Shown: positions 1 to 44,541 of the stretch, piece after piece | Numbering within the stretch: the stretch's first letter is position 1 | Layout: every line of letters starts with the position of its first letter | From: a virus | Virus record (IMG/VR): IMGVR_UViG_3300042889_001346 | Location: 1 to 44,541 of that record | DNA length: 44,541 nt | Strand: one strand, 5' to 3' | Translations under genes and position numbers: made by a program | Notes under the pieces: model-generated | What the model saw: the letters and a program-made list of their open reading frames with translations, nothing else | Told to the model about the DNA's origin: nothing | The model's database searches: none

Positions 1-2
1 AT

Positions 3-2033
3 ACAGTAAATGCGTATAATGGAGCAAATCGAGCAGGAATAGCGCACGGAGTAGTGTTACAGGATGTACTAGGTGCTTCAGATAGTATAACAGCTTCTTT
101 AGGAAATAGTGAGAAGAAGATAGGAGCTGCAGCAGTAGCGGCAAGAGGATTAGGATTAAGTCTAAGCGAAGTAGATGAAATTGCAGGAAGCTTTCTTAAT
201 TTTGAAGATTCTATATCTGCAGAATTAGAAGCACAATTACTTACCGGGAAAAACTTAAACCTATCTAAAGCAAGAGAACTTGCATTGAATAACGACCTAG
301 AAGGAGTAGCTAATGAACTAAAGAAGAACGGAGCATCAGCAGCAGAGTACGCTGGTATGAACCGTCTTGAACAAGAAAGTTTAGCTAAAGCATTAGGAAT
401 GTCCAGAGATCAACTTGCTAAAAGCGTACTAACGCAAGAAGCAATGAAGAACATGACTGACGAGCAAATAGCAAAAGCAAGAGGAGTTACTTTAGAGCAG
501 TCAAAAGCAATGGATGTTCAAGAAAAGATGCAAGTAGGTATGCAAAAATTAGCAGAAGCATTTGCCCCAGTCTTGGATGTAGTTGTTAATTTAGTAGATG
601 CATTGATGTTTGTAATAACACCTGTAGCAAAGCTTATTGCAATGGTAGTAGGAAACCCTATAGGAAAAGCAATACTTCTAGCAGTAGTAGCAGCTAATTT
701 CTTAGGAGTAGCAGTATCGGGAGTAGGGAAAGCTTTTGGATCAATGTACCAGTTAGGAGCAAAAGCTCTAACAGGTATAACAAGTTTATTTAAAAGTGGA
801 GGATTAAAATCCGCTTTAGGAGGCCTTAAAGATAATTTAACAGGAGGATTTAAAGGAGGAGCTGGAGGCTTAAAAGATAAGATAATGGGTCCAGCAGCTG
901 ATAAGACGAAAAGTCTTGCAGGAGATGCCGGAGGAGCAGACGCAAAGAAAGGTGGAGGAATAAAAGGATTTTTAAAAGGACTAGGAGATGGTTTAGCCAG
1001 TATGGGTAAACAAATGGGCGATATAATAAAAGGAGCAATAGCATTAGGAATTGCAGGAGTTGCAATAGCAGGAGGATTAGCAATTGCTATGATGATTATT
1101 AAAGATGTTGATCCCGCTAAGATGTTAGCATTTACAGGATCAATAGCTATGTTAGGGCTTACTTTAGCCATTATGGGTAAGATAGGAGGTAACGTTATAC
1201 AAGGAGCCTTAGCTTTAGGAATAGTCGCTCTAGCTTTAATACCAGCAGCATATGCATTCAGTTTATTAAAAGATGTAGATACAGATAAGATTATAGCATT
1301 CTCAATAGCAGTACCTTTATTAGCTCTTGCAGCAGCAGGTTTAGGATTCTTACTAACGCCAATTGCTATGGGAGCATTAGCATTAGCAGCTTTAGGAGTT
1401 GGATTAATGGCAGTAGGAGCAGGGTTTATGGTGTTAACAGCTGGACAAGCAGGCTTTGGCCTATTCAACCAGTTACTAGATACTATGGCAGACAAAGGAG
1501 TAGCAGCAGGACTAGGATTAGGAGCAACAGGAATAGGGATGGGGCTACTAGGAGCAGCAGGATTCCTTGCATTCCCAGGAATGTTATTAGCAGCAGTCGC
1601 AATGAGTGCGATGATTATACCACTAACACTACTAAGCGCAGTCGCATCAGCCGGAGTACTTCCAATACTAGCAACAACCTTAATGCAAATAGCAGCCGCA
1701 GCACCAGGATTATTAGGAGTTGGAATGGCTTTATTTAGTATAGCAGCAGGATTAGGAGCAGTAGCCCTAGCAGGAGTTCTGGCAATACCGGCAATCGGAG
1801 GAGCAGTAATGCTTGCAGCAGTATCACCAGCATTAGTATCTTTAGCAGAAGCTTTTGGAATGGGAGGAGATAGTGCAGGAGAAGCTAAAGGAAAATCAGA
1901 GGAAGGATCTATGGCAGTAGTAGAAGCTAAATTAACAGAACTTATAGCAGTAGTAAAAGCAGGAGGAAATGTATACTTAGATTCTAACAAAGTCGGTAGA
2001 GCACAAGTACTCGGAAGTTATAAATCTTCATAA
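3..2033 (+). CDS. Tail tape measure protein, 5'-truncated by the window edge
   Basis: The frame is open to the left edge (a GTG at 54 is internal), so the true start lies outside. The visible part of about 676 residues begins with a charged helical segment rich in Lys, Glu and Leu. It then has a long Ala/Gly/Leu/Ile-rich stretch with repeated hydrophobic segments (from about residue 185 on), separated by Gly/Lys-rich linkers. This composition, together with the baseplate genes immediately downstream, is typical of tape measure proteins, which set tail length and are ejected during DNA entry. The hydrophobic segments probably help membrane passage. No lytic or peptidase motif is visible in the part present. 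A long minus-strand frame (518-1990) is a shadow of the biased codon use. Confidence 0.8.
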   Translation, partial: TVNAYNGANRAGIAHGVVLQDVLGASDSITASLGNSEKKIGAAAVAARGLGLSLSEVDEIAGSFLNFEDSISAELEAQLLTGKNLNLSKARELALNNDLEGVANELKKNGASAAEYAGMNRLEQESLAKALGMSRDQLAKSVLTQEAMKNMTDEQIAKARGVTLEQSKAMDVQEKMQVGMQKLAEAFAPVLDVVVNLVDALMFVITPVAKLIAMVVGNPIGKAILLAVVAANFLGVAVSGVGKAFGSMYQLGAKALTGITSLFKSGGLKSALGGLKDNLTGGFKGGAGGLKDKIMGPAADKTKSLAGDAGGADAKKGGGIKGFLKGLGDGLASMGKQMGDIIKGAIALGIAGVAIAGGLAIAMMIIKDVDPAKMLAFTGSIAMLGLTLAIMGKIGGNVIQGALALGIVALALIPAAYAFSLLKDVDTDKIIAFSIAVPLLALAAAGLGFLLTPIAMGALALAALGVGLMAVGAGFMVLTAGQAGFGLFNQLLDTMADKGVAAGLGLGATGIGMGLLGAAGFLAFPGMLLAAVAMSAMIIPLTLLSAVASAGVLPILATTLMQIAAAAPGLLGVGMALFSIAAGLGAVALAGVLAIPAIGGAVMLAAVSPALVSLAEAFGMGGDSAGEAKGKSEEGSMAVVEAKLTELIAVVKAGGNVYLDSNKVGRAQVLGSYKSS

Positions 2034-2038
2034 ATAAA

Positions 2039-2047
2039 CTATTTATA
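2039..2047 (+). promoter_or_regulatory. Intergenic CTATTTATA motif (copy 1)
   Basis: CTATTTATA lies 6 nt after the tape measure stop and 20 nt before the next start. It is one of five copies (one with a final T) placed in gaps between genes. Its complement is TATAAATAG, which resembles the T4 late promoter core, but in the orientation opposite to the genes. The role is inferred only from position. Confidence 0.3.
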
Positions 2048-2066
2048 ATAAATTAAAACAATTAAT

Positions 2067-2291
2067 ATGGGACTATTAGACTTATTACCATCGTCAAACT
2101 TAGGATTACAGGGATCTACACCAGCAACAATTGCAAGTGCTAATCCAAATTCAACACTACACAATCAATCATCAATCAATAACACACCAGCGATTGATCA
2201 ATCTCCTTCTGCTTTAGACTTAGACGGACAAATACCAGTAGTGTCTCCATCAGGACAAGGACTTCCTTACATGAGTAACCTACCAGGATAA
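2067..2291 (+). CDS. Small Ser/Asn/Pro-rich protein of the tail module
   Basis: 74 residues, not recognised. It is rich in Ser, Asn, Pro and Gln with almost no charge and no predicted membrane segment, so it is likely unfolded or a linker. It sits between the tape measure gene and a baseplate gene, 7 nt before the latter, so a minor structural or chaperone-like role in tail assembly is a reasonable guess and no more. Confidence 0.6.
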   Translation: MGLLDLLPSSNLGLQGSTPATIASANPNSTLHNQSSINNTPAIDQSPSALDLDGQIPVVSPSGQGLPYMSNLPG

Positions 2292-2298
2292 AAATTAA

Positions 2299-4449
2299 AT
2301 GGCAAACGGACTATTAAATCTCCAGACAGACCTTAAAAGTCTCCGTTATGGAAGCGATAAACCCTACATTACTAAGGATATAAACGACCCTCCTTCTAGT
2401 AATCAAACGGGTATGCAAATAACTAAGCGTATAGATGACACTTCCCGTATTGCCCAAATGCTTATTGACCGTCCTGGATTAAAGTACCTAGGAAACGAAG
2501 CTTTACTTCAACAGGTAAATGTTGGAGATAAAATAAGAAAAGCAAAAGATAAAGGTAAGAGTACAGTAGGGGCTGTTTTACAGCAAGCTGGAAATACTTT
2601 AGTAAATACAGTTAAAATTGCAGGTTCAACTCTTGCACAAGTTCCAGTAAATGGAACAGGTACGCATTTCTTAAAAGGATTTAGAACAGATACATACTTA
2701 AGACCAGATCCAGAAGGAGTAAAACCATCAGGCTTTGCTCAATTTTTTGGAGCAGGAGGAGTAGAAGGAGCACCTTACGCACTTAGTGGGAAAGAGGTTC
2801 CTATGTATATCAATTCAGATATATACGACCAAAAGACAGGAGAGTTAATTACAGGTAGTAAATTTGGATATGATGAAAAAATAAACAAACCAATTCCTCA
2901 AGGTGAAAATAGAACATATTCACAAGGGGATGGAATTATTATACAAGATAACGAAGGTCAAGAAGGCTGGAAACCTTGGTCATCACTTTCAGTAACATCA
3001 AGTCTAGTTTCTAGAGACGATACAAAACTATTAAAAGATAGTAAATACGATTCTGACGATACTAAAGACAGAGATAAGCAATCAAGATATTTAGCAGAAG
3101 AAGGAAAACCAGTACCAGTAGGTCCTGTTCAGAAATTTGCAAATGGAAATCCACAGCAAAATCAAACAACAGCACAGACAGGTTCCTTAAACAGTCTACC
3201 AAACTCAGTAGACTACACAGACCTTATTGCTTCAAAAGATACAATACAGAGTATTGCAGCGTCAGCATTACAATTAGGTAATAAATATAAAGATAAAGCA
3301 ACTTTTACAGGAACAAATACCCAAGGTAACATAAATAGTGTAGCAGCTGGTACTCCAATAAAAGTAAGTAAACAAGCAGGTATAAGAAATACAACTCTAG
3401 CATCAGGAAGTATGCCAGGGGGTAGTTTAATTAACTCAGGAGAATATGCCGCACCAATTGCTGAAACCACAGTACCTTCCTCAAGTAAGTATACAGACGG
3501 AGCAACTTATACCGGAACAAATACACAGAGTAATATTAACAGTGCAAATGAAGGCGGTTTTATTACAGTAACTGATAAAGTAAATACTGAACAGACTTAT
3601 AAAGTAGAAGGAAGTATACCTCTATCAGGAAAAGAAGATAATAAAGTTGTTGATGAGAATAGTGTTAATAGAAATGTAAGTGACTTTAGAACAGGTCCAA
3701 CTTCTTTTGCATACGGCAGTCCTACTATCAATAAAGAAACAAGAGTTAATTTAGGTAACCAAGGTAAGAATATAGGAAAAGTTAGCTACAGTAATATAGA
3801 TCCAGATAAAGTAGATCAATTAAATGCTTTACAGGAGAGTGAAACTAGAATAGATGGAACAAGCGCAGCAAGAGATTTAGCTAAATTCTACTTTGAAATA
3901 ATAACACCAGACAATGTAGATGACGGTGATGGTACCTTTCTACACTTTAGAGCACATATTGACAGTATAGATGATAGTTACTCAGGAGACTGGGATTCAC
4001 ATCAATATGTAGGTAGAGCAGAAGAGTTCTTTACATACAAAGGATTTAAAAGAGATATATCAGTAGGGTTTAAAATATCAGCTCAATCTAGAGCAGAGAT
4101 GAAACCTCTTTACAGAAAAATGGTATACCTAGCCTCAGCTACAGCACCAACTTATGGAGGTGGGTCAAAATTTATGAGGGGTACGCTTGTTAAATTGTCA
4201 ATTGGTTCGTATTTTAGTCAAATACCGGGGATAATAACCTCTGTTAAGTATACATGGAATCCAGACTATATGTGGGAAATAGCAATGCAAAACCCAGAAG
4301 GCGGAGTAGATGATGATCAGCAAGAGTTACCAATGACTTTAGACTGTAGCATTTCATTTAAACCAATTCACAATTTTGCTCCACAAACAGGATTACATCA
4401 TTACTTTACAAGTCCAGCACCATTAAACGGATCAAAACCGTTTTTTTAA
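2299..4449 (+). CDS. Baseplate / tail-tube-end structural protein
   Basis: 716 residues. The N-terminal two thirds are polar and low in hydrophobics and contain a diverged internal repeat (about residues 328-352 and 395-420, each with a TFTGTNTQ/TYTGTNTQ core). The C-terminal ~190 residues (from about 525) form a compact domain ending in a segment containing GSYFSQIPGIITSVKYTWN. Such C-terminal domains occur in proteins at the tail-tube/baseplate junction of contractile phages (gp48/gp54-like role), but this match is by overall character and context, not a firm family call. A gp53-like gene follows after 10 nt, supporting a baseplate role. Confidence 0.55.
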   Translation: MANGLLNLQTDLKSLRYGSDKPYITKDINDPPSSNQTGMQITKRIDDTSRIAQMLIDRPGLKYLGNEALLQQVNVGDKIRKAKDKGKSTVGAVLQQAGNTLVNTVKIAGSTLAQVPVNGTGTHFLKGFRTDTYLRPDPEGVKPSGFAQFFGAGGVEGAPYALSGKEVPMYINSDIYDQKTGELITGSKFGYDEKINKPIPQGENRTYSQGDGIIIQDNEGQEGWKPWSSLSVTSSLVSRDDTKLLKDSKYDSDDTKDRDKQSRYLAEEGKPVPVGPVQKFANGNPQQNQTTAQTGSLNSLPNSVDYTDLIASKDTIQSIAASALQLGNKYKDKATFTGTNTQGNINSVAAGTPIKVSKQAGIRNTTLASGSMPGGSLINSGEYAAPIAETTVPSSSKYTDGATYTGTNTQSNINSANEGGFITVTDKVNTEQTYKVEGSIPLSGKEDNKVVDENSVNRNVSDFRTGPTSFAYGSPTINKETRVNLGNQGKNIGKVSYSNIDPDKVDQLNALQESETRIDGTSAARDLAKFYFEIITPDNVDDGDGTFLHFRAHIDSIDDSYSGDWDSHQYVGRAEEFFTYKGFKRDISVGFKISAQSRAEMKPLYRKMVYLASATAPTYGGGSKFMRGTLVKLSIGSYFSQIPGIITSVKYTWNPDYMWEIAMQNPEGGVDDDQQELPMTLDCSISFKPIHNFAPQTGLHHYFTSPAPLNGSKPFF

Positions 4450-4459
4450 AAAAAAATAA

Positions 4460-4765
4460 ATGGCAGATAGATATAAAAATATAAAAGAAGTAACAACTTC
4501 AGATAACGTAAGGTATAAGCTAAATGCTATCTACCCTGAAATACCTTTATCTCAAGATGACTACTATGTTATATCGACAGGAGGAGATAGGTACGATACA
4601 CTAGCTCAGCAATTTTACAAAGACCATACTCTATGGTGGATAATTGCATCTGCAAATAATTCAGAAAGAGCCTCTCTAATAGTAGAGCCAGGCGTACAGT
4701 TACGAATTCCCGCTAATAAAGAATATATATTACAATTATATAGTGAGGTAAATAAATCAAGGTAA
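4460..4765 (+). CDS. gp53-like baseplate wedge protein (LysM-type)
   Basis: 101 residues. The core from about residue 38 (ISTGGDRYDTLAQQFYKDHT, then LWWIIASANN and PGVQLRIPAN) matches the small LysM-containing wedge protein seen in T4 gp53 and P2 gpX-type proteins: an initial YD(T/S)L, a central LWW(x)IA, and a final (G)xxLRIP. In contractile tails this protein helps hold wedges around the hub. Its stop codon overlaps the ATG of the hub gene by one base, which implies translational coupling. Confidence 0.8.
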   Translation: MADRYKNIKEVTTSDNVRYKLNAIYPEIPLSQDDYYVISTGGDRYDTLAQQFYKDHTLWWIIASANNSERASLIVEPGVQLRIPANKEYILQLYSEVNKSR

Positions 4766-7572
4766 TGGGATTAGAAGTAGGAACAGGCATAAGCCCAGGA
4801 ATCGCAGAACAGCTCGAAGCAAGAAAAAAAGTCATAGGTAAAACAAAAGATAGAACCAATGACGACTTAATGTACATGAACAGTAAGACTGGATGGGTAA
4901 AATTATCTTCCGGTGTTAATACATTAACTGATGATGAAGTAGCTCAACTTAGAATACAGAAAGGCAGACTTACAATAAAAGGAGACGATACATTAGCAAA
5001 AGAAAATGTGCTTTTTGGAGGTATAATGAAACCAGGGGGAGGTCTACGACAAGGGATAGACACCTCAGGAAATGTAAACACAAATAGTGCATACTTACTA
5101 AGACCTAGTATGGGATTTAGACCTATGGGAGGTATAACATCCATGACAGTAAAGTCAAAGAATACTTACGGTACCTTAAGAGAAGCAGATGTTAAATTTT
5201 CTGTATGGTCTTTAGAAGAGTTTGAAGTAATGGAAAGACTTTATCTACGACCAGGATTTACAATGCTACTTGAATGGGGACATTCTCTTTATATTAATAA
5301 TGATACTACATTAGAGAAAACAATTAAGACAATAAGCCCAGACTTATTTTTTAAGAAAGGTTTAGAAATGTCTAAAATTACAGATGAAATAAAAAAAATA
5401 AGACAAGAGAGTGATTACAATTACGAAGGAATGATTGGGTATTGTAAAAACTTTTCTTGGAATTATAACTCAAACGGAGGGTACGACTGTAGTGTAAGTA
5501 TAATATCAACAGGAGAGATACTAGAATCAGCACCGGTAAAACTCTCCCCAGGTAATTTAATACCTAAAGATGAAATGGATTCTGCAACTAGTGATGAAGG
5601 TAAGGAACAGAGAAAAAGTATCTTCCACTACTTCTTACAAAAACTAGCATTACTAAAACAAGGTGTAGTCGGTAAAGAAACCCTTGCCAGCGAAGCACCA
5701 TCATTAGCTGCCCCGCTACAAGACTTTATAGTATTTTGGGCAGCTGTTGAAATAGATGATAGTTGGCTTTGGGATACAGAGGCACCGATGCATTGGGTAC
5801 CGCTGGCACTTATCTTAGATATATACAATAATTTTGTAGCGATAAAAGATCTTACAAAAACACCGGGTACTCCAAATGCTACTATGTGTAAGTTTAATAC
5901 AGATATTAAGAAATCCACAAAGTTTATAACAGGTCCTAAGCACTTTTCACCGGATCCGTTGGTATGTGTAATACTGGCTCCAAACGACGAAGGGTTAGGC
6001 GTACTGCCTTTTATACACGGAGCTACCCAAGGTCTGCCAGCGGAAATAACTAGTGATGTACTTAATATATATATTAACTCTCTATACCTAAAAAGCAAGT
6101 TTGATGAAGCTTTGGATACAGATGGAAAGTTTAACAAAAGTATGTCCGATGTATTGAAGAGTATTCTAGATGGAGTATCTACAGCACTGGGAGGTATAAA
6201 TGATTTTGATATAGCATACGATGATGAAGATCAAGGAGGAACTTTTTACGTAATTGATAGAAACTTAACACCAGAAACCAAACCACCTGCAGAATTAACA
6301 CTAGTAGGGGTTAACAGTATCTATAAAGAAATAAGTATTAGTAGTAAAATTAGTAACGAGACTTCCTCTCAAATTGCTATTGCTGCACAAGGGACAACAC
6401 AGAACTATTCTGAAAATGTGGAGAACATGTTAAAATGGAATCCAGGTATTGTAGATAGGGTTGTAGTAACTAAAGATGTTCAAGCTAAAAATAAAGACGG
6501 AGAAGAGGCAGTAAAAGCAGATCAAGAAGAAATTCTACAGGATTGGAAAGACTCTATAAAAACATTCTTTACAGATTTTACAGGAGGAGGATATGATAAA
6601 GACGAGTTAGAAGCTGTAAAAACAGAACACGCTCACTATACTGTAGAAAACGTAACAAGAAGACCGGCTTCAGGAACAGATGCAGGACCATCTCCAATAC
6701 CTGTTGAACTTACTCTAAAACTAGACGGTATTGGAGGACTTAGAATAGCATCAACCTTTAGAATATCTCCAGGACTTTTACCTGACAAGTATAACGGTAA
6801 GTTCGGATATATCATAACAGGGGTAGAACACACAATCGGTACCAATAGTGTATGGGAAACCTCAGTAACAACTCAGTTTTATTTATTAGAACAGTTAAAA
6901 CAAGAAGCAAGACAACCACAAGTAATTAACCCAACACCGCCACCTTCACCAAAAGCAGTTGGAGCAGCAAATTATACACCACCAGGACCAGTACAACCAG
7001 GAGAGGACCCAGCACCTATTATTAATCCTAAGAAAGTAGGAGCAGTAGGTTATAATGCATCACCACTTGTTGCAAACTCAAAAACAAATGGAGGACAGAA
7101 TGGTTTACTAAGTCAAACAAATCCTAAACTACTTGTATTTATAGGGGAAACTAGCGGAGCAAGTACTTATTACAAAAACCCTGCTACAAAAGCACCAGAA
7201 TACATGTTACATCCAGCAGCTGCTAAAGCATGGAAAGCCTGGAAAGCAGATATGAAAGCTGCAGGAATTTCCTACAGAATGTCCAGTGCATATAGAAGTA
7301 AGGTACACCAAGGAGGATTAAAACCAGGCAGCACTGTAGCAAGCCCAGGATCATCACCACATGGATGGGGAGGAGCATTAGACTTTGGAAACCTTCATGG
7401 AATTGTGAATGGAAGCGGTGATCCAAAGAGAAATCAAGAAGGAAGAAAAACTCCTATCTATAAACAAATGGCAACACTGGGTGCTAAACACGGATGGTAT
7501 AATCCTTGGAGATTATCAGACGTATCAGGTACAGATGAATTATGGCATTTTGAATACTGGGGACCAGCTTAA
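4765..7572 (+). CDS. Baseplate hub protein with C-terminal M15 D,D-/L,D-peptidase (tail lysin)
   Basis: 935 residues. About residues 1-720 form a hub-like structural part (gp27-type role inferred from order and size). It contains segments such as GFRPMGGITSMTVKSKNTYG and a late region RIASTFRISPGLLPD-KYNGKFGYIITGVEH. A Pro-rich linker (about 725-770) leads to a peptidase domain (about 785-935) with the M15/VanY signature: YRMSSAYRS, then SPHGWGGALDFG (His866, Asp873 as Zn ligands) and ELWHFEYW (His928 as third ligand). The domain would cut peptidoglycan cross-links at the tail tip during DNA entry. T4 places a lysozyme at this position (gp5); here the activity would be peptidase, fused to the hub protein itself. 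Confidence 0.8.
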   Translation: MGLEVGTGISPGIAEQLEARKKVIGKTKDRTNDDLMYMNSKTGWVKLSSGVNTLTDDEVAQLRIQKGRLTIKGDDTLAKENVLFGGIMKPGGGLRQGIDTSGNVNTNSAYLLRPSMGFRPMGGITSMTVKSKNTYGTLREADVKFSVWSLEEFEVMERLYLRPGFTMLLEWGHSLYINNDTTLEKTIKTISPDLFFKKGLEMSKITDEIKKIRQESDYNYEGMIGYCKNFSWNYNSNGGYDCSVSIISTGEILESAPVKLSPGNLIPKDEMDSATSDEGKEQRKSIFHYFLQKLALLKQGVVGKETLASEAPSLAAPLQDFIVFWAAVEIDDSWLWDTEAPMHWVPLALILDIYNNFVAIKDLTKTPGTPNATMCKFNTDIKKSTKFITGPKHFSPDPLVCVILAPNDEGLGVLPFIHGATQGLPAEITSDVLNIYINSLYLKSKFDEALDTDGKFNKSMSDVLKSILDGVSTALGGINDFDIAYDDEDQGGTFYVIDRNLTPETKPPAELTLVGVNSIYKEISISSKISNETSSQIAIAAQGTTQNYSENVENMLKWNPGIVDRVVVTKDVQAKNKDGEEAVKADQEEILQDWKDSIKTFFTDFTGGGYDKDELEAVKTEHAHYTVENVTRRPASGTDAGPSPIPVELTLKLDGIGGLRIASTFRISPGLLPDKYNGKFGYIITGVEHTIGTNSVWETSVTTQFYLLEQLKQEARQPQVINPTPPPSPKAVGAANYTPPGPVQPGEDPAPIINPKKVGAVGYNASPLVANSKTNGGQNGLLSQTNPKLLVFIGETSGASTYYKNPATKAPEYMLHPAAAKAWKAWKADMKAAGISYRMSSAYRSKVHQGGLKPGSTVASPGSSPHGWGGALDFGNLHGIVNGSGDPKRNQEGRKTPIYKQMATLGAKHGWYNPWRLSDVSGTDELWHFEYWGPA

Positions 7573-7584
7573 TAATATACCACA

Positions 7585-8559
7585 ATGGCAAACATAGAAG
7601 TAAAAAGCTTTACATACAGAACATACCTTGAAGGTATGGACCCTGTTATAGAGGTGTACGCAGATGGGGCATTTGTAAGAAAAGAAGTATGGTCAGGAGT
7701 AAATTTTAATATAGATTCCGCAAAAGGACATGTTTCTAGAACAGTAGAAAATTTTGGAGCATTAGGAAAAGGTAATGTAAATTTTTATAAATTAGCACCA
7801 CCACCACCTCCGCCTCCAACACCGGAAATAGTACCACCACCACCACCACCGGAGCCACCACCAGCACCGGATAGAAAAAAGAAAGGATCTTGGTACTTAC
7901 CAAAATCTAGATATAGAAAACCTAAATCAACTAACGGAGGAGAATTTGTTATTAAATCTACAAAAGAACCATACACAGGGAGTTATATAGAGACTTTCAA
8001 GAAAAAATACTATGCAGGGAGCTCTCCAGAGCAAATGGGTGAGGAGTTAGAAAAGGTAAGAGATAGAGGAGATTTTGACTTATTGGGGGAAGCTTTTGCA
8101 ACCCTAAGTCCATTACTACTCAAGGCACTGAAAGGAGGAGTAATTAGAAAAAAACCAACCACAAGTGAAGTAGTATTAGGAGAGGTAAAAAGATACTTTA
8201 CACAAGATCCGGTAACAAATAAAATTGTAGAATTAACAAAACCGGATTATGTAGAGCTTAAAAAACAATTACCAAATAGGAAATATGCAGAAGTGAATTG
8301 GAAGATACAAGGTCCTGCAGAAGATATAATGTTTGGAAATTATAAATACGAAGGAGCAGCAACTAAGAATCTAAATACTATAGTAGCACTGGAAAAACAA
8401 ATGCCAGGAATTACTAGAGTTGTAAGAGACTTTGCATACCTTGTACCGCCAACACGTCCAAGTCAACTATTCATACCAGACACACTTTCAGCAACAGTAA
8501 AAGATCCTCTGATAGAATTAGAAAATTACCGAAAAGCAAATTTCGATACAAAAGAATAA
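7585..8559 (+). CDS. Proline-hinged protein of the baseplate module, unknown function
   Basis: 324 residues, not recognised. About residues 1-70 look like a small beta-rich domain. A Pro-run hinge of about 28 residues follows (around 72-98, almost all Pro with Glu/Thr/Ala), then a basic stretch (DRKKKGSW) and a larger mixed alpha/beta C-terminal part. Such rigid Pro hinges separate domains in phage fibres and baseplate arms. The gene closes the tail operon: a terminator-promoter element follows directly. Confidence 0.6.
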   Translation: MANIEVKSFTYRTYLEGMDPVIEVYADGAFVRKEVWSGVNFNIDSAKGHVSRTVENFGALGKGNVNFYKLAPPPPPPPTPEIVPPPPPPEPPPAPDRKKKGSWYLPKSRYRKPKSTNGGEFVIKSTKEPYTGSYIETFKKKYYAGSSPEQMGEELEKVRDRGDFDLLGEAFATLSPLLLKALKGGVIRKKPTTSEVVLGEVKRYFTQDPVTNKIVELTKPDYVELKKQLPNRKYAEVNWKIQGPAEDIMFGNYKYEGAATKNLNTIVALEKQMPGITRVVRDFAYLVPPTRPSQLFIPDTLSATVKDPLIELENYRKANFDTKE

Positions 8560-8563
8560 AAAT

Positions 8564-8588
8564 AAGGCTTGCTTTTGCAGGCCTTTTT
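8564..8588 (+). terminator. Rho-independent terminator of the tail operon, embedded in the next promoter
   Basis: Hairpin AAGGCTTGC-TTTT-GCAGGCCTT (9 pairs, one G-T), followed by a T run. The 5' arm carries the TTG of the downstream promoter, and the 3' arm and T run fill its spacer. Confidence 0.8.
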
Positions 8589-8599
8589 TCTTATATTAA
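8569..8599 (+). promoter_or_regulatory. Promoter TTG-N20-TATATTAA (polymerase gene)
   Basis: TTG at 8569-8571, spacer of exactly 20 nt, TATATTAA at 8592-8599; the start of the polymerase gene is 18 nt further. This is the first of 14 copies of the same element in the window. Confidence 0.75.
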
Positions 8600-8616
8600 A
8601 GAAAAGGTTATAGAAA

Positions 8617-9942
8617 ATGTTTTATATAGTAGAGACAGAGGAGCAAATACAGCTTCTAAAAAATTTAGGAAGGAAAGGAGGGTATGTAGAAGTCATTTCT
8701 TCAAATGATAACTACCATCCACTTCTTACAACTACTGTAGCAATCTACTTAAGACCCTTAGATCATCCAGAAGGATACATTATTCCAATAAGCCATGACG
8801 AAGGATTAAACTTATCAAAAGATTGTGTCTCTGACATACTAAAAGAATACACAACCCTTTATACGTTTGATAAGAAAGAATTGATGTACCACTTTATATT
8901 AAAGGATGTTATAGATCTTTCCCTACTTTATTCAATGACTTCTTACAATAGACTTGAACTTCCAAGATCTAATTCAACTTGCAATTGGTATTACAATCGC
9001 TTTCATGATTTTAAAGAAATAAATGCTATAATTCCAATATCAAAGCTATTTGAAAAATGTGAGGAGAATTATAAGTCATTACAAAAGATATTGCAGATTG
9101 CAATACCCAATGGCTTTGATTTCTATAATAAAACTGCAACGTCTGTTTTCTTTATGATTGAGAGAGCTGGACTGAGAATAACCTATCAATCTTTTCTAGA
9201 ATTGTTTAAACCAAACAATCCTGTATATAGTATTGATAACAATATTATATATACTTCGTATAATTTATATAATACAACTTCTCGTCCAACAAATGCTTTT
9301 AATTCAGTAAATTTTGCTGCAATACCAAAAGCACCTGAATTTAGAAAAGCAATTATTCCTCAGAACGATGTATTTGTAGAAATGGACTTTGATGGATATC
9401 ATTTAAGACTATTATGCGAACAAATAGGTTATGAATTAACAGATGAATCCGCACACGTTCAATTGGCTAGACTGTACTTCGGTAAAGATGAAATAGCTGA
9501 AGATGAATATGCGAAAGCAAAACAAATTAACTTCCATGCCATTTACGGAAAGATTCCACCTGAGTATGCTTTCTTAGAAATCTTCGATAAGATTCAGAAT
9601 TATATAAACGGTCTTTGGAAGCAATTTAAAGAACAAGGATATGTAGAAGATCCAATATCAGGAAAAAGATTTACACAAGATCTTCCAGAGATGCATCCGC
9701 AGAAGCTTATGAACTATATGATGCAGAGCTTGGAAACCTCAAGAAATATTCTTATATTAAAAGATGTGCTTATGTTTCTTCAAGATAAGAAGAGCAGTTT
9801 AGCACTCTATACTTATGATGCTTTTGTATTTGACTTTGATAAATCAGACAGCAAGGAAACACTAGAATCTTTAGAAAAAATAATGAACCAGGGAGGAAAA
9901 TACCCTATAAAGTTCAAATACAGTAGTAACTTAGTTTTATAA
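8617..9942 (+). CDS. DNA polymerase, family A (compact, divergent)
   Basis: 441 residues, against 550-900 usual for PolA-type polymerases. All three palm motifs are visible. Motif A is MDFDGYHLRLL (Asp257 in place of the usual DYSQIELR). Motif B is AKAKQINFHAIYG (Lys302, Tyr310). Motif C is YTYDAFVFD (Asp401; the usual HDE is YDA). The N-terminal ~180 residues resemble the position and strand pattern of a 3'-5' exonuclease domain but lack a DxE start motif (VEVISSND instead), so proofreading is probably absent or supplied elsewhere. It lies upstream of SSB, UvsX, exonuclease and helicase genes, so it is likely the replicative enzyme. The otherwise T4-like gene set would predict a family B polymerase. 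Confidence 0.75.
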   Translation: MFYIVETEEQIQLLKNLGRKGGYVEVISSNDNYHPLLTTTVAIYLRPLDHPEGYIIPISHDEGLNLSKDCVSDILKEYTTLYTFDKKELMYHFILKDVIDLSLLYSMTSYNRLELPRSNSTCNWYYNRFHDFKEINAIIPISKLFEKCEENYKSLQKILQIAIPNGFDFYNKTATSVFFMIERAGLRITYQSFLELFKPNNPVYSIDNNIIYTSYNLYNTTSRPTNAFNSVNFAAIPKAPEFRKAIIPQNDVFVEMDFDGYHLRLLCEQIGYELTDESAHVQLARLYFGKDEIAEDEYAKAKQINFHAIYGKIPPEYAFLEIFDKIQNYINGLWKQFKEQGYVEDPISGKRFTQDLPEMHPQKLMNYMMQSLETSRNILILKDVLMFLQDKKSSLALYTYDAFVFDFDKSDSKETLESLEKIMNQGGKYPIKFKYSSNLVL

Positions 9943-9951
9943 AATAAAAAC

Positions 9952-9960
9952 CTATTTATA
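9952..9960 (+). promoter_or_regulatory. Intergenic CTATTTATA motif (copy 2)
   Basis: Exact CTATTTATA in the 19-nt gap after the polymerase gene, one base before the next ATG. If it is a promoter on this strand, the transcript would begin inside the next gene, so a different role is possible here. Confidence 0.3.
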
Positions 9961-9961
9961 A

Positions 9962-10417
9962 ATGATACAAAATAATGTAGCGCCAACAATATTCGATTAT
10001 GACATCGAGTATAATTTTAATGCAGCCGACATGAGCAATAAGTTATTTTGTACTTTTTCTTCTGAACAACAACTAGAAGGTATATTAAGTACAATACAGA
10101 CCAAATACAAGATCATTTATAACAAAATTTTCGTTCTTTATTCAAAGAGCCAAGATGAATATATCTGTACATATAATGTAGAATTTGGAAACGTTTCTAA
10201 TTTCTTAGAAAATACTATCTTAGTACATAGAAAAAAAGAATCAAACACCCTATACACAATCAATTCACTAAATCGTCTAATAGAGTCTTTAAACGGAGGA
10301 GTATTAGATACAAGCTTTAAAGTAGATTGGAATGACTATCAAAACTGCATACTATTAACAAAAGGTGCAGAACTAAAAAGAGTCAACACAAAATTATTTA
10401 GAATTATAGAACTATAG
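9962..10417 (+). CDS. Unknown protein between polymerase and SSB genes
   Basis: 151 residues, not recognised. No signal peptide, membrane segment or metal-binding motif is visible. It is Asn/Leu/Ile-rich with an even charge. Its place between a polymerase and a single-strand binding protein suggests a replication accessory role, by neighbourhood only. Confidence 0.6.
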   Translation: MIQNNVAPTIFDYDIEYNFNAADMSNKLFCTFSSEQQLEGILSTIQTKYKIIYNKIFVLYSKSQDEYICTYNVEFGNVSNFLENTILVHRKKESNTLYTINSLNRLIESLNGGVLDTSFKVDWNDYQNCILLTKGAELKRVNTKLFRIIEL

Positions 10418-10448
10418 TTGGAATATCCAATTATATTTCTTATATTAT
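10418..10448 (+). promoter_or_regulatory. Promoter TTG-N20-TATATTAT (SSB gene)
   Basis: TTG at 10418-10420, 20-nt spacer, TATATTAT at 10441-10448. The spacer begins with a small inverted repeat (TTGGA-ATA-TCCAA, 10418-10430). The gene starts 36 nt downstream, leaving a short leader. It drives the main replication operon. Confidence 0.65.
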
Positions 10449-10483
10449 ATAGATAAAAGTTTTAATTAAAAATCAGTTACATT

Positions 10484-11335
10484 ATGGACATTAATGCTAT
10501 CAAAGCTAAACTGGCCGCTTTAAACAGCACCGGAAATCAAGACCGTGAAAAAGTAGACTTCGACAAAATCTATTGGAGACCTGCAAACGGAAAATCAACA
10601 ATTAGAATCGTTCCTTCAGCTTTTAATGCTGCAGATCCTTTCACAGAATTGAAACTGCACTACAACATTGGGAAGTTCCCTATGATGTCATTGTCGAATT
10701 ACGGCAAACAAGATCCAATCGAAGAATTTGTAAAAGAGTTAAGAAAGACTTCTGATAAAGACAACTGGTCATTATCTGGAAAGTTATCTCCTAAGTCAAG
10801 ATTTTTTGCTCCTGTTATTGTAAGAGGTGAAGAAGAAAAAGGAGTTCGTCTTTGGTCATTCGGAGTAAACATCTACAAAGCATTACTTGCTTTAGCAGAA
10901 GATGAAGACATTGGAGATTTTACAGACGTAATGAGCGGATGGGATATGGTTGTAGAAAATACACCAGCAGCAGGACCAGGTCAATTCCCAACAACTACAG
11001 TTCGTATTAAACCTAAACAAACAACATTGTCAGATGATAATACTAAAGTTGACTTGTGGTTAAAAGAACAACCAAATGCTTTAGAAGTACAAACTCAGTA
11101 CGACTACGAATACATCAAGAAAAAATTACAAGAGTACCTTAACCCAGGAGAAGAAGTTGCTACACCAGCAAACATTCCAGCAGAATCAATTGCACCAGCA
11201 ACTCCGGTTGCAGTAGTGGCAGAAGAAACTGATCTATCAGCAACTTTAGGAAATCATAAAACAGATTTCACTTTAGAGACTGCAGTAGAGGGTAACAAAA
11301 GTACAGTAAATAAATTTGACGAATTATTTAACTAA
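10484..11335 (+). CDS. Single-stranded DNA-binding protein, gp32-like
   Basis: 283 residues. The first ~60 residues include a basic/aromatic opening with KIYWRPANGKSTIRIVPS, typical of phage gp32-type SSBs, where a short N-terminal segment handles cooperativity. The core (about 60-200) contains PKSRFFAPVIVRGEEEKGVRLWSF-type beta strands of an OB fold. The C-terminus is acidic and ends KFDELFN, as in gp32 tails that recruit replication partners. The zinc cysteines of T4 gp32 are absent. UvsX follows after 2 nt, as in many T4-like phages. Confidence 0.8.
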   Translation: MDINAIKAKLAALNSTGNQDREKVDFDKIYWRPANGKSTIRIVPSAFNAADPFTELKLHYNIGKFPMMSLSNYGKQDPIEEFVKELRKTSDKDNWSLSGKLSPKSRFFAPVIVRGEEEKGVRLWSFGVNIYKALLALAEDEDIGDFTDVMSGWDMVVENTPAAGPGQFPTTTVRIKPKQTTLSDDNTKVDLWLKEQPNALEVQTQYDYEYIKKKLQEYLNPGEEVATPANIPAESIAPATPVAVVAEETDLSATLGNHKTDFTLETAVEGNKSTVNKFDELFN

Positions 11336-11337
11336 TA

Positions 11338-12417
11338 ATGGCAGTTAAAAAAACAGCCCCTAAAACCGCTAGCGAGATAATCAAAGGCGGTTTCAGTCTT
11401 GATAACTTTAAGAAAAACAAAGGATTTAGTAATTCTTCTGTAAAATTTAAAGAACAAGACTGGATTAAAGTCTCAGATGCTTTTACTGAAGTAACATCTC
11501 TCAAAGGAATTCCTATGGGACATATTACTCTCTTAAGAGGACATTCTGATACAGGTAAAACTACTCTATTACTAGAAGCAGCCGTTGAAGCACAAAAGCA
11601 ACAGATACTTCCAGTATTCATTATTACTGAGATGAAATGGTCATGGCCTCATGCTCAAATGATGGGTCTTCAAGTTGAAGAAGTAGTTGATCAAGAGACA
11701 GGAGAAATAACTGACTACAAAGGATTTTTCTTATACGCAGATAGAGGAACTCTAAACACGATAGAAGACGTAGCAGTTTACATATTAGACTTAATCGATG
11801 AACAGAAGAAAGGAAATCTTCCTTATGATCTACTATTCTTATGGGATTCAGTTGGATCAGTTCCAAGTGATTTATCAGTAAGGTCGAATAAGAATAATAA
11901 TGAATGGAATGCCGGAGCAATGTCTACTCAATTTGGAAATAACGTAAATCAAAAGATTATGTTATCAAGAAAAGAAGCAAGTAAGTATACAAATACTCTA
12001 GTAGCAATTAACAAAGTCTGGACTGCAAAACCTGAACATCCAATGGGTCAACCTCGATTGGAGAATAAAGGAGGAAAGACAATGTGGTATGACGCAACAG
12101 TCATCATTACATTTGGAAACATTACCAACTCAGGTACTTCTAAAATTAAAGCTGTAAACAAAGGAAAGGAATATGAATTTGCTAAAAGAACAAAAGTTCA
12201 GATAGAGAAGAATCATATCGATGGAGTACAGTCAAGAGGAGCTATCATTATGACAAGTCATGGATTTATTGCAGACGATAAGAAAGCAATTGATGCATAT
12301 AAAGACGCACATAAAGGATCTTGGGCTAATACTTTAGGGTCAACAGACTTTACAGTAACAATAGAAGCCGAAGTAGGAGAAGATGTAAGAACCGATATGG
12401 AAATGCTCGATGAGTAA
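11338..12417 (+). CDS. uvsX: UvsX/RecA-like recombinase
   Basis: 359 residues. Walker A GHSDTGKTT (about 66-75) follows the RecA-type lead-in GIPMGHITLLR. Walker B LLFLWDSVGSVPS lies at about residues 160-173. A later segment (ENKGGKTMWYDATVIITF) fits the polymerisation core. It would promote strand exchange for recombination-dependent replication. It overlaps the downstream exonuclease gene by 8 nt. Confidence 0.85.
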   Translation: MAVKKTAPKTASEIIKGGFSLDNFKKNKGFSNSSVKFKEQDWIKVSDAFTEVTSLKGIPMGHITLLRGHSDTGKTTLLLEAAVEAQKQQILPVFIITEMKWSWPHAQMMGLQVEEVVDQETGEITDYKGFFLYADRGTLNTIEDVAVYILDLIDEQKKGNLPYDLLFLWDSVGSVPSDLSVRSNKNNNEWNAGAMSTQFGNNVNQKIMLSRKEASKYTNTLVAINKVWTAKPEHPMGQPRLENKGGKTMWYDATVIITFGNITNSGTSKIKAVNKGKEYEFAKRTKVQIEKNHIDGVQSRGAIIMTSHGFIADDKKAIDAYKDAHKGSWANTLGSTDFTVTIEAEVGEDVRTDMEMLDE

Positions 12418-13432
12418 TTATTTAGACATCCTAAATAAAATCGAAAAAAAACCAGACAGGAAACTAAACGACCATGTTTTGATTGTAGATAGTATGAATA
12501 CCTTTATAAGGTCTTTTGCAATGCTACAGTCTATGAATCCACAAGGCCATCACACTGGTGGTCTTGTTGGTTTTTTAAGGTCACTGGGTTTTCTAAATAG
12601 AACAATTGACCCTACTAGAATCATTTGCGTATTTGACGGACAAGCTTCCTCTTCAAGTAGAAAGAGTATTGATCCTGAATACAAAGCAAATAGAAATATT
12701 AAGAGGATTACCAATTGGGAAATATTCGATGATAAAGATGATGAATTCCAGAGCATGACAATGCAAATGGGACGATTGGTTGAGTACCTACAATGTTTAC
12801 CTCTTACTCTAATCTCTATTGATAAGATAGAAGCAGATGATACTATATCCTATCTAGCTCAGAAATTTGGAGCTAATGGTAAAAAGGTAACAATTGTTTC
12901 TTCTGATAAAGATTTTTTACAGATAGTGGACGAAAATATAGAAGTTTATTCCCCTATTAAGAAAAAAACCTATGGAAAAAAAGAGGTACAGGAAGAAGTA
13001 GGAGTACTTCCTGCGAATTATTTAATCATGAAAGCACTTCTAGGAGATAACTCAGACAACCTGACAGGTATAAAAGGGTTAGGACCTAAGACATTACTAA
13101 AAGAATTTCCAGGACTAGTAAAGCATCCTTTATTTGAATTAAAAGATATTCATAAAATTTGTACAGAAAAATTACAGACTAAGAAAATATTTGCACAAAT
13201 ACTGTATGATTGGAATAAAGTAAAAACTAACTATGAATTAATGAATCTTTTAGAGCCAAGGTTGGGAGATTACGAAATAGTTCATATATTAGATAAGATA
13301 AGAGAGCCAATACCTGCTCTACAGGTTGTTACTTTTTTAAACATGTTAGAGGCGGATCAAATCGAAGCTCTAAACAAAAACGTTGAAGGATGGCTTGAAA
13401 TATTTAGACCGCTTTCAACATATAAAAAATAA
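12410..13432 (+). CDS. 5'-3' exonuclease / RNase H of the FEN family
   Basis: 340 residues. The acidic metal-binding residues of the PIN-like FEN fold are visible in order: ILIVDSMN-type Asp at about 26-29, CVFDG (about 73-77), KIEADDTIS (about 142-150), SSDKDF (about 165-170), and GDNSDNLTGIKGLGPKTL (about 208-225), the last being the helix-hairpin-helix. This matches T4 RNase H and PolA 5'-nuclease, which remove RNA primers from Okazaki fragments. Because the phage polymerase lacks a 5'-nuclease domain, this gene probably supplies it. Confidence 0.85.
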   Translation: MSNYLDILNKIEKKPDRKLNDHVLIVDSMNTFIRSFAMLQSMNPQGHHTGGLVGFLRSLGFLNRTIDPTRIICVFDGQASSSSRKSIDPEYKANRNIKRITNWEIFDDKDDEFQSMTMQMGRLVEYLQCLPLTLISIDKIEADDTISYLAQKFGANGKKVTIVSSDKDFLQIVDENIEVYSPIKKKTYGKKEVQEEVGVLPANYLIMKALLGDNSDNLTGIKGLGPKTLLKEFPGLVKHPLFELKDIHKICTEKLQTKKIFAQILYDWNKVKTNYELMNLLEPRLGDYEIVHILDKIREPIPALQVVTFLNMLEADQIEALNKNVEGWLEIFRPLSTYKK

Positions 13433-13452
13433 GTTATAATAAAATAAGTTAC

Positions 13453-14805
13453 ATGACATCATTAGCAAAATTATCTTCTTACGGAAAAGGGTTCCAATTA
13501 AAAGTATTGGGAGCATTATTAACAGACAAAAAATTCTTGCTTAACACAAGAGATTTATTACGACCAGATTATTTTGATTCAGATGCTCACAAATGGATTC
13601 TAGAAACTACTATTAAGTATTATGATAAGTATCATACTACAATTTCTTTAGAGGCATTAAAAATCGAATTACAGAAAGTAGAGAATGATATTCTACAAGT
13701 AGCAGTTAAATCAGAATTGAGAAATTGTTATGAAGCAACTCAGGAAGATTTAGCATACGTTGTAGAAGAATTTACTACCTTTGCCAAGAACCAAGAACTT
13801 AAAGCAGCATTATTAAACTCAGCAGATCTTTTAAACCAAGGAGACTTTGATGGAATCAGAGGATTGATTGAAAGAGCTATGAGAGCTGGTATGGATAAGA
13901 ATATGGGTCATGAGTATAATAAGGATGTAGAGAGCCGTTATAGAGAGAACTACAGACCAACTATTCCAACACCTTGGCCGATTATGAATGAGACTATTGG
14001 AGGAGGATTCGGACCTGGAGATTTAATTATTATGTTTGGTAACCCTGGAGGAGGAAAGTCTTGGACGATGGTTGCAGCAGCAGCACATGCAGTACTAATG
14101 GGTTATAATGTAAATTACTATACTTTAGAACTTGGAGAGGATTATGTAGGTAAACGCTTTGACTGCTACTTTACAGGTTACGGAATTGAAGAAGTAAATA
14201 AGCATAGAGGAGAAGTAGAAAAAATTGTAGGTAAGTTAAAAGGAAAACTTATCGTAAAGGAATATCCACCAAAAGGAGCTTCAATTAATACAATTAAATC
14301 TCATATTCAGAAATGTATGGATATGGATCACAAACCAGATATGATTGTTATTGACTATGTCGATTATTTAAAAGCACCTTCGAAATCTCGTTTCACAGAG
14401 AGAAAAGATGAAATAGATGACGTATTCATTGCAACGAAAGGATTAGCTAAGGAACTTCAAATACCTATTCTAACACCATCTCAAGTTAATAGAATGGGTG
14501 CTAAGGATTCTGTTATTGAAGGAGACAAAGCAGCAGGTTCTTACGACAAGATGATGGTAGCAGATGTTTGTTTATCTCTATCGAGAATGAAAGAAGATAA
14601 AGTTTTAGGAACAGGAAGAATTCACGTAATGAAGAACAGATATGGAATGGACGGTATGACTTGGGATGCTAAAGTTGATACAAATAATGGACATATTGAG
14701 ATCTTAGGGCACATGTTAATCGACGAATCAGGTGACAAACCAAGAGGGAGTTACAAAGATATTGCCAATAAGTTCTTCGAATTAGAATCTCAAGTTCCAG
14801 GATAA
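13453..14805 (+). CDS. Replicative DNA helicase, DnaB/gp41-like
   Basis: 450 residues. About residues 1-150 form a helical N-terminal domain. The RecA-like domain follows with PTPWPIMNETIGGGFGPGDL, Walker A FGNPGGGKSW (about 195-204), Walker B MIVIDYVDYL (about 296-305) and PILTPSQVNR (motif H3-like Gln near 344). It unwinds the fork ahead of the polymerase. No primase gene is visible in the window. Confidence 0.85.
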   Translation: MTSLAKLSSYGKGFQLKVLGALLTDKKFLLNTRDLLRPDYFDSDAHKWILETTIKYYDKYHTTISLEALKIELQKVENDILQVAVKSELRNCYEATQEDLAYVVEEFTTFAKNQELKAALLNSADLLNQGDFDGIRGLIERAMRAGMDKNMGHEYNKDVESRYRENYRPTIPTPWPIMNETIGGGFGPGDLIIMFGNPGGGKSWTMVAAAAHAVLMGYNVNYYTLELGEDYVGKRFDCYFTGYGIEEVNKHRGEVEKIVGKLKGKLIVKEYPPKGASINTIKSHIQKCMDMDHKPDMIVIDYVDYLKAPSKSRFTERKDEIDDVFIATKGLAKELQIPILTPSQVNRMGAKDSVIEGDKAAGSYDKMMVADVCLSLSRMKEDKVLGTGRIHVMKNRYGMDGMTWDAKVDTNNGHIEILGHMLIDESGDKPRGSYKDIANKFFELESQVPG

Positions 14806-14809
14806 AAGC

Positions 14810-14818
14810 CTATTTATT
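14810..14818 (+). promoter_or_regulatory. Intergenic CTATTTATT motif (variant copy 3)
   Basis: One mismatch to CTATTTATA, 4 nt after the helicase stop, in a 54-nt gap ahead of nrdB. It is included only because it shares the post-stop placement of the exact copies. Confidence 0.2.
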
Positions 14819-14859
14819 TCTACAGCCATAATCTATAACAAATATTAAAAAAAGCCGAT

Positions 14860-15837
14860 ATGAGTCTAAAAGACGAACGCATAGTTTATAAACCATTTGA
14901 ATACCCACAAGCACACGATTACTGGCTTAAAGCGCACCAAGCGCACTGGTTACATACAGAAGTTCCAATGTCACAAGACGTAACAGATTGGAATTCAAAC
15001 CTTAAACCGCACGAAAAAAACCTTATAGGAGGAATCCTAAAAGGCTTTGCTCAAACAGAAACAGTTGTAAATGATTACTGGACATCTTTAGTAACAAAAT
15101 GGTTTAGAAAACCAGAAGTTATTATGATGGCAGTTACTTTTGGAGCTTTCGAAACAATCCATGCTGAAGCATATGCTTTACTAAACGAACAATTAGGATT
15201 AGATAATTTTGCAGAATTCTTAGAAGACGAATCAACTGCAGCTAAAATTCAATCTTTAATGGATGTTAGAGATGGAAATGCAGGAGAAACAGATTGGCAT
15301 GAAGCAGCTAGATCTCTAGCAATATTCTCAGCATTTACTGAAGGAGTAAATTTATTCTCTTCTTTTGCAGTATTGTTATCATTTAAAATGAGAAACAAGC
15401 TAAAAGGAGTAGGGCAGATAGTTGAATGGTCTGTAAGAGATGAATCACTTCACTCAGAAGCAGGATGTTGGTTATTCAGAACTTTAATGGAAGAATATCC
15501 AGAATTAAAAACAGAAAGACTTATCAACGATATTAGAGAAGCGGCAACGCTTGCTTTAGAATTAGAATTCAATTTTATTGATAAAGTATTTGAAATGGGA
15601 GATTTAGAAAACTTATCTAAAAACGAACTAAAAAACTTTATTAAACACAGAGTAAATACTAAGATGGGAGATTTAGGATTAAAACCATTAATACCTTCAG
15701 ATCAAATCGATAAAGGAGCTTTAAAACAAATGTTATGGTTTGATGCTGTAGTAGCAGGAAAACAGCATACAGATTTTTTCGCATCAAGAGTAACAAATTA
15801 TGCTAAAGGGCATATGGATTGGGACAACGCATTTTAA
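14860..15837 (+). CDS. nrdB: Class I ribonucleotide reductase, small (beta) subunit
   Basis: 325 residues. Di-metal ligand motifs are present: QTETVVNDY (first Glu), ETIHAEAY (Glu and His; the Tyr four residues after His is where the radical Tyr sits in class Ia), and EGVNLFSS and RDESLHSEAG (later Glu, Glu, His). This subunit makes the radical used by NrdA to reduce ribonucleotides to deoxyribonucleotides for phage DNA synthesis. It lies 9 nt before nrdA. The gene order beta-then-alpha is reversed from many bacteria. Confidence 0.9.
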   Translation: MSLKDERIVYKPFEYPQAHDYWLKAHQAHWLHTEVPMSQDVTDWNSNLKPHEKNLIGGILKGFAQTETVVNDYWTSLVTKWFRKPEVIMMAVTFGAFETIHAEAYALLNEQLGLDNFAEFLEDESTAAKIQSLMDVRDGNAGETDWHEAARSLAIFSAFTEGVNLFSSFAVLLSFKMRNKLKGVGQIVEWSVRDESLHSEAGCWLFRTLMEEYPELKTERLINDIREAATLALELEFNFIDKVFEMGDLENLSKNELKNFIKHRVNTKMGDLGLKPLIPSDQIDKGALKQMLWFDAVVAGKQHTDFFASRVTNYAKGHMDWDNAF

Positions 15838-15846
15838 TTTAATTTT

Positions 15847-17556
15847 ATGGGAGTAGATTACAGTACCTGGAAACCAGGTGTAGATTATCCGGAATGGATG
15901 AATGAAGTATCTTTGGCTACAATTTCAAATGGTTATTTATTACCTGATGAAAATCCAAAGAAAGCTTACAAAAGAGTTGCTGATGCAGTAGCTAAGAGAT
16001 TAGATCGTCCTGATCTAGCAAATAAATTTTACAAGTACATGTGGAAGGGTTGGTTAAACCTAGCTTCACCTGTATTATCAAACACTGGAACTGACAAAGG
16101 ACTTCCAATCTCATGTTTCGGTATAGATACTCCTGATTCAATCAGAGGTATAGGATTAACTAATGCAGAACTAATGAGACTTACTTCTTTAGGAGGAGGA
16201 GTTGGAATTGGATTAGGAAGAGTTAGAGGAAGAGGAAAGAAGATCGCAAATGGCGATACAGGTAACTCAGAAGGAATTGTGCCTTGGGCTAAGATCTATG
16301 ATTCAACTATCATTGCTACAAATCAAGGATCAGTTCGTAGAGGAGCAGCTTCTGTAAACTTAGATATTAATCACGAAGACATAAAAGAGTTTTTACGTAT
16401 TAGAAGACCTCAAGGAGATCCAAACCGTCAGTGTTTAAATTTACACCAATGTGTTTCTATTGATGATAAGTTTATGCAGAGATTAGAGCATAGAGATCCA
16501 GAGGCAATGGAATTATGGGTTGAGATTTTAAAGTCAAGAGTTGAGACAGGAGAGCCTTATCTTATGTTTAAGGATAACGTTAACAACGCTAATCCACAGG
16601 CATACGTAAAAAACAACTTAGATGTAACAATGACTAATATCTGTTCAGAGATTGCATTACATACTGACGAAGAGCATTCATTTGTTTGTTGTTTATCTTC
16701 TTTGAATATTACAAGATACGATGAGTGGAAAGATACTGACTTAGTTGAAACAGCAATCTATTTCTTAGACGGAGTATTAGAAGAATTTTTAGTTAAGACA
16801 AATGGTAAAGATTCTATGATTAGAGCACACCGTTCTGCTAAAAAAGGAAGAGCATTAGGATTAGGAGTATTAGGATGGCATTCATTCTTACAATCAAAAG
16901 GATTACCATTTAATTCAATCGCATCTACTTCTTGGACAAATAGAATATTTGCACAGATTAAAACACAAGCAGAAGCAGCTTCTAGAAAATTAGCTGAAGA
17001 GTATGGTGAACCAATCTGGTGTAAAGGAACAGGAATGAGAAATACGCATTTAATTGCTATTGCTCCAACAGTATCCAATTCAACAATCTCAGGAGGAGTA
17101 TCAGCAGGTATTGAACCAATTCCAGCAAACGTTTATACTTTTAATTCATCTAAAGGAACTTTTATTAGAAAGAATCCAGTATTAGAAAAGTATTTAGAAG
17201 ACAAAGGACATAATACAGAAGAGGTATGGCAACAAATTTTAAAAGATAGAGGATCAATTGCAAATCTACCTGAAGACATTATGCCGTTTGACGATAAAGA
17301 AGTATTCTTAACATTTGCAGAAATAAATCAATTGGCTTTAGTAGAACAGGCTTCAGTAAGACAGAAGTATGTTGACCAGGCTCAATCATTAAACTTAGCA
17401 TTCGATCCGGGAGATAGTCCTAAATTTATAAACCTTGTTCACCAGACAGCTTGGAAACTTGGATTAAAAACGTTATATTATCTAAGAACCGATTCTGTCA
17501 TAAACGGAGATATTGGAAGTAGAACTTCTGAAGACTGTTTAAGCTGTGATGGATAA
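15847..17556 (+). CDS. nrdA: Class I ribonucleotide reductase, large (alpha) subunit
   Basis: 569 residues, shorter than the ~760 of E. coli because there is no N-terminal ATP-cone; the protein starts close to the PVLSNTGT catalytic-domain region. Key motifs: LPISCFG (redox Cys), NICSEI (the Asn-x-Cys-x-Glu of the active site, about 261-266), CCLSSLN (second redox Cys), APTVSNSTISGGVSAGIEP, and a C-terminal SEDCLSCDG with the CxxC pair that is re-reduced by thioredoxin. Loss of the ATP-cone suggests loss of dATP feedback, common in phage enzymes. A thioredoxin gene is present at 25.6 kb. Confidence 0.9.
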   Translation: MGVDYSTWKPGVDYPEWMNEVSLATISNGYLLPDENPKKAYKRVADAVAKRLDRPDLANKFYKYMWKGWLNLASPVLSNTGTDKGLPISCFGIDTPDSIRGIGLTNAELMRLTSLGGGVGIGLGRVRGRGKKIANGDTGNSEGIVPWAKIYDSTIIATNQGSVRRGAASVNLDINHEDIKEFLRIRRPQGDPNRQCLNLHQCVSIDDKFMQRLEHRDPEAMELWVEILKSRVETGEPYLMFKDNVNNANPQAYVKNNLDVTMTNICSEIALHTDEEHSFVCCLSSLNITRYDEWKDTDLVETAIYFLDGVLEEFLVKTNGKDSMIRAHRSAKKGRALGLGVLGWHSFLQSKGLPFNSIASTSWTNRIFAQIKTQAEAASRKLAEEYGEPIWCKGTGMRNTHLIAIAPTVSNSTISGGVSAGIEPIPANVYTFNSSKGTFIRKNPVLEKYLEDKGHNTEEVWQQILKDRGSIANLPEDIMPFDDKEVFLTFAEINQLALVEQASVRQKYVDQAQSLNLAFDPGDSPKFINLVHQTAWKLGLKTLYYLRTDSVINGDIGSRTSEDCLSCDG

Positions 17557-17567
17557 AAAATAAAAAT

Positions 17568-18023
17568 ATGACACTATTAATTATTTCACTATTTCTAGCA
17601 GTTGTAATTTTTCTACTAACAGTAAAGCTAAAAGACTATGTAGAAGAAGTAGCGCAATTGAGAAAACAAATTGAAGAAACAGCTGCAGCTCATATAATTG
17701 AGAAAGCAAAAGTAAAAAAAGATTCAACATTTAGATCTTCAGCAGTTAACTGGGGTAAAACAATTGAACACTTTGTTCCGTTTATGACAAAGTTCCCTAT
17801 ACCGGCAGAAGATGTAGTATTCCTAGGAATGCCAATCGACTATGTAGGGTTTACTAACACAGAGAGTAAAACCAAATGTGAGGTACATTTCATTGAAGTA
17901 AAATCAGGAAATGCATTTTTAATGGGAAAACAAAAGAATATTAAAAAAGCAATTCAAGAAGGAAGAGTTCACTGGCATGAAATTGCAGTAGATGGAAACC
18001 GAGTAGAGATCACGGAAGAATAG
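17568..18023 (+). CDS. Membrane-anchored Holliday-junction-resolvase-like endonuclease
   Basis: 151 residues. An N-terminal membrane segment (about 1-18) is followed by a short helical linker and a nuclease-like core: IEHFVPFMTKFP, FLGMPIDYVGF and HFIEVKSG (Asp, Glu and Lys of the PD-(D/E)xK fold), then KAIQEGRVHWHEI. This order matches the endonuclease family related to archaeal Holliday junction resolvases (Endonuc_Holl type). It could resolve recombination intermediates before packaging, but the membrane anchor is unexplained. It lies 11 nt after nrdA. Confidence 0.75.
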   Translation: MTLLIISLFLAVVIFLLTVKLKDYVEEVAQLRKQIEETAAAHIIEKAKVKKDSTFRSSAVNWGKTIEHFVPFMTKFPIPAEDVVFLGMPIDYVGFTNTESKTKCEVHFIEVKSGNAFLMGKQKNIKKAIQEGRVHWHEIAVDGNRVEITEE

Positions 18024-18032
18024 CTATTTATA
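18024..18032 (+). promoter_or_regulatory. Intergenic CTATTTATA motif (copy 4)
   Basis: Exact motif beginning one base after the nuclease stop codon and ending 4 nt before the start of the lectin gene, at the switch from DNA metabolism to secreted proteins. Confidence 0.3.
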
Positions 18033-18036
18033 TGAA

Positions 18037-19035
18037 ATGAATATATTAGCCAAAATAGTAAAAATGTTATACCCTCTACTAATACTAGGGGGTATTTTAT
18101 CTACGTACGGTCAAACCTTTACGCACTCTGGTTATATCTATGGATCAAACGCTACAGGTATACAAGGAGTACAGGTGCAGTTATATAGTAGAACAACACC
18201 TACTTTAACAGGATTTACAAACCAGCAAAATTATAACGGACATTCCTATTATAGATCAACAAGTTCAATGACATGGACAGCTGCAAGACAGGCTTGTGCT
18301 AATATGGGAGGATATTTAGTAACTGTAACTACAGCAGCTGAAAATAACTTTATATTTAACTTATGGTCTGATGGATGGATAGGATTAACAGATGAAGTAG
18401 TAGAAGGCCAATGGAGATGGGTAACAGGAGAGCCGTACACTTGGGGAAACTGGAACTCAGGAGAACCTAATAATTCAAATAATGAAGATTATACTCAATT
18501 TGTAGGAAACGGTAAATGGAATGATTTACCAAATACATCTTTACCGTATGTATTAGAATTTGACTATATAGTGACTTTTACACCCTGGACTTTGGTAACA
18601 ACAGCAACAACAGATGTAACAGGGAGATATGTATTTTCAACACCAACAAATCCTTCTGTAGAATATTACATAACTTTTACTCCTCCAACCCTACCTACAT
18701 TGCAAATAAGTGATGCACAGATTTCAAACACTGTAACTCTAGGATCACTGGCTTTAAAGAGTAGAGACTATTTTAGATTTGATGTTAATAATGATGGTAG
18801 AGTAACAATATCAGATACTTATTCAATATTTGCTAGAAGAAACGGAATATTTACATCCTTTCCAGCATCCCCTCCAGACAGTAGAATATTTACAACAACT
18901 CAATGGAGTACAATTAATGCAAGTACAACAAACCTGAAAGCAACATTTCCAGGGGTACAGACAATTACAATTAATACACCTGTATCGGGTGGAGTTTCTT
19001 CTTACTATATTACTAGACTAGGGTATAGCAACTAA
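18037..19035 (+). CDS. Secreted C-type lectin protein with dockerin-like C-terminus
   Basis: 332 residues. The signal peptide (about 1-29) ends at a TYGQ-type site. A carboxypeptidase-regulatory-like beta sandwich begins (SGYIYG-SNATGIQGVQVQLYS). It is interrupted by a C-type lectin domain (about 68-178) with the diagnostic WIGLTD, the GEPNNSNNEDY Ca/sugar-type loop and GKWNDL. The beta sandwich then resumes (TTDVTGRYVFSTP). A dockerin-type EF-hand follows, with FDVNNDGRVTISD (Asp, Asn, Asp, Gly, Asp in Ca-binding positions) and YSIFARRNG. The last ~80 residues resemble the end of the next protein. A glycan-binding surface protein is likely; receptor binding or adhesion is inferred. Confidence 0.75.
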   Translation: MNILAKIVKMLYPLLILGGILSTYGQTFTHSGYIYGSNATGIQGVQVQLYSRTTPTLTGFTNQQNYNGHSYYRSTSSMTWTAARQACANMGGYLVTVTTAAENNFIFNLWSDGWIGLTDEVVEGQWRWVTGEPYTWGNWNSGEPNNSNNEDYTQFVGNGKWNDLPNTSLPYVLEFDYIVTFTPWTLVTTATTDVTGRYVFSTPTNPSVEYYITFTPPTLPTLQISDAQISNTVTLGSLALKSRDYFRFDVNNDGRVTISDTYSIFARRNGIFTSFPASPPDSRIFTTTQWSTINASTTNLKATFPGVQTITINTPVSGGVSSYYITRLGYSN

Positions 19036-19043
19036 AATCAGTA

Positions 19044-19052
19044 CTATTTATA
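19044..19052 (+). promoter_or_regulatory. Intergenic CTATTTATA motif (copy 5)
   Basis: Exact motif 9 nt after the lectin gene stop, in a 78-nt gap that also holds a short GTGC-ATAA-GCAC hairpin (19065-19076). The next gene starts 61 nt downstream. Confidence 0.35.
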
Positions 19053-19113
19053 AAAGGTATGAGAGTGCATAAGCACCCGGTTGTGAAATAAAAATAACTT
19101 AAAAACAAAAGAA

Positions 19114-20205
19114 ATGAAAAAATTACTTTTAGTATTGAGTTTAGTTTTAGTATCATTAACAGGATTTGCACAAACTATCGCACCTGATGCTACTAAGCCT
19201 TACTTAATATTTGACGCTAGTTACAACCTGGCACCACTTGGAGCAACACCTACAAACGTTGCAATTTATTATGATAATGCTGGTTCTACAGCTATCAAAG
19301 CAGTACAGTACAGATTTTGGTACGACAAAAACGTATTTGCTTCTCCTACAGTGACTTACACTGGAACTGAAGCAAACAATTATTTCCAAACATTAGTAAA
19401 TGCTACTGAAGGAAATGTAACAGTTACATGGGTTTACACAGGAGCAGATGCTGCTTTCAATATTGCTGACGGAGCAATGTTCAACGTAGCTTTACCATTT
19501 AAAGCAGGTTATACAAACGGTGCAGTAACAGCAATGGCGTTTACAGGAGCGACAGCTTACCCGGCTTACGGTACTCTAGCAAATGGAACTGATACTACAC
19601 TAGGATTACATAATTACGGAGGAGCGTTCACAGAACCAGTATTTAACTATGCTGCTACATTCTTAAATGATCCAACCAACCCAGCTTCAGACGTTCCAGT
19701 AATATTACAAAAATCTTCAAACGGAACAACTTGGGTAGATGTAATGACAGTTAATACAGCAACTACAACAGGAGTAGCATCATTCACAACTAACTTAGAT
19801 CAAAACTACTGGCAAATTAGAGTAAAAGTAGCACCAGGATTAACAGCACCAGGAGCATTAGCAGCAGCAGATGCAAATATGATTGCTCAAATCGCTACAG
19901 GAATACAAGCTCCAACTGGAACTCAATTCTATACTGCTAACCCTAACCAAGCAAATGGAATAACAATTTCAGATTCATATACAGTATTCTCTAGATTGGC
20001 TCAAGGTTTATCAGTTTACCCAAACACACCTGATTTACTATTCTTTACAGAAGCTCAATACAACACTATTGCAGCAGCTACAACAGATCAGTCAGCAACA
20101 ATTCCAGGGGTAGCAACATTCTTATCAGCTAACATTAACAATACAACAGCAGCCAATTACTATCTTCTAGTATTAGGAGACGCAAACGGAACAGGACGCA
20201 ACTAA
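19114..20205 (+). CDS. Secreted cohesin-like / dockerin-like surface protein
   Basis: 363 residues with a clear signal peptide (KKLLLVLSLVLVSLTGFAQ). About residues 25-135 form a cohesin-like beta domain (VAIYYDNAGSTAIKAVQYRF, then a late DGAMFNVALPF strand). A second beta domain covers about 165-245. Then comes a dockerin-like pair: ALAAADANMIAQIATGI and ITISDSYTVFSRLAQG. The end (LVLGDANGTGRN) looks like the opening of a further EF-hand cut short. The C-terminal ~100 residues parallel those of the lectin protein. Only one base separates it from the next gene. Low Cys and rich Thr/Ala suit a secreted protein. Confidence 0.65.
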   Translation: MKKLLLVLSLVLVSLTGFAQTIAPDATKPYLIFDASYNLAPLGATPTNVAIYYDNAGSTAIKAVQYRFWYDKNVFASPTVTYTGTEANNYFQTLVNATEGNVTVTWVYTGADAAFNIADGAMFNVALPFKAGYTNGAVTAMAFTGATAYPAYGTLANGTDTTLGLHNYGGAFTEPVFNYAATFLNDPTNPASDVPVILQKSSNGTTWVDVMTVNTATTTGVASFTTNLDQNYWQIRVKVAPGLTAPGALAAADANMIAQIATGIQAPTGTQFYTANPNQANGITISDSYTVFSRLAQGLSVYPNTPDLLFFTEAQYNTIAAATTDQSATIPGVATFLSANINNTTAANYYLLVLGDANGTGRN

Positions 20206-20206
20206 T

Positions 20207-20938
20207 ATGCTACGCTATATAATCATAGCACTGTTATCAATAAATTCACTCTATTCCCAGGTACAATTTCAAGTGCCTGGGATTACAGTGTCTCCGTCTA
20301 ATACCATAGATCTACCTGTAGCTATTCTAACAAATGGAAATGCAGTAGGGAGTTTAGAATTTGCTTTAAATTACGATCAAAGCATTTTACAATTCTCAGA
20401 AATAATTTTATCTGAAAAAGCACAAACCTGGTTAACCTATACAATGGATACCGGAAGTGGAAAAGTAAGATGGGGAGGATATGATAGAACACATGGACAG
20501 CATACTGTAACAGCTCCAACAGAATTATTCATATTAAAATTTACAGTACTTAATCCTAACTGGACTACAACTCCTATAACCGTAGGAAGAAAGACAGCTG
20601 GAAATGTACAAGGGTGGGATATCGCTGTAACTAATACAGATGGTTATATCAACTATAATAGGTATGCAGCTCCTTTAGATGAAGATGGAATTCACGGAAA
20701 AGTATATCCAGTACCTACAGATGGAATTATAACAATGGAGATGTCTTTACCAGTGAGTGGAGATTATGAAATTGCAGTTTACGACATGGGAGGAAATCAA
20801 CTAAGTATAAAGAAAGAACGTTTTGCAAAAGGACCGAATACTACTTATGGAGATCTAACTGCTTACCCAAGTGGTAACTATTTATTAAATATAAGAAGTA
20901 AGAACTTCGCAAAAACATTTAAAGTAATAAAAAAATAA
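20207..20938 (+). CDS. Secreted cohesin-like protein with T9SS sorting domain
   Basis: 243 residues. The signal peptide (about 1-18) ends SLYSQ. About residues 19-155 form a cohesin-like domain: VPGITVSPSNTIDLPVAI, VGSLEFALNYDQSILQFSEI, VRWGGYDRT, ELFILKFTVLN and a final VTNTDGYINY. About residues 165-243 match the type A T9SS C-terminal sorting domain: KVYPVPTDGIITMEM, YEIAVYDMGGNQL, YPSGNYLLNI and a final KTFKVIKK. Such tails direct cargo through the outer membrane in gliding Bacteroidota, then are removed. A phage gene with this tail implies export by host T9SS. Its cohesin could bind the dockerin-like ends of the two upstream products. Confidence 0.75.
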   Translation: MLRYIIIALLSINSLYSQVQFQVPGITVSPSNTIDLPVAILTNGNAVGSLEFALNYDQSILQFSEIILSEKAQTWLTYTMDTGSGKVRWGGYDRTHGQHTVTAPTELFILKFTVLNPNWTTTPITVGRKTAGNVQGWDIAVTNTDGYINYNRYAAPLDEDGIHGKVYPVPTDGIITMEMSLPVSGDYEIAVYDMGGNQLSIKKERFAKGPNTTYGDLTAYPSGNYLLNIRSKNFAKTFKVIKK

Positions 20939-20941
20939 GCT

Positions 20942-21265
20942 ATGTCAGAAGAAACAAACAACGAAGGTGGATTATCAGGATTGAAAAAAACCTTAATCGG
21001 AACTCTAACTACAGTAATCGGTGGAGCAGGTATTTGGGTATCAACAACTTTATTCGGAGGTCACTCAGAAGATAAAGAAGAAGTGAAAACAGAACAAGTA
21101 GCACCAGCACCAGCAGCAGCACCTGTCATTAATGTTAATTTGGAGAACAACAACACCAACCAACAAAAACAACAATCAAACAACTCTAATTCAGCTAAAG
21201 CCGCTCCTGCTCCAGTTCAACAAGCAGCACCAGCACCAGCTCCTGCTCAAAAAGAATCTTGGTAA
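20942..21265 (+). CDS. Small membrane protein with Ala/Pro/Asn-rich tail
   Basis: 107 residues. One membrane segment (about 16-40, KKTLIGTLTTVIGGAGIWVSTT) is followed by an acidic stretch and then a low-complexity tail of Ala-Pro repeats and an Asn/Gln run. Size and topology would also suit a holin or spanin-type protein, but no family is recognised. It sits 3 nt after the T9SS protein and 3 nt before the next small membrane protein. Confidence 0.6.
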   Translation: MSEETNNEGGLSGLKKTLIGTLTTVIGGAGIWVSTTLFGGHSEDKEEVKTEQVAPAPAAAPVINVNLENNNTNQQKQQSNNSNSAKAAPAPVQQAAPAPAPAQKESW

Positions 21266-21268
21266 TAG

Positions 21269-21538
21269 ATGGAAGAGACAAAAGGGTTCATGGATACATT
21301 CCTGTCTAAACTAAAGGAACAGTCTTTTACTATAATAGTTATGGTAGGAATAATCTGGTACCAGGGAGTGATGATGGAAGAAAGAGTTGCCTATTGGCAA
21401 AAACTCTATGAGGCTCAAAAGGCTTATATTGAGGAAACTACTAAAGAAGATAAAGCAATTTTATTAGAAAGAGTAAAAGATTTAACAGATCAAAGAGAAA
21501 AGTATATAGAAGATTTATTAATACAAAAAAATAAATAA
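21269..21538 (+). CDS. Small membrane protein with coiled-coil tail
   Basis: 89 residues. A membrane segment (about 18-34, FTIIVMVGIIWYQGVMM) is followed by a charged helical tail of ~50 residues with heptad-like spacing. This is the layout of i-spanins and of some holin partners, but it lacks a distinguishing motif. It may act with the preceding gene. Confidence 0.55.
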   Translation: MEETKGFMDTFLSKLKEQSFTIIVMVGIIWYQGVMMEERVAYWQKLYEAQKAYIEETTKEDKAILLERVKDLTDQREKYIEDLLIQKNK

Positions 21539-21540
21539 AA

Positions 21541-22524
21541 ATGGCAGACGAAACAATCGGAGTTGTAGTAGGTAACGAACAAGCAGGTGCATCAGCAGAA
21601 GCACACGCGGGAACAGAAGTAACAGATACATCAGTATCAGCAAATGCCGGAGTATCAGCCGAGGCTCATGCCAATGTAGAAAATACAACCGAAGTTGTAG
21701 AAGGAGTAGATATTAATTCAGAAGCACACGCTACAGCAGAAGCATCAGTAGAAGCACAAGCACAAGCAGGATGGGATGGACATGACGCTTCAGCATCAGC
21801 TGGAGTAACAGCTGAAGTAAAAGTAGAGGTAGAAGCTTCAACAGAAGTAGAAACTGATTACGGAACAGCAGGAGTACATGCCGGAGCATATGCAGAAGCA
21901 CATGCAGGAGTAGAAGCAAATGCTTCAATAGGAGAACATGGAGCTGAAGCTAACGCAGGAGCATCAGTGGGAACATCAGTAGGAGTAGAAGCAGGAGTAA
22001 CAGCACAATCAGGTGATGTATCAGCAGAAGCAAATGCAGGAGTATCTGTAGGGGTACAAGCAGGAGCAGAAGTTGGAGGTGGAGCTACTTACGATGATGG
22101 AGCTATCACATTAGGAGTTGAAGGTGAATTAGCACTTTTAGTTGGTGTAGATGTAGACGCATCAGTAACTATAGATGTATCGGATGAAGTAGAAGCAGCT
22201 AAAGCAGCGGCAGAAGAAGCGGCTAAAGCAGCAGCAGATTTATTAGCATCTCAAGAAGCAGCTGAAGCACAACGTGTAGCAGAAGAAACAGCAGCAGAAA
22301 CAAAACGTGTAGCAGATGAAGCAGCTAGAGTATTAGCAGAACAAGCTGCAGCAACTGAGAGAAGATTAGCTGAAGAAGCAGCAGCAGCTCAAAGAGAATT
22401 AGAAAGACAAGCAAGAGAAGCTCAAGACGTACTTGATAGAAAAGCAAGAGAAGCTCAAGATGCACTTAATAATGCAGGTAAAGCAATAGAAAAAAGTAAA
22501 GCTAATCCAAGAAATTGGTTCTAA
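21541..22524 (+). CDS. Ala-rich repeat protein with coiled-coil C-terminus
   Basis: 327 residues, no signal peptide. Residues ~1-220 are built of irregular short repeats around AEAHAxVE / AGVSAEA units, rich in Ala, Glu, Gly, Val and Thr. Residues ~220-320 are a nearly uninterrupted Ala/Glu/Arg coiled coil (AAEEAAKAAADLL, then several A(R/K)EAQD units). It ends NPRNWF. The composition suggests an extended fibrous protein. Its stop overlaps the start of the CsgG-like gene (TAATG), so the two are translationally coupled and may work together at the envelope. Confidence 0.6.
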   Translation: MADETIGVVVGNEQAGASAEAHAGTEVTDTSVSANAGVSAEAHANVENTTEVVEGVDINSEAHATAEASVEAQAQAGWDGHDASASAGVTAEVKVEVEASTEVETDYGTAGVHAGAYAEAHAGVEANASIGEHGAEANAGASVGTSVGVEAGVTAQSGDVSAEANAGVSVGVQAGAEVGGGATYDDGAITLGVEGELALLVGVDVDASVTIDVSDEVEAAKAAAEEAAKAAADLLASQEAAEAQRVAEETAAETKRVADEAARVLAEQAAATERRLAEEAAAAQRELERQAREAQDVLDRKAREAQDALNNAGKAIEKSKANPRNWF

Positions 22525-23237
22525 TGGTAAGAAAATTAATATTTATACTATTTTTATTAGCAAGCATAATAGGCTCTGCTCAAAAAGTAGGGTCTGTTAA
22601 AACTGAAGTCTACCAAGCCGATTTTGAAAAGAAGCAATCATTAGAGGTTGTATCTGATTATAGCGGAGACATAGTCATCCCTATTCAGATCCTTAAGATT
22701 GGTATCAATGAGGAATTATATGAAATGTACCCTGAACTAAAAGATAAAAGAGTTGGTTTAGGAGTATCAAATATAGTATTAGAGTATTTAGAGTCCACAA
22801 ATAGATTTAAGTTTACAGAAGACAGAGAAGAAATAAAACAAAAAATGATTGCTCAACACATAGCTTCAGCTAAGGGTATATCAGAAAATAAAATAGAAGT
22901 TAAAGGAAATGTTATATTAGCAAAGTATTTTGTTTATATAGAAGTCTATGATTTCAGCATAGGTGAGGATGAAGAAGTTTCAACCTCTGGAGCTGAGATA
23001 AGACAAAAAACAATATTAGGGTTACAAGTAAGATTTGTGGATGCACAGAGCGGTGAAATAATTACTGGATCAGGATCCGGTGAAGCAGTTACAGTGAAGA
23101 AGGCAAGCTTATTAGATGGACTCGACGATATTAAATTTAATCAATCAACAATCGGAGTATCTACCAAAAAGTCATTAGAAACTGCCTCTTCAAGAGTAGT
23201 ATCAAAAATGATTAAAAAGGGGATATTTCCGAACTAA
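22524..23237 (+). CDS. CsgG-family outer-membrane secretion protein
   Basis: 237 residues from ATG 22524, chosen because it overlaps the previous stop; an upstream TTG (22515) is possible. A signal peptide (about 2-20, RKLIFILFLLASIIGSAQ) precedes a mature part with the CsgG pattern: VGLGVSNIVLEYLESTNRF-KFTEDREEIKQKMIAQ (regulatory helix region) and QKTILGLQVRFVDAQSGEII (beta strands that form the ring). CsgG forms a nonameric pore that exports curli subunits. Phages, mainly T4-like ones from water, are known to carry relatives. No curlin repeat protein (CsgA/B) is obvious nearby. It has no lipobox Cys. Confidence 0.7.
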   Translation: MVRKLIFILFLLASIIGSAQKVGSVKTEVYQADFEKKQSLEVVSDYSGDIVIPIQILKIGINEELYEMYPELKDKRVGLGVSNIVLEYLESTNRFKFTEDREEIKQKMIAQHIASAKGISENKIEVKGNVILAKYFVYIEVYDFSIGEDEEVSTSGAEIRQKTILGLQVRFVDAQSGEIITGSGSGEAVTVKKASLLDGLDDIKFNQSTIGVSTKKSLETASSRVVSKMIKKGIFPN

Positions 23238-24667
23238 TGAAAAAATGGATTTCTTTATTTATATTCTTTGCTTTCCTACAGGCTTCAGCCCAGTACAGCT
23301 ACACCTATACAGATCCGTGTACACTACAATCCAAGAGCGTATTCGTACCTGCTGGGGGAAATGTAATGGTAAACTACTTTGATAACCATAATACATTTTC
23401 TGCAAATGACTTCTCCTCAGGAGTCTTCGATAACTGGATAACTCTAGTATCTCAACAAAATTCAAACTCACCTTGTGAATCAGTAACTACAGCTATTGTA
23501 AATAGTATAACCAATGTAACAGTTGCTAACACATTAACTGTTGTTACAAATGTAATATCAGTAACAAACGTAGCTCAATCCATAGCGACCATAGGAGGAT
23601 CTATGGGAAGCTCTATGACAGCTACAGCCGGAGGCGTAACAAACTCTTCACAAAGTGAAGGAGGTAGTACTAACCAAAACTCAAAAGATGAAAAAAAATC
23701 CGATTCAAATACCAATTCAGGAACAAATACAGGAACTACTGGAACAAGCCCAACAGGTAACCAAAGTCAAGGAGGCCAAACCACTTCTAACCCTTCTGGA
23801 GGAACACCTACAGGATCTTCAACAGGAACACCTCAACAAGGAGGAGAAACTACAAGTCCAAATCAACCAGCTTCAACAGGAGGTTCATCGTCTGAGTCGT
23901 CTGTAGAAGGTTCAAGCGGTGGAGGAAGTAATTTAGCTAACTCTTTATCCAACTCTGTAGATGGAGGATCATCTGACGGAGGAAGTTCAGGCGGTGGAGG
24001 AACATCAGGCGGTGGTAAAAAATCTAATAATGCAGCTAAAAGTGTAGGAAGTTTAATTGCCTCAGGAGATATAGTAGCTATTGCCAATACTGATCAAACT
24101 CAGAACTTTAGATTTGTAGGAAGTATAACTCATGCCAATACTAGAGGAACTAGAATCAAAGGAGTATTATTCAATTATACCTCAGGAGTTAATAACTTAA
24201 ATGTTACTTTTTATAAATCCTGGATTAATAAATCTAAAAAATTAAACACAGTAGGAGCTCAATCCATTATGATGGATTTTGATAAAAATTTCTTTAGTAC
24301 AACGACAGTATTAGAATCATATAAAGTAAGTAACAAACTAACAGGAATGTTTGGTGTCAATTTTACAGCAGGTAAAATGGGAGAAAGAGCTTTATTGAAT
24401 CTATCAGCTGTAGGTGGAGCACATAGTAGTTTTAAACTAAGCGATAGAGTTAGTACTAGCGTACTTGTATTAGGAGTATACTCTCCATTCACTCAGTTCT
24501 ACGAAGGTAAATGGTGGGATGCTGGCATAATAGTAGTACCATTTAATTCATGGGATTTAAAAATAACTAAGACATTTAAGTTTAATGTAAGTTTTACAGG
24601 AGTATACGAAGCAGGTAAAGAATTTTTAAATTACCAAATATTAACAGGTGGTAAATTGACATTTTAA
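23237..24667 (+). CDS. Secreted Ser/Gly-rich protein with probable outer-membrane beta domain
   Basis: 476 residues. Signal peptide (about 1-19, ends ASAQ). An N-terminal ~120-residue domain contains two Cys (about 28 and 76). A long low-complexity linker (about 125-265) of Ser, Gly, Thr, Gln and Asn follows. The C-terminal ~210 residues show alternating amphipathic strands (RFVGSITHANTRG, NVTFYKSWI, SVLVLGVYSP, DLKITKTFKFNVSFTGVYE) and end on Phe, as outer-membrane barrels often do. It overlaps the CsgG-like gene by one base. The pair may form an export or anchoring unit. Confidence 0.55.
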   Translation: MKKWISLFIFFAFLQASAQYSYTYTDPCTLQSKSVFVPAGGNVMVNYFDNHNTFSANDFSSGVFDNWITLVSQQNSNSPCESVTTAIVNSITNVTVANTLTVVTNVISVTNVAQSIATIGGSMGSSMTATAGGVTNSSQSEGGSTNQNSKDEKKSDSNTNSGTNTGTTGTSPTGNQSQGGQTTSNPSGGTPTGSSTGTPQQGGETTSPNQPASTGGSSSESSVEGSSGGGSNLANSLSNSVDGGSSDGGSSGGGGTSGGGKKSNNAAKSVGSLIASGDIVAIANTDQTQNFRFVGSITHANTRGTRIKGVLFNYTSGVNNLNVTFYKSWINKSKKLNTVGAQSIMMDFDKNFFSTTTVLESYKVSNKLTGMFGVNFTAGKMGERALLNLSAVGGAHSSFKLSDRVSTSVLVLGVYSPFTQFYEGKWWDAGIIVVPFNSWDLKITKTFKFNVSFTGVYEAGKEFLNYQILTGGKLTF

Positions 24668-24669
24668 TT

Positions 24670-24738
24670 ATGAAAAAATTAAATCAATTATTTGAAAGGT
24701 TTTACGATAAGGTATCAAATTTCCTTTTTGGAAGATAA
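24670..24738 (+). CDS. Putative 22-residue amphipathic peptide
   Basis: ATG 24670 to stop 24736-24738, beginning 2 nt after the previous stop. The product (LNQLFERFYDKVSNFLFGR after MKK) has a hydrophobic face of Leu, Phe, Val and Leu and a cationic face. It is short enough that translation is uncertain; position within the operon is the main support. Confidence 0.35.
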   Translation: MKKLNQLFERFYDKVSNFLFGR

Positions 24739-24752
24739 AACAGTTTAGTATT

Positions 24753-25208
24753 ATGAAAAAATTATTTTTATTATTAGCATTAGTATTTTTAGTATCAGCT
24801 GATACAACTACTAAGGAATGTTATAAAGTAACAAAAGTGTCTTCACAAGTTGAAGCACCTGAAATGAAAAAAGAAAGAGTTGTATTCGGAATTAAACAAA
24901 TGACAGAAGAAATTCTATCTGAAAAGCATGACATATGTGAAGATGGAACTCCAGTAGAAGTAGAAGTACTATCAGTTGAAGCACCTTCCACAAATACATC
25001 TTTAGGTCCATTCTCTAAAACTAAAAAAATTACTATTGTAAAATTAAGACTTATAATAGGAAAAGAGGAATACTGGGGTCAAGGAGAAGCAAACGTAACA
25101 GTTCAATCAACATTCTTAGATTTGAACGACGATAACTTACCATTTAACAAGACTGCATTCTCAGGAGCAGTTAAAAAAGCTTTAGTAGAAGCTGTTGGAG
25201 AAATGTAA
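24753..25208 (+). CDS. Small secreted protein of the CsgG cluster, unknown
   Basis: 151 residues with a signal peptide (about 1-16, KKLFLLLALVFLVSA). The mature part has two Cys (about 23 and 62), a mid-region GPFSKTKKITIVKLRLIIG and a conserved-looking KKALVEAVGEM end. It has no known domain that I recognise. As the last gene of the secreted operon it may be a periplasmic partner of the CsgG-like pore. Confidence 0.6.
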   Translation: MKKLFLLLALVFLVSADTTTKECYKVTKVSSQVEAPEMKKERVVFGIKQMTEEILSEKHDICEDGTPVEVEVLSVEAPSTNTSLGPFSKTKKITIVKLRLIIGKEEYWGQGEANVTVQSTFLDLNDDNLPFNKTAFSGAVKKALVEAVGEM

Positions 25209-25225
25209 AAAATTTCGTATCTTTA
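25195..25225 (+). promoter_or_regulatory. Promoter TTG-N20-TATCTTTA, overlapping the end of the upstream gene
   Basis: TTG 25195-25197 lies inside the last codons of the upstream gene; TATCTTTA is at 25218-25225. The next ATG is at 25230, where transcription would be expected to begin, so the mRNA may be leaderless. Confidence 0.65.
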
Positions 25226-25229
25226 AGAT

Positions 25230-25433
25230 ATGGAAGAATTCACTTTTAAATTTAGAGGAAAGACATACCGACTTACAGACAAGTGGGAGGAAACCTGTGT
25301 GAATGATTCTAAAGTTTTTCAGATACAGCAATTCAAATATGTAGACAAAGTAGGTGATTATGTTACTATGGAAAATAGAATAAATAATCAGATAATGCTT
25401 GGATACCTGGAAGAAATTTCGTATATTAAATAA
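25230..25433 (+). CDS. Small unknown protein (67 aa), possibly leaderless
   Basis: A compact protein opening EEFTFKFRGKTYRL with alternating hydrophobic/polar residues, suggesting a small beta-rich fold. No family recognised. Its 3' end contains the next promoter. Confidence 0.55.
   Translation: MEEFTFKFRGKTYRLTDKWEETCVNDSKVFQIQQFKYVDKVGDYVTMENRINNQIMLGYLEEISYIK
25399..25429 (+). promoter_or_regulatory. Promoter TTG-N20-TATATTAA inside a gene end
   Basis: TTG 25399-25401, TATATTAA 25422-25429, both within the coding end of the 67-aa gene. It leads to the gene at 25452 and the thioredoxin gene. Confidence 0.65.
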
Positions 25434-25451
25434 TAATCAAAAATCAAATTT

Positions 25452-25607
25452 ATGTCTAAAAATTCAGCAAAGAGTATCTATACTCAACTAATGGAATGGA
25501 TTCCTACACTGAACCGTCCAAAACAAGCCGTAGAACAATCATCAACTAAATTCAGCAAAGCTGATCACTACAAATCAAAAGGAGCATATGGCAAAGCAGG
25601 TAATTAA
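25452..25607 (+). CDS. Small basic protein (51 aa), unknown
   Basis: ATG 25452, stop 25605-25607. Ser/Lys-rich, with a central WIPTLNRPKQAVEQSS. It overlaps the thioredoxin gene by 20 nt in another frame. Position right behind a promoter supports expression. Confidence 0.5.
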   Translation: MSKNSAKSIYTQLMEWIPTLNRPKQAVEQSSTKFSKADHYKSKGAYGKAGN

Positions 25608-25854
25608 ATTTTTCGCCGATTGGTGTGGACCTTGTAAGATCTACGGACCATCTTTTACTCAAGTGAGAGAAGAATTAGAAAGTGATGAGATTACTTTCTT
25701 AGAAATTAATGTTGAAAATGATCCTGAAAATTTAGCAGGTGAATACGGAGTAAGAGGAATTCCTCATACGGTAGTTGTACAAGAGGGAGTAGAACCAAAA
25801 GCTGCATCCGGAAGACTAGGAGTAGAAGAATTAAAAGAATTTATTTTAAACTAA
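25588..25854 (+). CDS. Thioredoxin
   Basis: 88 residues. FFADWCGPCKIYGP gives the canonical WCGPC redox site (Cys13, Cys16), and GVRGIPHTVV supplies the cis-Pro. It is shorter than host thioredoxins (~105 residues) but the fold order is intact. It most likely re-reduces the C-terminal Cys pair of the phage NrdA, as T4 NrdC does. Rejecting a glutaredoxin: the active site is CGPC. Confidence 0.88.
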   Translation: MAKQVIKFFADWCGPCKIYGPSFTQVREELESDEITFLEINVENDPENLAGEYGVRGIPHTVVVQEGVEPKAASGRLGVEELKEFILN

Positions 25855-25866
25855 AAACTAAAACAA

Positions 25867-26175
25867 ATGTTACGTAATCCAAACACAATACCAGCAGGTG
25901 ATACAGTTATCGAGGATCCAATCATGGAGCCATTCTTCATTACGCATTCTTCATCAGGAGGATATACAGTTTACGAAAGAGTAAACAGAGGTAAAGATGA
26001 TAAAGCATATCTGAGAACTGTATGCTATCCAGCCACATTCAATTATGCATTGAGAGCTGTTTCAAAAGAGCTATTAAGTTTTAATAGTAACAAGCACTTT
26101 AAGACAATAAAGGAATATATTGAAACTTGGGACTCTATTGAGCAAAGTATGAAGACAATGACTACTATCGGATAA
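25867..26175 (+). CDS. Unknown protein (102 aa)
   Basis: An even mix of charged and aromatic residues with SSSGGYTVYERVNRG and a helical C-terminus (SNKHFKTIKEYIETWDSIEQSM). No membrane segment. Not recognised. 12 nt downstream of thioredoxin in the same operon. Confidence 0.6.
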   Translation: MLRNPNTIPAGDTVIEDPIMEPFFITHSSSGGYTVYERVNRGKDDKAYLRTVCYPATFNYALRAVSKELLSFNSNKHFKTIKEYIETWDSIEQSMKTMTTIG

Positions 26176-26185
26176 GAAAGAGAAT

Positions 26186-26335
26186 ATGGTAGAGACATTT
26201 AGACATGCGATGGGACTATGTGGAGAGCATTGGCACCCTAATTTATTAAATATTTCTGCATTTTCTGTTGCCTTCGGAGGAAGTATTTCATATATTAAGT
26301 ATAAAATAAAATCATTATGGAAGAAGCAGGATTAA
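26186..26335 (+). CDS. Small protein (49 aa) with one hydrophobic segment
   Basis: ATG 26186 to stop 26333-26335. The product contains TFRHAMGLCGEHWHPN and a hydrophobic stretch (LLNISAFSVAFGGSISYI) ending in basic residues, so it is a likely single-pass membrane protein. It overlaps the next gene by 19 nt, and its second half carries a promoter. Confidence 0.55.
   Translation: MVETFRHAMGLCGEHWHPNLLNISAFSVAFGGSISYIKYKIKSLWKKQD
26268..26298 (+). promoter_or_regulatory. Promoter TTG-N20-TATATTAA inside a small gene
   Basis: TTG 26268-26270, TATATTAA 26291-26298, within the 49-aa gene. A small CCT-TCGG-AGG hairpin starts the spacer. Confidence 0.6.
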
Positions 26336-26520
26336 TATCGTTATACGATTATTTAGGTTATGCAGCCGGGGGTGAATTAGGTAAACAGGTAGCTACAGCT
26401 GCTGCTAAGTCTAAAGAGAAGATTGGCAAAAGAGCAATCAGCAATACTCGATATAAAGGAGAAGTATTGTTATACCGTAGAGAGTTCTTACAAGAGTATT
26501 TTAAAACTCAACAACTATAG
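26317..26520 (+). CDS. Unknown small protein (67 aa)
   Basis: Acidic/hydrophobic N-terminus (EEAGLISLYDYLGYAAGGELG) then a basic helix (AAAKSKEKIGKRAISNTRYKG). Not recognised. It starts 19 nt after the internal promoter. Confidence 0.55.
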   Translation: MEEAGLISLYDYLGYAAGGELGKQVATAAAKSKEKIGKRAISNTRYKGEVLLYRREFLQEYFKTQQL

Positions 26521-26568
26521 CGTTTGCCTATACGCTTAAAATACCTGGCTTATTTAAAATTATAAATT

Positions 26569-27459
26569 ATGTCTAAAAAACATGTTGTAGTATCCTTAAG
26601 TGGAGGAATGGACTCAAGTACATTATTACTTAGATGTCTAAAAGAGTATGATAGTGTAACAGCTATCTCATTTGACTATGGTCAAAAACACAGAGTAGAG
26701 CTAGATAGAGCTCAATCATTGGTGAATTATATAAATTCAAACGATTCTATTGAAGCTAATGGAAGTAATTACATATTTTACCCAAAAGTAAACTATCGCC
26801 AAATCAAACTAGACGGATTAGTTGACTTACTAGATTCAGCTTTAGTAACTGGAGGTGAAGATGTACCAGAAGGTCACTATGCAGAAGATAATATGAAAGC
26901 AACAGTTGTTCCTAACAGAAACAAAATATTTGCTTCTATTACTCAAGCAATAGCTTTATCAGTTGCTCAAAGAACAGGTGAATTTTGTAGTATTGCTTTA
27001 GGTATTCACGCTGGAGATCATGCAATTTATCCTGATTGTAGACAAGAATTCCGTGATGCTGATGATTATGCATTTAGAATAGGAAATTGGGGAGCTGAAA
27101 ATGTAGGGTATTTTACACCTTACTTGAAAGGAGATAAATTTACTATCTTACAAGACGGAGAAGTATTATGTGAAGAATTAGGATTAAATTTTGATGAAGT
27201 TTATAAAAGAACTAACACATCTTATAAACCAATTTGGATACCTGGACCTGAAAGTAACTCAAGAGTAGAAGAAACACTTAGAACTAAATTTGGAGAATGG
27301 TACTCAGATTATAAATCAGCTTCATCAGTTGAAAGAGTAGAAGCATTTATTAAATTAGGAAGAAAAGATCCAGCTCCTTATGCAGACGAAACAGGACCAG
27401 TAACATGGGAACATGTGGTAGCAGAGGTAACAAAAGTATTAGATAACCATAACAATTAA
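26569..27459 (+). CDS. QueC-like 7-cyano-7-deazaguanine synthase homologue lacking zinc cysteines
   Basis: 296 residues. The PP-loop ATPase motif SLSGGMDSST (about 9-18) and SFDYGQKH (about 34-41) followed by VVPNRNKIF and GIHAGDH are characteristic of QueC, which converts CDG to preQ0. In bacterial QueC a C-terminal set of four Cys holds zinc. Here the matching stretch (TNTSYKPIW ... SASSVERVEAF) has Ser or other residues instead, and the protein's four Cys all lie elsewhere. No FolE, QueD or QueE gene is in the window. It may be a diverged enzyme acting in DNA deazaguanine modification, or a PP-loop protein with altered substrate. Confidence 0.75.
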   Translation: MSKKHVVVSLSGGMDSSTLLLRCLKEYDSVTAISFDYGQKHRVELDRAQSLVNYINSNDSIEANGSNYIFYPKVNYRQIKLDGLVDLLDSALVTGGEDVPEGHYAEDNMKATVVPNRNKIFASITQAIALSVAQRTGEFCSIALGIHAGDHAIYPDCRQEFRDADDYAFRIGNWGAENVGYFTPYLKGDKFTILQDGEVLCEELGLNFDEVYKRTNTSYKPIWIPGPESNSRVEETLRTKFGEWYSDYKSASSVERVEAFIKLGRKDPAPYADETGPVTWEHVVAEVTKVLDNHNN

Positions 27460-27463
27460 GATT

Positions 27464-27934
27464 ATGAACGAAACAAACAGCAACTGGCTGACAAACAATC
27501 CTTGTAATATAACTACAACAGGAATAACAACAGGAACATCCACTATAAACGGATACTCAGGAACAACAATATCCGGAAATTCTACAACACATATAAACGG
27601 AACAGTAGGAATGGGATGTATTAATCCTTCAGAAAAACTTACAATATCGGGAACAAACTTTAACCAAGGATTAACCCTACAAGGAAATTCAACAATTAAT
27701 TATTCAACAAATCAAATTCAAAATAACATGGCACCAAGACAAGTACAAGTAGCAGTATTCACAATCACAAGAGATGTAGATACAAATGAAATCAATTCAA
27801 CAACATTTGTAAAAGAATTATGGGTTGAGCAAAAAAACGGAACATCAATCGATTTAATTGTTGCAAAAAAATTAGATAAAGATTTTGATCCTGAATTTAC
27901 AATTATTAAAGTACTTTCAACAGTATCTTTTTAA
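27464..27934 (+). CDS. Fibre-like Asn/Thr-rich protein
   Basis: 156 residues. The first ~90 are Thr/Asn/Gly/Ile repeats with short beta-strand units (TTGITTGTSTINGYSG-type), like a beta-helix or tail-fibre shaft. The last ~65 are more globular (RQVQVAVFTITRDVD, then LWVEQKNGTSIDLIVAKKLDK). No chaperone or receptor domain recognised. It follows the QueC-like gene by 4 nt. Confidence 0.55.
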   Translation: MNETNSNWLTNNPCNITTTGITTGTSTINGYSGTTISGNSTTHINGTVGMGCINPSEKLTISGTNFNQGLTLQGNSTINYSTNQIQNNMAPRQVQVAVFTITRDVDTNEINSTTFVKELWVEQKNGTSIDLIVAKKLDKDFDPEFTIIKVLSTVSF

Positions 27935-27942
27935 TAAAAAAG

Positions 27943-27973
27943 TTGCTCAATTGAATTAAAGTTCGTATCTTTA
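27943..27973 (+). promoter_or_regulatory. Promoter TTG-N20-TATCTTTA (lipoprotein gene)
   Basis: TTG 27943-27945, TATCTTTA 27966-27973, 30 nt ahead of the lipoprotein ATG. It may also feed the structured RNA downstream. Confidence 0.7.
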
Positions 27974-28002
27974 AGTATTATTAATAACAAAAGAAAGTAA
28001 AA

Positions 28003-28203
28003 ATGAAAAAAGTATTTTTAGTATTAGCATTAGTATCAGCAGTATTAGTGTCTTGTAAAAAAGTAGAAGCACCTGCAAGATTAACAACAGTAGACTCAAC
28101 AGCAGTAGTAGTTGATTCAGCATCAGTTGATACAACAGAAGAAGGTGCAATCATTGAAACTGAAAAAGTTCAGGATTCAATCGACGCTGCAACCACAAAG
28201 TAA
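28003..28203 (+). CDS. Small lipoprotein (66 aa)
   Basis: Signal peptide KKVFLVLALVSAVLVSC with the lipobox Cys at residue 18 (LVSC), then an acidic, Thr/Val/Asp-rich mature part. Small surface lipoproteins of phages often mediate superinfection exclusion; that role is inferred from type only. Confidence 0.65.
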   Translation: MKKVFLVLALVSAVLVSCKKVEAPARLTTVDSTAVVVDSASVDTTEEGAIIETEKVQDSIDAATTK

Positions 28204-28503
28204 AACACACCCCAGTAGATAGGTCCGCCAAGAAAGTCTTTAAACAACGTGGGAACTGCGGCTCTCCCAATGTGGCTGGAATGTTTTAAAATTACCAATG
28301 CTCGCTGTTAATTGAGAAGTAGAGTGTATTAATTTCCGAACAAGGGTTTATAGTAGGAAGGCGTCACTTATTGCACTCAATCAGAAACCCTGAAAGACCA
28401 AGGTTGGTAAAAAAAGAATCGGTTAGTGTCAACGGGAAAGTTCCTGCTAGGGTTAACATGGACGATAAGTCTGGATGAGGGTTCGAATCCCTCACCGATT
28501 CCA
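28204..28503 (+). ncRNA. Structured non-coding RNA ending in a tRNA-like 3' domain
   Basis: A 300-nt gap without a credible gene. Visible pairings: TGGGA/TCCCA around 28251-28270, AGGGTTT/AAACCCT enclosing about 28346-28392, and, at the end, an 8-bp helix GAATCGGT (28416-28423) with ACCGATTC (28494-28501). This helix encloses a perfect T-arm (GAGGG-TTCGAAT-CCCTC, 28477-28493) and an encoded CCA (28501-28503). The 70 nt before the T-arm do not form a normal D-arm and anticodon arm. It could be a deviant tRNA, or the tRNA-like domain of a longer RNA; a tmRNA is not supported because no tag frame ending ALAA was found. Confidence 0.5.
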
Positions 28504-28512
28504 AATTTTAAG

Positions 28513-28526
28513 ATTACCGTTCTTTG
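28513..28526 (+). repeat. Left arm of a 14-bp perfect inverted repeat
   Basis: ATTACCGTTCTTTG, matched by its complement at 28861-28874. The two arms flank the gene 28545-28853 exactly. Confidence 0.7.
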
Positions 28527-28544
28527 AATTTAAAAAACAAAACT

Positions 28545-28853
28545 ATGGAACAAATTTTAGCATTTGTTTTAGGTGTTAGTATAGCTCTTCTTGTATGGGG
28601 AGTTGTGGTAGCGTTTAAGACAGTAAAGAAAGTAAAGCAGATTGAACAAAAGATTGCAGGACATCAAGAGTGGATTCAAAGAAACGATGAGATGGTGAAT
28701 CGTAGAATAGATCAAGAAGTTGATCGAACAAATAATGTCTTCAATGACTGTATCAGACATACAGATTCAAGAGTAGATAAATTAGAACAAAAACTTACAT
28801 CAATTGACAGAAACGGATGTGAGCCAGTTAAAGACAAGTTATTAAAAGGATAA
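28545..28853 (+). CDS. Small membrane protein with coiled coil, flanked by inverted repeats
   Basis: 102 residues from ATG 28545 (an upstream TTG lies in the inverted repeat and is less likely). N-terminal membrane segment (LAFVLGVSIALLVWGVVVAF), then a charged helix (KTVKKVKQIEQKIAGHQEWI) and a polar tail with two Cys. No family recognised. The flanking 14-bp repeat is unusual for this genome. Confidence 0.6.
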   Translation: MEQILAFVLGVSIALLVWGVVVAFKTVKKVKQIEQKIAGHQEWIQRNDEMVNRRIDQEVDRTNNVFNDCIRHTDSRVDKLEQKLTSIDRNGCEPVKDKLLKG

Positions 28854-28860
28854 ATTAACC

Positions 28861-28874
28861 CAAAGAACGGTAAT
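28861..28874 (-). repeat. Right arm of the 14-bp inverted repeat
   Basis: CAAAGAACGGTAAT on the plus strand. It starts 7 nt after the stop of the flanked gene and touches the apparent start of the SGNH hydrolase frame. Confidence 0.7.
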
Positions 28875-28875
28875 T

Positions 28876-29367
28876 ATTAAAAAACTATTATACATAATAT
28901 ATTTCATCCCATTACTATGCTATTCTCAGAATATCATAATAGGAGACTCACAAACACCTTACATTGATAAAAATTCAAATAAGGTAGAAAAAGTAAGCTC
29001 TTTATGGAAGGGAGGGATAGGAGTTGATAAATTGACCTCAATGGTTTCAAATTATAAAACATCTCCTAAAGTAAAAAATATAATTTTATGTATAGGAACA
29101 AATAACAATTTCCGAACAGGAAATATTAAAGAATTATTCAAAGCAGTAAAGAAAACTTTTCCAAATGCTACCATTTATGTAATAAAAGGATCATGGGGTT
29201 GGGGAGGAAACAAAAGAATAACAGAAGAAAAAGTAAATAATTATTACAAACAATACGAAAAAGAAGGAGGAATCATAATAAATCCAGCAATAGGAAGAAA
29301 TGAACCTCACCAGAATTTAACAGTTTATAAAACAATAGGACAACAATTGGATAATATTTTAAAATAA
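28876..29367 (+). CDS. Secreted SGNH/GDSL-type hydrolase with a non-ATG start
   Basis: The open frame from 28846 contains no ATG, GTG or TTG until 29032, yet the codons before that encode a good signal peptide (KKLLYIIYFIPLLCYSQ) and the catalytic block I (IIIGDSQTPY). I therefore place the start at ATT 28876, one base away from ATG. Block II Gly (KGGIGVDKL), block III GTNN and a late NEPHQN (catalytic His) follow, as expected for SGNH hydrolases acting on esters or acetyl groups of glycans. Length 163 residues. It could be a real ATT start or a gene that lost its start codon near the inverted repeat. Confidence 0.6.
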   Translation: MKKLLYIIYFIPLLCYSQNIIIGDSQTPYIDKNSNKVEKVSSLWKGGIGVDKLTSMVSNYKTSPKVKNIILCIGTNNNFRTGNIKELFKAVKKTFPNATIYVIKGSWGWGGNKRITEEKVNNYYKQYEKEGGIIINPAIGRNEPHQNLTVYKTIGQQLDNILK

Positions 29368-29379
29368 TTTATTTAATAG

Positions 29380-29410
29380 TTGGTTTGGAAAGGAAAAGTT
29401 CATATATTTA
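29380..29410 (+). promoter_or_regulatory. Promoter TTG-N20-TATATTTA
   Basis: TTG 29380-29382, TATATTTA 29403-29410; drives the 46-aa gene. Confidence 0.7.
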
Positions 29411-29428
29411 TATATAGAAACAAATAAA

Positions 29429-29569
29429 ATGAAAGCACAACAAAACATACATCAACTTAATCTTACAGCGCAGAGAGCCATTAGTATATGGTCGGATTCG
29501 TTATGTGGAGATGTGATTGTAGGCTTTACGTATAATAACGAACCGAAAAAAGGCAAGACCGGGGTATGA
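29429..29569 (+). CDS. Small unknown protein (46 aa)
   Basis: ATG 29429 to TGA 29567-29569, bounded by its own promoter and terminator, which is good support for a short gene. The product contains RAISIWSDSLCGDVIVGF and ends in a basic stretch. Not recognised. Confidence 0.6.
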   Translation: MKAQQNIHQLNLTAQRAISIWSDSLCGDVIVGFTYNNEPKKGKTGV

Positions 29570-29602
29570 TATAATTAACTTATACATATAAATTCTAATA
29601 AG

Positions 29603-29636
29603 AACCCGGATCAAATAAAAAAGATTCGGGTTTTTT
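29603..29636 (+). terminator. Rho-independent terminator before the tRNA array
   Basis: AACCCGGA paired with TTCGGGTT (one G-T) across a 14-nt loop, followed by a T run. It isolates the tRNA operon. Confidence 0.8.
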
Positions 29637-29648
29637 ATTTAAAAAAAG

Positions 29649-29679
29649 TTGCTAGAAAGAATTAAAGATCGTATCTTTA
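29649..29679 (+). promoter_or_regulatory. Promoter TTG-N20-TATCTTTA of the first tRNA cluster
   Basis: TTG 29649-29651, TATCTTTA 29672-29679; the first tRNA begins 51 nt downstream. Confidence 0.75.
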
Positions 29680-29729
29680 GGTATATAAATAAAGAATAAG
29701 AGTTCATTGACATATTGGATAAAGCATAA

Positions 29730-29813
29730 GGAAGGCGGCCGAATGGACGAGGAGCTTGTCTTGAAAACAAGTAGCGGGTAACACCGTTGTGGGTTCGATT
29801 CCCATGTCTTCCT
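29730..29813 (+). tRNA. tRNA-Ser(TGA)
   Basis: Acceptor GGAAGGC/GTCTTCC, anticodon loop CTTGAAA, long variable arm and T-loop TTCGATT. CCA is not encoded, as for most of the array. Confidence 0.92.
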
Positions 29814-29819
29814 CAATAT

Positions 29820-29891
29820 TGGCTTATAGTGTAACGGTTAGCACAAAACACTTTGACTGTTTTAGTCTAGGTTCGAATCCTAGTAAGCCAA
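29820..29891 (+). tRNA. tRNA-Gln(TTG)
   Basis: Acceptor TGGCTTA/TAAGCCA, anticodon stem AAACA/TGTTT with loop CTTTGAC, T-loop TTCGAAT. All arms pair well. Confidence 0.92.
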
Positions 29892-29900
29892 CAATAATTT

Positions 29901-29976
29901 CGGGTAGTAGAGGAGTCTGGTTTATCTCGCTGGCCTTGGACGCTAGAGCACGCAGGTTCGAATCCTGCTTACCCGA
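29901..29976 (+). tRNA. tRNA-Pro(TGG)
   Basis: Acceptor CGGGTAG/TTACCCG, anticodon loop CTTGGAC, T-arm GCAGG/CCTGC with TTCGAAT. Confidence 0.92.
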
Positions 29977-29982
29977 CGAATT

Positions 29983-30054
29983 GCCCCTATAACTTAACGG
30001 CTAAAGTACTATACTTTTAATATAGGAATCCAAGTTCGATTCTTGGTGGGGGTA
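29983..30054 (+). tRNA. tRNA-Lys(TTT)
   Basis: Acceptor GCCCCTA/TGGGGGT with two G-T pairs, anticodon stem CTATA/TATAG with loop CTTTTAA, T-loop TTCGATT. Confidence 0.9.
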
Positions 30055-30059
30055 CAAAA

Positions 30060-30155
30060 GCTACATACACAACCTTACAATCTCTCAGTTAAAAGCTGTT
30101 GTAAGATCAAGTAATAAGCCAATATGCTTGTTAGTTGTGATCAGGTGTAGCACCA
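30060..30155 (+). ncRNA. Spacer RNA A: three-way junction closed by an acceptor-like stem with ACCA
   Basis: GCTACA (30060-30065) pairs with TGTAGC (30146-30151), directly followed by ACCA. Inside: CACAAC/GTTGTG (30068-30073/30134-30139), CTTACAA/TTGTAAG (30074-30080/30099-30105) and AAGC/GCTT (30116-30119/30126-30129). It has an acceptor-like end but no T-arm. The next tRNA starts at the base after ACCA. Confidence 0.4.
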
Positions 30156-30226
30156 GCCTCGTTGGCGTAATGGGAGCGTATTTCTTTTACATGGAAATGG
30201 CAGTAGTTCGATTCTACTACGAGGTA
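30156..30226 (+). tRNA. tRNA-Val(TAC)
   Basis: Acceptor GCCTCGT/ACGAGGT, anticodon loop TTTACAT with a stem containing a T-G pair, T-arm GTAGT/CTACT with TTCGATT. Confidence 0.85.
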
Positions 30227-30246
30227 CAAAATTCTGGGTAGCAAGT

Positions 30247-30306
30247 AAAATACCGGCAAGTATTTTCAAGTCTATATGGAGTCTATTATGAGTTATTAAT
30301 TTGCCG
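30247..30306 (+). ncRNA. Spacer RNA B: H-type pseudoknot candidate
   Basis: Hairpin AAAATAC-CGGCAA-GTATTTT (30247-30266), whose whole six-base loop is complementary to TTGCCG at 30301-30306. This is a classic pseudoknot geometry in a 99-nt gap between tRNAs. Confidence 0.4.
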
Positions 30307-30325
30307 ATGAAAGCTTGTTATAGTT

Positions 30326-30397
30326 TCGTTCTTGGTAGATTGGTGACTACGCTGCCCGCGGAGGGTGGAGAAGCAGGTTCGATTCCTGTAGAATGAT
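30326..30397 (+). tRNA. tRNA with unusual anticodon loop (apparent CGG, no U33)
   Basis: Acceptor TCGTTCT/AGAATGA, D-arm GTAG/CTAC, T-arm GCAGG/CCTGT with TTCGATT all fold. The anticodon stem CTGCC/GGTGG encloses CGCGGAG, giving CGG (Pro) at 34-36 but G instead of the near-universal U at 33. Identity is therefore uncertain. Confidence 0.6.
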
Positions 30398-30403
30398 CAA
30401 ATT

Positions 30404-30484
30404 GGGATGCTTCAGTCACTGGTGTGATAAGCGGTCTGTAAAATCGTTCTGTAAGAAGGTGTGGTTCGATTCCACAGTGTCCCA
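30404..30484 (+). tRNA. tRNA-Tyr(GTA)
   Basis: Acceptor GGGATGC/GTGTCCC, loop CTGTAAA, class II variable arm as expected for bacterial tRNA-Tyr, T-loop TTCGATT. Confidence 0.9.
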
Positions 30485-30492
30485 CAAATATG

Positions 30493-30538
30493 GAATAACA
30501 TCGCTCCCGTAATGCCATGGCTTGTATACGAGTGACGG
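30493..30538 (+). other. Hairpin-forming spacer between tRNA-Tyr and tRNA-Phe
   Basis: CTCCCGT pairs with ACGGGAG across about 25 nt that include the self-complementary GCCATGGC and GTATAC. Possibly a processing signal or a remnant of a tRNA. Confidence 0.35.
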
Positions 30539-30546
30539 GAGACAAT

Positions 30547-30619
30547 GGACCTTTGGTATAGCTGGTGCGTACGCTAGTCTGAAGAACTAGAGGAGTAGGT
30601 TCGATTCCTACAGGGTCCA
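30547..30619 (+). tRNA. tRNA-Phe(GAA)
   Basis: Acceptor GGACCTT/AGGGTCC, anticodon stem CTAGT/ACTAG with loop CTGAAGA, T-loop TTCGATT. Confidence 0.92.
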
Positions 30620-30696
30620 CGAAGTAGAGAGGTATGGGTTCGAGTCCCATCCGGGCCGTTAGCGGCGCGGTAGTATAACGGTAGTAACGCTTTCTT
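30620..30696 (+). other. tRNA halves in reversed order (permuted tRNA or remnant)
   Basis: A 3' half comes first: T-arm ATGGG-TTCGAGT-CCCAT (30634-30650) and acceptor strand CCGGGCC plus G (30651-30658). Then comes a 5' half: GGCGCGG (30664-30670), TA and a D-arm containing TATAACGGTAGTA, running into tRNA-Asn. The two acceptor strands pair except for one G-G. Either a circularly permuted tRNA gene or the scar of a recombination between tRNAs. Confidence 0.35.
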
Positions 30697-30768
30697 GGGT
30701 TTGTCGTATAACGGCTATTACGGATGACTGTTAATCATCTTATGAAGGTTCGATTCCTTCCAGGCCCG
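30697..30768 (+). tRNA. tRNA-Asn(GTT)
   Basis: Acceptor GGGTTTG/CAGGCCC (two G-T pairs), anticodon stem GATGA/TCATC with loop CTGTTAA, T-arm GAAGG/CCTTC. Confidence 0.9.
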
Positions 30769-30774
30769 CAAAAT

Positions 30775-30848
30775 AGGTAATTAGCTCAATTGGTTAGAGC
30801 ACTCGCCTGATACGTGAGAGGTTATAGGTTCGATTCCTATATTACCTA
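30775..30848 (+). tRNA. tRNA-Ile(GAT)
   Basis: Acceptor AGGTAAT/ATTACCT, D-arm GCTC/GAGC, anticodon loop CTGATAC, T-loop TTCGATT. Confidence 0.93.
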
Positions 30849-30853
30849 CAAAG

Positions 30854-30936
30854 GGAAAGTAAATCAACTAGGAGTTGAGACCGCTTGCTAAGCGTATCGT
30901 GCCTTCGGGCATGGGGTTCGATACCTCTGCTTTCCT
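30854..30936 (+). tRNA. tRNA-Ser(GCT)
   Basis: Acceptor GGAAAGT/GCTTTCC, loop TTGCTAA and a class II variable arm (GTGCC-TTC-GGGCAT). The anticodon stem is weak: only its three inner pairs form. Confidence 0.85.
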
Positions 30937-31040
30937 CAAAAAAACCTCCTCACCGTCCTCACAACGCATCTAAGGAATGCAGGAGAAGGAAGTACGAACG
31001 GGGCCCCGTGGTAAGACACATTAAAATCAGATAGTACAGC

Positions 31041-31063
31041 GATAGGGTAAGAGGTTCCCTATC
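31041..31063 (+). other. Strong hairpin upstream of the Met-like tRNA
   Basis: GATAGGG/CCCTATC, 7 pairs, 9-nt loop. It lies in the 130-nt gap (30937-31067), which otherwise shows GCAT/ATGC and TCCT/AGGA pairings near 30967-31000 and no gene. Confidence 0.4.
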
Positions 31064-31067
31064 AACT

Positions 31068-31136
31068 ACCGACTTGATCTAGGATCGAGAATATCTCATA
31101 AGTATTCTCAGACAAGAGCGTAACTTGTAGTCGGTA
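31068..31136 (+). tRNA. Deviant tRNA-Met-like RNA (CAT), no TTCRA T-loop
   Basis: Perfect acceptor ACCGACT/AGTCGGT plus discriminator A. D-arm reduced to GATC-TAG-GATC. Anticodon arm GAGAATAT/GTATTCTC with the standard Met loop CTCATAA. T-arm ACAAG/CTTGT with a 7-nt loop AGCGTAA instead of TTCRANY; variable region only 2 nt. The geometry is tRNA-like but resembles reduced mitochondrial tRNAs. Confidence 0.55.
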
Positions 31137-31138
31137 CT

Positions 31139-31248
31139 AAATTATATGGGTAGGTAGGAAGTTAAGAAACGTTTCTCAAAAAACGACTTAATGAGGTAAA
31201 GCGTTAGAGTAGTAAAATTGAGTAAGCGTTATTAAAGTAGTATAATTT
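31139..31248 (+). ncRNA. Spacer RNA D closed by an 8-bp helix
   Basis: AAATTATA (31139-31146) pairs with TATAATTT (31241-31248). The interior contains the palindrome GAAACGTTTC and further short pairings. AT-only closing stems are weak evidence alone. Confidence 0.3.
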
Positions 31249-31253
31249 TATAT

Positions 31254-31326
31254 GGTGTTCGAAGCTTTTTAGTGAAGCGCAAGACTGTGAATCTTGAGAA
31301 GACGGGGCGGTACCGTCCTTACACCC
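31254..31326 (+). tRNA. Deviant tRNA-His-like RNA (GTG), altered T-loop and acceptor
   Basis: D-arm GCTT/AAGC, anticodon stem CAAGA/TCTTG with loop CTGTGAA (anticodon 31287-31289), T-stem GACGG/CCGTC. The T-loop is GGCGGTA rather than TTCRANY, and the acceptor pairs only as GGTGT/ACACC plus AAG/CTT with a 3-nt bulge. It is the only His candidate in the array. Confidence 0.6.
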
Positions 31327-31331
31327 AACAT

Positions 31332-31411
31332 GCCTCTGTGGTGAAATAGGTAAACACACCAGGCTTAAAACTTGGCGCTCAGGCTTGCTGGTTCGACTCC
31401 AGTCAGGGGTA
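31332..31411 (+). tRNA. tRNA-Leu(TAA)
   Basis: Acceptor GCCTCTG/CAGGGGT, anticodon stem CCAGG/CTTGG with loop CTTAAAA, 12-nt variable arm as normal for Leu, T-loop TTCGACT. Confidence 0.9.
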
Positions 31412-31419
31412 CAAAAAAA

Positions 31420-31496
31420 TCGCTGATGTCCTCTTTAATTGTTCGACATTGAAGATGTGTAATGATATAAACATCGTAGGTTAAGCGATATCCTAC
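31420..31496 (+). ncRNA. Spacer RNA E: pseudoknot candidate
   Basis: GATGT/ACATC (31425-31429/31471-31475) stacks on GTAGG/CCTAC (31476-31480/31492-31496). The loop of the latter holds AGCGA (31484-31488), complementary to TCGCT (31420-31424) at the 5' end. The three helices are contiguous. Confidence 0.4.
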
Positions 31497-31500
31497 AACT

Positions 31501-31572
31501 GGTCTTATAGTTTAATTGGAAAAACTTATCGCTACGAACGATAGAACGTAGGTTCGACTCCTACTAAGACCT
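31501..31572 (+). tRNA. tRNA-Arg(ACG)
   Basis: Acceptor GGTCTTA/TAAGACC, anticodon stem TATCG/CGATA with loop CTACGAA, T-loop TTCGACT. The A34 would need host TadA editing to read CGN codons. Confidence 0.92.
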
Positions 31573-31573
31573 C

Positions 31574-31728
31574 AAAATATAATTACAAAGCGTAGGTAAG
31601 AAGACGTGGAGAGACGTTGCGCAAGGGTACACACTAAGGATAAGTATTTATACTCAACTCTCTAAGGGTGTGTGAAGCACTAAGAAATTAGATCCCAGAT
31701 TCCTGATAAAACTTACTAATTATATTTT
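31574..31728 (+). ncRNA. Spacer RNA F closed by a 12-bp AT helix
   Basis: AAAATATAATTA (31574-31585) pairs with TAATTATATTTT (31717-31728). Inside: ACGT-GGAGAG-ACGT, ACACAC/GTGTGT and AGTAT/ATACT. A 160-nt gap between two tRNA-Arg genes with no open frame. Confidence 0.35.
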
Positions 31729-31732
31729 AACC

Positions 31733-31804
31733 GCCCTATTAGTTAAACGGATATAACGAATCTCTTCTAAAGATTAATTCTAGGTTCGATTCCTGGATGG
31801 GGTA
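31733..31804 (+). tRNA. tRNA-Arg(TCT)
   Basis: Acceptor GCCCTAT/ATGGGGT, anticodon stem AATCT/AGATT with loop CTTCTAA, T-loop TTCGATT. Confidence 0.9.
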
Positions 31805-31810
31805 CAACAA

Positions 31811-31881
31811 GCGGGTCACAGACAAGGTGTCGGTACGGTCTCCAAAACTGCTACGGGTAGGTTCGATTCCTACGGTCTGCG
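31811..31881 (+). tRNA. tRNA-Trp(CCA)
   Basis: Acceptor GCGGGTC/GGTCTGC with G-T pairs, loop CTCCAAA, T-arm GTAGG/CCTAC with TTCGATT. Confidence 0.85.
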
Positions 31882-31918
31882 CAAAATTATTAATTATGAA
31901 AAAGAAATTCGATGCTCA

Positions 31919-31936
31919 TTAGGTTTATTAACCTAA
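31919..31936 (+). promoter_or_regulatory. Hairpin with TATT loop before a small gene
   Basis: TTAGGTT-TATT-AACCTAA, 12 nt ahead of ATG 31949. An identical-loop hairpin precedes the gene at 33880. Just upstream an eight-codon frame (from 31898) ends at the hairpin; it could be a leader peptide or chance. Confidence 0.4.
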
Positions 31937-31948
31937 AATTTGAGCAAG

Positions 31949-32131
31949 ATGAGAATCAAAAACTATACTCAGAAAGAGTATAAAAAAGAAAAAAGAAAAC
32001 AATCCAAAGATGGTGGAATGTGGTTTGAAGACTATTGGAGTAAATGTAAATCCGGAATATGGGCCTTCAAGTACAGAGAGTACCGTACTTGGAAGTACAA
32101 CAGAAAAACACAGTATAAACCTTTAAATTAA
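31949..32131 (+). CDS. Small basic protein (60 aa) inside the tRNA array
   Basis: ATG 31949 preferred over an in-frame TTG at 31940. Strongly basic and aromatic (KEYKKEKRKQSKDGGMWF, then FKYREYRTWKYNRKT), suggesting RNA or DNA binding. It lies 5 nt before the HNH endonuclease gene. Confidence 0.55.
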   Translation: MRIKNYTQKEYKKEKRKQSKDGGMWFEDYWSKCKSGIWAFKYREYRTWKYNRKTQYKPLN

Positions 32132-32136
32132 AAATC

Positions 32137-32643
32137 ATGAGTAAGTATCAAAAAGCACTAGTAGTGGATGCAAGCTTTACAGCAAGATCAGTTATAAGTA
32201 CCGAACGAGCGTTCGTGATTTTTTATAAGGGTAATGCTGAAGTAGTAGCAGAGCATCCAGAAACATTTAGTTTAATTAATCCTGAACTAACCATTTACAA
32301 ACCTTCTATTATTAGAGTAGCTAAGTATGTAAAACAAAACATTCAAAAAGTACCTCTAACAAGAGAGAATATTTACCGAAGAGATAATTATGAATGTGTT
32401 TATTGTGGTAGTTCAAATCAAAGAATATTAACACTTGACCATGTTATCCCTCAATCAAAAGGAGGAAAAGATGCTTGGGATAATTTAGTAACAGCTTGTA
32501 GACCATGTAATCATGAGAAAGCAGATTTAACATTAGAGGAATATGGTAAGGAAATTCCAGAACCAAAAAGACCTCATTATTTAATGTTAATGAGAAGTAT
32601 GACATACATACCTAAAGAATGGGAAACATTTTTATTCTTTTAA
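32137..32643 (+). CDS. HNH endonuclease
   Basis: 168 residues. A ~75-residue N-terminal part precedes the HNH domain: YECVYCG (Cys87, Cys90), LTLDHVIPQSKGG (Asp-His catalytic pair), DAWDNLVTACRPCNHEKAD (Asn, and the second CxxC). Free-standing HNH nucleases are common mobile elements in phages. Insertion between tRNA clusters suggests a homing-type element, though a processing role is possible. Confidence 0.85.
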   Translation: MSKYQKALVVDASFTARSVISTERAFVIFYKGNAEVVAEHPETFSLINPELTIYKPSIIRVAKYVKQNIQKVPLTRENIYRRDNYECVYCGSSNQRILTLDHVIPQSKGGKDAWDNLVTACRPCNHEKADLTLEEYGKEIPEPKRPHYLMLMRSMTYIPKEWETFLFF

Positions 32644-32646
32644 ATA

Positions 32647-32802
32647 ATGGAAGAGTGGAAGCCAGGATATTATGATAAATGGGAGAATTTTATTCCTTAT
32701 GATAAAAAATGGTATTGTAATGAAAATAAAAGAATCCATCAATCAGAAAAGGAAAAAAATAATTGTAAGTATTGCAATAAAGGTTTGGAAAACCAGAAAT
32801 AG
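32647..32802 (+). CDS. Small putative zinc-ribbon protein (51 aa)
   Basis: ATG 32647 to TAG 32800-32802. WYCNENKRIHQ followed by NNCKYCNK gives a C-x6-H and CxxC arrangement that could hold one zinc. It follows the HNH gene by 3 nt, and its end carries the promoter of the second tRNA cluster. Confidence 0.55.
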   Translation: MEEWKPGYYDKWENFIPYDKKWYCNENKRIHQSEKEKNNCKYCNKGLENQK

Positions 32803-32815
32803 TTTCATATATTAA
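32785..32815 (+). promoter_or_regulatory. Promoter TTG-N20-TATATTAA of the second tRNA cluster
   Basis: TTG 32785-32787, TATATTAA 32808-32815, followed by GGTATAA as in other copies. A GGTTT-GGA-AAACC hairpin overlaps the TTG. Confidence 0.7.
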
Positions 32816-32836
32816 GGTATAAGAAAGTAAAATATA

Positions 32837-32908
32837 TCACCTACTACAAAACGGCGCGCGAAACAATAGAATCCCGACTTGTACTGTCTGGAAGGTCAGG
32901 CTAGGTGA
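32837..32908 (+). ncRNA. Spacer RNA G: 72-nt RNA with a 7-bp closing stem
   Basis: TCACCTA (32837-32843) pairs with TAGGTGA (32902-32908). The inner GACTT/AAGGTC arm is weaker. It is tRNA-sized but has no recognisable anticodon or T-arm. First RNA after the promoter. Confidence 0.3.
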
Positions 32909-32912
32909 AAAT

Positions 32913-32983
32913 GGGCAGTTGGCCGATTGGTTAGGCACAGGATTGCAAACTCTGTTAGGTTGGTTCGATTCCAACACTGCCCT
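32913..32983 (+). tRNA. tRNA-Cys(GCA)
   Basis: Acceptor GGGCAGT/ACTGCCC, loop TTGCAAA; the innermost anticodon pair is an A-C mismatch. T-arm TTGG/CCAA with TTCGATT. Confidence 0.88.
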
Positions 32984-32997
32984 CATTTAAGGTTCGA

Positions 32998-33041
32998 CCC
33001 TCTACCAAATGTGTTACACCCACAAATGGACAACGAGAGGG
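32998..33041 (+). other. Spacer hairpin H
   Basis: CCCTCT/AGAGGG enclosing CCA/TGG and TGTG/ACA pairings, preceded by GGTTCGACC, which resembles a T-loop remnant. A further hairpin CCGCA-CA-TGCGG follows at 33062-33073. The 95-nt gap has no gene. Confidence 0.3.
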
Positions 33042-33078
33042 AGCTACCGATTGATAAGTGGCCGCACATGCGGCAAAT

Positions 33079-33152
33079 GCCCGAGTGGTGGAATTGGCAG
33101 ACACGGCGGCCTTAGAAGTCGTAAACTGAGAGTTCGAGTCTCTCCTTGGGTA
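33079..33152 (+). tRNA. tRNA-Leu(TAG) with a short variable loop
   Basis: Acceptor GCCCGAG/CTTGGGT, Leu-type D-arm (GTGGAATTGGCAGACAC), anticodon stem GCGGC/GTCGT with loop CTTAGAA, T-loop TTCGAGT. The variable region is only five bases, whereas bacterial tRNA-Leu has a class II arm. Confidence 0.82.
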
Positions 33153-33154
33153 CA

Positions 33155-33224
33155 AATTAGAGTTAGCTTATAGTAAAGCAGCAGGGGCTAACCTGCAGAA
33201 CGGATACGAAAACCGGCTCTAATT
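33155..33224 (+). ncRNA. Spacer RNA I: tRNA-sized, closed and pseudoknot-capable
   Basis: AATTAGAG (33155-33162) pairs with CTCTAATT (33217-33224). Inside are GCTT/AAGC (D-arm-like), GCAGG/CCTGC and CGG/CCG. Alternatively GTTAGC/GCTAAC interlocks with GCAGG/CCTGC as a pseudoknot. Either a deviant tRNA or a separate small RNA. Confidence 0.4.
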
Positions 33225-33228
33225 ATCT

Positions 33229-33302
33229 GCTTCTGACGCACAAATGGTGGTGCACCGGATTTGTAACCCAGAATAGAGTCGGTTCGATCCCGTCCAGAAG
33301 CT
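33229..33302 (+). tRNA. tRNA-Thr(TGT)
   Basis: Perfect acceptor GCTTCTG/CAGAAGC, D-arm GCAC/GTGC, loop TTTGTAA, T-loop TTCGATC. The anticodon stem CCGGA/CCCAG has two mismatches. Confidence 0.8.
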
Positions 33303-33307
33303 CAACT

Positions 33308-33379
33308 GCGACTATCGTATAATGGTCATTACTTCAGACTTCCAATCTGAAGATGAGAGTTCGATTCTCTCTAGTCGCT
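33308..33379 (+). tRNA. tRNA-Gly(TCC)
   Basis: Perfect acceptor GCGACTA/TAGTCGC, anticodon stem TCAGA/TCTGA with loop CTTCCAA, T-arm GAGAG/CTCTC. Confidence 0.93.
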
Positions 33380-33387
33380 CAGGGGTG

Positions 33388-33426
33388 TGTAGGAGCCCAA
33401 GAGTATGTGATGAGCATACGCCTACA
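33388..33426 (+). other. Spacer hairpin J
   Basis: TGTAGG/CCTACA enclosing GTATG/CATAC, a two-step hairpin filling most of the 51-nt gap between tRNA-Gly and tRNA-Glu. Confidence 0.35.
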
Positions 33427-33430
33427 ATTT

Positions 33431-33502
33431 GCTGCCATCGTCTAACGGCTAGGACCTATGGTTTTCATCCATAAAATCGGAGTTCGATTCTCCGTGGCAG
33501 TA
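33431..33502 (+). tRNA. tRNA-Glu(TTC)
   Basis: Acceptor GCTGCCA/TGGCAGT, anticodon stem TATGG/CCATA with loop TTTTCAT, T-arm CGGAG/CTCCG. Confidence 0.92.
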
Positions 33503-33507
33503 CAAAA

Positions 33508-33579
33508 GGGGCTATAGTGAAATTGGCATCACGATAGATTTGCATTCTGTTATTCCGGGTTCGAATCCCGGTAGCTCCA
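33508..33579 (+). tRNA. tRNA-Ala(TGC)
   Basis: Acceptor GGGGCTA/TAGCTCC, anticodon stem ATAGA/TCTGT with loop TTTGCAT, T-arm CCGGG/CCCGG. Confidence 0.9.
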
Positions 33580-33584
33580 CAAAA

Positions 33585-33656
33585 GGTCTATTCGTTCAAC
33601 GGCTAGGATACTACCCTGTCACGGTAGGGATGAGAGTTCGATTCTCTCATAGACCG
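33585..33656 (+). tRNA. tRNA-Asp(GTC)
   Basis: Perfect acceptor GGTCTAT/ATAGACC, anticodon stem CTACC/GGTAG with loop CTGTCAC, T-loop TTCGATT. Confidence 0.93.
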
Positions 33657-33665
33657 CTTATAAAC

Positions 33666-33735
33666 TGCGTTAAAGTGTAAAGGTTGCATCCCGGTCTCAT
33701 AAGCCGGGGGGGTGGTTCGAGTCCACGCTACGCTA
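33666..33735 (+). tRNA. tRNA-Met(CAT), weak acceptor, initiator candidate
   Basis: Loop CTCATAA on a G/C-rich stem (CCCGGT/GCCGGG), T-loop TTCGAGT. The acceptor pairs only at GCGT/ACGC, with T-T at 1:72. An unpaired 1:72 and a G/C-rich anticodon stem are initiator tRNA traits, so an initiator role is possible; decay is the alternative. Confidence 0.7.
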
Positions 33736-33741
33736 CAAATT

Positions 33742-33815
33742 GTCCTTTTAGCTCAGATGGTGAGAGCAGCTCGCTCATAACGAGAAGGTCACAGGTTCGA
33801 GCCCTGTATAGGACA
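33742..33815 (+). tRNA. tRNA-Met or tRNA-Ile2 (CAT)
   Basis: Acceptor GTCCTTT/ATAGGAC with one T-T mismatch, D-arm GCTC/GAGC, anticodon stem GCTCG/CGAGA-type with loop CTCATAA, T-loop TTCGAGC. Without modification data, elongator Met and lysidine-type Ile cannot be told apart. Confidence 0.85.
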
Positions 33816-33861
33816 CTAAATTTTATCCACTATGAGGTCAATTCCTTCGTCTCCAATGTAG

Positions 33862-33877
33862 GTTAGCTATTGCTAAC
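33862..33877 (+). promoter_or_regulatory. Hairpin with TATT loop at a start codon
   Basis: GTTAGC-TATT-GCTAAC ends 2 nt before ATG 33880. It would sit on the ribosome-binding region. Same loop as the hairpin at 31919-31936; both are at the first gene after a tRNA cluster. Confidence 0.45.
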
Positions 33878-33879
33878 TT

Positions 33880-34113
33880 ATGACTCAGAAATTGAGAATT
33901 TGGAGAGTAGTCCCAACCAGCATGACTGGTGTTCAGGCTCCCACGTTTTTTGTAGAAACTACAGAAAATGGTAGAGAAGAAGCAGAAAAATCTGCAAACC
34001 TACAAGCAAGACAAAAATCTCGCTTGGGTAAGTTTAACAATTGGTATTTTGATTTAACAAGAATGAATGTCAGAGTAGACAGACATGGGAGGTATATCAA
34101 ACATCACCAATAA
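33880..34113 (+). CDS. Unknown basic protein (77 aa)
   Basis: ATG 33880. Contains VPTSMTGVQAPTFFVETTENG, then a charged helix and an Arg/His-rich end. No known domain recognised. It is the first gene after the tRNA array and its start is covered by a hairpin. Confidence 0.55.
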   Translation: MTQKLRIWRVVPTSMTGVQAPTFFVETTENGREEAEKSANLQARQKSRLGKFNNWYFDLTRMNVRVDRHGRYIKHHQ

Positions 34114-34125
34114 GAAATATTCGGA

Positions 34126-34151
34126 GAAAGGTTTGGAAACCTGAACCTTTC
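34126..34151 (+). terminator. Hairpin overlapping the next promoter
   Basis: GAAAGGTT/AACCTTTC, 8 pairs, 10-nt loop, then a short T-rich tract; the promoter TTG lies in its 5' arm end. Confidence 0.6.
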
Positions 34152-34163
34152 TTCTTATATTAA
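34133..34163 (+). promoter_or_regulatory. Promoter TTG-N20-TATATTAA
   Basis: TTG 34133-34135, TATATTAA 34156-34163, 17 nt before ATG 34181. Confidence 0.7.
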
Positions 34164-34180
34164 ATAAAAATAAAGGTAAT

Positions 34181-34396
34181 ATGGTCTGGTCTGTATTTAG
34201 TATTGAAGTAAAAGAGCAATTAGCATGGACAATACATACTAGACTATTTATGGGCGATCTATCTAATATAGATCTTACAACAGATTGGAGATTTTGTGAT
34301 GTTAAAGGAAAAAGAAGGAATTGTATATTCTTAGGTTTTATTGACAACCCAGAATTTCCATTAAAAGAACCAATAAAAACATATAGAAATAATTAA
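34181..34396 (+). CDS. Unknown protein (71 aa)
   Basis: Opens VWSVFSIEVKEQLAWTIHTR, continues with a mixed polar middle containing one Cys pair (about 46 and 55), and ends basic. Not recognised. Directly behind a promoter. Confidence 0.55.
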   Translation: MVWSVFSIEVKEQLAWTIHTRLFMGDLSNIDLTTDWRFCDVKGKRRNCIFLGFIDNPEFPLKEPIKTYRNN

Positions 34397-34411
34397 ATAA
34401 AAATCATAGTT

Positions 34412-35323
34412 ATGAAAAATTCGTTATCTACAAAAGGGTTATCAATGTCTCAAGCACAATCAATCTCAAACTTGTGCAATCAACGTTCAAAAGATATTAC
34501 AGCGAAATTGGCTGATATCAATAACGTTTCTAAAGAACTAGTAATAGGTTCAGAAACCTATGTAGAGACTAATGGGAATCCTATCCCAGTAAACGTAGTT
34601 GAGCTATTAACTGCTAAGGCAAGATTATCTGCCACTCAAGCTTTCTTGATGGAGAATATCAAAGCAAAGGATGAATTGATTACTAAAATCAAATTTGAAA
34701 AGTATAACTACGAGGTTGAATCTCCAGAGAGACCAAAACTAATCTCAGAAGTAATTCCAACAGAAGTGGATGAAGATTTTGGTTGGGATACTTTATCTAC
34801 AGCCGAATACAACGAATACCTAGAGGCAGAAGCTTATGCTTCACATATCGGACAATTCATCCATAAAGGAGGAAAATTGGATAAGTTGAGAGGAGAACTT
34901 CCTACCATTAAAACTTTAGAGTTTATGGAAATAGAAGTAGGAAAGAAAACTCCTATGAAAGTATCTATTCACCATACAGCAGAACAATTGCTTTCAGTTC
35001 ATGAACAATTAGCAGCTCTTCATAGAGGATTTGAACAAAGAGTAAATTACTTTAAATCTAAAGTAAAAAATGCTACTACTTCTGAGAATGCTAGAATTCA
35101 GAAAGAGAGAGGTATCATTCAAGCAAGAGTGAATAACGAGAATGCAGAAGCAGCAAACAATTATAAGTTAGCTTATGATAAGTGGTCTGGAGAGGAACGT
35201 CAAGCACAACACGAGTTTGAAGAAAAACGTCAAGCAAGAATTCAAGAAGCTGTCAATTTAAAAATTGAAGTAGCAGAAAGATTTCAAGACGTAGTAGACG
35301 AATTCTTGAATCAACTAAAATAA
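34412..35323 (+). CDS. Coiled-coil protein of unknown function (303 aa)
   Basis: 303 residues with helical heptads through most of its length: about 10-50, 65-100 and 185-300 (e.g. TAEQLLSVHEQLAALHRGFEQ, then a long Ala/Glu/Arg/Gln coil). A short non-helical middle contains ERPKLISEVIPTEVDEDFGW. No signal peptide or catalytic motif. It precedes the long structured RNA, and no promoter separates them, so they may share a transcript. Confidence 0.6.
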   Translation: MKNSLSTKGLSMSQAQSISNLCNQRSKDITAKLADINNVSKELVIGSETYVETNGNPIPVNVVELLTAKARLSATQAFLMENIKAKDELITKIKFEKYNYEVESPERPKLISEVIPTEVDEDFGWDTLSTAEYNEYLEAEAYASHIGQFIHKGGKLDKLRGELPTIKTLEFMEIEVGKKTPMKVSIHHTAEQLLSVHEQLAALHRGFEQRVNYFKSKVKNATTSENARIQKERGIIQARVNNENAEAANNYKLAYDKWSGEERQAQHEFEEKRQARIQEAVNLKIEVAERFQDVVDEFLNQLK

Positions 35324-35327
35324 TTTG

Positions 35328-35645
35328 GTGCTAAGGAGGTAAGCACAAGCTGATCCTTCAGAGCTTTATGCTGGGATAGTAGGGTTTTAAATATAAACTA
35401 TATGATATATTGTAATCATCTACAGACTAAATGGCCATGGGCCCTTTAAAACTCGCTTCCCTACAACTTAAACCAAACTGAGATAGAACTCAACAGCTAG
35501 ACATGTTACTCTTGAGGGAGACTAAAAGTGGCTAGCGACTCTAAGACTTAGTTTTTGTCCTTGCCCTTGTGGTAGTGGAAGGTTTTTGACTTTGATTTTG
35601 CATTTGACCTAGGCTATATGCTTTACATCCCAGCAACATTTTTTT
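35328..35645 (+). ncRNA. Large structured RNA, about 300 nt, with its own terminator
   Basis: No open frame covers this 390-nt gap. A 5' hairpin GTGCT/AGCAC (35328-35346) is followed by a domain closed by TGCTGGGAT (about 35369-35377) and ATCCCAGCA (about 35627-35635). Inside, GTAGGG with TTTTAAA (about 35379-35391) pairs with TTTAAAA (about 35444-35450) and CCCTAC (about 35458-35463). Further hairpins: GGCC/GGCC near 35433-35443, CTGAG/CTCA-CAG near 35478-35496, CTAAG/CTTAG near 35540-35551. A T run (about 35638-35645) directly after the closing helix would terminate it. Nested long helices argue for a real RNA. It matches no phage RNA class I can name. Confidence 0.55.
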
Positions 35646-35661
35646 AAAAATAATTAACAAA

Positions 35662-35684
35662 AAGCTTGCTTAGGCAGGCTTTTA
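35662..35684 (+). terminator. Hairpin embedded in the next promoter
   Basis: AAGCTTGC-TTAG-GCAGGCTT, 8 pairs with one T-G, followed by TTTA. The TTG of the promoter is in its 5' arm. Confidence 0.65.
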
Positions 35685-35696
35685 TTCGTATATTTA
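35666..35696 (+). promoter_or_regulatory. Promoter TTG-N20-TATATTTA
   Basis: TTG 35666-35668, TATATTTA 35689-35696 followed by GGTATAG; 17 nt before ATG 35714. Confidence 0.75.
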
Positions 35697-35713
35697 GGTA
35701 TAGAAAAAAGATT

Positions 35714-35956
35714 ATGAAAGATGCATTAGGAATAGAGATTCAAATAGGACAGCGATACGGATACTCCAGAAATGAAAATGGATTTACTTATGTACGAATA
35801 GGTACTATAAGTAAGGTAAATGAAAAGACAGTAACAATGGATGTAGAGATTACAAAGAGAGCATTATACAGTGCAGACTTGGTAATAGATTCTACATCAA
35901 GTAAAAAAATATCAATAAAAGGAAATATGTTATTCCCAGTTAATACAATAGATTAA
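35714..35956 (+). CDS. Small beta-rich unknown protein (80 aa)
   Basis: ATG 35714 chosen because an upstream in-frame TTG is part of the promoter. Contains IGQRYGYSRNENGFTYVRIG and a KVNEKTVTMDVEI strand pattern, suggesting a small barrel. Not recognised. It starts the operon that continues with the metallophosphoesterase and repair genes. Confidence 0.6.
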   Translation: MKDALGIEIQIGQRYGYSRNENGFTYVRIGTISKVNEKTVTMDVEITKRALYSADLVIDSTSSKKISIKGNMLFPVNTID

Positions 35957-35957
35957 A

Positions 35958-36608
35958 ATGAAACTAGTATTAGAAAAAGGACAGCAATTGTTCTTTACAT
36001 CAGACACACATTACTCACACTCAAACATTTGTAGTGCTACTACAAACTGGTCAGTGAATGATGGATATGCTCGTAAGTTTGATTCATTGGAAGATATGAA
36101 CCAAAGACTAGTTGATAACATTAACAACATGGTCGGTGAAGATGATATCTTAATCCATTTAGGTGACTGGTCATTTGGAGGATTTGATAAGATTGAAGAA
36201 TTCAGAAGTCAAATCAACTGTAAAAACATTCACTTGACATTTGGAAACCATGATCATCACATCGAAAGAAACAAAGAGGGAGTACAAAAACTATTCTCTT
36301 CAGTACAAAACTATTTGAGATTAGAAGTACAAAGACCAATCAATAAAGCAACAACTGAAAAGTTTATTTTCGTTTGTATGCACTATCCAATAGCGTCATG
36401 GCATGATATGAACCAAGGAGTAATTCACTTGCATGGCCACGTTCATTTACCTTCACACCTAAGAATAGCAGAAGGTAAGGCAATGGATGTTGGAGTAGAT
36501 GGAAATGGTTTAGAGCCTTTATCATTAGATGAAATAGTAGAATTGATGAAAGATCGTCCAGTTAAAAAATTAGCTTTACCAAAGGATCATCACGAAAAGA
36601 GAATTTAA
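35958..36608 (+). CDS. Calcineurin-like metallophosphoesterase
   Basis: 216 residues. Metal and catalytic motifs in order: SDTHYSH (about 14-20), HLGDWSF (about 66-72), GNHDHH (about 99-104), CMHYP (about 139-143), HGHVH (about 158-162). This is the complete MPP set. Substrates of this subfamily are varied; beside a polynucleotide kinase and RNA ligase it may remove 2',3'-cyclic or 3' phosphates before ligation. It overlaps neither neighbour (1 nt each side). Confidence 0.85.
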   Translation: MKLVLEKGQQLFFTSDTHYSHSNICSATTNWSVNDGYARKFDSLEDMNQRLVDNINNMVGEDDILIHLGDWSFGGFDKIEEFRSQINCKNIHLTFGNHDHHIERNKEGVQKLFSSVQNYLRLEVQRPINKATTEKFIFVCMHYPIASWHDMNQGVIHLHGHVHLPSHLRIAEGKAMDVGVDGNGLEPLSLDEIVELMKDRPVKKLALPKDHHEKRI

Positions 36609-36609
36609 T

Positions 36610-36825
36610 ATGAATATAATATACTCATACAGTCCACAAAAGGTTAAAGAACCTCAATGGTATAAATTTTATAATACTGAAGAGTTTAACATAACTACTC
36701 AGAGAGATTATACAGCAAGAGCTGCATCTAGGTTAGATCTAATACCAGAACCTAAATGTTTTACTCAAGAGTTTTTACGTAAACATGGAGACCATAGTAA
36801 TATGATGTTAAAAAAGAAAATATGA
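36610..36825 (+). CDS. Unknown small protein (71 aa) in the repair operon
   Basis: Polar, basic, with many Tyr and Pro residues (SYSPQKVKEPQWYKFYNTEEF). No domain recognised. Its end overlaps the kinase gene by 4 nt, so it is probably co-translated with it. Confidence 0.55.
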   Translation: MNIIYSYSPQKVKEPQWYKFYNTEEFNITTQRDYTARAASRLDLIPEPKCFTQEFLRKHGDHSNMMLKKKI

Positions 36826-37229
36826 AAGAGTTATTTTTATTAAGAGGATTACCTGGATCAGGTAAATCAACATTAGCAGAATCTTTAACAGGAGGATCTT
36901 TTTTTGAAGCAGATCTTTTTTTCTTAGATGAGAAAGGAGAGTATAGATTTGATGCTTCTAAATTAAAAGACGCTCATAAGTGGTGCCAAGATCGTGTAGA
37001 AGCTATTATGAAAGGATTTGGAGCACATATACACCCAGCAAACAGGATTGTAGTGTCGAATACATTCACTCAGGAATGGGAAATGCAACCATACTTTGAT
37101 CTAGCAGAAAAATACAGATACAGAGTTTATTCTTTGATTGTAGAAAATAGACATGGAGGAGTAAACGAGCATGGAGTCCCAGAAGAAAAATTAGTACAAA
37201 TGAAAAATAGATTCGAAATAAAATTATAA
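36822..37229 (+). CDS. P-loop polynucleotide kinase-like protein
   Basis: 135 residues. Walker A RGLPGSGKST (about 8-17) starts an AAA_33/PNK-type kinase domain; a later FEADLFFLD and VVSNTFTQEW correspond to the base-catalysis and lid regions. The 3'-phosphatase half of T4 Pnkp is missing. It would phosphorylate 5'-OH ends of cleaved RNA so that the ligase downstream can seal them. Small P-loop proteins with other substrates are possible, but the RNA ligase 100 nt downstream favours RNA repair. Confidence 0.75.
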   Translation: MKELFLLRGLPGSGKSTLAESLTGGSFFEADLFFLDEKGEYRFDASKLKDAHKWCQDRVEAIMKGFGAHIHPANRIVVSNTFTQEWEMQPYFDLAEKYRYRVYSLIVENRHGGVNEHGVPEEKLVQMKNRFEIKL

Positions 37230-37232
37230 GAA

Positions 37233-37325
37233 ATGGAATTTTGGAAAGTATGGTTAATAGTAGTGTCTTTATGGTACATAGGTTTTAAATTGCATGATAT
37301 TTTAAATGAACTTAAAAAGAAATAA
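37233..37325 (+). CDS. Single-pass membrane peptide (30 aa)
   Basis: ATG 37233 to TAA 37323-37325, fitting exactly between the kinase and ligase genes (gaps of 3 nt). FWKVWLIVVSLWYIGF forms a membrane helix followed by a charged tail. Confidence 0.5.
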   Translation: MEFWKVWLIVVSLWYIGFKLHDILNELKKK

Positions 37326-37328
37326 AAA

Positions 37329-38456
37329 ATGGAAAATCAAAATAGTGTTTGCTTTGTAGCAACAATCAAAGAAGTAAAAGCAATCGAAGGAGCTGACAAC
37401 ATCGAACAAGTAGTTGTTGGAGGATGGAATGCTATTACCAAAAAAGGTGAATTTAAAGAAGGTGACTTAACAGTTATTGCAACTACGGATGCAGTAATTC
37501 CAGAAGCATTTTCTGAAAAAATGGGAGTTACTTCTTATCTAAGAAAAGGAGGTAGAGTAAGAACTGTAAAATTAAGAGGAGTTTATTCTGAATGTCTAAT
37601 CATTCCAACCAAATACATTCCAGGATATGGAGACAGATACCAAGATGGAGATGACATGATGGAAAAATTTGGTATTGTAAAATACGAACCACCAGTTAAG
37701 CAAATTCAACTTGCTTCAGGTAGAAAAATTAAATGGAGAGACAATCAAAACTTCCATATCTACTACAAATTCCCAAACCTTAAAAACGTAGCAGGAATGT
37801 TTACTGAAGAAGATTTAGTAGAAATTACTAGAAAGGTTCACGGTACAAATGCTAGATACGGTATTGTAAAGAAAGGTAAATTATCATTCTGGGATAAAGT
37901 AAAAAAATTCTTTAGACTAGCTGATGAATGGATTGACTATGAATACATTTATGGATCTCATAACTGTGAAAAAGGAAGTGACTCTCAAGGATTCTATTCA
38001 ACTGATGTTTGGAGAACAATCGCTGAAAAGTATAACATCAAAGAAAAACTTTGGAGTTATATTAAAAACAGAAATATTGAAATAGGTGAAGGTATTATCC
38101 TATACGGAGAGATTTACGGAGCAGGTATTCAGAAAAACTATGACTATGGTTTGACTGATATTGAGTTTGCAGGGTTTGATGTGAAACTTAAAGGAGAATA
38201 CGTAAGTACATATGATGCTTGGGTTTTAATTGAAAACCATTTAAAATTACCTTATGTAGAGGTTTTACATTATGGGGATTGGACACAAGAAATCCAAGAT
38301 AAATTTACATTCAACAACTTCATTGAAGGAACTAAAGTACCACATGAAGGAATTGTAATTAAATACTTCACCGGTGAACGTCAAAAGGTAGCAAAGGTAA
38401 TCAATCCAGACTATTTGATCTACGGAGAGAAGAATGATGTAGGAGATTCTCACTAA
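37329..38456 (+). CDS. RNA ligase with N-terminal OB-like domain (Rnl5/DRB0094-like)
   Basis: 375 residues. An N-terminal ~115-residue region (VVVGGWNAITKKGEFKEGDL, then RVRTVKLRGVYSECLII) resembles the OB-type module that precedes Deinococcus-type RNA ligase. The nucleotidyltransferase domain has motif I KVHGTN (Lys169), an IIIa-like ILYGEIYG, motif IV HEGIVIKY and motif V AKVINPDYL. This covalent AMP-lysine ligase would seal 3'-OH/5'-phosphate RNA nicks, most likely tRNAs cut by host defence nucleases. A composite terminator-promoter follows. Confidence 0.85.
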   Translation: MENQNSVCFVATIKEVKAIEGADNIEQVVVGGWNAITKKGEFKEGDLTVIATTDAVIPEAFSEKMGVTSYLRKGGRVRTVKLRGVYSECLIIPTKYIPGYGDRYQDGDDMMEKFGIVKYEPPVKQIQLASGRKIKWRDNQNFHIYYKFPNLKNVAGMFTEEDLVEITRKVHGTNARYGIVKKGKLSFWDKVKKFFRLADEWIDYEYIYGSHNCEKGSDSQGFYSTDVWRTIAEKYNIKEKLWSYIKNRNIEIGEGIILYGEIYGAGIQKNYDYGLTDIEFAGFDVKLKGEYVSTYDAWVLIENHLKLPYVEVLHYGDWTQEIQDKFTFNNFIEGTKVPHEGIVIKYFTGERQKVAKVINPDYLIYGEKNDVGDSH

Positions 38457-38466
38457 AATAATTGTT

Positions 38467-38494
38467 AAAAGAGTTGCTAGTTCAACTCTTTTTT
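38467..38494 (+). terminator. Rho-independent terminator of the repair operon, embedded in the next promoter
   Basis: AAAAGAGTTG/CAACTCTTTT, 10 pairs around CTAGTT, followed by more T. It is the clearest composite element: the promoter TTG is the last three bases of the 5' arm. Confidence 0.85.
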
Positions 38495-38504
38495 CATATA
38501 TTTA
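38474..38504 (+). promoter_or_regulatory. Promoter TTG-N20-TATATTTA
   Basis: TTG 38474-38476, TATATTTA 38497-38504 followed by GGTATAAT; 26 nt before ATG 38530. Confidence 0.78.
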
Positions 38505-38529
38505 GGTATAATAATTAAACAAAAAGGTT

Positions 38530-39090
38530 ATGTATTACAAATTTAATGAACAGACACTGTTACCAGAAAAAGTTAAATTGACCAACAAGTCATTACTAGG
38601 ATTCGGAGCAGCAGTAGGATTACTATTAGTATTTGGATTTACATCTAATCCAGCTAATGAAGTACAGAATCTTTCTCAGGAAGAGAAATTGATTGTAGTT
38701 AGAGAATATAACGAGTTTAGTGAGACTAAACTAATTGAAAAGATTACAGAGTTAAATTTTAAGTATCCTTATATTATTTTAGCACAAGCTAAATTAGAAT
38801 CAGGGCATTTTAAATCAACTATCTTTCTAGAGAACAATAACATGTTCGGTATGAAAGAAGCTAAGTTAAGAGCTAATTTAGCAAAAGGAACAAATAGAGG
38901 TCATGCGTATTATGAAACATGGCAAGAATCAGTTATCGATTATGCTTTATACTATTCATCTTACTTAAGAAGTATTAAAACTGAAGGAGAGTATTTTGAA
39001 TACTTAAGACAGAATTATGCTGAGGATTTAACTTACGTTCAGAGATTAAAAGAGATAATTAAAAAAGAAGAATTAAAAAATAAATTCTAG
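38530..39090 (+). CDS. Membrane-anchored glucosaminidase (GH73-like), endolysin candidate
   Basis: 186 residues. A membrane segment (about 22-39, SLLGFGAAVGLLLVFGF) precedes a glucosaminidase-type domain with AQAKLESGHFKSTIFLENNN (catalytic Glu about 79), MFGMK and YETWQESVIDYALYYS, the usual FlgJ/LytG arrangement. It would cleave GlcNAc-MurNAc bonds of peptidoglycan. The signal-anchor form suggests a SAR-like endolysin or a membrane-held lysis enzyme; no holin gene is next to it. Confidence 0.8.
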   Translation: MYYKFNEQTLLPEKVKLTNKSLLGFGAAVGLLLVFGFTSNPANEVQNLSQEEKLIVVREYNEFSETKLIEKITELNFKYPYIILAQAKLESGHFKSTIFLENNNMFGMKEAKLRANLAKGTNRGHAYYETWQESVIDYALYYSSYLRSIKTEGEYFEYLRQNYAEDLTYVQRLKEIIKKEELKNKF

Positions 39091-39091
39091 T

Positions 39092-39709
39092 ATGGAAGAT
39101 TTTTTTGAAGATTTAAAAAACCAACCAAGACCAAACTTCTTTAGAAGAATATGGCTGTGGTGGGAGCATGACGGAAAGTATTATCACAAATACTTCATAC
39201 AAGGAGTAAAGAACATTGTCTATTGGTTTCCAATCATCTGGAAAGACAGAAATTGGGATGGACATTACATCTATGAAATAATGAAGCATAAATTGAAAGC
39301 TCAAGCCAATTATATCGGTAGAAGAGATTTTCATACAAGAGCACAACAAGACGCTCGTAGAATGAGACTATGTGTTAAATTAATTAAAGCATGTCAGGAA
39401 GAGCCTTACTCAATGGAGTATATGGATTACCATAAAGACAGAGTTTGGTTTACTGATTGTGAAGACAGACCAGGATCATCTTTATATAATTCAGAAGAGG
39501 TATGGGAAAATTATGATGAGTTCTTTAAAAAGTATCCTTTAGTTTATAAAAGAGTATTAAAAGGTGAAGGGCCATTTACTCTAGATGGTAGAGATGAATC
39601 TGAAATGAAAAGAATCATTGCAATGAGCATTGCACATATAAATCAAGATAGGGCAAGAAAATTGCTATTTAAAATAATGGAAGAAAATATTGAAGGATGG
39701 TGGGATTAG
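39092..39709 (+). CDS. Unknown Trp/His-rich protein (205 aa)
   Basis: Rich in Trp, Tyr, Arg and His (RIWLWWEHDGKYYHKYF, DRNWDGHYIYEIMKHKLK, FHTRAQQDARRMRLC). No domain recognised. It shares an operon with the glucosaminidase (1-nt gap). Confidence 0.6.
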   Translation: MEDFFEDLKNQPRPNFFRRIWLWWEHDGKYYHKYFIQGVKNIVYWFPIIWKDRNWDGHYIYEIMKHKLKAQANYIGRRDFHTRAQQDARRMRLCVKLIKACQEEPYSMEYMDYHKDRVWFTDCEDRPGSSLYNSEEVWENYDEFFKKYPLVYKRVLKGEGPFTLDGRDESEMKRIIAMSIAHINQDRARKLLFKIMEENIEGWWD

Positions 39710-39849
39710 TAATAGTATCAGTAGTAGCAGCAGCTTTTATAATAGCAGTAGGACTGTGGGTAGAAGGAATTGATTACATGAATACAAATCATCCAGACTA
39801 CAAAGGAGAAGATTTATTTAACGAAGAAAAAGAAGATGCTAAGACATAG
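39697..39849 (+). CDS. Small membrane protein (50 aa), overlapping both neighbours
   Basis: ATG 39697 lies inside the end of the upstream gene; TAG at 39847-39849 lies inside the next one. N-terminal helix GLVIVSVVAAAFIIAVGLW, then an acidic tail. Overlaps of 13-14 nt on both sides suggest coupled translation. Confidence 0.5.
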   Translation: MVGLVIVSVVAAAFIIAVGLWVEGIDYMNTNHPDYKGEDLFNEEKEDAKT

Positions 39850-40246
39850 AATATACTTAGACGACGTAAGAACACCAGTTGATCCAACTTGGATCGTGGT
39901 AAGAAATTACGAAGAGTTTGTACAAAAGGTACAAGACTTAGGACTGGAAAACATTGATATAATTTCATTAGATCACGATTTAGGACCTTCGGCAATGGCT
40001 GAATGGCACTCAAACGTGTATCACAATTATGAATTAAATTATGATAACATTGAAGAGAAAACTGGAATGGATTGCACTAAATGGCTGGTGGATAAATGGT
40101 TGGACGGAGCTCCTGTTGTTGATGTTGTAATACATTCTGCAAATGCTGTGGGGAGTGCTAACATGATGGGGTACATAAACAACTACAGACATATCCACAG
40201 ATTACCTCAGAATTGTGTAAGAGTACAAATTGAACATACAGTATAA
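39836..40246 (+). CDS. cREC-like receiver-domain protein (cyclic-phosphate processing)
   Basis: 136 residues. IYLDDVRTPVDPTWIVVRNYEEF and IDIISLDHDLG match the receiver-like domain described in predicted cyclic-phosphate-processing systems tied to RNA repair (Asp-Asp in the first motif, DHDLG in the second). TGMDCTKWLVDKW and IHSANAVG follow at the expected spacing. With no phosphatase domain on the phage kinase, this protein may help clear 2',3'-cyclic phosphates from broken RNA. That function is from family prediction, not proof. Confidence 0.7.
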   Translation: MLRHRIYLDDVRTPVDPTWIVVRNYEEFVQKVQDLGLENIDIISLDHDLGPSAMAEWHSNVYHNYELNYDNIEEKTGMDCTKWLVDKWLDGAPVVDVVIHSANAVGSANMMGYINNYRHIHRLPQNCVRVQIEHTV

Positions 40247-40249
40247 GTT

Positions 40250-40606
40250 ATGATAGGAGGAGCACAACCAAAAGTATTACTAACTCAAACTGAGGAAGGT
40301 ACATTTGATCTAGATGAAGCATTTAAGTCCATATTTGGTAAAGAATTAAAACCAAACTACAAATTAGTAAGAGAAAGAGACGGTCTAACTAAAACATCAG
40401 TAGGAGTAAAATGGTTAGAGTTTAACGAGGAAGGAAGGTATAAAGCAGACTTTGAAGACATTGCTGTTGGAAGAAGTTTATTAATGTCTCCATTCGGACC
40501 TTCATTTACTTGGCAAACAACTCTAGTAACAGAGATTGTAGAGCAAAGAGAAGATTATATTAAATTTAATACAGAAAATAGTAACTACGAATTATTTAAA
40601 ATATAG
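40250..40606 (+). CDS. Unknown protein (118 aa)
   Basis: Charged alpha/beta protein with FDLDEAFKSIFGKELKPNYK and a C-terminal EIVEQREDYIKFNTEN. It resembles no family I can name. Same operon, 3-nt gaps. Confidence 0.55.
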   Translation: MIGGAQPKVLLTQTEEGTFDLDEAFKSIFGKELKPNYKLVRERDGLTKTSVGVKWLEFNEEGRYKADFEDIAVGRSLLMSPFGPSFTWQTTLVTEIVEQREDYIKFNTENSNYELFKI

Positions 40607-40609
40607 ATT

Positions 40610-40840
40610 ATGATTTGGATATTATTACTTTACGTTTTACCACTAGTACTTAGTATGTTAGTGGCATATTTCCTAATAAAAAAAGAAGGAGGGTCAGTAA
40701 AAGACTTTTTAGAACCACTTCCTTTTTTATTCATTCCTATAATGAACATTGCAGCCTTAGGAGCAGGGTTAGTTATTTTTATTGAGAAATTTTTAGAAGA
40801 AGATGAATCTTGGCAAAACTTTAAAAACAAAAAACTATAA
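40610..40840 (+). CDS. Two-pass membrane protein (76 aa)
   Basis: Helices at about 2-22 (WILLLYVLPLVLSMLVAYF) and 40-60 (FLFIPIMNIAALGAGLVIFI), then an acidic tail. The stop overlaps the next ATG by one base. Function unknown; size would allow a holin-like role. Confidence 0.55.
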   Translation: MIWILLLYVLPLVLSMLVAYFLIKKEGGSVKDFLEPLPFLFIPIMNIAALGAGLVIFIEKFLEEDESWQNFKNKKL

Positions 40841-41556
40841 TGAGAATAACAGTACTATCAGACACACATACAAGACATGGATTGATTCCTATGGAAGATT
40901 TACCTGGAGGTGATCTTCTTATTCATGCTGGAGACATAATGAATTCAGGGTACAACAAGAACGACATCTGGGATTTCTGTCATTGGTTCCAATCTCTAAA
41001 GCAATACCAAGACAAAGTATTCATAGCAGGTAACCACGATCGAATGTTTGAAAATCATCCTGAGGATGTAAAGGAATGGGTAGACAAGTTTGGAGATATA
41101 ATCTATCTTCAAGATGATGACTTAGTACTATACGGAGATGGTCCAAATGGAGATTCTCCTCAAGACAATATTCGCATTTACGGATCACCTTGGCAACCGG
41201 AATTCTATTCTTGGGCATTCAATTTACCAAAAAATGGAATTGAAATAGCAGGTAAGTGGGAAGGTATTCCTGACAACACAGACATCTTGGTTACACATGG
41301 TCCTTCATTTGGAACTCTAGATACAGTAGCAGGAAGACCTTGGGACGGATTAGGATGCGAATTGTTAGCTCAAAGAATTGAAATTATTAAACCAAAGATC
41401 CATGTATGTGGACATATTCATTCAGGATATGGTTATGAGTTTAAAAATGGTACTCACTTCTTTAATGCATCAGTATTGGATGAGGCTTACGAGTACACTC
41501 AAAAGCCAATGACGTTTGATTGGGACAAGGAAACAAATACAGTAAAATTTATTTAA
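40840..41556 (+). CDS. Second metallophosphoesterase (MPPED-like)
   Basis: 238 residues. Motifs SDTHTRHG (about 6-13), IHAGDIMN (about 28-35), AGNHDR (about 64-69), VTHGPS (about 147-152) and CGHIHSGYG (about 189-197) are complete. The HAGD/GNHDRMFE pattern fits the MPPED1/2-like branch active on cyclic phosphodiesters. It lies in the same region as the cREC-like protein, kinase and ligase. Confidence 0.85.
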   Translation: MRITVLSDTHTRHGLIPMEDLPGGDLLIHAGDIMNSGYNKNDIWDFCHWFQSLKQYQDKVFIAGNHDRMFENHPEDVKEWVDKFGDIIYLQDDDLVLYGDGPNGDSPQDNIRIYGSPWQPEFYSWAFNLPKNGIEIAGKWEGIPDNTDILVTHGPSFGTLDTVAGRPWDGLGCELLAQRIEIIKPKIHVCGHIHSGYGYEFKNGTHFFNASVLDEAYEYTQKPMTFDWDKETNTVKFI

Positions 41557-41562
41557 GAAAAG

Positions 41563-41593
41563 TTGGCTCTTCGGAGCCTTTTTCTTATCTTTA
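41563..41593 (+). promoter_or_regulatory. Promoter TTG-N20-TATCTTTA
   Basis: TTG 41563-41565, TATCTTTA 41586-41593 followed by AGTATAA; 18 nt before ATG 41612. Confidence 0.75.
41565..41583 (+). terminator. UUCG-capped terminator inside the promoter spacer
   Basis: GGCTC-TTCG-GAGCC then TTTTTC. The stable tetraloop hairpin lies in the 20-nt spacer of the same promoter. Confidence 0.75.
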
Positions 41594-41611
41594 AGTATAA
41601 TTAAAAAGGTT

Positions 41612-41848
41612 ATGGAAGATCAAGGTACATTATTAGAACAAGCATCATTTATATTCTCACAAGATGCTAATTGTTTATCAGACAGGGATGAGTATGAATC
41701 TTTAGAGATAGAAGCACGTTCAAGTATAGGAATTGATAGAGACGAGGATTGTTTCTTTATACTAAAAACAGACAAATGGTCAGTAGGTTCAATAGAGGAA
41801 CTAGAAACATTATTTGATAGAATAAAACAAGTAGTAATTAAAAAATAA
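41612..41848 (+). CDS. Unknown acidic protein (78 aa)
   Basis: Strongly acidic (DRDEYESLEIEARSS, DRDEDCFFILKTDKW). Compact, no membrane segment, not recognised. First gene behind its promoter. Confidence 0.55.
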   Translation: MEDQGTLLEQASFIFSQDANCLSDRDEYESLEIEARSSIGIDRDEDCFFILKTDKWSVGSIEELETLFDRIKQVVIKK

Positions 41849-41853
41849 AGGTT

Positions 41854-42201
41854 ATGATATTCAAAAGATTTTTCAAGTACACACCAACACAGCAAGAGCA
41901 ACAATTCATAGATATTGTTACTAAATTATTAGCACATCCTAAAACATCTTTAAGGATGACACCTCTAACAGATAAGTATTTTCTTATCAATGAGCAGAAA
42001 CATTACTATGTTTTGCTAAAAGAGAATGGAATTCAGATTACTAACTCTAAGTTTTCTTTTGCAAAGTCTTTGCATTCAAAAGCTTATGATATGATCATAA
42101 AAATAATTCATGCTCACATGGAAGAGAATAGACAAGCCTTAGAAGACAAACTATTTGTAAATGAAACAAATATGCTGGATACAGTATTAACAAGCTTATA
42201 G
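41854..42201 (+). CDS. Unknown basic protein (115 aa)
   Basis: Basic N-terminus (FKRFFKYTPTQQEQQ), a LLAHPKTSLRMTPLTDKYFLI strand region and a helical end. Not recognised; 5 nt after its neighbour. Confidence 0.55.
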   Translation: MIFKRFFKYTPTQQEQQFIDIVTKLLAHPKTSLRMTPLTDKYFLINEQKHYYVLLKENGIQITNSKFSFAKSLHSKAYDMIIKIIHAHMEENRQALEDKLFVNETNMLDTVLTSL

Positions 42202-42203
42202 TA

Positions 42204-42533
42204 ATGCAAAGACTTGAAAAATATTCTGAGAGATTTGATAATGATAAATCTCCAATAGGCAACTCAGATACTTGGGGTAAGAGGTTAGTTGAAGATAAAA
42301 ATCCTTACATAGGATCATTTCTTCTTAAGAATGGATTTTCAAAAGATGTACTTGATAACAATGTATACCATAATCTAGAATGCATTATAACAGTTCTAGA
42401 TGAATGCTATCAGATTGACTTTGATCATCCAGAGTATGGAGCTGTTTCAACCTACACAGACTCCTATTCAATTATACATTTAGTAGGAATTTTAACCTGG
42501 AATGATTTAATAGATAGAAATTATATAAAATGA
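42204..42533 (+). CDS. Unknown protein (109 aa)
   Basis: Mixed charged protein (ERFDNDKSPIGNSDTWGKR; later ITVLDECYQIDFDHPEYG). It overlaps the next start by 4 nt. Not recognised. Confidence 0.55.
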   Translation: MQRLEKYSERFDNDKSPIGNSDTWGKRLVEDKNPYIGSFLLKNGFSKDVLDNNVYHNLECIITVLDECYQIDFDHPEYGAVSTYTDSYSIIHLVGILTWNDLIDRNYIK

Positions 42534-42748
42534 AAAAAACATTATTGACAGTGACGGTGAATGGAAATGAAATTGCATTTGTAAAAGATAGAGAACATTA
42601 TTTTATTCATTGGGGAGAACAAGGAAAGCCTAGAGCAGTAAAGAAGATAACAACTCCAACTGGAAGAAAGCCTTCACAAAAATCAGCACACAGACAGTTC
42701 CTAGAAGCAGTAAAAGCGACTAAAGTATTAAAATTCAGCAGACTATAA
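42530..42748 (+). CDS. Unknown basic protein (72 aa)
   Basis: Opens with a beta-hairpin-like LLTVTVNGNEIAFVKDREHYF and ends very basic (TPTGRKPSQKSAHRQF). Possible nucleic-acid binding; not recognised. Shares one base with the next gene. Confidence 0.55.
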   Translation: MKKTLLTVTVNGNEIAFVKDREHYFIHWGEQGKPRAVKKITTPTGRKPSQKSAHRQFLEAVKATKVLKFSRL

Positions 42749-42942
42749 TGGCAGCACTAACAGATAATAAGTACGATGTATACAATTGGATAGAAAAAGT
42801 AATTGATTCTTGTACTACTTATTTTCATTTTAAGAGTGTAGATGCTCTTATAACAAACTTCGATAGAGTATATGATGATTGGGAATTAACAGGAAAATTA
42901 TTAGTTTACTCAAGTCATAAATACTATAAAACAAAAAGATAA
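42748..42942 (+). CDS. Unknown protein (64 aa)
   Basis: Hydrophilic, Tyr/Asp-rich, no motif. Its stop is immediately followed by the next ATG (zero gap), consistent with a tightly packed operon. Confidence 0.5.
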   Translation: MAALTDNKYDVYNWIEKVIDSCTTYFHFKSVDALITNFDRVYDDWELTGKLLVYSSHKYYKTKR

Positions 42943-43257
42943 ATGAGAGCACAGAAGATAAAAGTAAATAAGATTATCAAGGAGTATAAAGAAGCAACCA
43001 ATAGAGAAATTTGGGAAGGAGTTAGAGATAATTTTACTTTTGGATTCATAGGAGCAACTCTAGTAGTATTCATTGCAACAAAGACAGACCTTGCAGTATT
43101 GCTAGGATATCTAGCCTACTACTTCTTTGTAGGTAAAATAGTTAACCGTCCAAAGTACGTAACAGATTTAGGAAAGCTAATAGTATTTCCATTCCCTTCA
43201 GCACTTGGAGCATTTACCGGGTATAAATTAAGTTACATTTTATTACAGTACATATGA
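42943..43257 (+). CDS. Membrane protein (104 aa)
   Basis: A basic cytoplasmic N-terminus of ~33 residues, then three hydrophobic segments (FTFGFIGATLVVFIA, LAVLLGYLAYYFFVG, and a last one around LIVFPFPSALGAF...YILLQYI). Unknown role. Overlaps the next gene by 4 nt. Confidence 0.6.
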   Translation: MRAQKIKVNKIIKEYKEATNREIWEGVRDNFTFGFIGATLVVFIATKTDLAVLLGYLAYYFFVGKIVNRPKYVTDLGKLIVFPFPSALGAFTGYKLSYILLQYI

Positions 43258-43592
43258 ATTTTATAATAGGTTTTAGCTTTGGAGTACTAGCACAAATACT
43301 TACATTTGTTCAACTACAGGGACAATTCAGATGGGAATGGTTCAAGCAACATCCATGGGCAGTTTCATTGATGGGAGTACCAATCTCATTTCTTTATATT
43401 ATGTCTGTAAAGTATATGGTATCACATTTTGGAGGAGAGTTATGGCCTTCAAGACTAATGGGATTCTCAATCGGAGCAATAGTATTTAGTTACATGGCAC
43501 ATTTATGGTTTCAAGAACCATTCACCCTTAAGACACTTATATGTCTTGGATTAGCTTTTGCAATAATGATGGTTCAATTATTTTGGAAATGA
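43254..43592 (+). CDS. Four-helix membrane protein, EamA/SMR-like half transporter
   Basis: 112 residues with four membrane helices (about 1-22, 33-55, 64-85, 91-111) and SLMGVPISFLYIMSVKYMV, the layout of a single EamA/SMR unit. Such small proteins occur in large phages and may act as dimers. Transport substrate unknown. Stop and next start overlap (ATGA). Confidence 0.6.
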   Translation: MNFIIGFSFGVLAQILTFVQLQGQFRWEWFKQHPWAVSLMGVPISFLYIMSVKYMVSHFGGELWPSRLMGFSIGAIVFSYMAHLWFQEPFTLKTLICLGLAFAIMMVQLFWK

Positions 43593-43819
43593 TACAACTT
43601 AAATCTACAGACAGAATACATGGAGTATATGAGGTGTATTTTAGTGAAAAAAGAATAGGTACCTTCCTTATACAGGAGGATGGATACTACGGATTCTATA
43701 CAGAAAGTGACTCTGGATACTGGAGTTCATATGCTTTAAGGCTTATAGCAGATAAGTTAGATGAAATGAATAAAAAGTGGGATGATCAAGTAAAAAAAGA
43801 TATAGGTAATGGAAAGTAA
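43589..43819 (+). CDS. Unknown protein (76 aa)
   Basis: ATG 43589 overlaps the previous stop, preferred over an upstream in-frame start. Aromatic, beta-rich start (GVYEVYFSEKRIGTFLI, YYGFYTESDSGYWSS), helical end. Not recognised. Confidence 0.55.
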   Translation: MIQLKSTDRIHGVYEVYFSEKRIGTFLIQEDGYYGFYTESDSGYWSSYALRLIADKLDEMNKKWDDQVKKDIGNGK

Positions 43820-44258
43820 ATTAGAAACATGTCATCACTGCGGTGAAGAAAAAGAAAATTGCTATCACGGATTTATAACAATGTGTATCCCTATTCCTGA
43901 AATGGAAGAAAAGATTAATAAGTGGAATCTGATTGATGCTTATAAAAGCTACGAAAAGGAATGGATGTTAGAAAATCCTCCATTTGCTGGTCCTTATACT
44001 GATACTTGCCTAACTCAGGAAGAATTTAATAGTAAAATAAAAACAGACTCAGAATTTTCACTGGAATGGTTTACCAATAAATGGTTTAACAATTTAGAAA
44101 GAGAAGATCTTACTGAGGAAGAACTAGAAGAACTAGATAAGCTTTCTTTATATGATCAGATGTTAAACAGTATTGGAAGAGGAGTTCAATGTAATGACTG
44201 CGGAAAGAAAGAATCAGAGCTTTATGAAAAATATTACCCAAAACATTTGGTACCTTAA
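43809..44258 (+). CDS. Putative zinc-binding protein (149 aa)
   Basis: An N-terminal CHHCGEEKENC and a C-terminal CNDCGKKE give two CxxC knuckles that could form one zinc site; the middle is an acidic helical region (EEELEELDKL). Role unknown. It ends in the promoter of the last gene. Confidence 0.6.
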   Translation: MESKLETCHHCGEEKENCYHGFITMCIPIPEMEEKINKWNLIDAYKSYEKEWMLENPPFAGPYTDTCLTQEEFNSKIKTDSEFSLEWFTNKWFNNLEREDLTEEELEELDKLSLYDQMLNSIGRGVQCNDCGKKESELYEKYYPKHLVP

Positions 44259-44277
44259 AATAAATTTACTATATTAA
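44247..44277 (+). promoter_or_regulatory. Promoter TTG-N20-TATATTAA
   Basis: TTG 44247-44249 within the previous gene, TATATTAA 44270-44277, 6 nt before ATG 44283, leaving little or no leader. Confidence 0.7.
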
Positions 44278-44282
44278 AAACT

Positions 44283-44541
44283 ATGAATAATAAATTTACA
44301 TTCCACGTATTAGGACTTCCTCATACAATCACTAATAGAGAATTTGTAGCATGTGCTTATACACAAAAGGCTTGGAAATTCTGTAAGATGATGGGGGAAA
44401 GAGGGCATACTATCTACCATTACGGACATGAGGAGAGCGACGCTCCATATGCGGAAAACGTAACAGTTATCACCAATAAGGTATGGAAAAAAGTATACGG
44501 TACTCATGACTATAAATCTAAATTCTTTAAATATAATGTAG
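44283..44541 (+). CDS. Glycosyltransferase-like protein, 3'-truncated by the window edge
   Basis: 86 residues visible, frame open to the edge. The start FHVLGLPHTITNREFVACAY followed by KFCKMMGERGHTIYHYGHEE has the N-terminal Rossmann-like pattern of phage glycosyltransferases (HVLGLPHT, GH(x)4HYGHE). It may modify phage DNA or host surface sugars. Only the N-terminal lobe can be judged. Confidence 0.6.
   Translation, partial: MNNKFTFHVLGLPHTITNREFVACAYTQKAWKFCKMMGERGHTIYHYGHEESDAPYAENVTVITNKVWKKVYGTHDYKSKFFKYNV

Follow-up and report, generated by a model that had tools for sequence, protein, structure and literature searches.

We identified a cluster of three open reading frames, all on the (+) strand, in a 44,541-nucleotide stretch of viral DNA (IMG/VR record IMGVR_UViG_3300042889_001346); this whole stretch is referred to below as the window. 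The encoded proteins, designated A, B and C (Table 1), begin with Sec-type signal peptides as read by eye only, and they carry lectin, cohesin, dockerin-like and T9SS-tail modules. Cohesins and dockerins are plug-and-socket domains best known from cellulosomes. The modules had been read from the sequence in a first-pass annotation, and Pfam, TIGR and fold matches agree with that reading. The three-protein cluster is confirmed as a real feature, and the interpretation that accompanied it is, as a whole, partly supported. Because gene order and domains are conserved in the isolated phage immuto and in further viral loci, the arrangement is more than chance. A search of the window for the Bacteroidota promoter pattern gave a single match, at 43278, equal to the backwards control, and none close to the cluster.

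Table 1. Features of the cluster and its cassette neighbours (window coordinates)
Feature	Position	Strand	Description
A	18037..19035	+	Secreted head protein, 332 aa
A, C-type lectin	18265-18540 (residues 77-168)	+	Pfam Lectin_C, 63.9 bits (cut-off 22.6)
A, dockerin-fold C-terminal domain	18691-18876 (residues 219-280)	+	Fold match, Z 7.0
B	19114..20205	+	Putative adaptor, 363 aa; signal peptide, cohesin fold, middle domain, degenerate dockerin-like domain
B, domains	Residues: cohesin ~21-175, middle ~176-245, dockerin-like ~246-300		Limits mapped by eye from a fused homologue
C	20207..20938	+	Putative anchor, 243 aa; cohesin (20261-20587) and T9SS type A sorting domain (20702-20926)
Cassette member	20942..21265	+	Small protein; by eye, a single hydrophobic helix and a tail rich in Pro and Ala; homologue in 87/104 sequences (103 loci plus the window)
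Cassette member	22524..23237	+	Secreted protein with weak likeness to CsgG; the ORF opens with TTG at 22515, homologues begin at ATG 22524
Cassette member	23237..24667	+	Secreted protein, Ser/Gly-rich middle, beta-rich end; in 50/50 and 33/33 full-flank loci
Cassette member	24753..25208	+	Small secreted protein; in 50/50 and 33/33 full-flank loci

Modular architecture of A, B and C

The lectin of A is inserted in a prealbumin-like sandwich, and a domain of dockerin fold follows. The sugar-site motifs of C-type lectin domains are EPN or QPD, and WND; the combination EPN..WND occurs in 89 of the 106 distinct A proteins positive for the lectin and in 0 of 2120 shuffles. C-type lectins form the top Foldseek rows for A. 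The lectin region of the model has a pLDDT below 50, and the head of A was therefore judged by sequence.

The C-terminal domain of A (model residues 219-280) resembles dockerins 8x39 (Z 7.0, rmsd 1.8, 59 residues aligned), 4uyp_B (Z 6.9) and 4dh2_B (Z 6.7). This similarity is modest, as a Z of about 7 is under the tool's caution line of Z 8 and ranks below the matches for the other domain of A, the sandwich, which takes the top 16 rows of the VIA list. The Pfam model Dockerin_1 reaches 13.7 bits on A against a cut-off of 22.9, across 22 residues only; at E 0.01 it matches 8 of 62 rows of the A alignment and 5 of 59 rows of the A1 alignment, and in the fused B-C homologue L095 it also falls below the cut-off. 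The EF-hand loop, FDVNNDGRVTISD (residues 248-260), is strongly conserved. Across the 62 rows D249 and D260 are invariant and N251 and D253 are present in at least 90%, and among 82 distinct loops position 1 is D in 78, position 3 N in 81, position 5 D in 66 and position 12 D in all 82. The two Ca-binding F-hand loops of dockerins were not found; A and fused B have one conserved loop each.

B of the window gives no Pfam match, Cohesin included. However, the equivalent region of L095 (residues 26-180) has a cohesin fold (Z 14.7, rmsd 2.6, 140 aligned), and residues 26-301 align at an rmsd of about 9.5 to the scaffoldin chains 4fl4_I (Z 14.6) and 3kcp_A (Z 13.9), which we take to be the Coh-X-Doc portion of CipA. 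Cohesin is matched at E ≤0.01 in 50 of the 59 rows of the A1 alignment, 44 of which contain C, so that the matches include at least 6 of 15 B-only rows. The C-termini of A and B are homologous (blastp 3e-12). In fused B the EF-loop retains D at positions 1 and 12 and N at position 3 in all 54 loops, with D at position 5 in 26; in contrast, the loop of split B is degenerate, with N, N, A/S/T and D at positions 1, 3, 5 and 12 in 8 of 8 distinct loops. The earlier description of B as a cohesin-like domain with a diverged dockerin pair consequently stands for the cohesin, by way of the fused homologue, while the pair reduces to one degenerate loop and a first motif that lacks an acidic loop as seen by eye.

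C is over all cut-offs: Cohesin at 33.4 bits (cut-off 24.1), Por_Secre_tail at 38.6 (27) and TIGR04183 at 39.3 (23), which places its C-terminal sorting domain above the T9SS thresholds as had been anticipated. Solved cohesins and T9SS tails are among the matches of a profile search, and the C part of L095 has a cohesin fold with a Z of 14.7. The tail part of L095 resembles the T9SS tails of PorU (Z 10.7), mirolase (10.5) and NucA (10.2), but unrelated Ig-like domains tie with these (complement C3, Z 10.5; macroglobulin, 10.1), and the tail assignment is therefore based on sequence and not on fold. The model of the fused B-C protein has a pTM of 0.58, and the placement of domains within it was left unused. 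The HMM searches suggested in the first-pass annotation thus yielded Lectin_C, Cohesin (in C) and Por_Secre_tail over cut-off in the window proteins, with Dockerin_1 below it and B without a match.

A conserved cassette in Flavobacterium phage and other viral loci

We rejected the idea of a set limited to these three genes. A, B and C sit inside a larger conserved cassette, overlooked in the first-pass annotation, and are accompanied by a gene with weak likeness to CsgG and by three further genes. In full-flank loci collected with the CsgG-like gene as bait, and hence always containing it by design, a cohesin is found in 50/50, the tail in 49/50, the B cohesin in 50/50 and A in 49/50. With a second bait the corresponding numbers are 33/33, 33/33, 33/33 and, by HMM, 23/33. 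Seven of the 10 loci without an A match were examined, and in all seven the position of A is taken by a protein of 374-429 aa. Three of these (L206, L200 and L212) score 21.8, 16.6 and 15.1 bits with the A C-terminal HMM, whereas the highest score among 350 shuffles is 5.2; the other four give no score. Locus L162 shows no A, and L186 has a BC-like protein without a tail. Altogether, 122 distinct cohesin-bearing proteins of this kind occur across 204 partly overlapping loci. A second lineage has B and C joined in a single protein; we count 96 distinct fused proteins, 22 B-only and 24 C-only, end-truncated ones included.

The similarity to CsgG is weak. PF03783 is matched by 4 of 29 family members (best E 1.9e-4), the homologue in L188 reaches 25.7 bits with CsgG (cut-off 20.8), and the family has no PDB profile match, no PHROG and an hhalign probability of only 7 to the CsgG of HTVC008M. 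The product of 24753 is possibly a distant relative of this family, as suggested by hhalign (probability 60, E 8.5e-5), and that of 23237 might, as a guess by eye, be an outer-membrane barrel. In Pfam the 24753 product is without a match and the 23237 product without one over cut-off; PDB searches with both returned chance-level rows only. Pfam detected no CsgA/CsgB curlin repeats and no CsgF in the nine window genes 17568-24667 (at E 1) or in 24753 (at E 0.1), a search that remote relatives may escape.

The cluster is present in the isolated Flavobacterium phage vB_FspM_immuto (MW353175, NC_055915), whose host is Flavobacterium sp. LMO8. Gene order is identical, and A, B and C are 69-74% identical to those of the window; the phage genes are annotated 'lectin C-type' and 'cohesin'. 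However, immuto is without window genes 21269 and 21541, and its B and CsgG-like genes are labelled 'hypothetical'. Its record has the cluster at 10.5-16 kb, next to ribonucleotide reductase, and the annotated virion genes at ~82-101 and 119-154 kb. Among 199 genomes from the genus of a Flavobacterium MAG, one has Cohesin above the cut-off; the phage thus appears to supply plug and socket itself and to borrow the host T9SS. The BC profile matches 187 of the same 199 genomes, among the matches listed nearly always through its tail part.

Exchange of heads and correlation between domains

By Pfam, the heads of A vary among C-type lectin, LamG, PA14 and GEVED domains. The clearest pair, loci L226 and L231, is 95% identical in BC, 100% in the CsgG-like protein and 98% in the A dockerin, but only 21% in the head of A. 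Among changed-head pairs of the fused lineage the dockerins are 76-98% identical in 4 of 5 and 32% identical in the other, whereas in the split lineage the dockerin diverges too (38-61% in the 14 listed of 35 pairs). Pfam searches of 62 A members and ten unusual-head A proteins found no enzyme cargo on the dockerin, only binding and Ig-type domains.

In a mirror-tree test that corrected the distance correlations for two further genes of the cassette, the A dockerin correlates with the B cohesin (0.35 in the fused set, 0.25 in the split set) more than with the C cohesin (0.18 and 0.05). This direction agrees with pairing of A to B and of B to C. We keep it as a hint only, because the genomes are related and resampled relatives are not independent, and because other correlations rival it: in the fused set the A dockerin correlates nearly as well with the T9SS tail (0.32), and in the split set the highest correlation (0.84) is between the two cohesins.

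A proposed lectin display scaffold

The cluster recalls the clostridial cellulosome, in that B has the order cohesin, middle module and dockerin, A resembles dockerin-bearing cargo and C resembles a surface anchor with a cohesin. In contrast to that system, the set is phage-borne, its cargo is a lectin and not an enzyme, it has one Ca loop, and its anchor carries a T9SS tail, whereas cellulosome anchors are of the SLH or sortase type. In addition, each protein has a single cohesin, and the fusion has two.

We propose that A, B and C form a lectin display scaffold outside the infected Bacteroidota cell, linked from A to B to C to the T9SS anchor, an arrangement that we consider probable though far from certain. 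All parts would reach the periplasm by Sec, and the host T9SS would export C and fix it on the surface through its type A tail. B would be an adaptor whose dockerin-like end docks on the cohesin of C; in the second lineage a single polypeptide combines B and C. Through its Ca-dependent dockerin, A would plug into the cohesin of B and hold there a carbohydrate-binding head that can be exchanged. An outer-membrane route or base for the parts without tails is probably provided by the CsgG-like protein together with the remaining cassette genes. The benefit would likely be control of the surface contacts of the infected cell, by covering receptor glycans (superinfection exclusion) or by holding neighbouring cells. 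An assembled surface scaffold, as put forward in the first-pass annotation, is favoured by the comparative evidence of the B-C fusion, the conserved EF-loop in A, the head changes and the constant co-occurrence. A and B have no T9SS tail, and we counted this against the scaffold model, together with the single Ca loop, the low Dockerin_1 scores, the modest dockerin fold match, the degenerate loop of split B, the dockerins that diverge along with the heads, the competing correlations, and loci L162 and L186. A more ambitious version, which we regard as possible but rather doubtful, is a virus-made cellulosome-like organelle, in which a cohesin-dockerin stalk bearing exchangeable lectins, served by the host T9SS and by an export base of the CsgG-like phage protein, would catch other host cells nearby or keep competing phages out. 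On this view a comparable device, made of curli parts with a PA14 head, would have arisen independently in pelagiphages.

Alternatively, the proteins may have recruited the same domains yet act as separate adhesins, exported or periplasmic, that do not dock, with the cohesin and dockerin folds as relics or spacers. The single Ca loop, the sub-threshold Dockerin_1 scores and the degenerate loop of split B would fit such adhesins, and cohesins occur outside cellulosomes (the title of 2xdh reads 'non-cellulosomal cohesin'). However, plugs and sockets co-occur in one cassette, the Ca residues of A are conserved, heads change on near-identical dockerins in 4 of 5 fused pairs, and B and C are fused, and we consider this explanation unlikely. 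It is quite improbable that the central component is the CsgG-like protein, acting as a pore in uptake or in the timing of lysis, and that the cohesin-dockerin-lectin proteins plug, gate or anchor it: the set adjoins the CsgG-like gene, itself the bait, in all 50 and 33 full-flank loci, and a lysis role for CsgGF has been published as an idea for pelagiphage and methylophage (PMC9004378), but the likeness to CsgG is slight and a lysis pore needs no exchangeable lectin heads. Decoration of the virion, where the complex would help to find hosts or surfaces, is very improbable even though heads switch between close relatives as in phage adhesins, and the virion display once suggested is judged unlikely because the signal peptides (by eye) and T9SS tail route the products out of the cytoplasm, the immuto cluster adjoins replication genes far from annotated virion genes, and A, B and C have no PHROG match below E 0.1.

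Phage use of the host T9SS, which the first-pass annotation took to be undescribed, is already described: Bellas et al. (2020, PMC7468147) reported 'Cryophage' genes for proteins with type A tails, whose variable cargo includes a PA14 protein. These genes resemble the present ones in joining type A tails and variable parts. However, each variable 'Cryophage' cargo has its own tail, whereas here separate heads bear dockerins and the tail is on the cohesin protein; the available portions of that report name neither cohesin nor dockerin (PMC7468147). Curli CsgG/CsgF operons occur in pelagimyophages and in methylophage Melnitz, where the available text offers a 'sibling capture' idea (PMC7029224, PMC9004378). 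They share with our cassette a CsgG-family gene and that idea, but here the CsgG likeness is weak, the window genes searched give no CsgF match, and cohesin-dockerin-T9SS proteins replace the curlin-repeat proteins. No phage cohesin-dockerin system appears among the open-access titles and abstracts listed.

If the proposed display scaffold is correct, it would be a cohesin-dockerin scaffold made by a virus, and would offer one concrete answer to what phage surface cassettes (T9SS cargo, curli genes) do, a question still open. The isolated pair of immuto and Flavobacterium sp. LMO8 makes the idea testable, and the design of one plug with many heads would lend itself naturally to use as surface-display parts in Bacteroidota.

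Domains and predicted folds of the three proteins

Three adjacent genes of this 44.5-kb IMG/VR virus record encode A (lectin and dockerin-like), B (cohesin-like and dockerin-like) and C (cohesin and T9SS tail). The first-pass annotation had assigned a C-type lectin to A and a cohesin-like domain with a type A T9SS sorting domain to C, and Pfam and NCBIfam scores bear this out (Table). Of 106 distinct lectin-positive A proteins, 89 have the sugar-site motifs EPN and WND one after the other, against 0 of 2120 shuffles. The dockerin proposed for A agrees with its predicted fold but not with its profile score: residues 219–280, most of them in a block with pLDDT >90, align to dockerins (Z 7.0, below the tool's caution line; rmsd 1.8, 59 aligned), whereas Dockerin_1 reaches 13.7 bits against a Pfam cut-off of 22.9. 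Blastp detects homology between the C-terminal domain of A and that of B (3e-12).

B itself has no Pfam match, and the cohesin-like domain claimed for it is upheld by a structure predicted for L095, a natural B-C fusion (633 aa, 59-row alignment, pLDDT 77.7, pTM 0.58), to which window B is assigned by homology and window C by homology and Pfam. In the model, residues 26–180 of the B part adopt a cohesin fold (Z 14.7, rmsd 2.6, 140 aligned), as does the C part (Z 14.7 over 372–533; 14.4 over 405–533). Residues 26–300 align, with rmsd of ~9.5, to two scaffoldin chains, Coh-X-Doc of CipA: 4fl4_I (Z 14.6) and 3kcp_A (Z 13.9). The predicted module order of B is thus that of an adaptor scaffoldin. 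Residues 551–633 match the T9SS tails of PorU (Z 10.7), mirolase (10.5) and NucA (10.2), but unrelated Ig-like domains score 10.1–10.5, so the identity of the tail is decided by the sequence match.

Features of the window and of loci collected for comparison
Locus	Coordinates	Feature
Window	17568-24667	Cluster matching immuto (79.4% identity, 79% coverage)
Window	18037-19035	A; C-type lectin well above Pfam cut-off
Window	19114-20205	B
Window	20207-20938	C; Cohesin and T9SS type A tail, each above curated Pfam cut-off; tail likewise in NCBIfam
Window	21269-21538	Short membrane-type protein inside cassette; in 14/104 sequences, absent from immuto
Window	21541-22524	Ala/Glu-rich repeat protein (327 aa) inside cassette; in 13/104 sequences, absent from immuto
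Window	29730-33816	tRNA gene array, 20 genes (4 annotated in first 27.9 kb of immuto)
L009	4549-6822	Two tandem A genes with differing heads beside single B and single C
L185	7316-14780	Cassette in contig binned as Bacteroidetes MAG
L187	7403-12633	Cassette (A broken) in contig binned as Sphingomonadaceae MAG
L186	6418-8581	B-C-like protein (597 aa) without T9SS tail; phage-like contig of Flavobacterium MAG
L189 (KC465899, Pelagibacter phage HTVC008M)	10638-11963	Final curli-operon gene; PA14 and Curlin_rpt repeats
L235 (immuto)	115920-115979	Outside cassette: Dockerin_1 match below threshold (16.6 bits against 22.9) in hypothetical gene gp079 (843-aa frame)

Two lineages of a linked cassette

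Loci baited by C or A fall into two lineages. In the split lineage, which includes the window and Flavobacterium phage vB_FspM_immuto, A, B and C are each encoded by a gene of their own; in the fused lineage B and C form one protein (BC) of ~630–656 aa, and A lies farther downstream. Distinct proteins over all loci, including end-truncated ones, comprise 96 fused, 22 B-only and 24 C-only. The tail is present in 120 of 122 distinct cohesin-bearing proteins, from 204 loci, many of which share contigs. Genes 20942, 22515, 23237 and 24753 (named by window start) are common to both lineages. The lectin/cohesin/T9SS cluster is real and larger than first read.

The product of 22515 is weakly CsgG-like by sequence: PF03783 matches 4 of 29 family members (best E 1.9e-4), and a KSB1 bin carries a homologue (tblastn 3e-35) that scores 25.7 bits for CsgG against a cut-off of 20.8. 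This family, itself drawn from A- or C-baited loci, was used as bait to lessen bait bias. Among the best 80 of 571 relatives, 50 loci had full flanks (35 fused, 15 split), with a cohesin, a B cohesin, 23237 and 24753 each in 50/50 and the T9SS tail and A each in 49/50. With a second, distant bait, 33 of the 43 loci recovered had full flanks; all 33 have a cohesin, the T9SS tail, the B cohesin and both 23237 and 24753, and A is present by HMM in 23/33. Seven of the ten loci lacking A by HMM were read; a protein occupies the A position in all seven, with a diverged A C-terminus detectable in three. Given the reach of these baits, the linkage holds for this clade and is not extended to all CsgG-like phage genes. 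The L187 and L185 contigs are probably phage contigs binned with bacteria.

Head changes and candidate pairing

Heads among 62 A members are mostly Lectin_C (55), with Laminin_G_3 (3), PA14 (2) and GEVED (1) also matched in Pfam; other A proteins bear further GEVED, Ig and PA14 heads. EF-loop positions 1, 3, 5 and 12 are D, N, D and D in 78, 81, 66 and 82 of 82 distinct A loops, and in 54, 54, 26 and 54 of 54 fused B loops; the split B loop is degenerate in 8/8. Where B is at least 80% identical between split-lineage genomes, A heads fall below 45% identity in 35 of 58 pairs, and among the 14 changed-head pairs listed the dockerin has diverged as well (38–61%). In the fused lineage heads changed in 5 of 79 pairs, with dockerin identities of 98, 83, 78, 76 and 32%. 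The clearest pair, L226 and L231, retains 95% identity in BC, 100% in the CsgG-like protein and 98% in the A dockerin, with 21% in the head, as expected of a plug-in head carried on an unchanging dockerin.

A hint of A-B and B-C pairing, though no test of binding, comes from correlating distances across 73 fused and 18 split genomes, with a correction for two further genes of the cassette. The A dockerin correlates more with the B cohesin than with the C cohesin (0.35 versus 0.18 fused; 0.25 versus 0.05 split), and the B dockerin correlates with the C cohesin at 0.65 (fused) and 0.78 (split), although in the split set this is surpassed by the correlation of the two cohesins with each other (0.84). 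A-B exceeded A-C in 299/300 (fused) and 292/300 (split) resamplings, but A-tail in only 192/300 and 245/300. The chain would run from the head of A through its dockerin to the B cohesin, and from the B dockerin to the C cohesin and the T9SS anchor. The data establish the modules, folds, linkage, fusion and changes of head; we infer these partners, any benefit, and the outer-membrane crossing of the tail-less A and B, which would pass via the CsgG-like base or be carried by C.

Cellular placement and known systems

Phage immuto (160 kb; host Flavobacterium sp. LMO8) came from a Baltic mesocosm; the paper on it is Hoetzinger et al. 2021, referred to in review PMC11500664. A, B and C are contiguous there in unchanged order, annotated 'lectin C-type', 'hypothetical' and 'cohesin'. 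The cassette lies at 10.5–16 kb, preceded in the record by ribonucleotide reductase and followed by genes for queuosine and tRNAs; genes annotated as virion genes occupy ~82–101 kb and 119–154 kb, and a glycosyltransferase cluster 49–60 kb. Because of this position, and since A, B and C begin with signal peptides (read by eye), the products fit better at the host surface than as a component of the particle.

Of 199 genomes in the genus to which a MAG titled Flavobacterium sp. belongs, one has Cohesin above the cut-off and six have it at E 0.001, one of these six being the L186 phage-like contig. With up to six candidates scored per genome, the BC profile matched 187/199, nearly always by the tail part only among the matches listed. 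Hence the phage seems to come with cohesins and dockerins of its own while borrowing the widespread T9SS. After the L186 B-C-like protein lies a small lipoprotein-like gene, possibly an alternative anchor.

A phage product using host T9SS together with cohesin-dockerin pairing had been called undescribed; PMC7468147 already reports phage T9SS cargo, including PA14 cargo, from 'Cryophage', suggesting competition or superinfection exclusion. Phage-encoded T9SS cargo and a PA14 domain are common to both systems. Phage curli genes and a 'sibling capture' idea appear in the pelagimyophage paper (PMC7029224); the methylophage paper reports that cells did not clump and favours a function in lysis (PMC9004378). 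Both state that CsgA and CsgB are missing; despite this, HTVC008M may encode a curlin-like subunit bearing a sugar-binding-type head. No phage cohesin-dockerin system appeared by title or abstract among the open-access matches listed. The cluster is a new combination of known parts and, as an isolated phage exists, its function is open to experiment.
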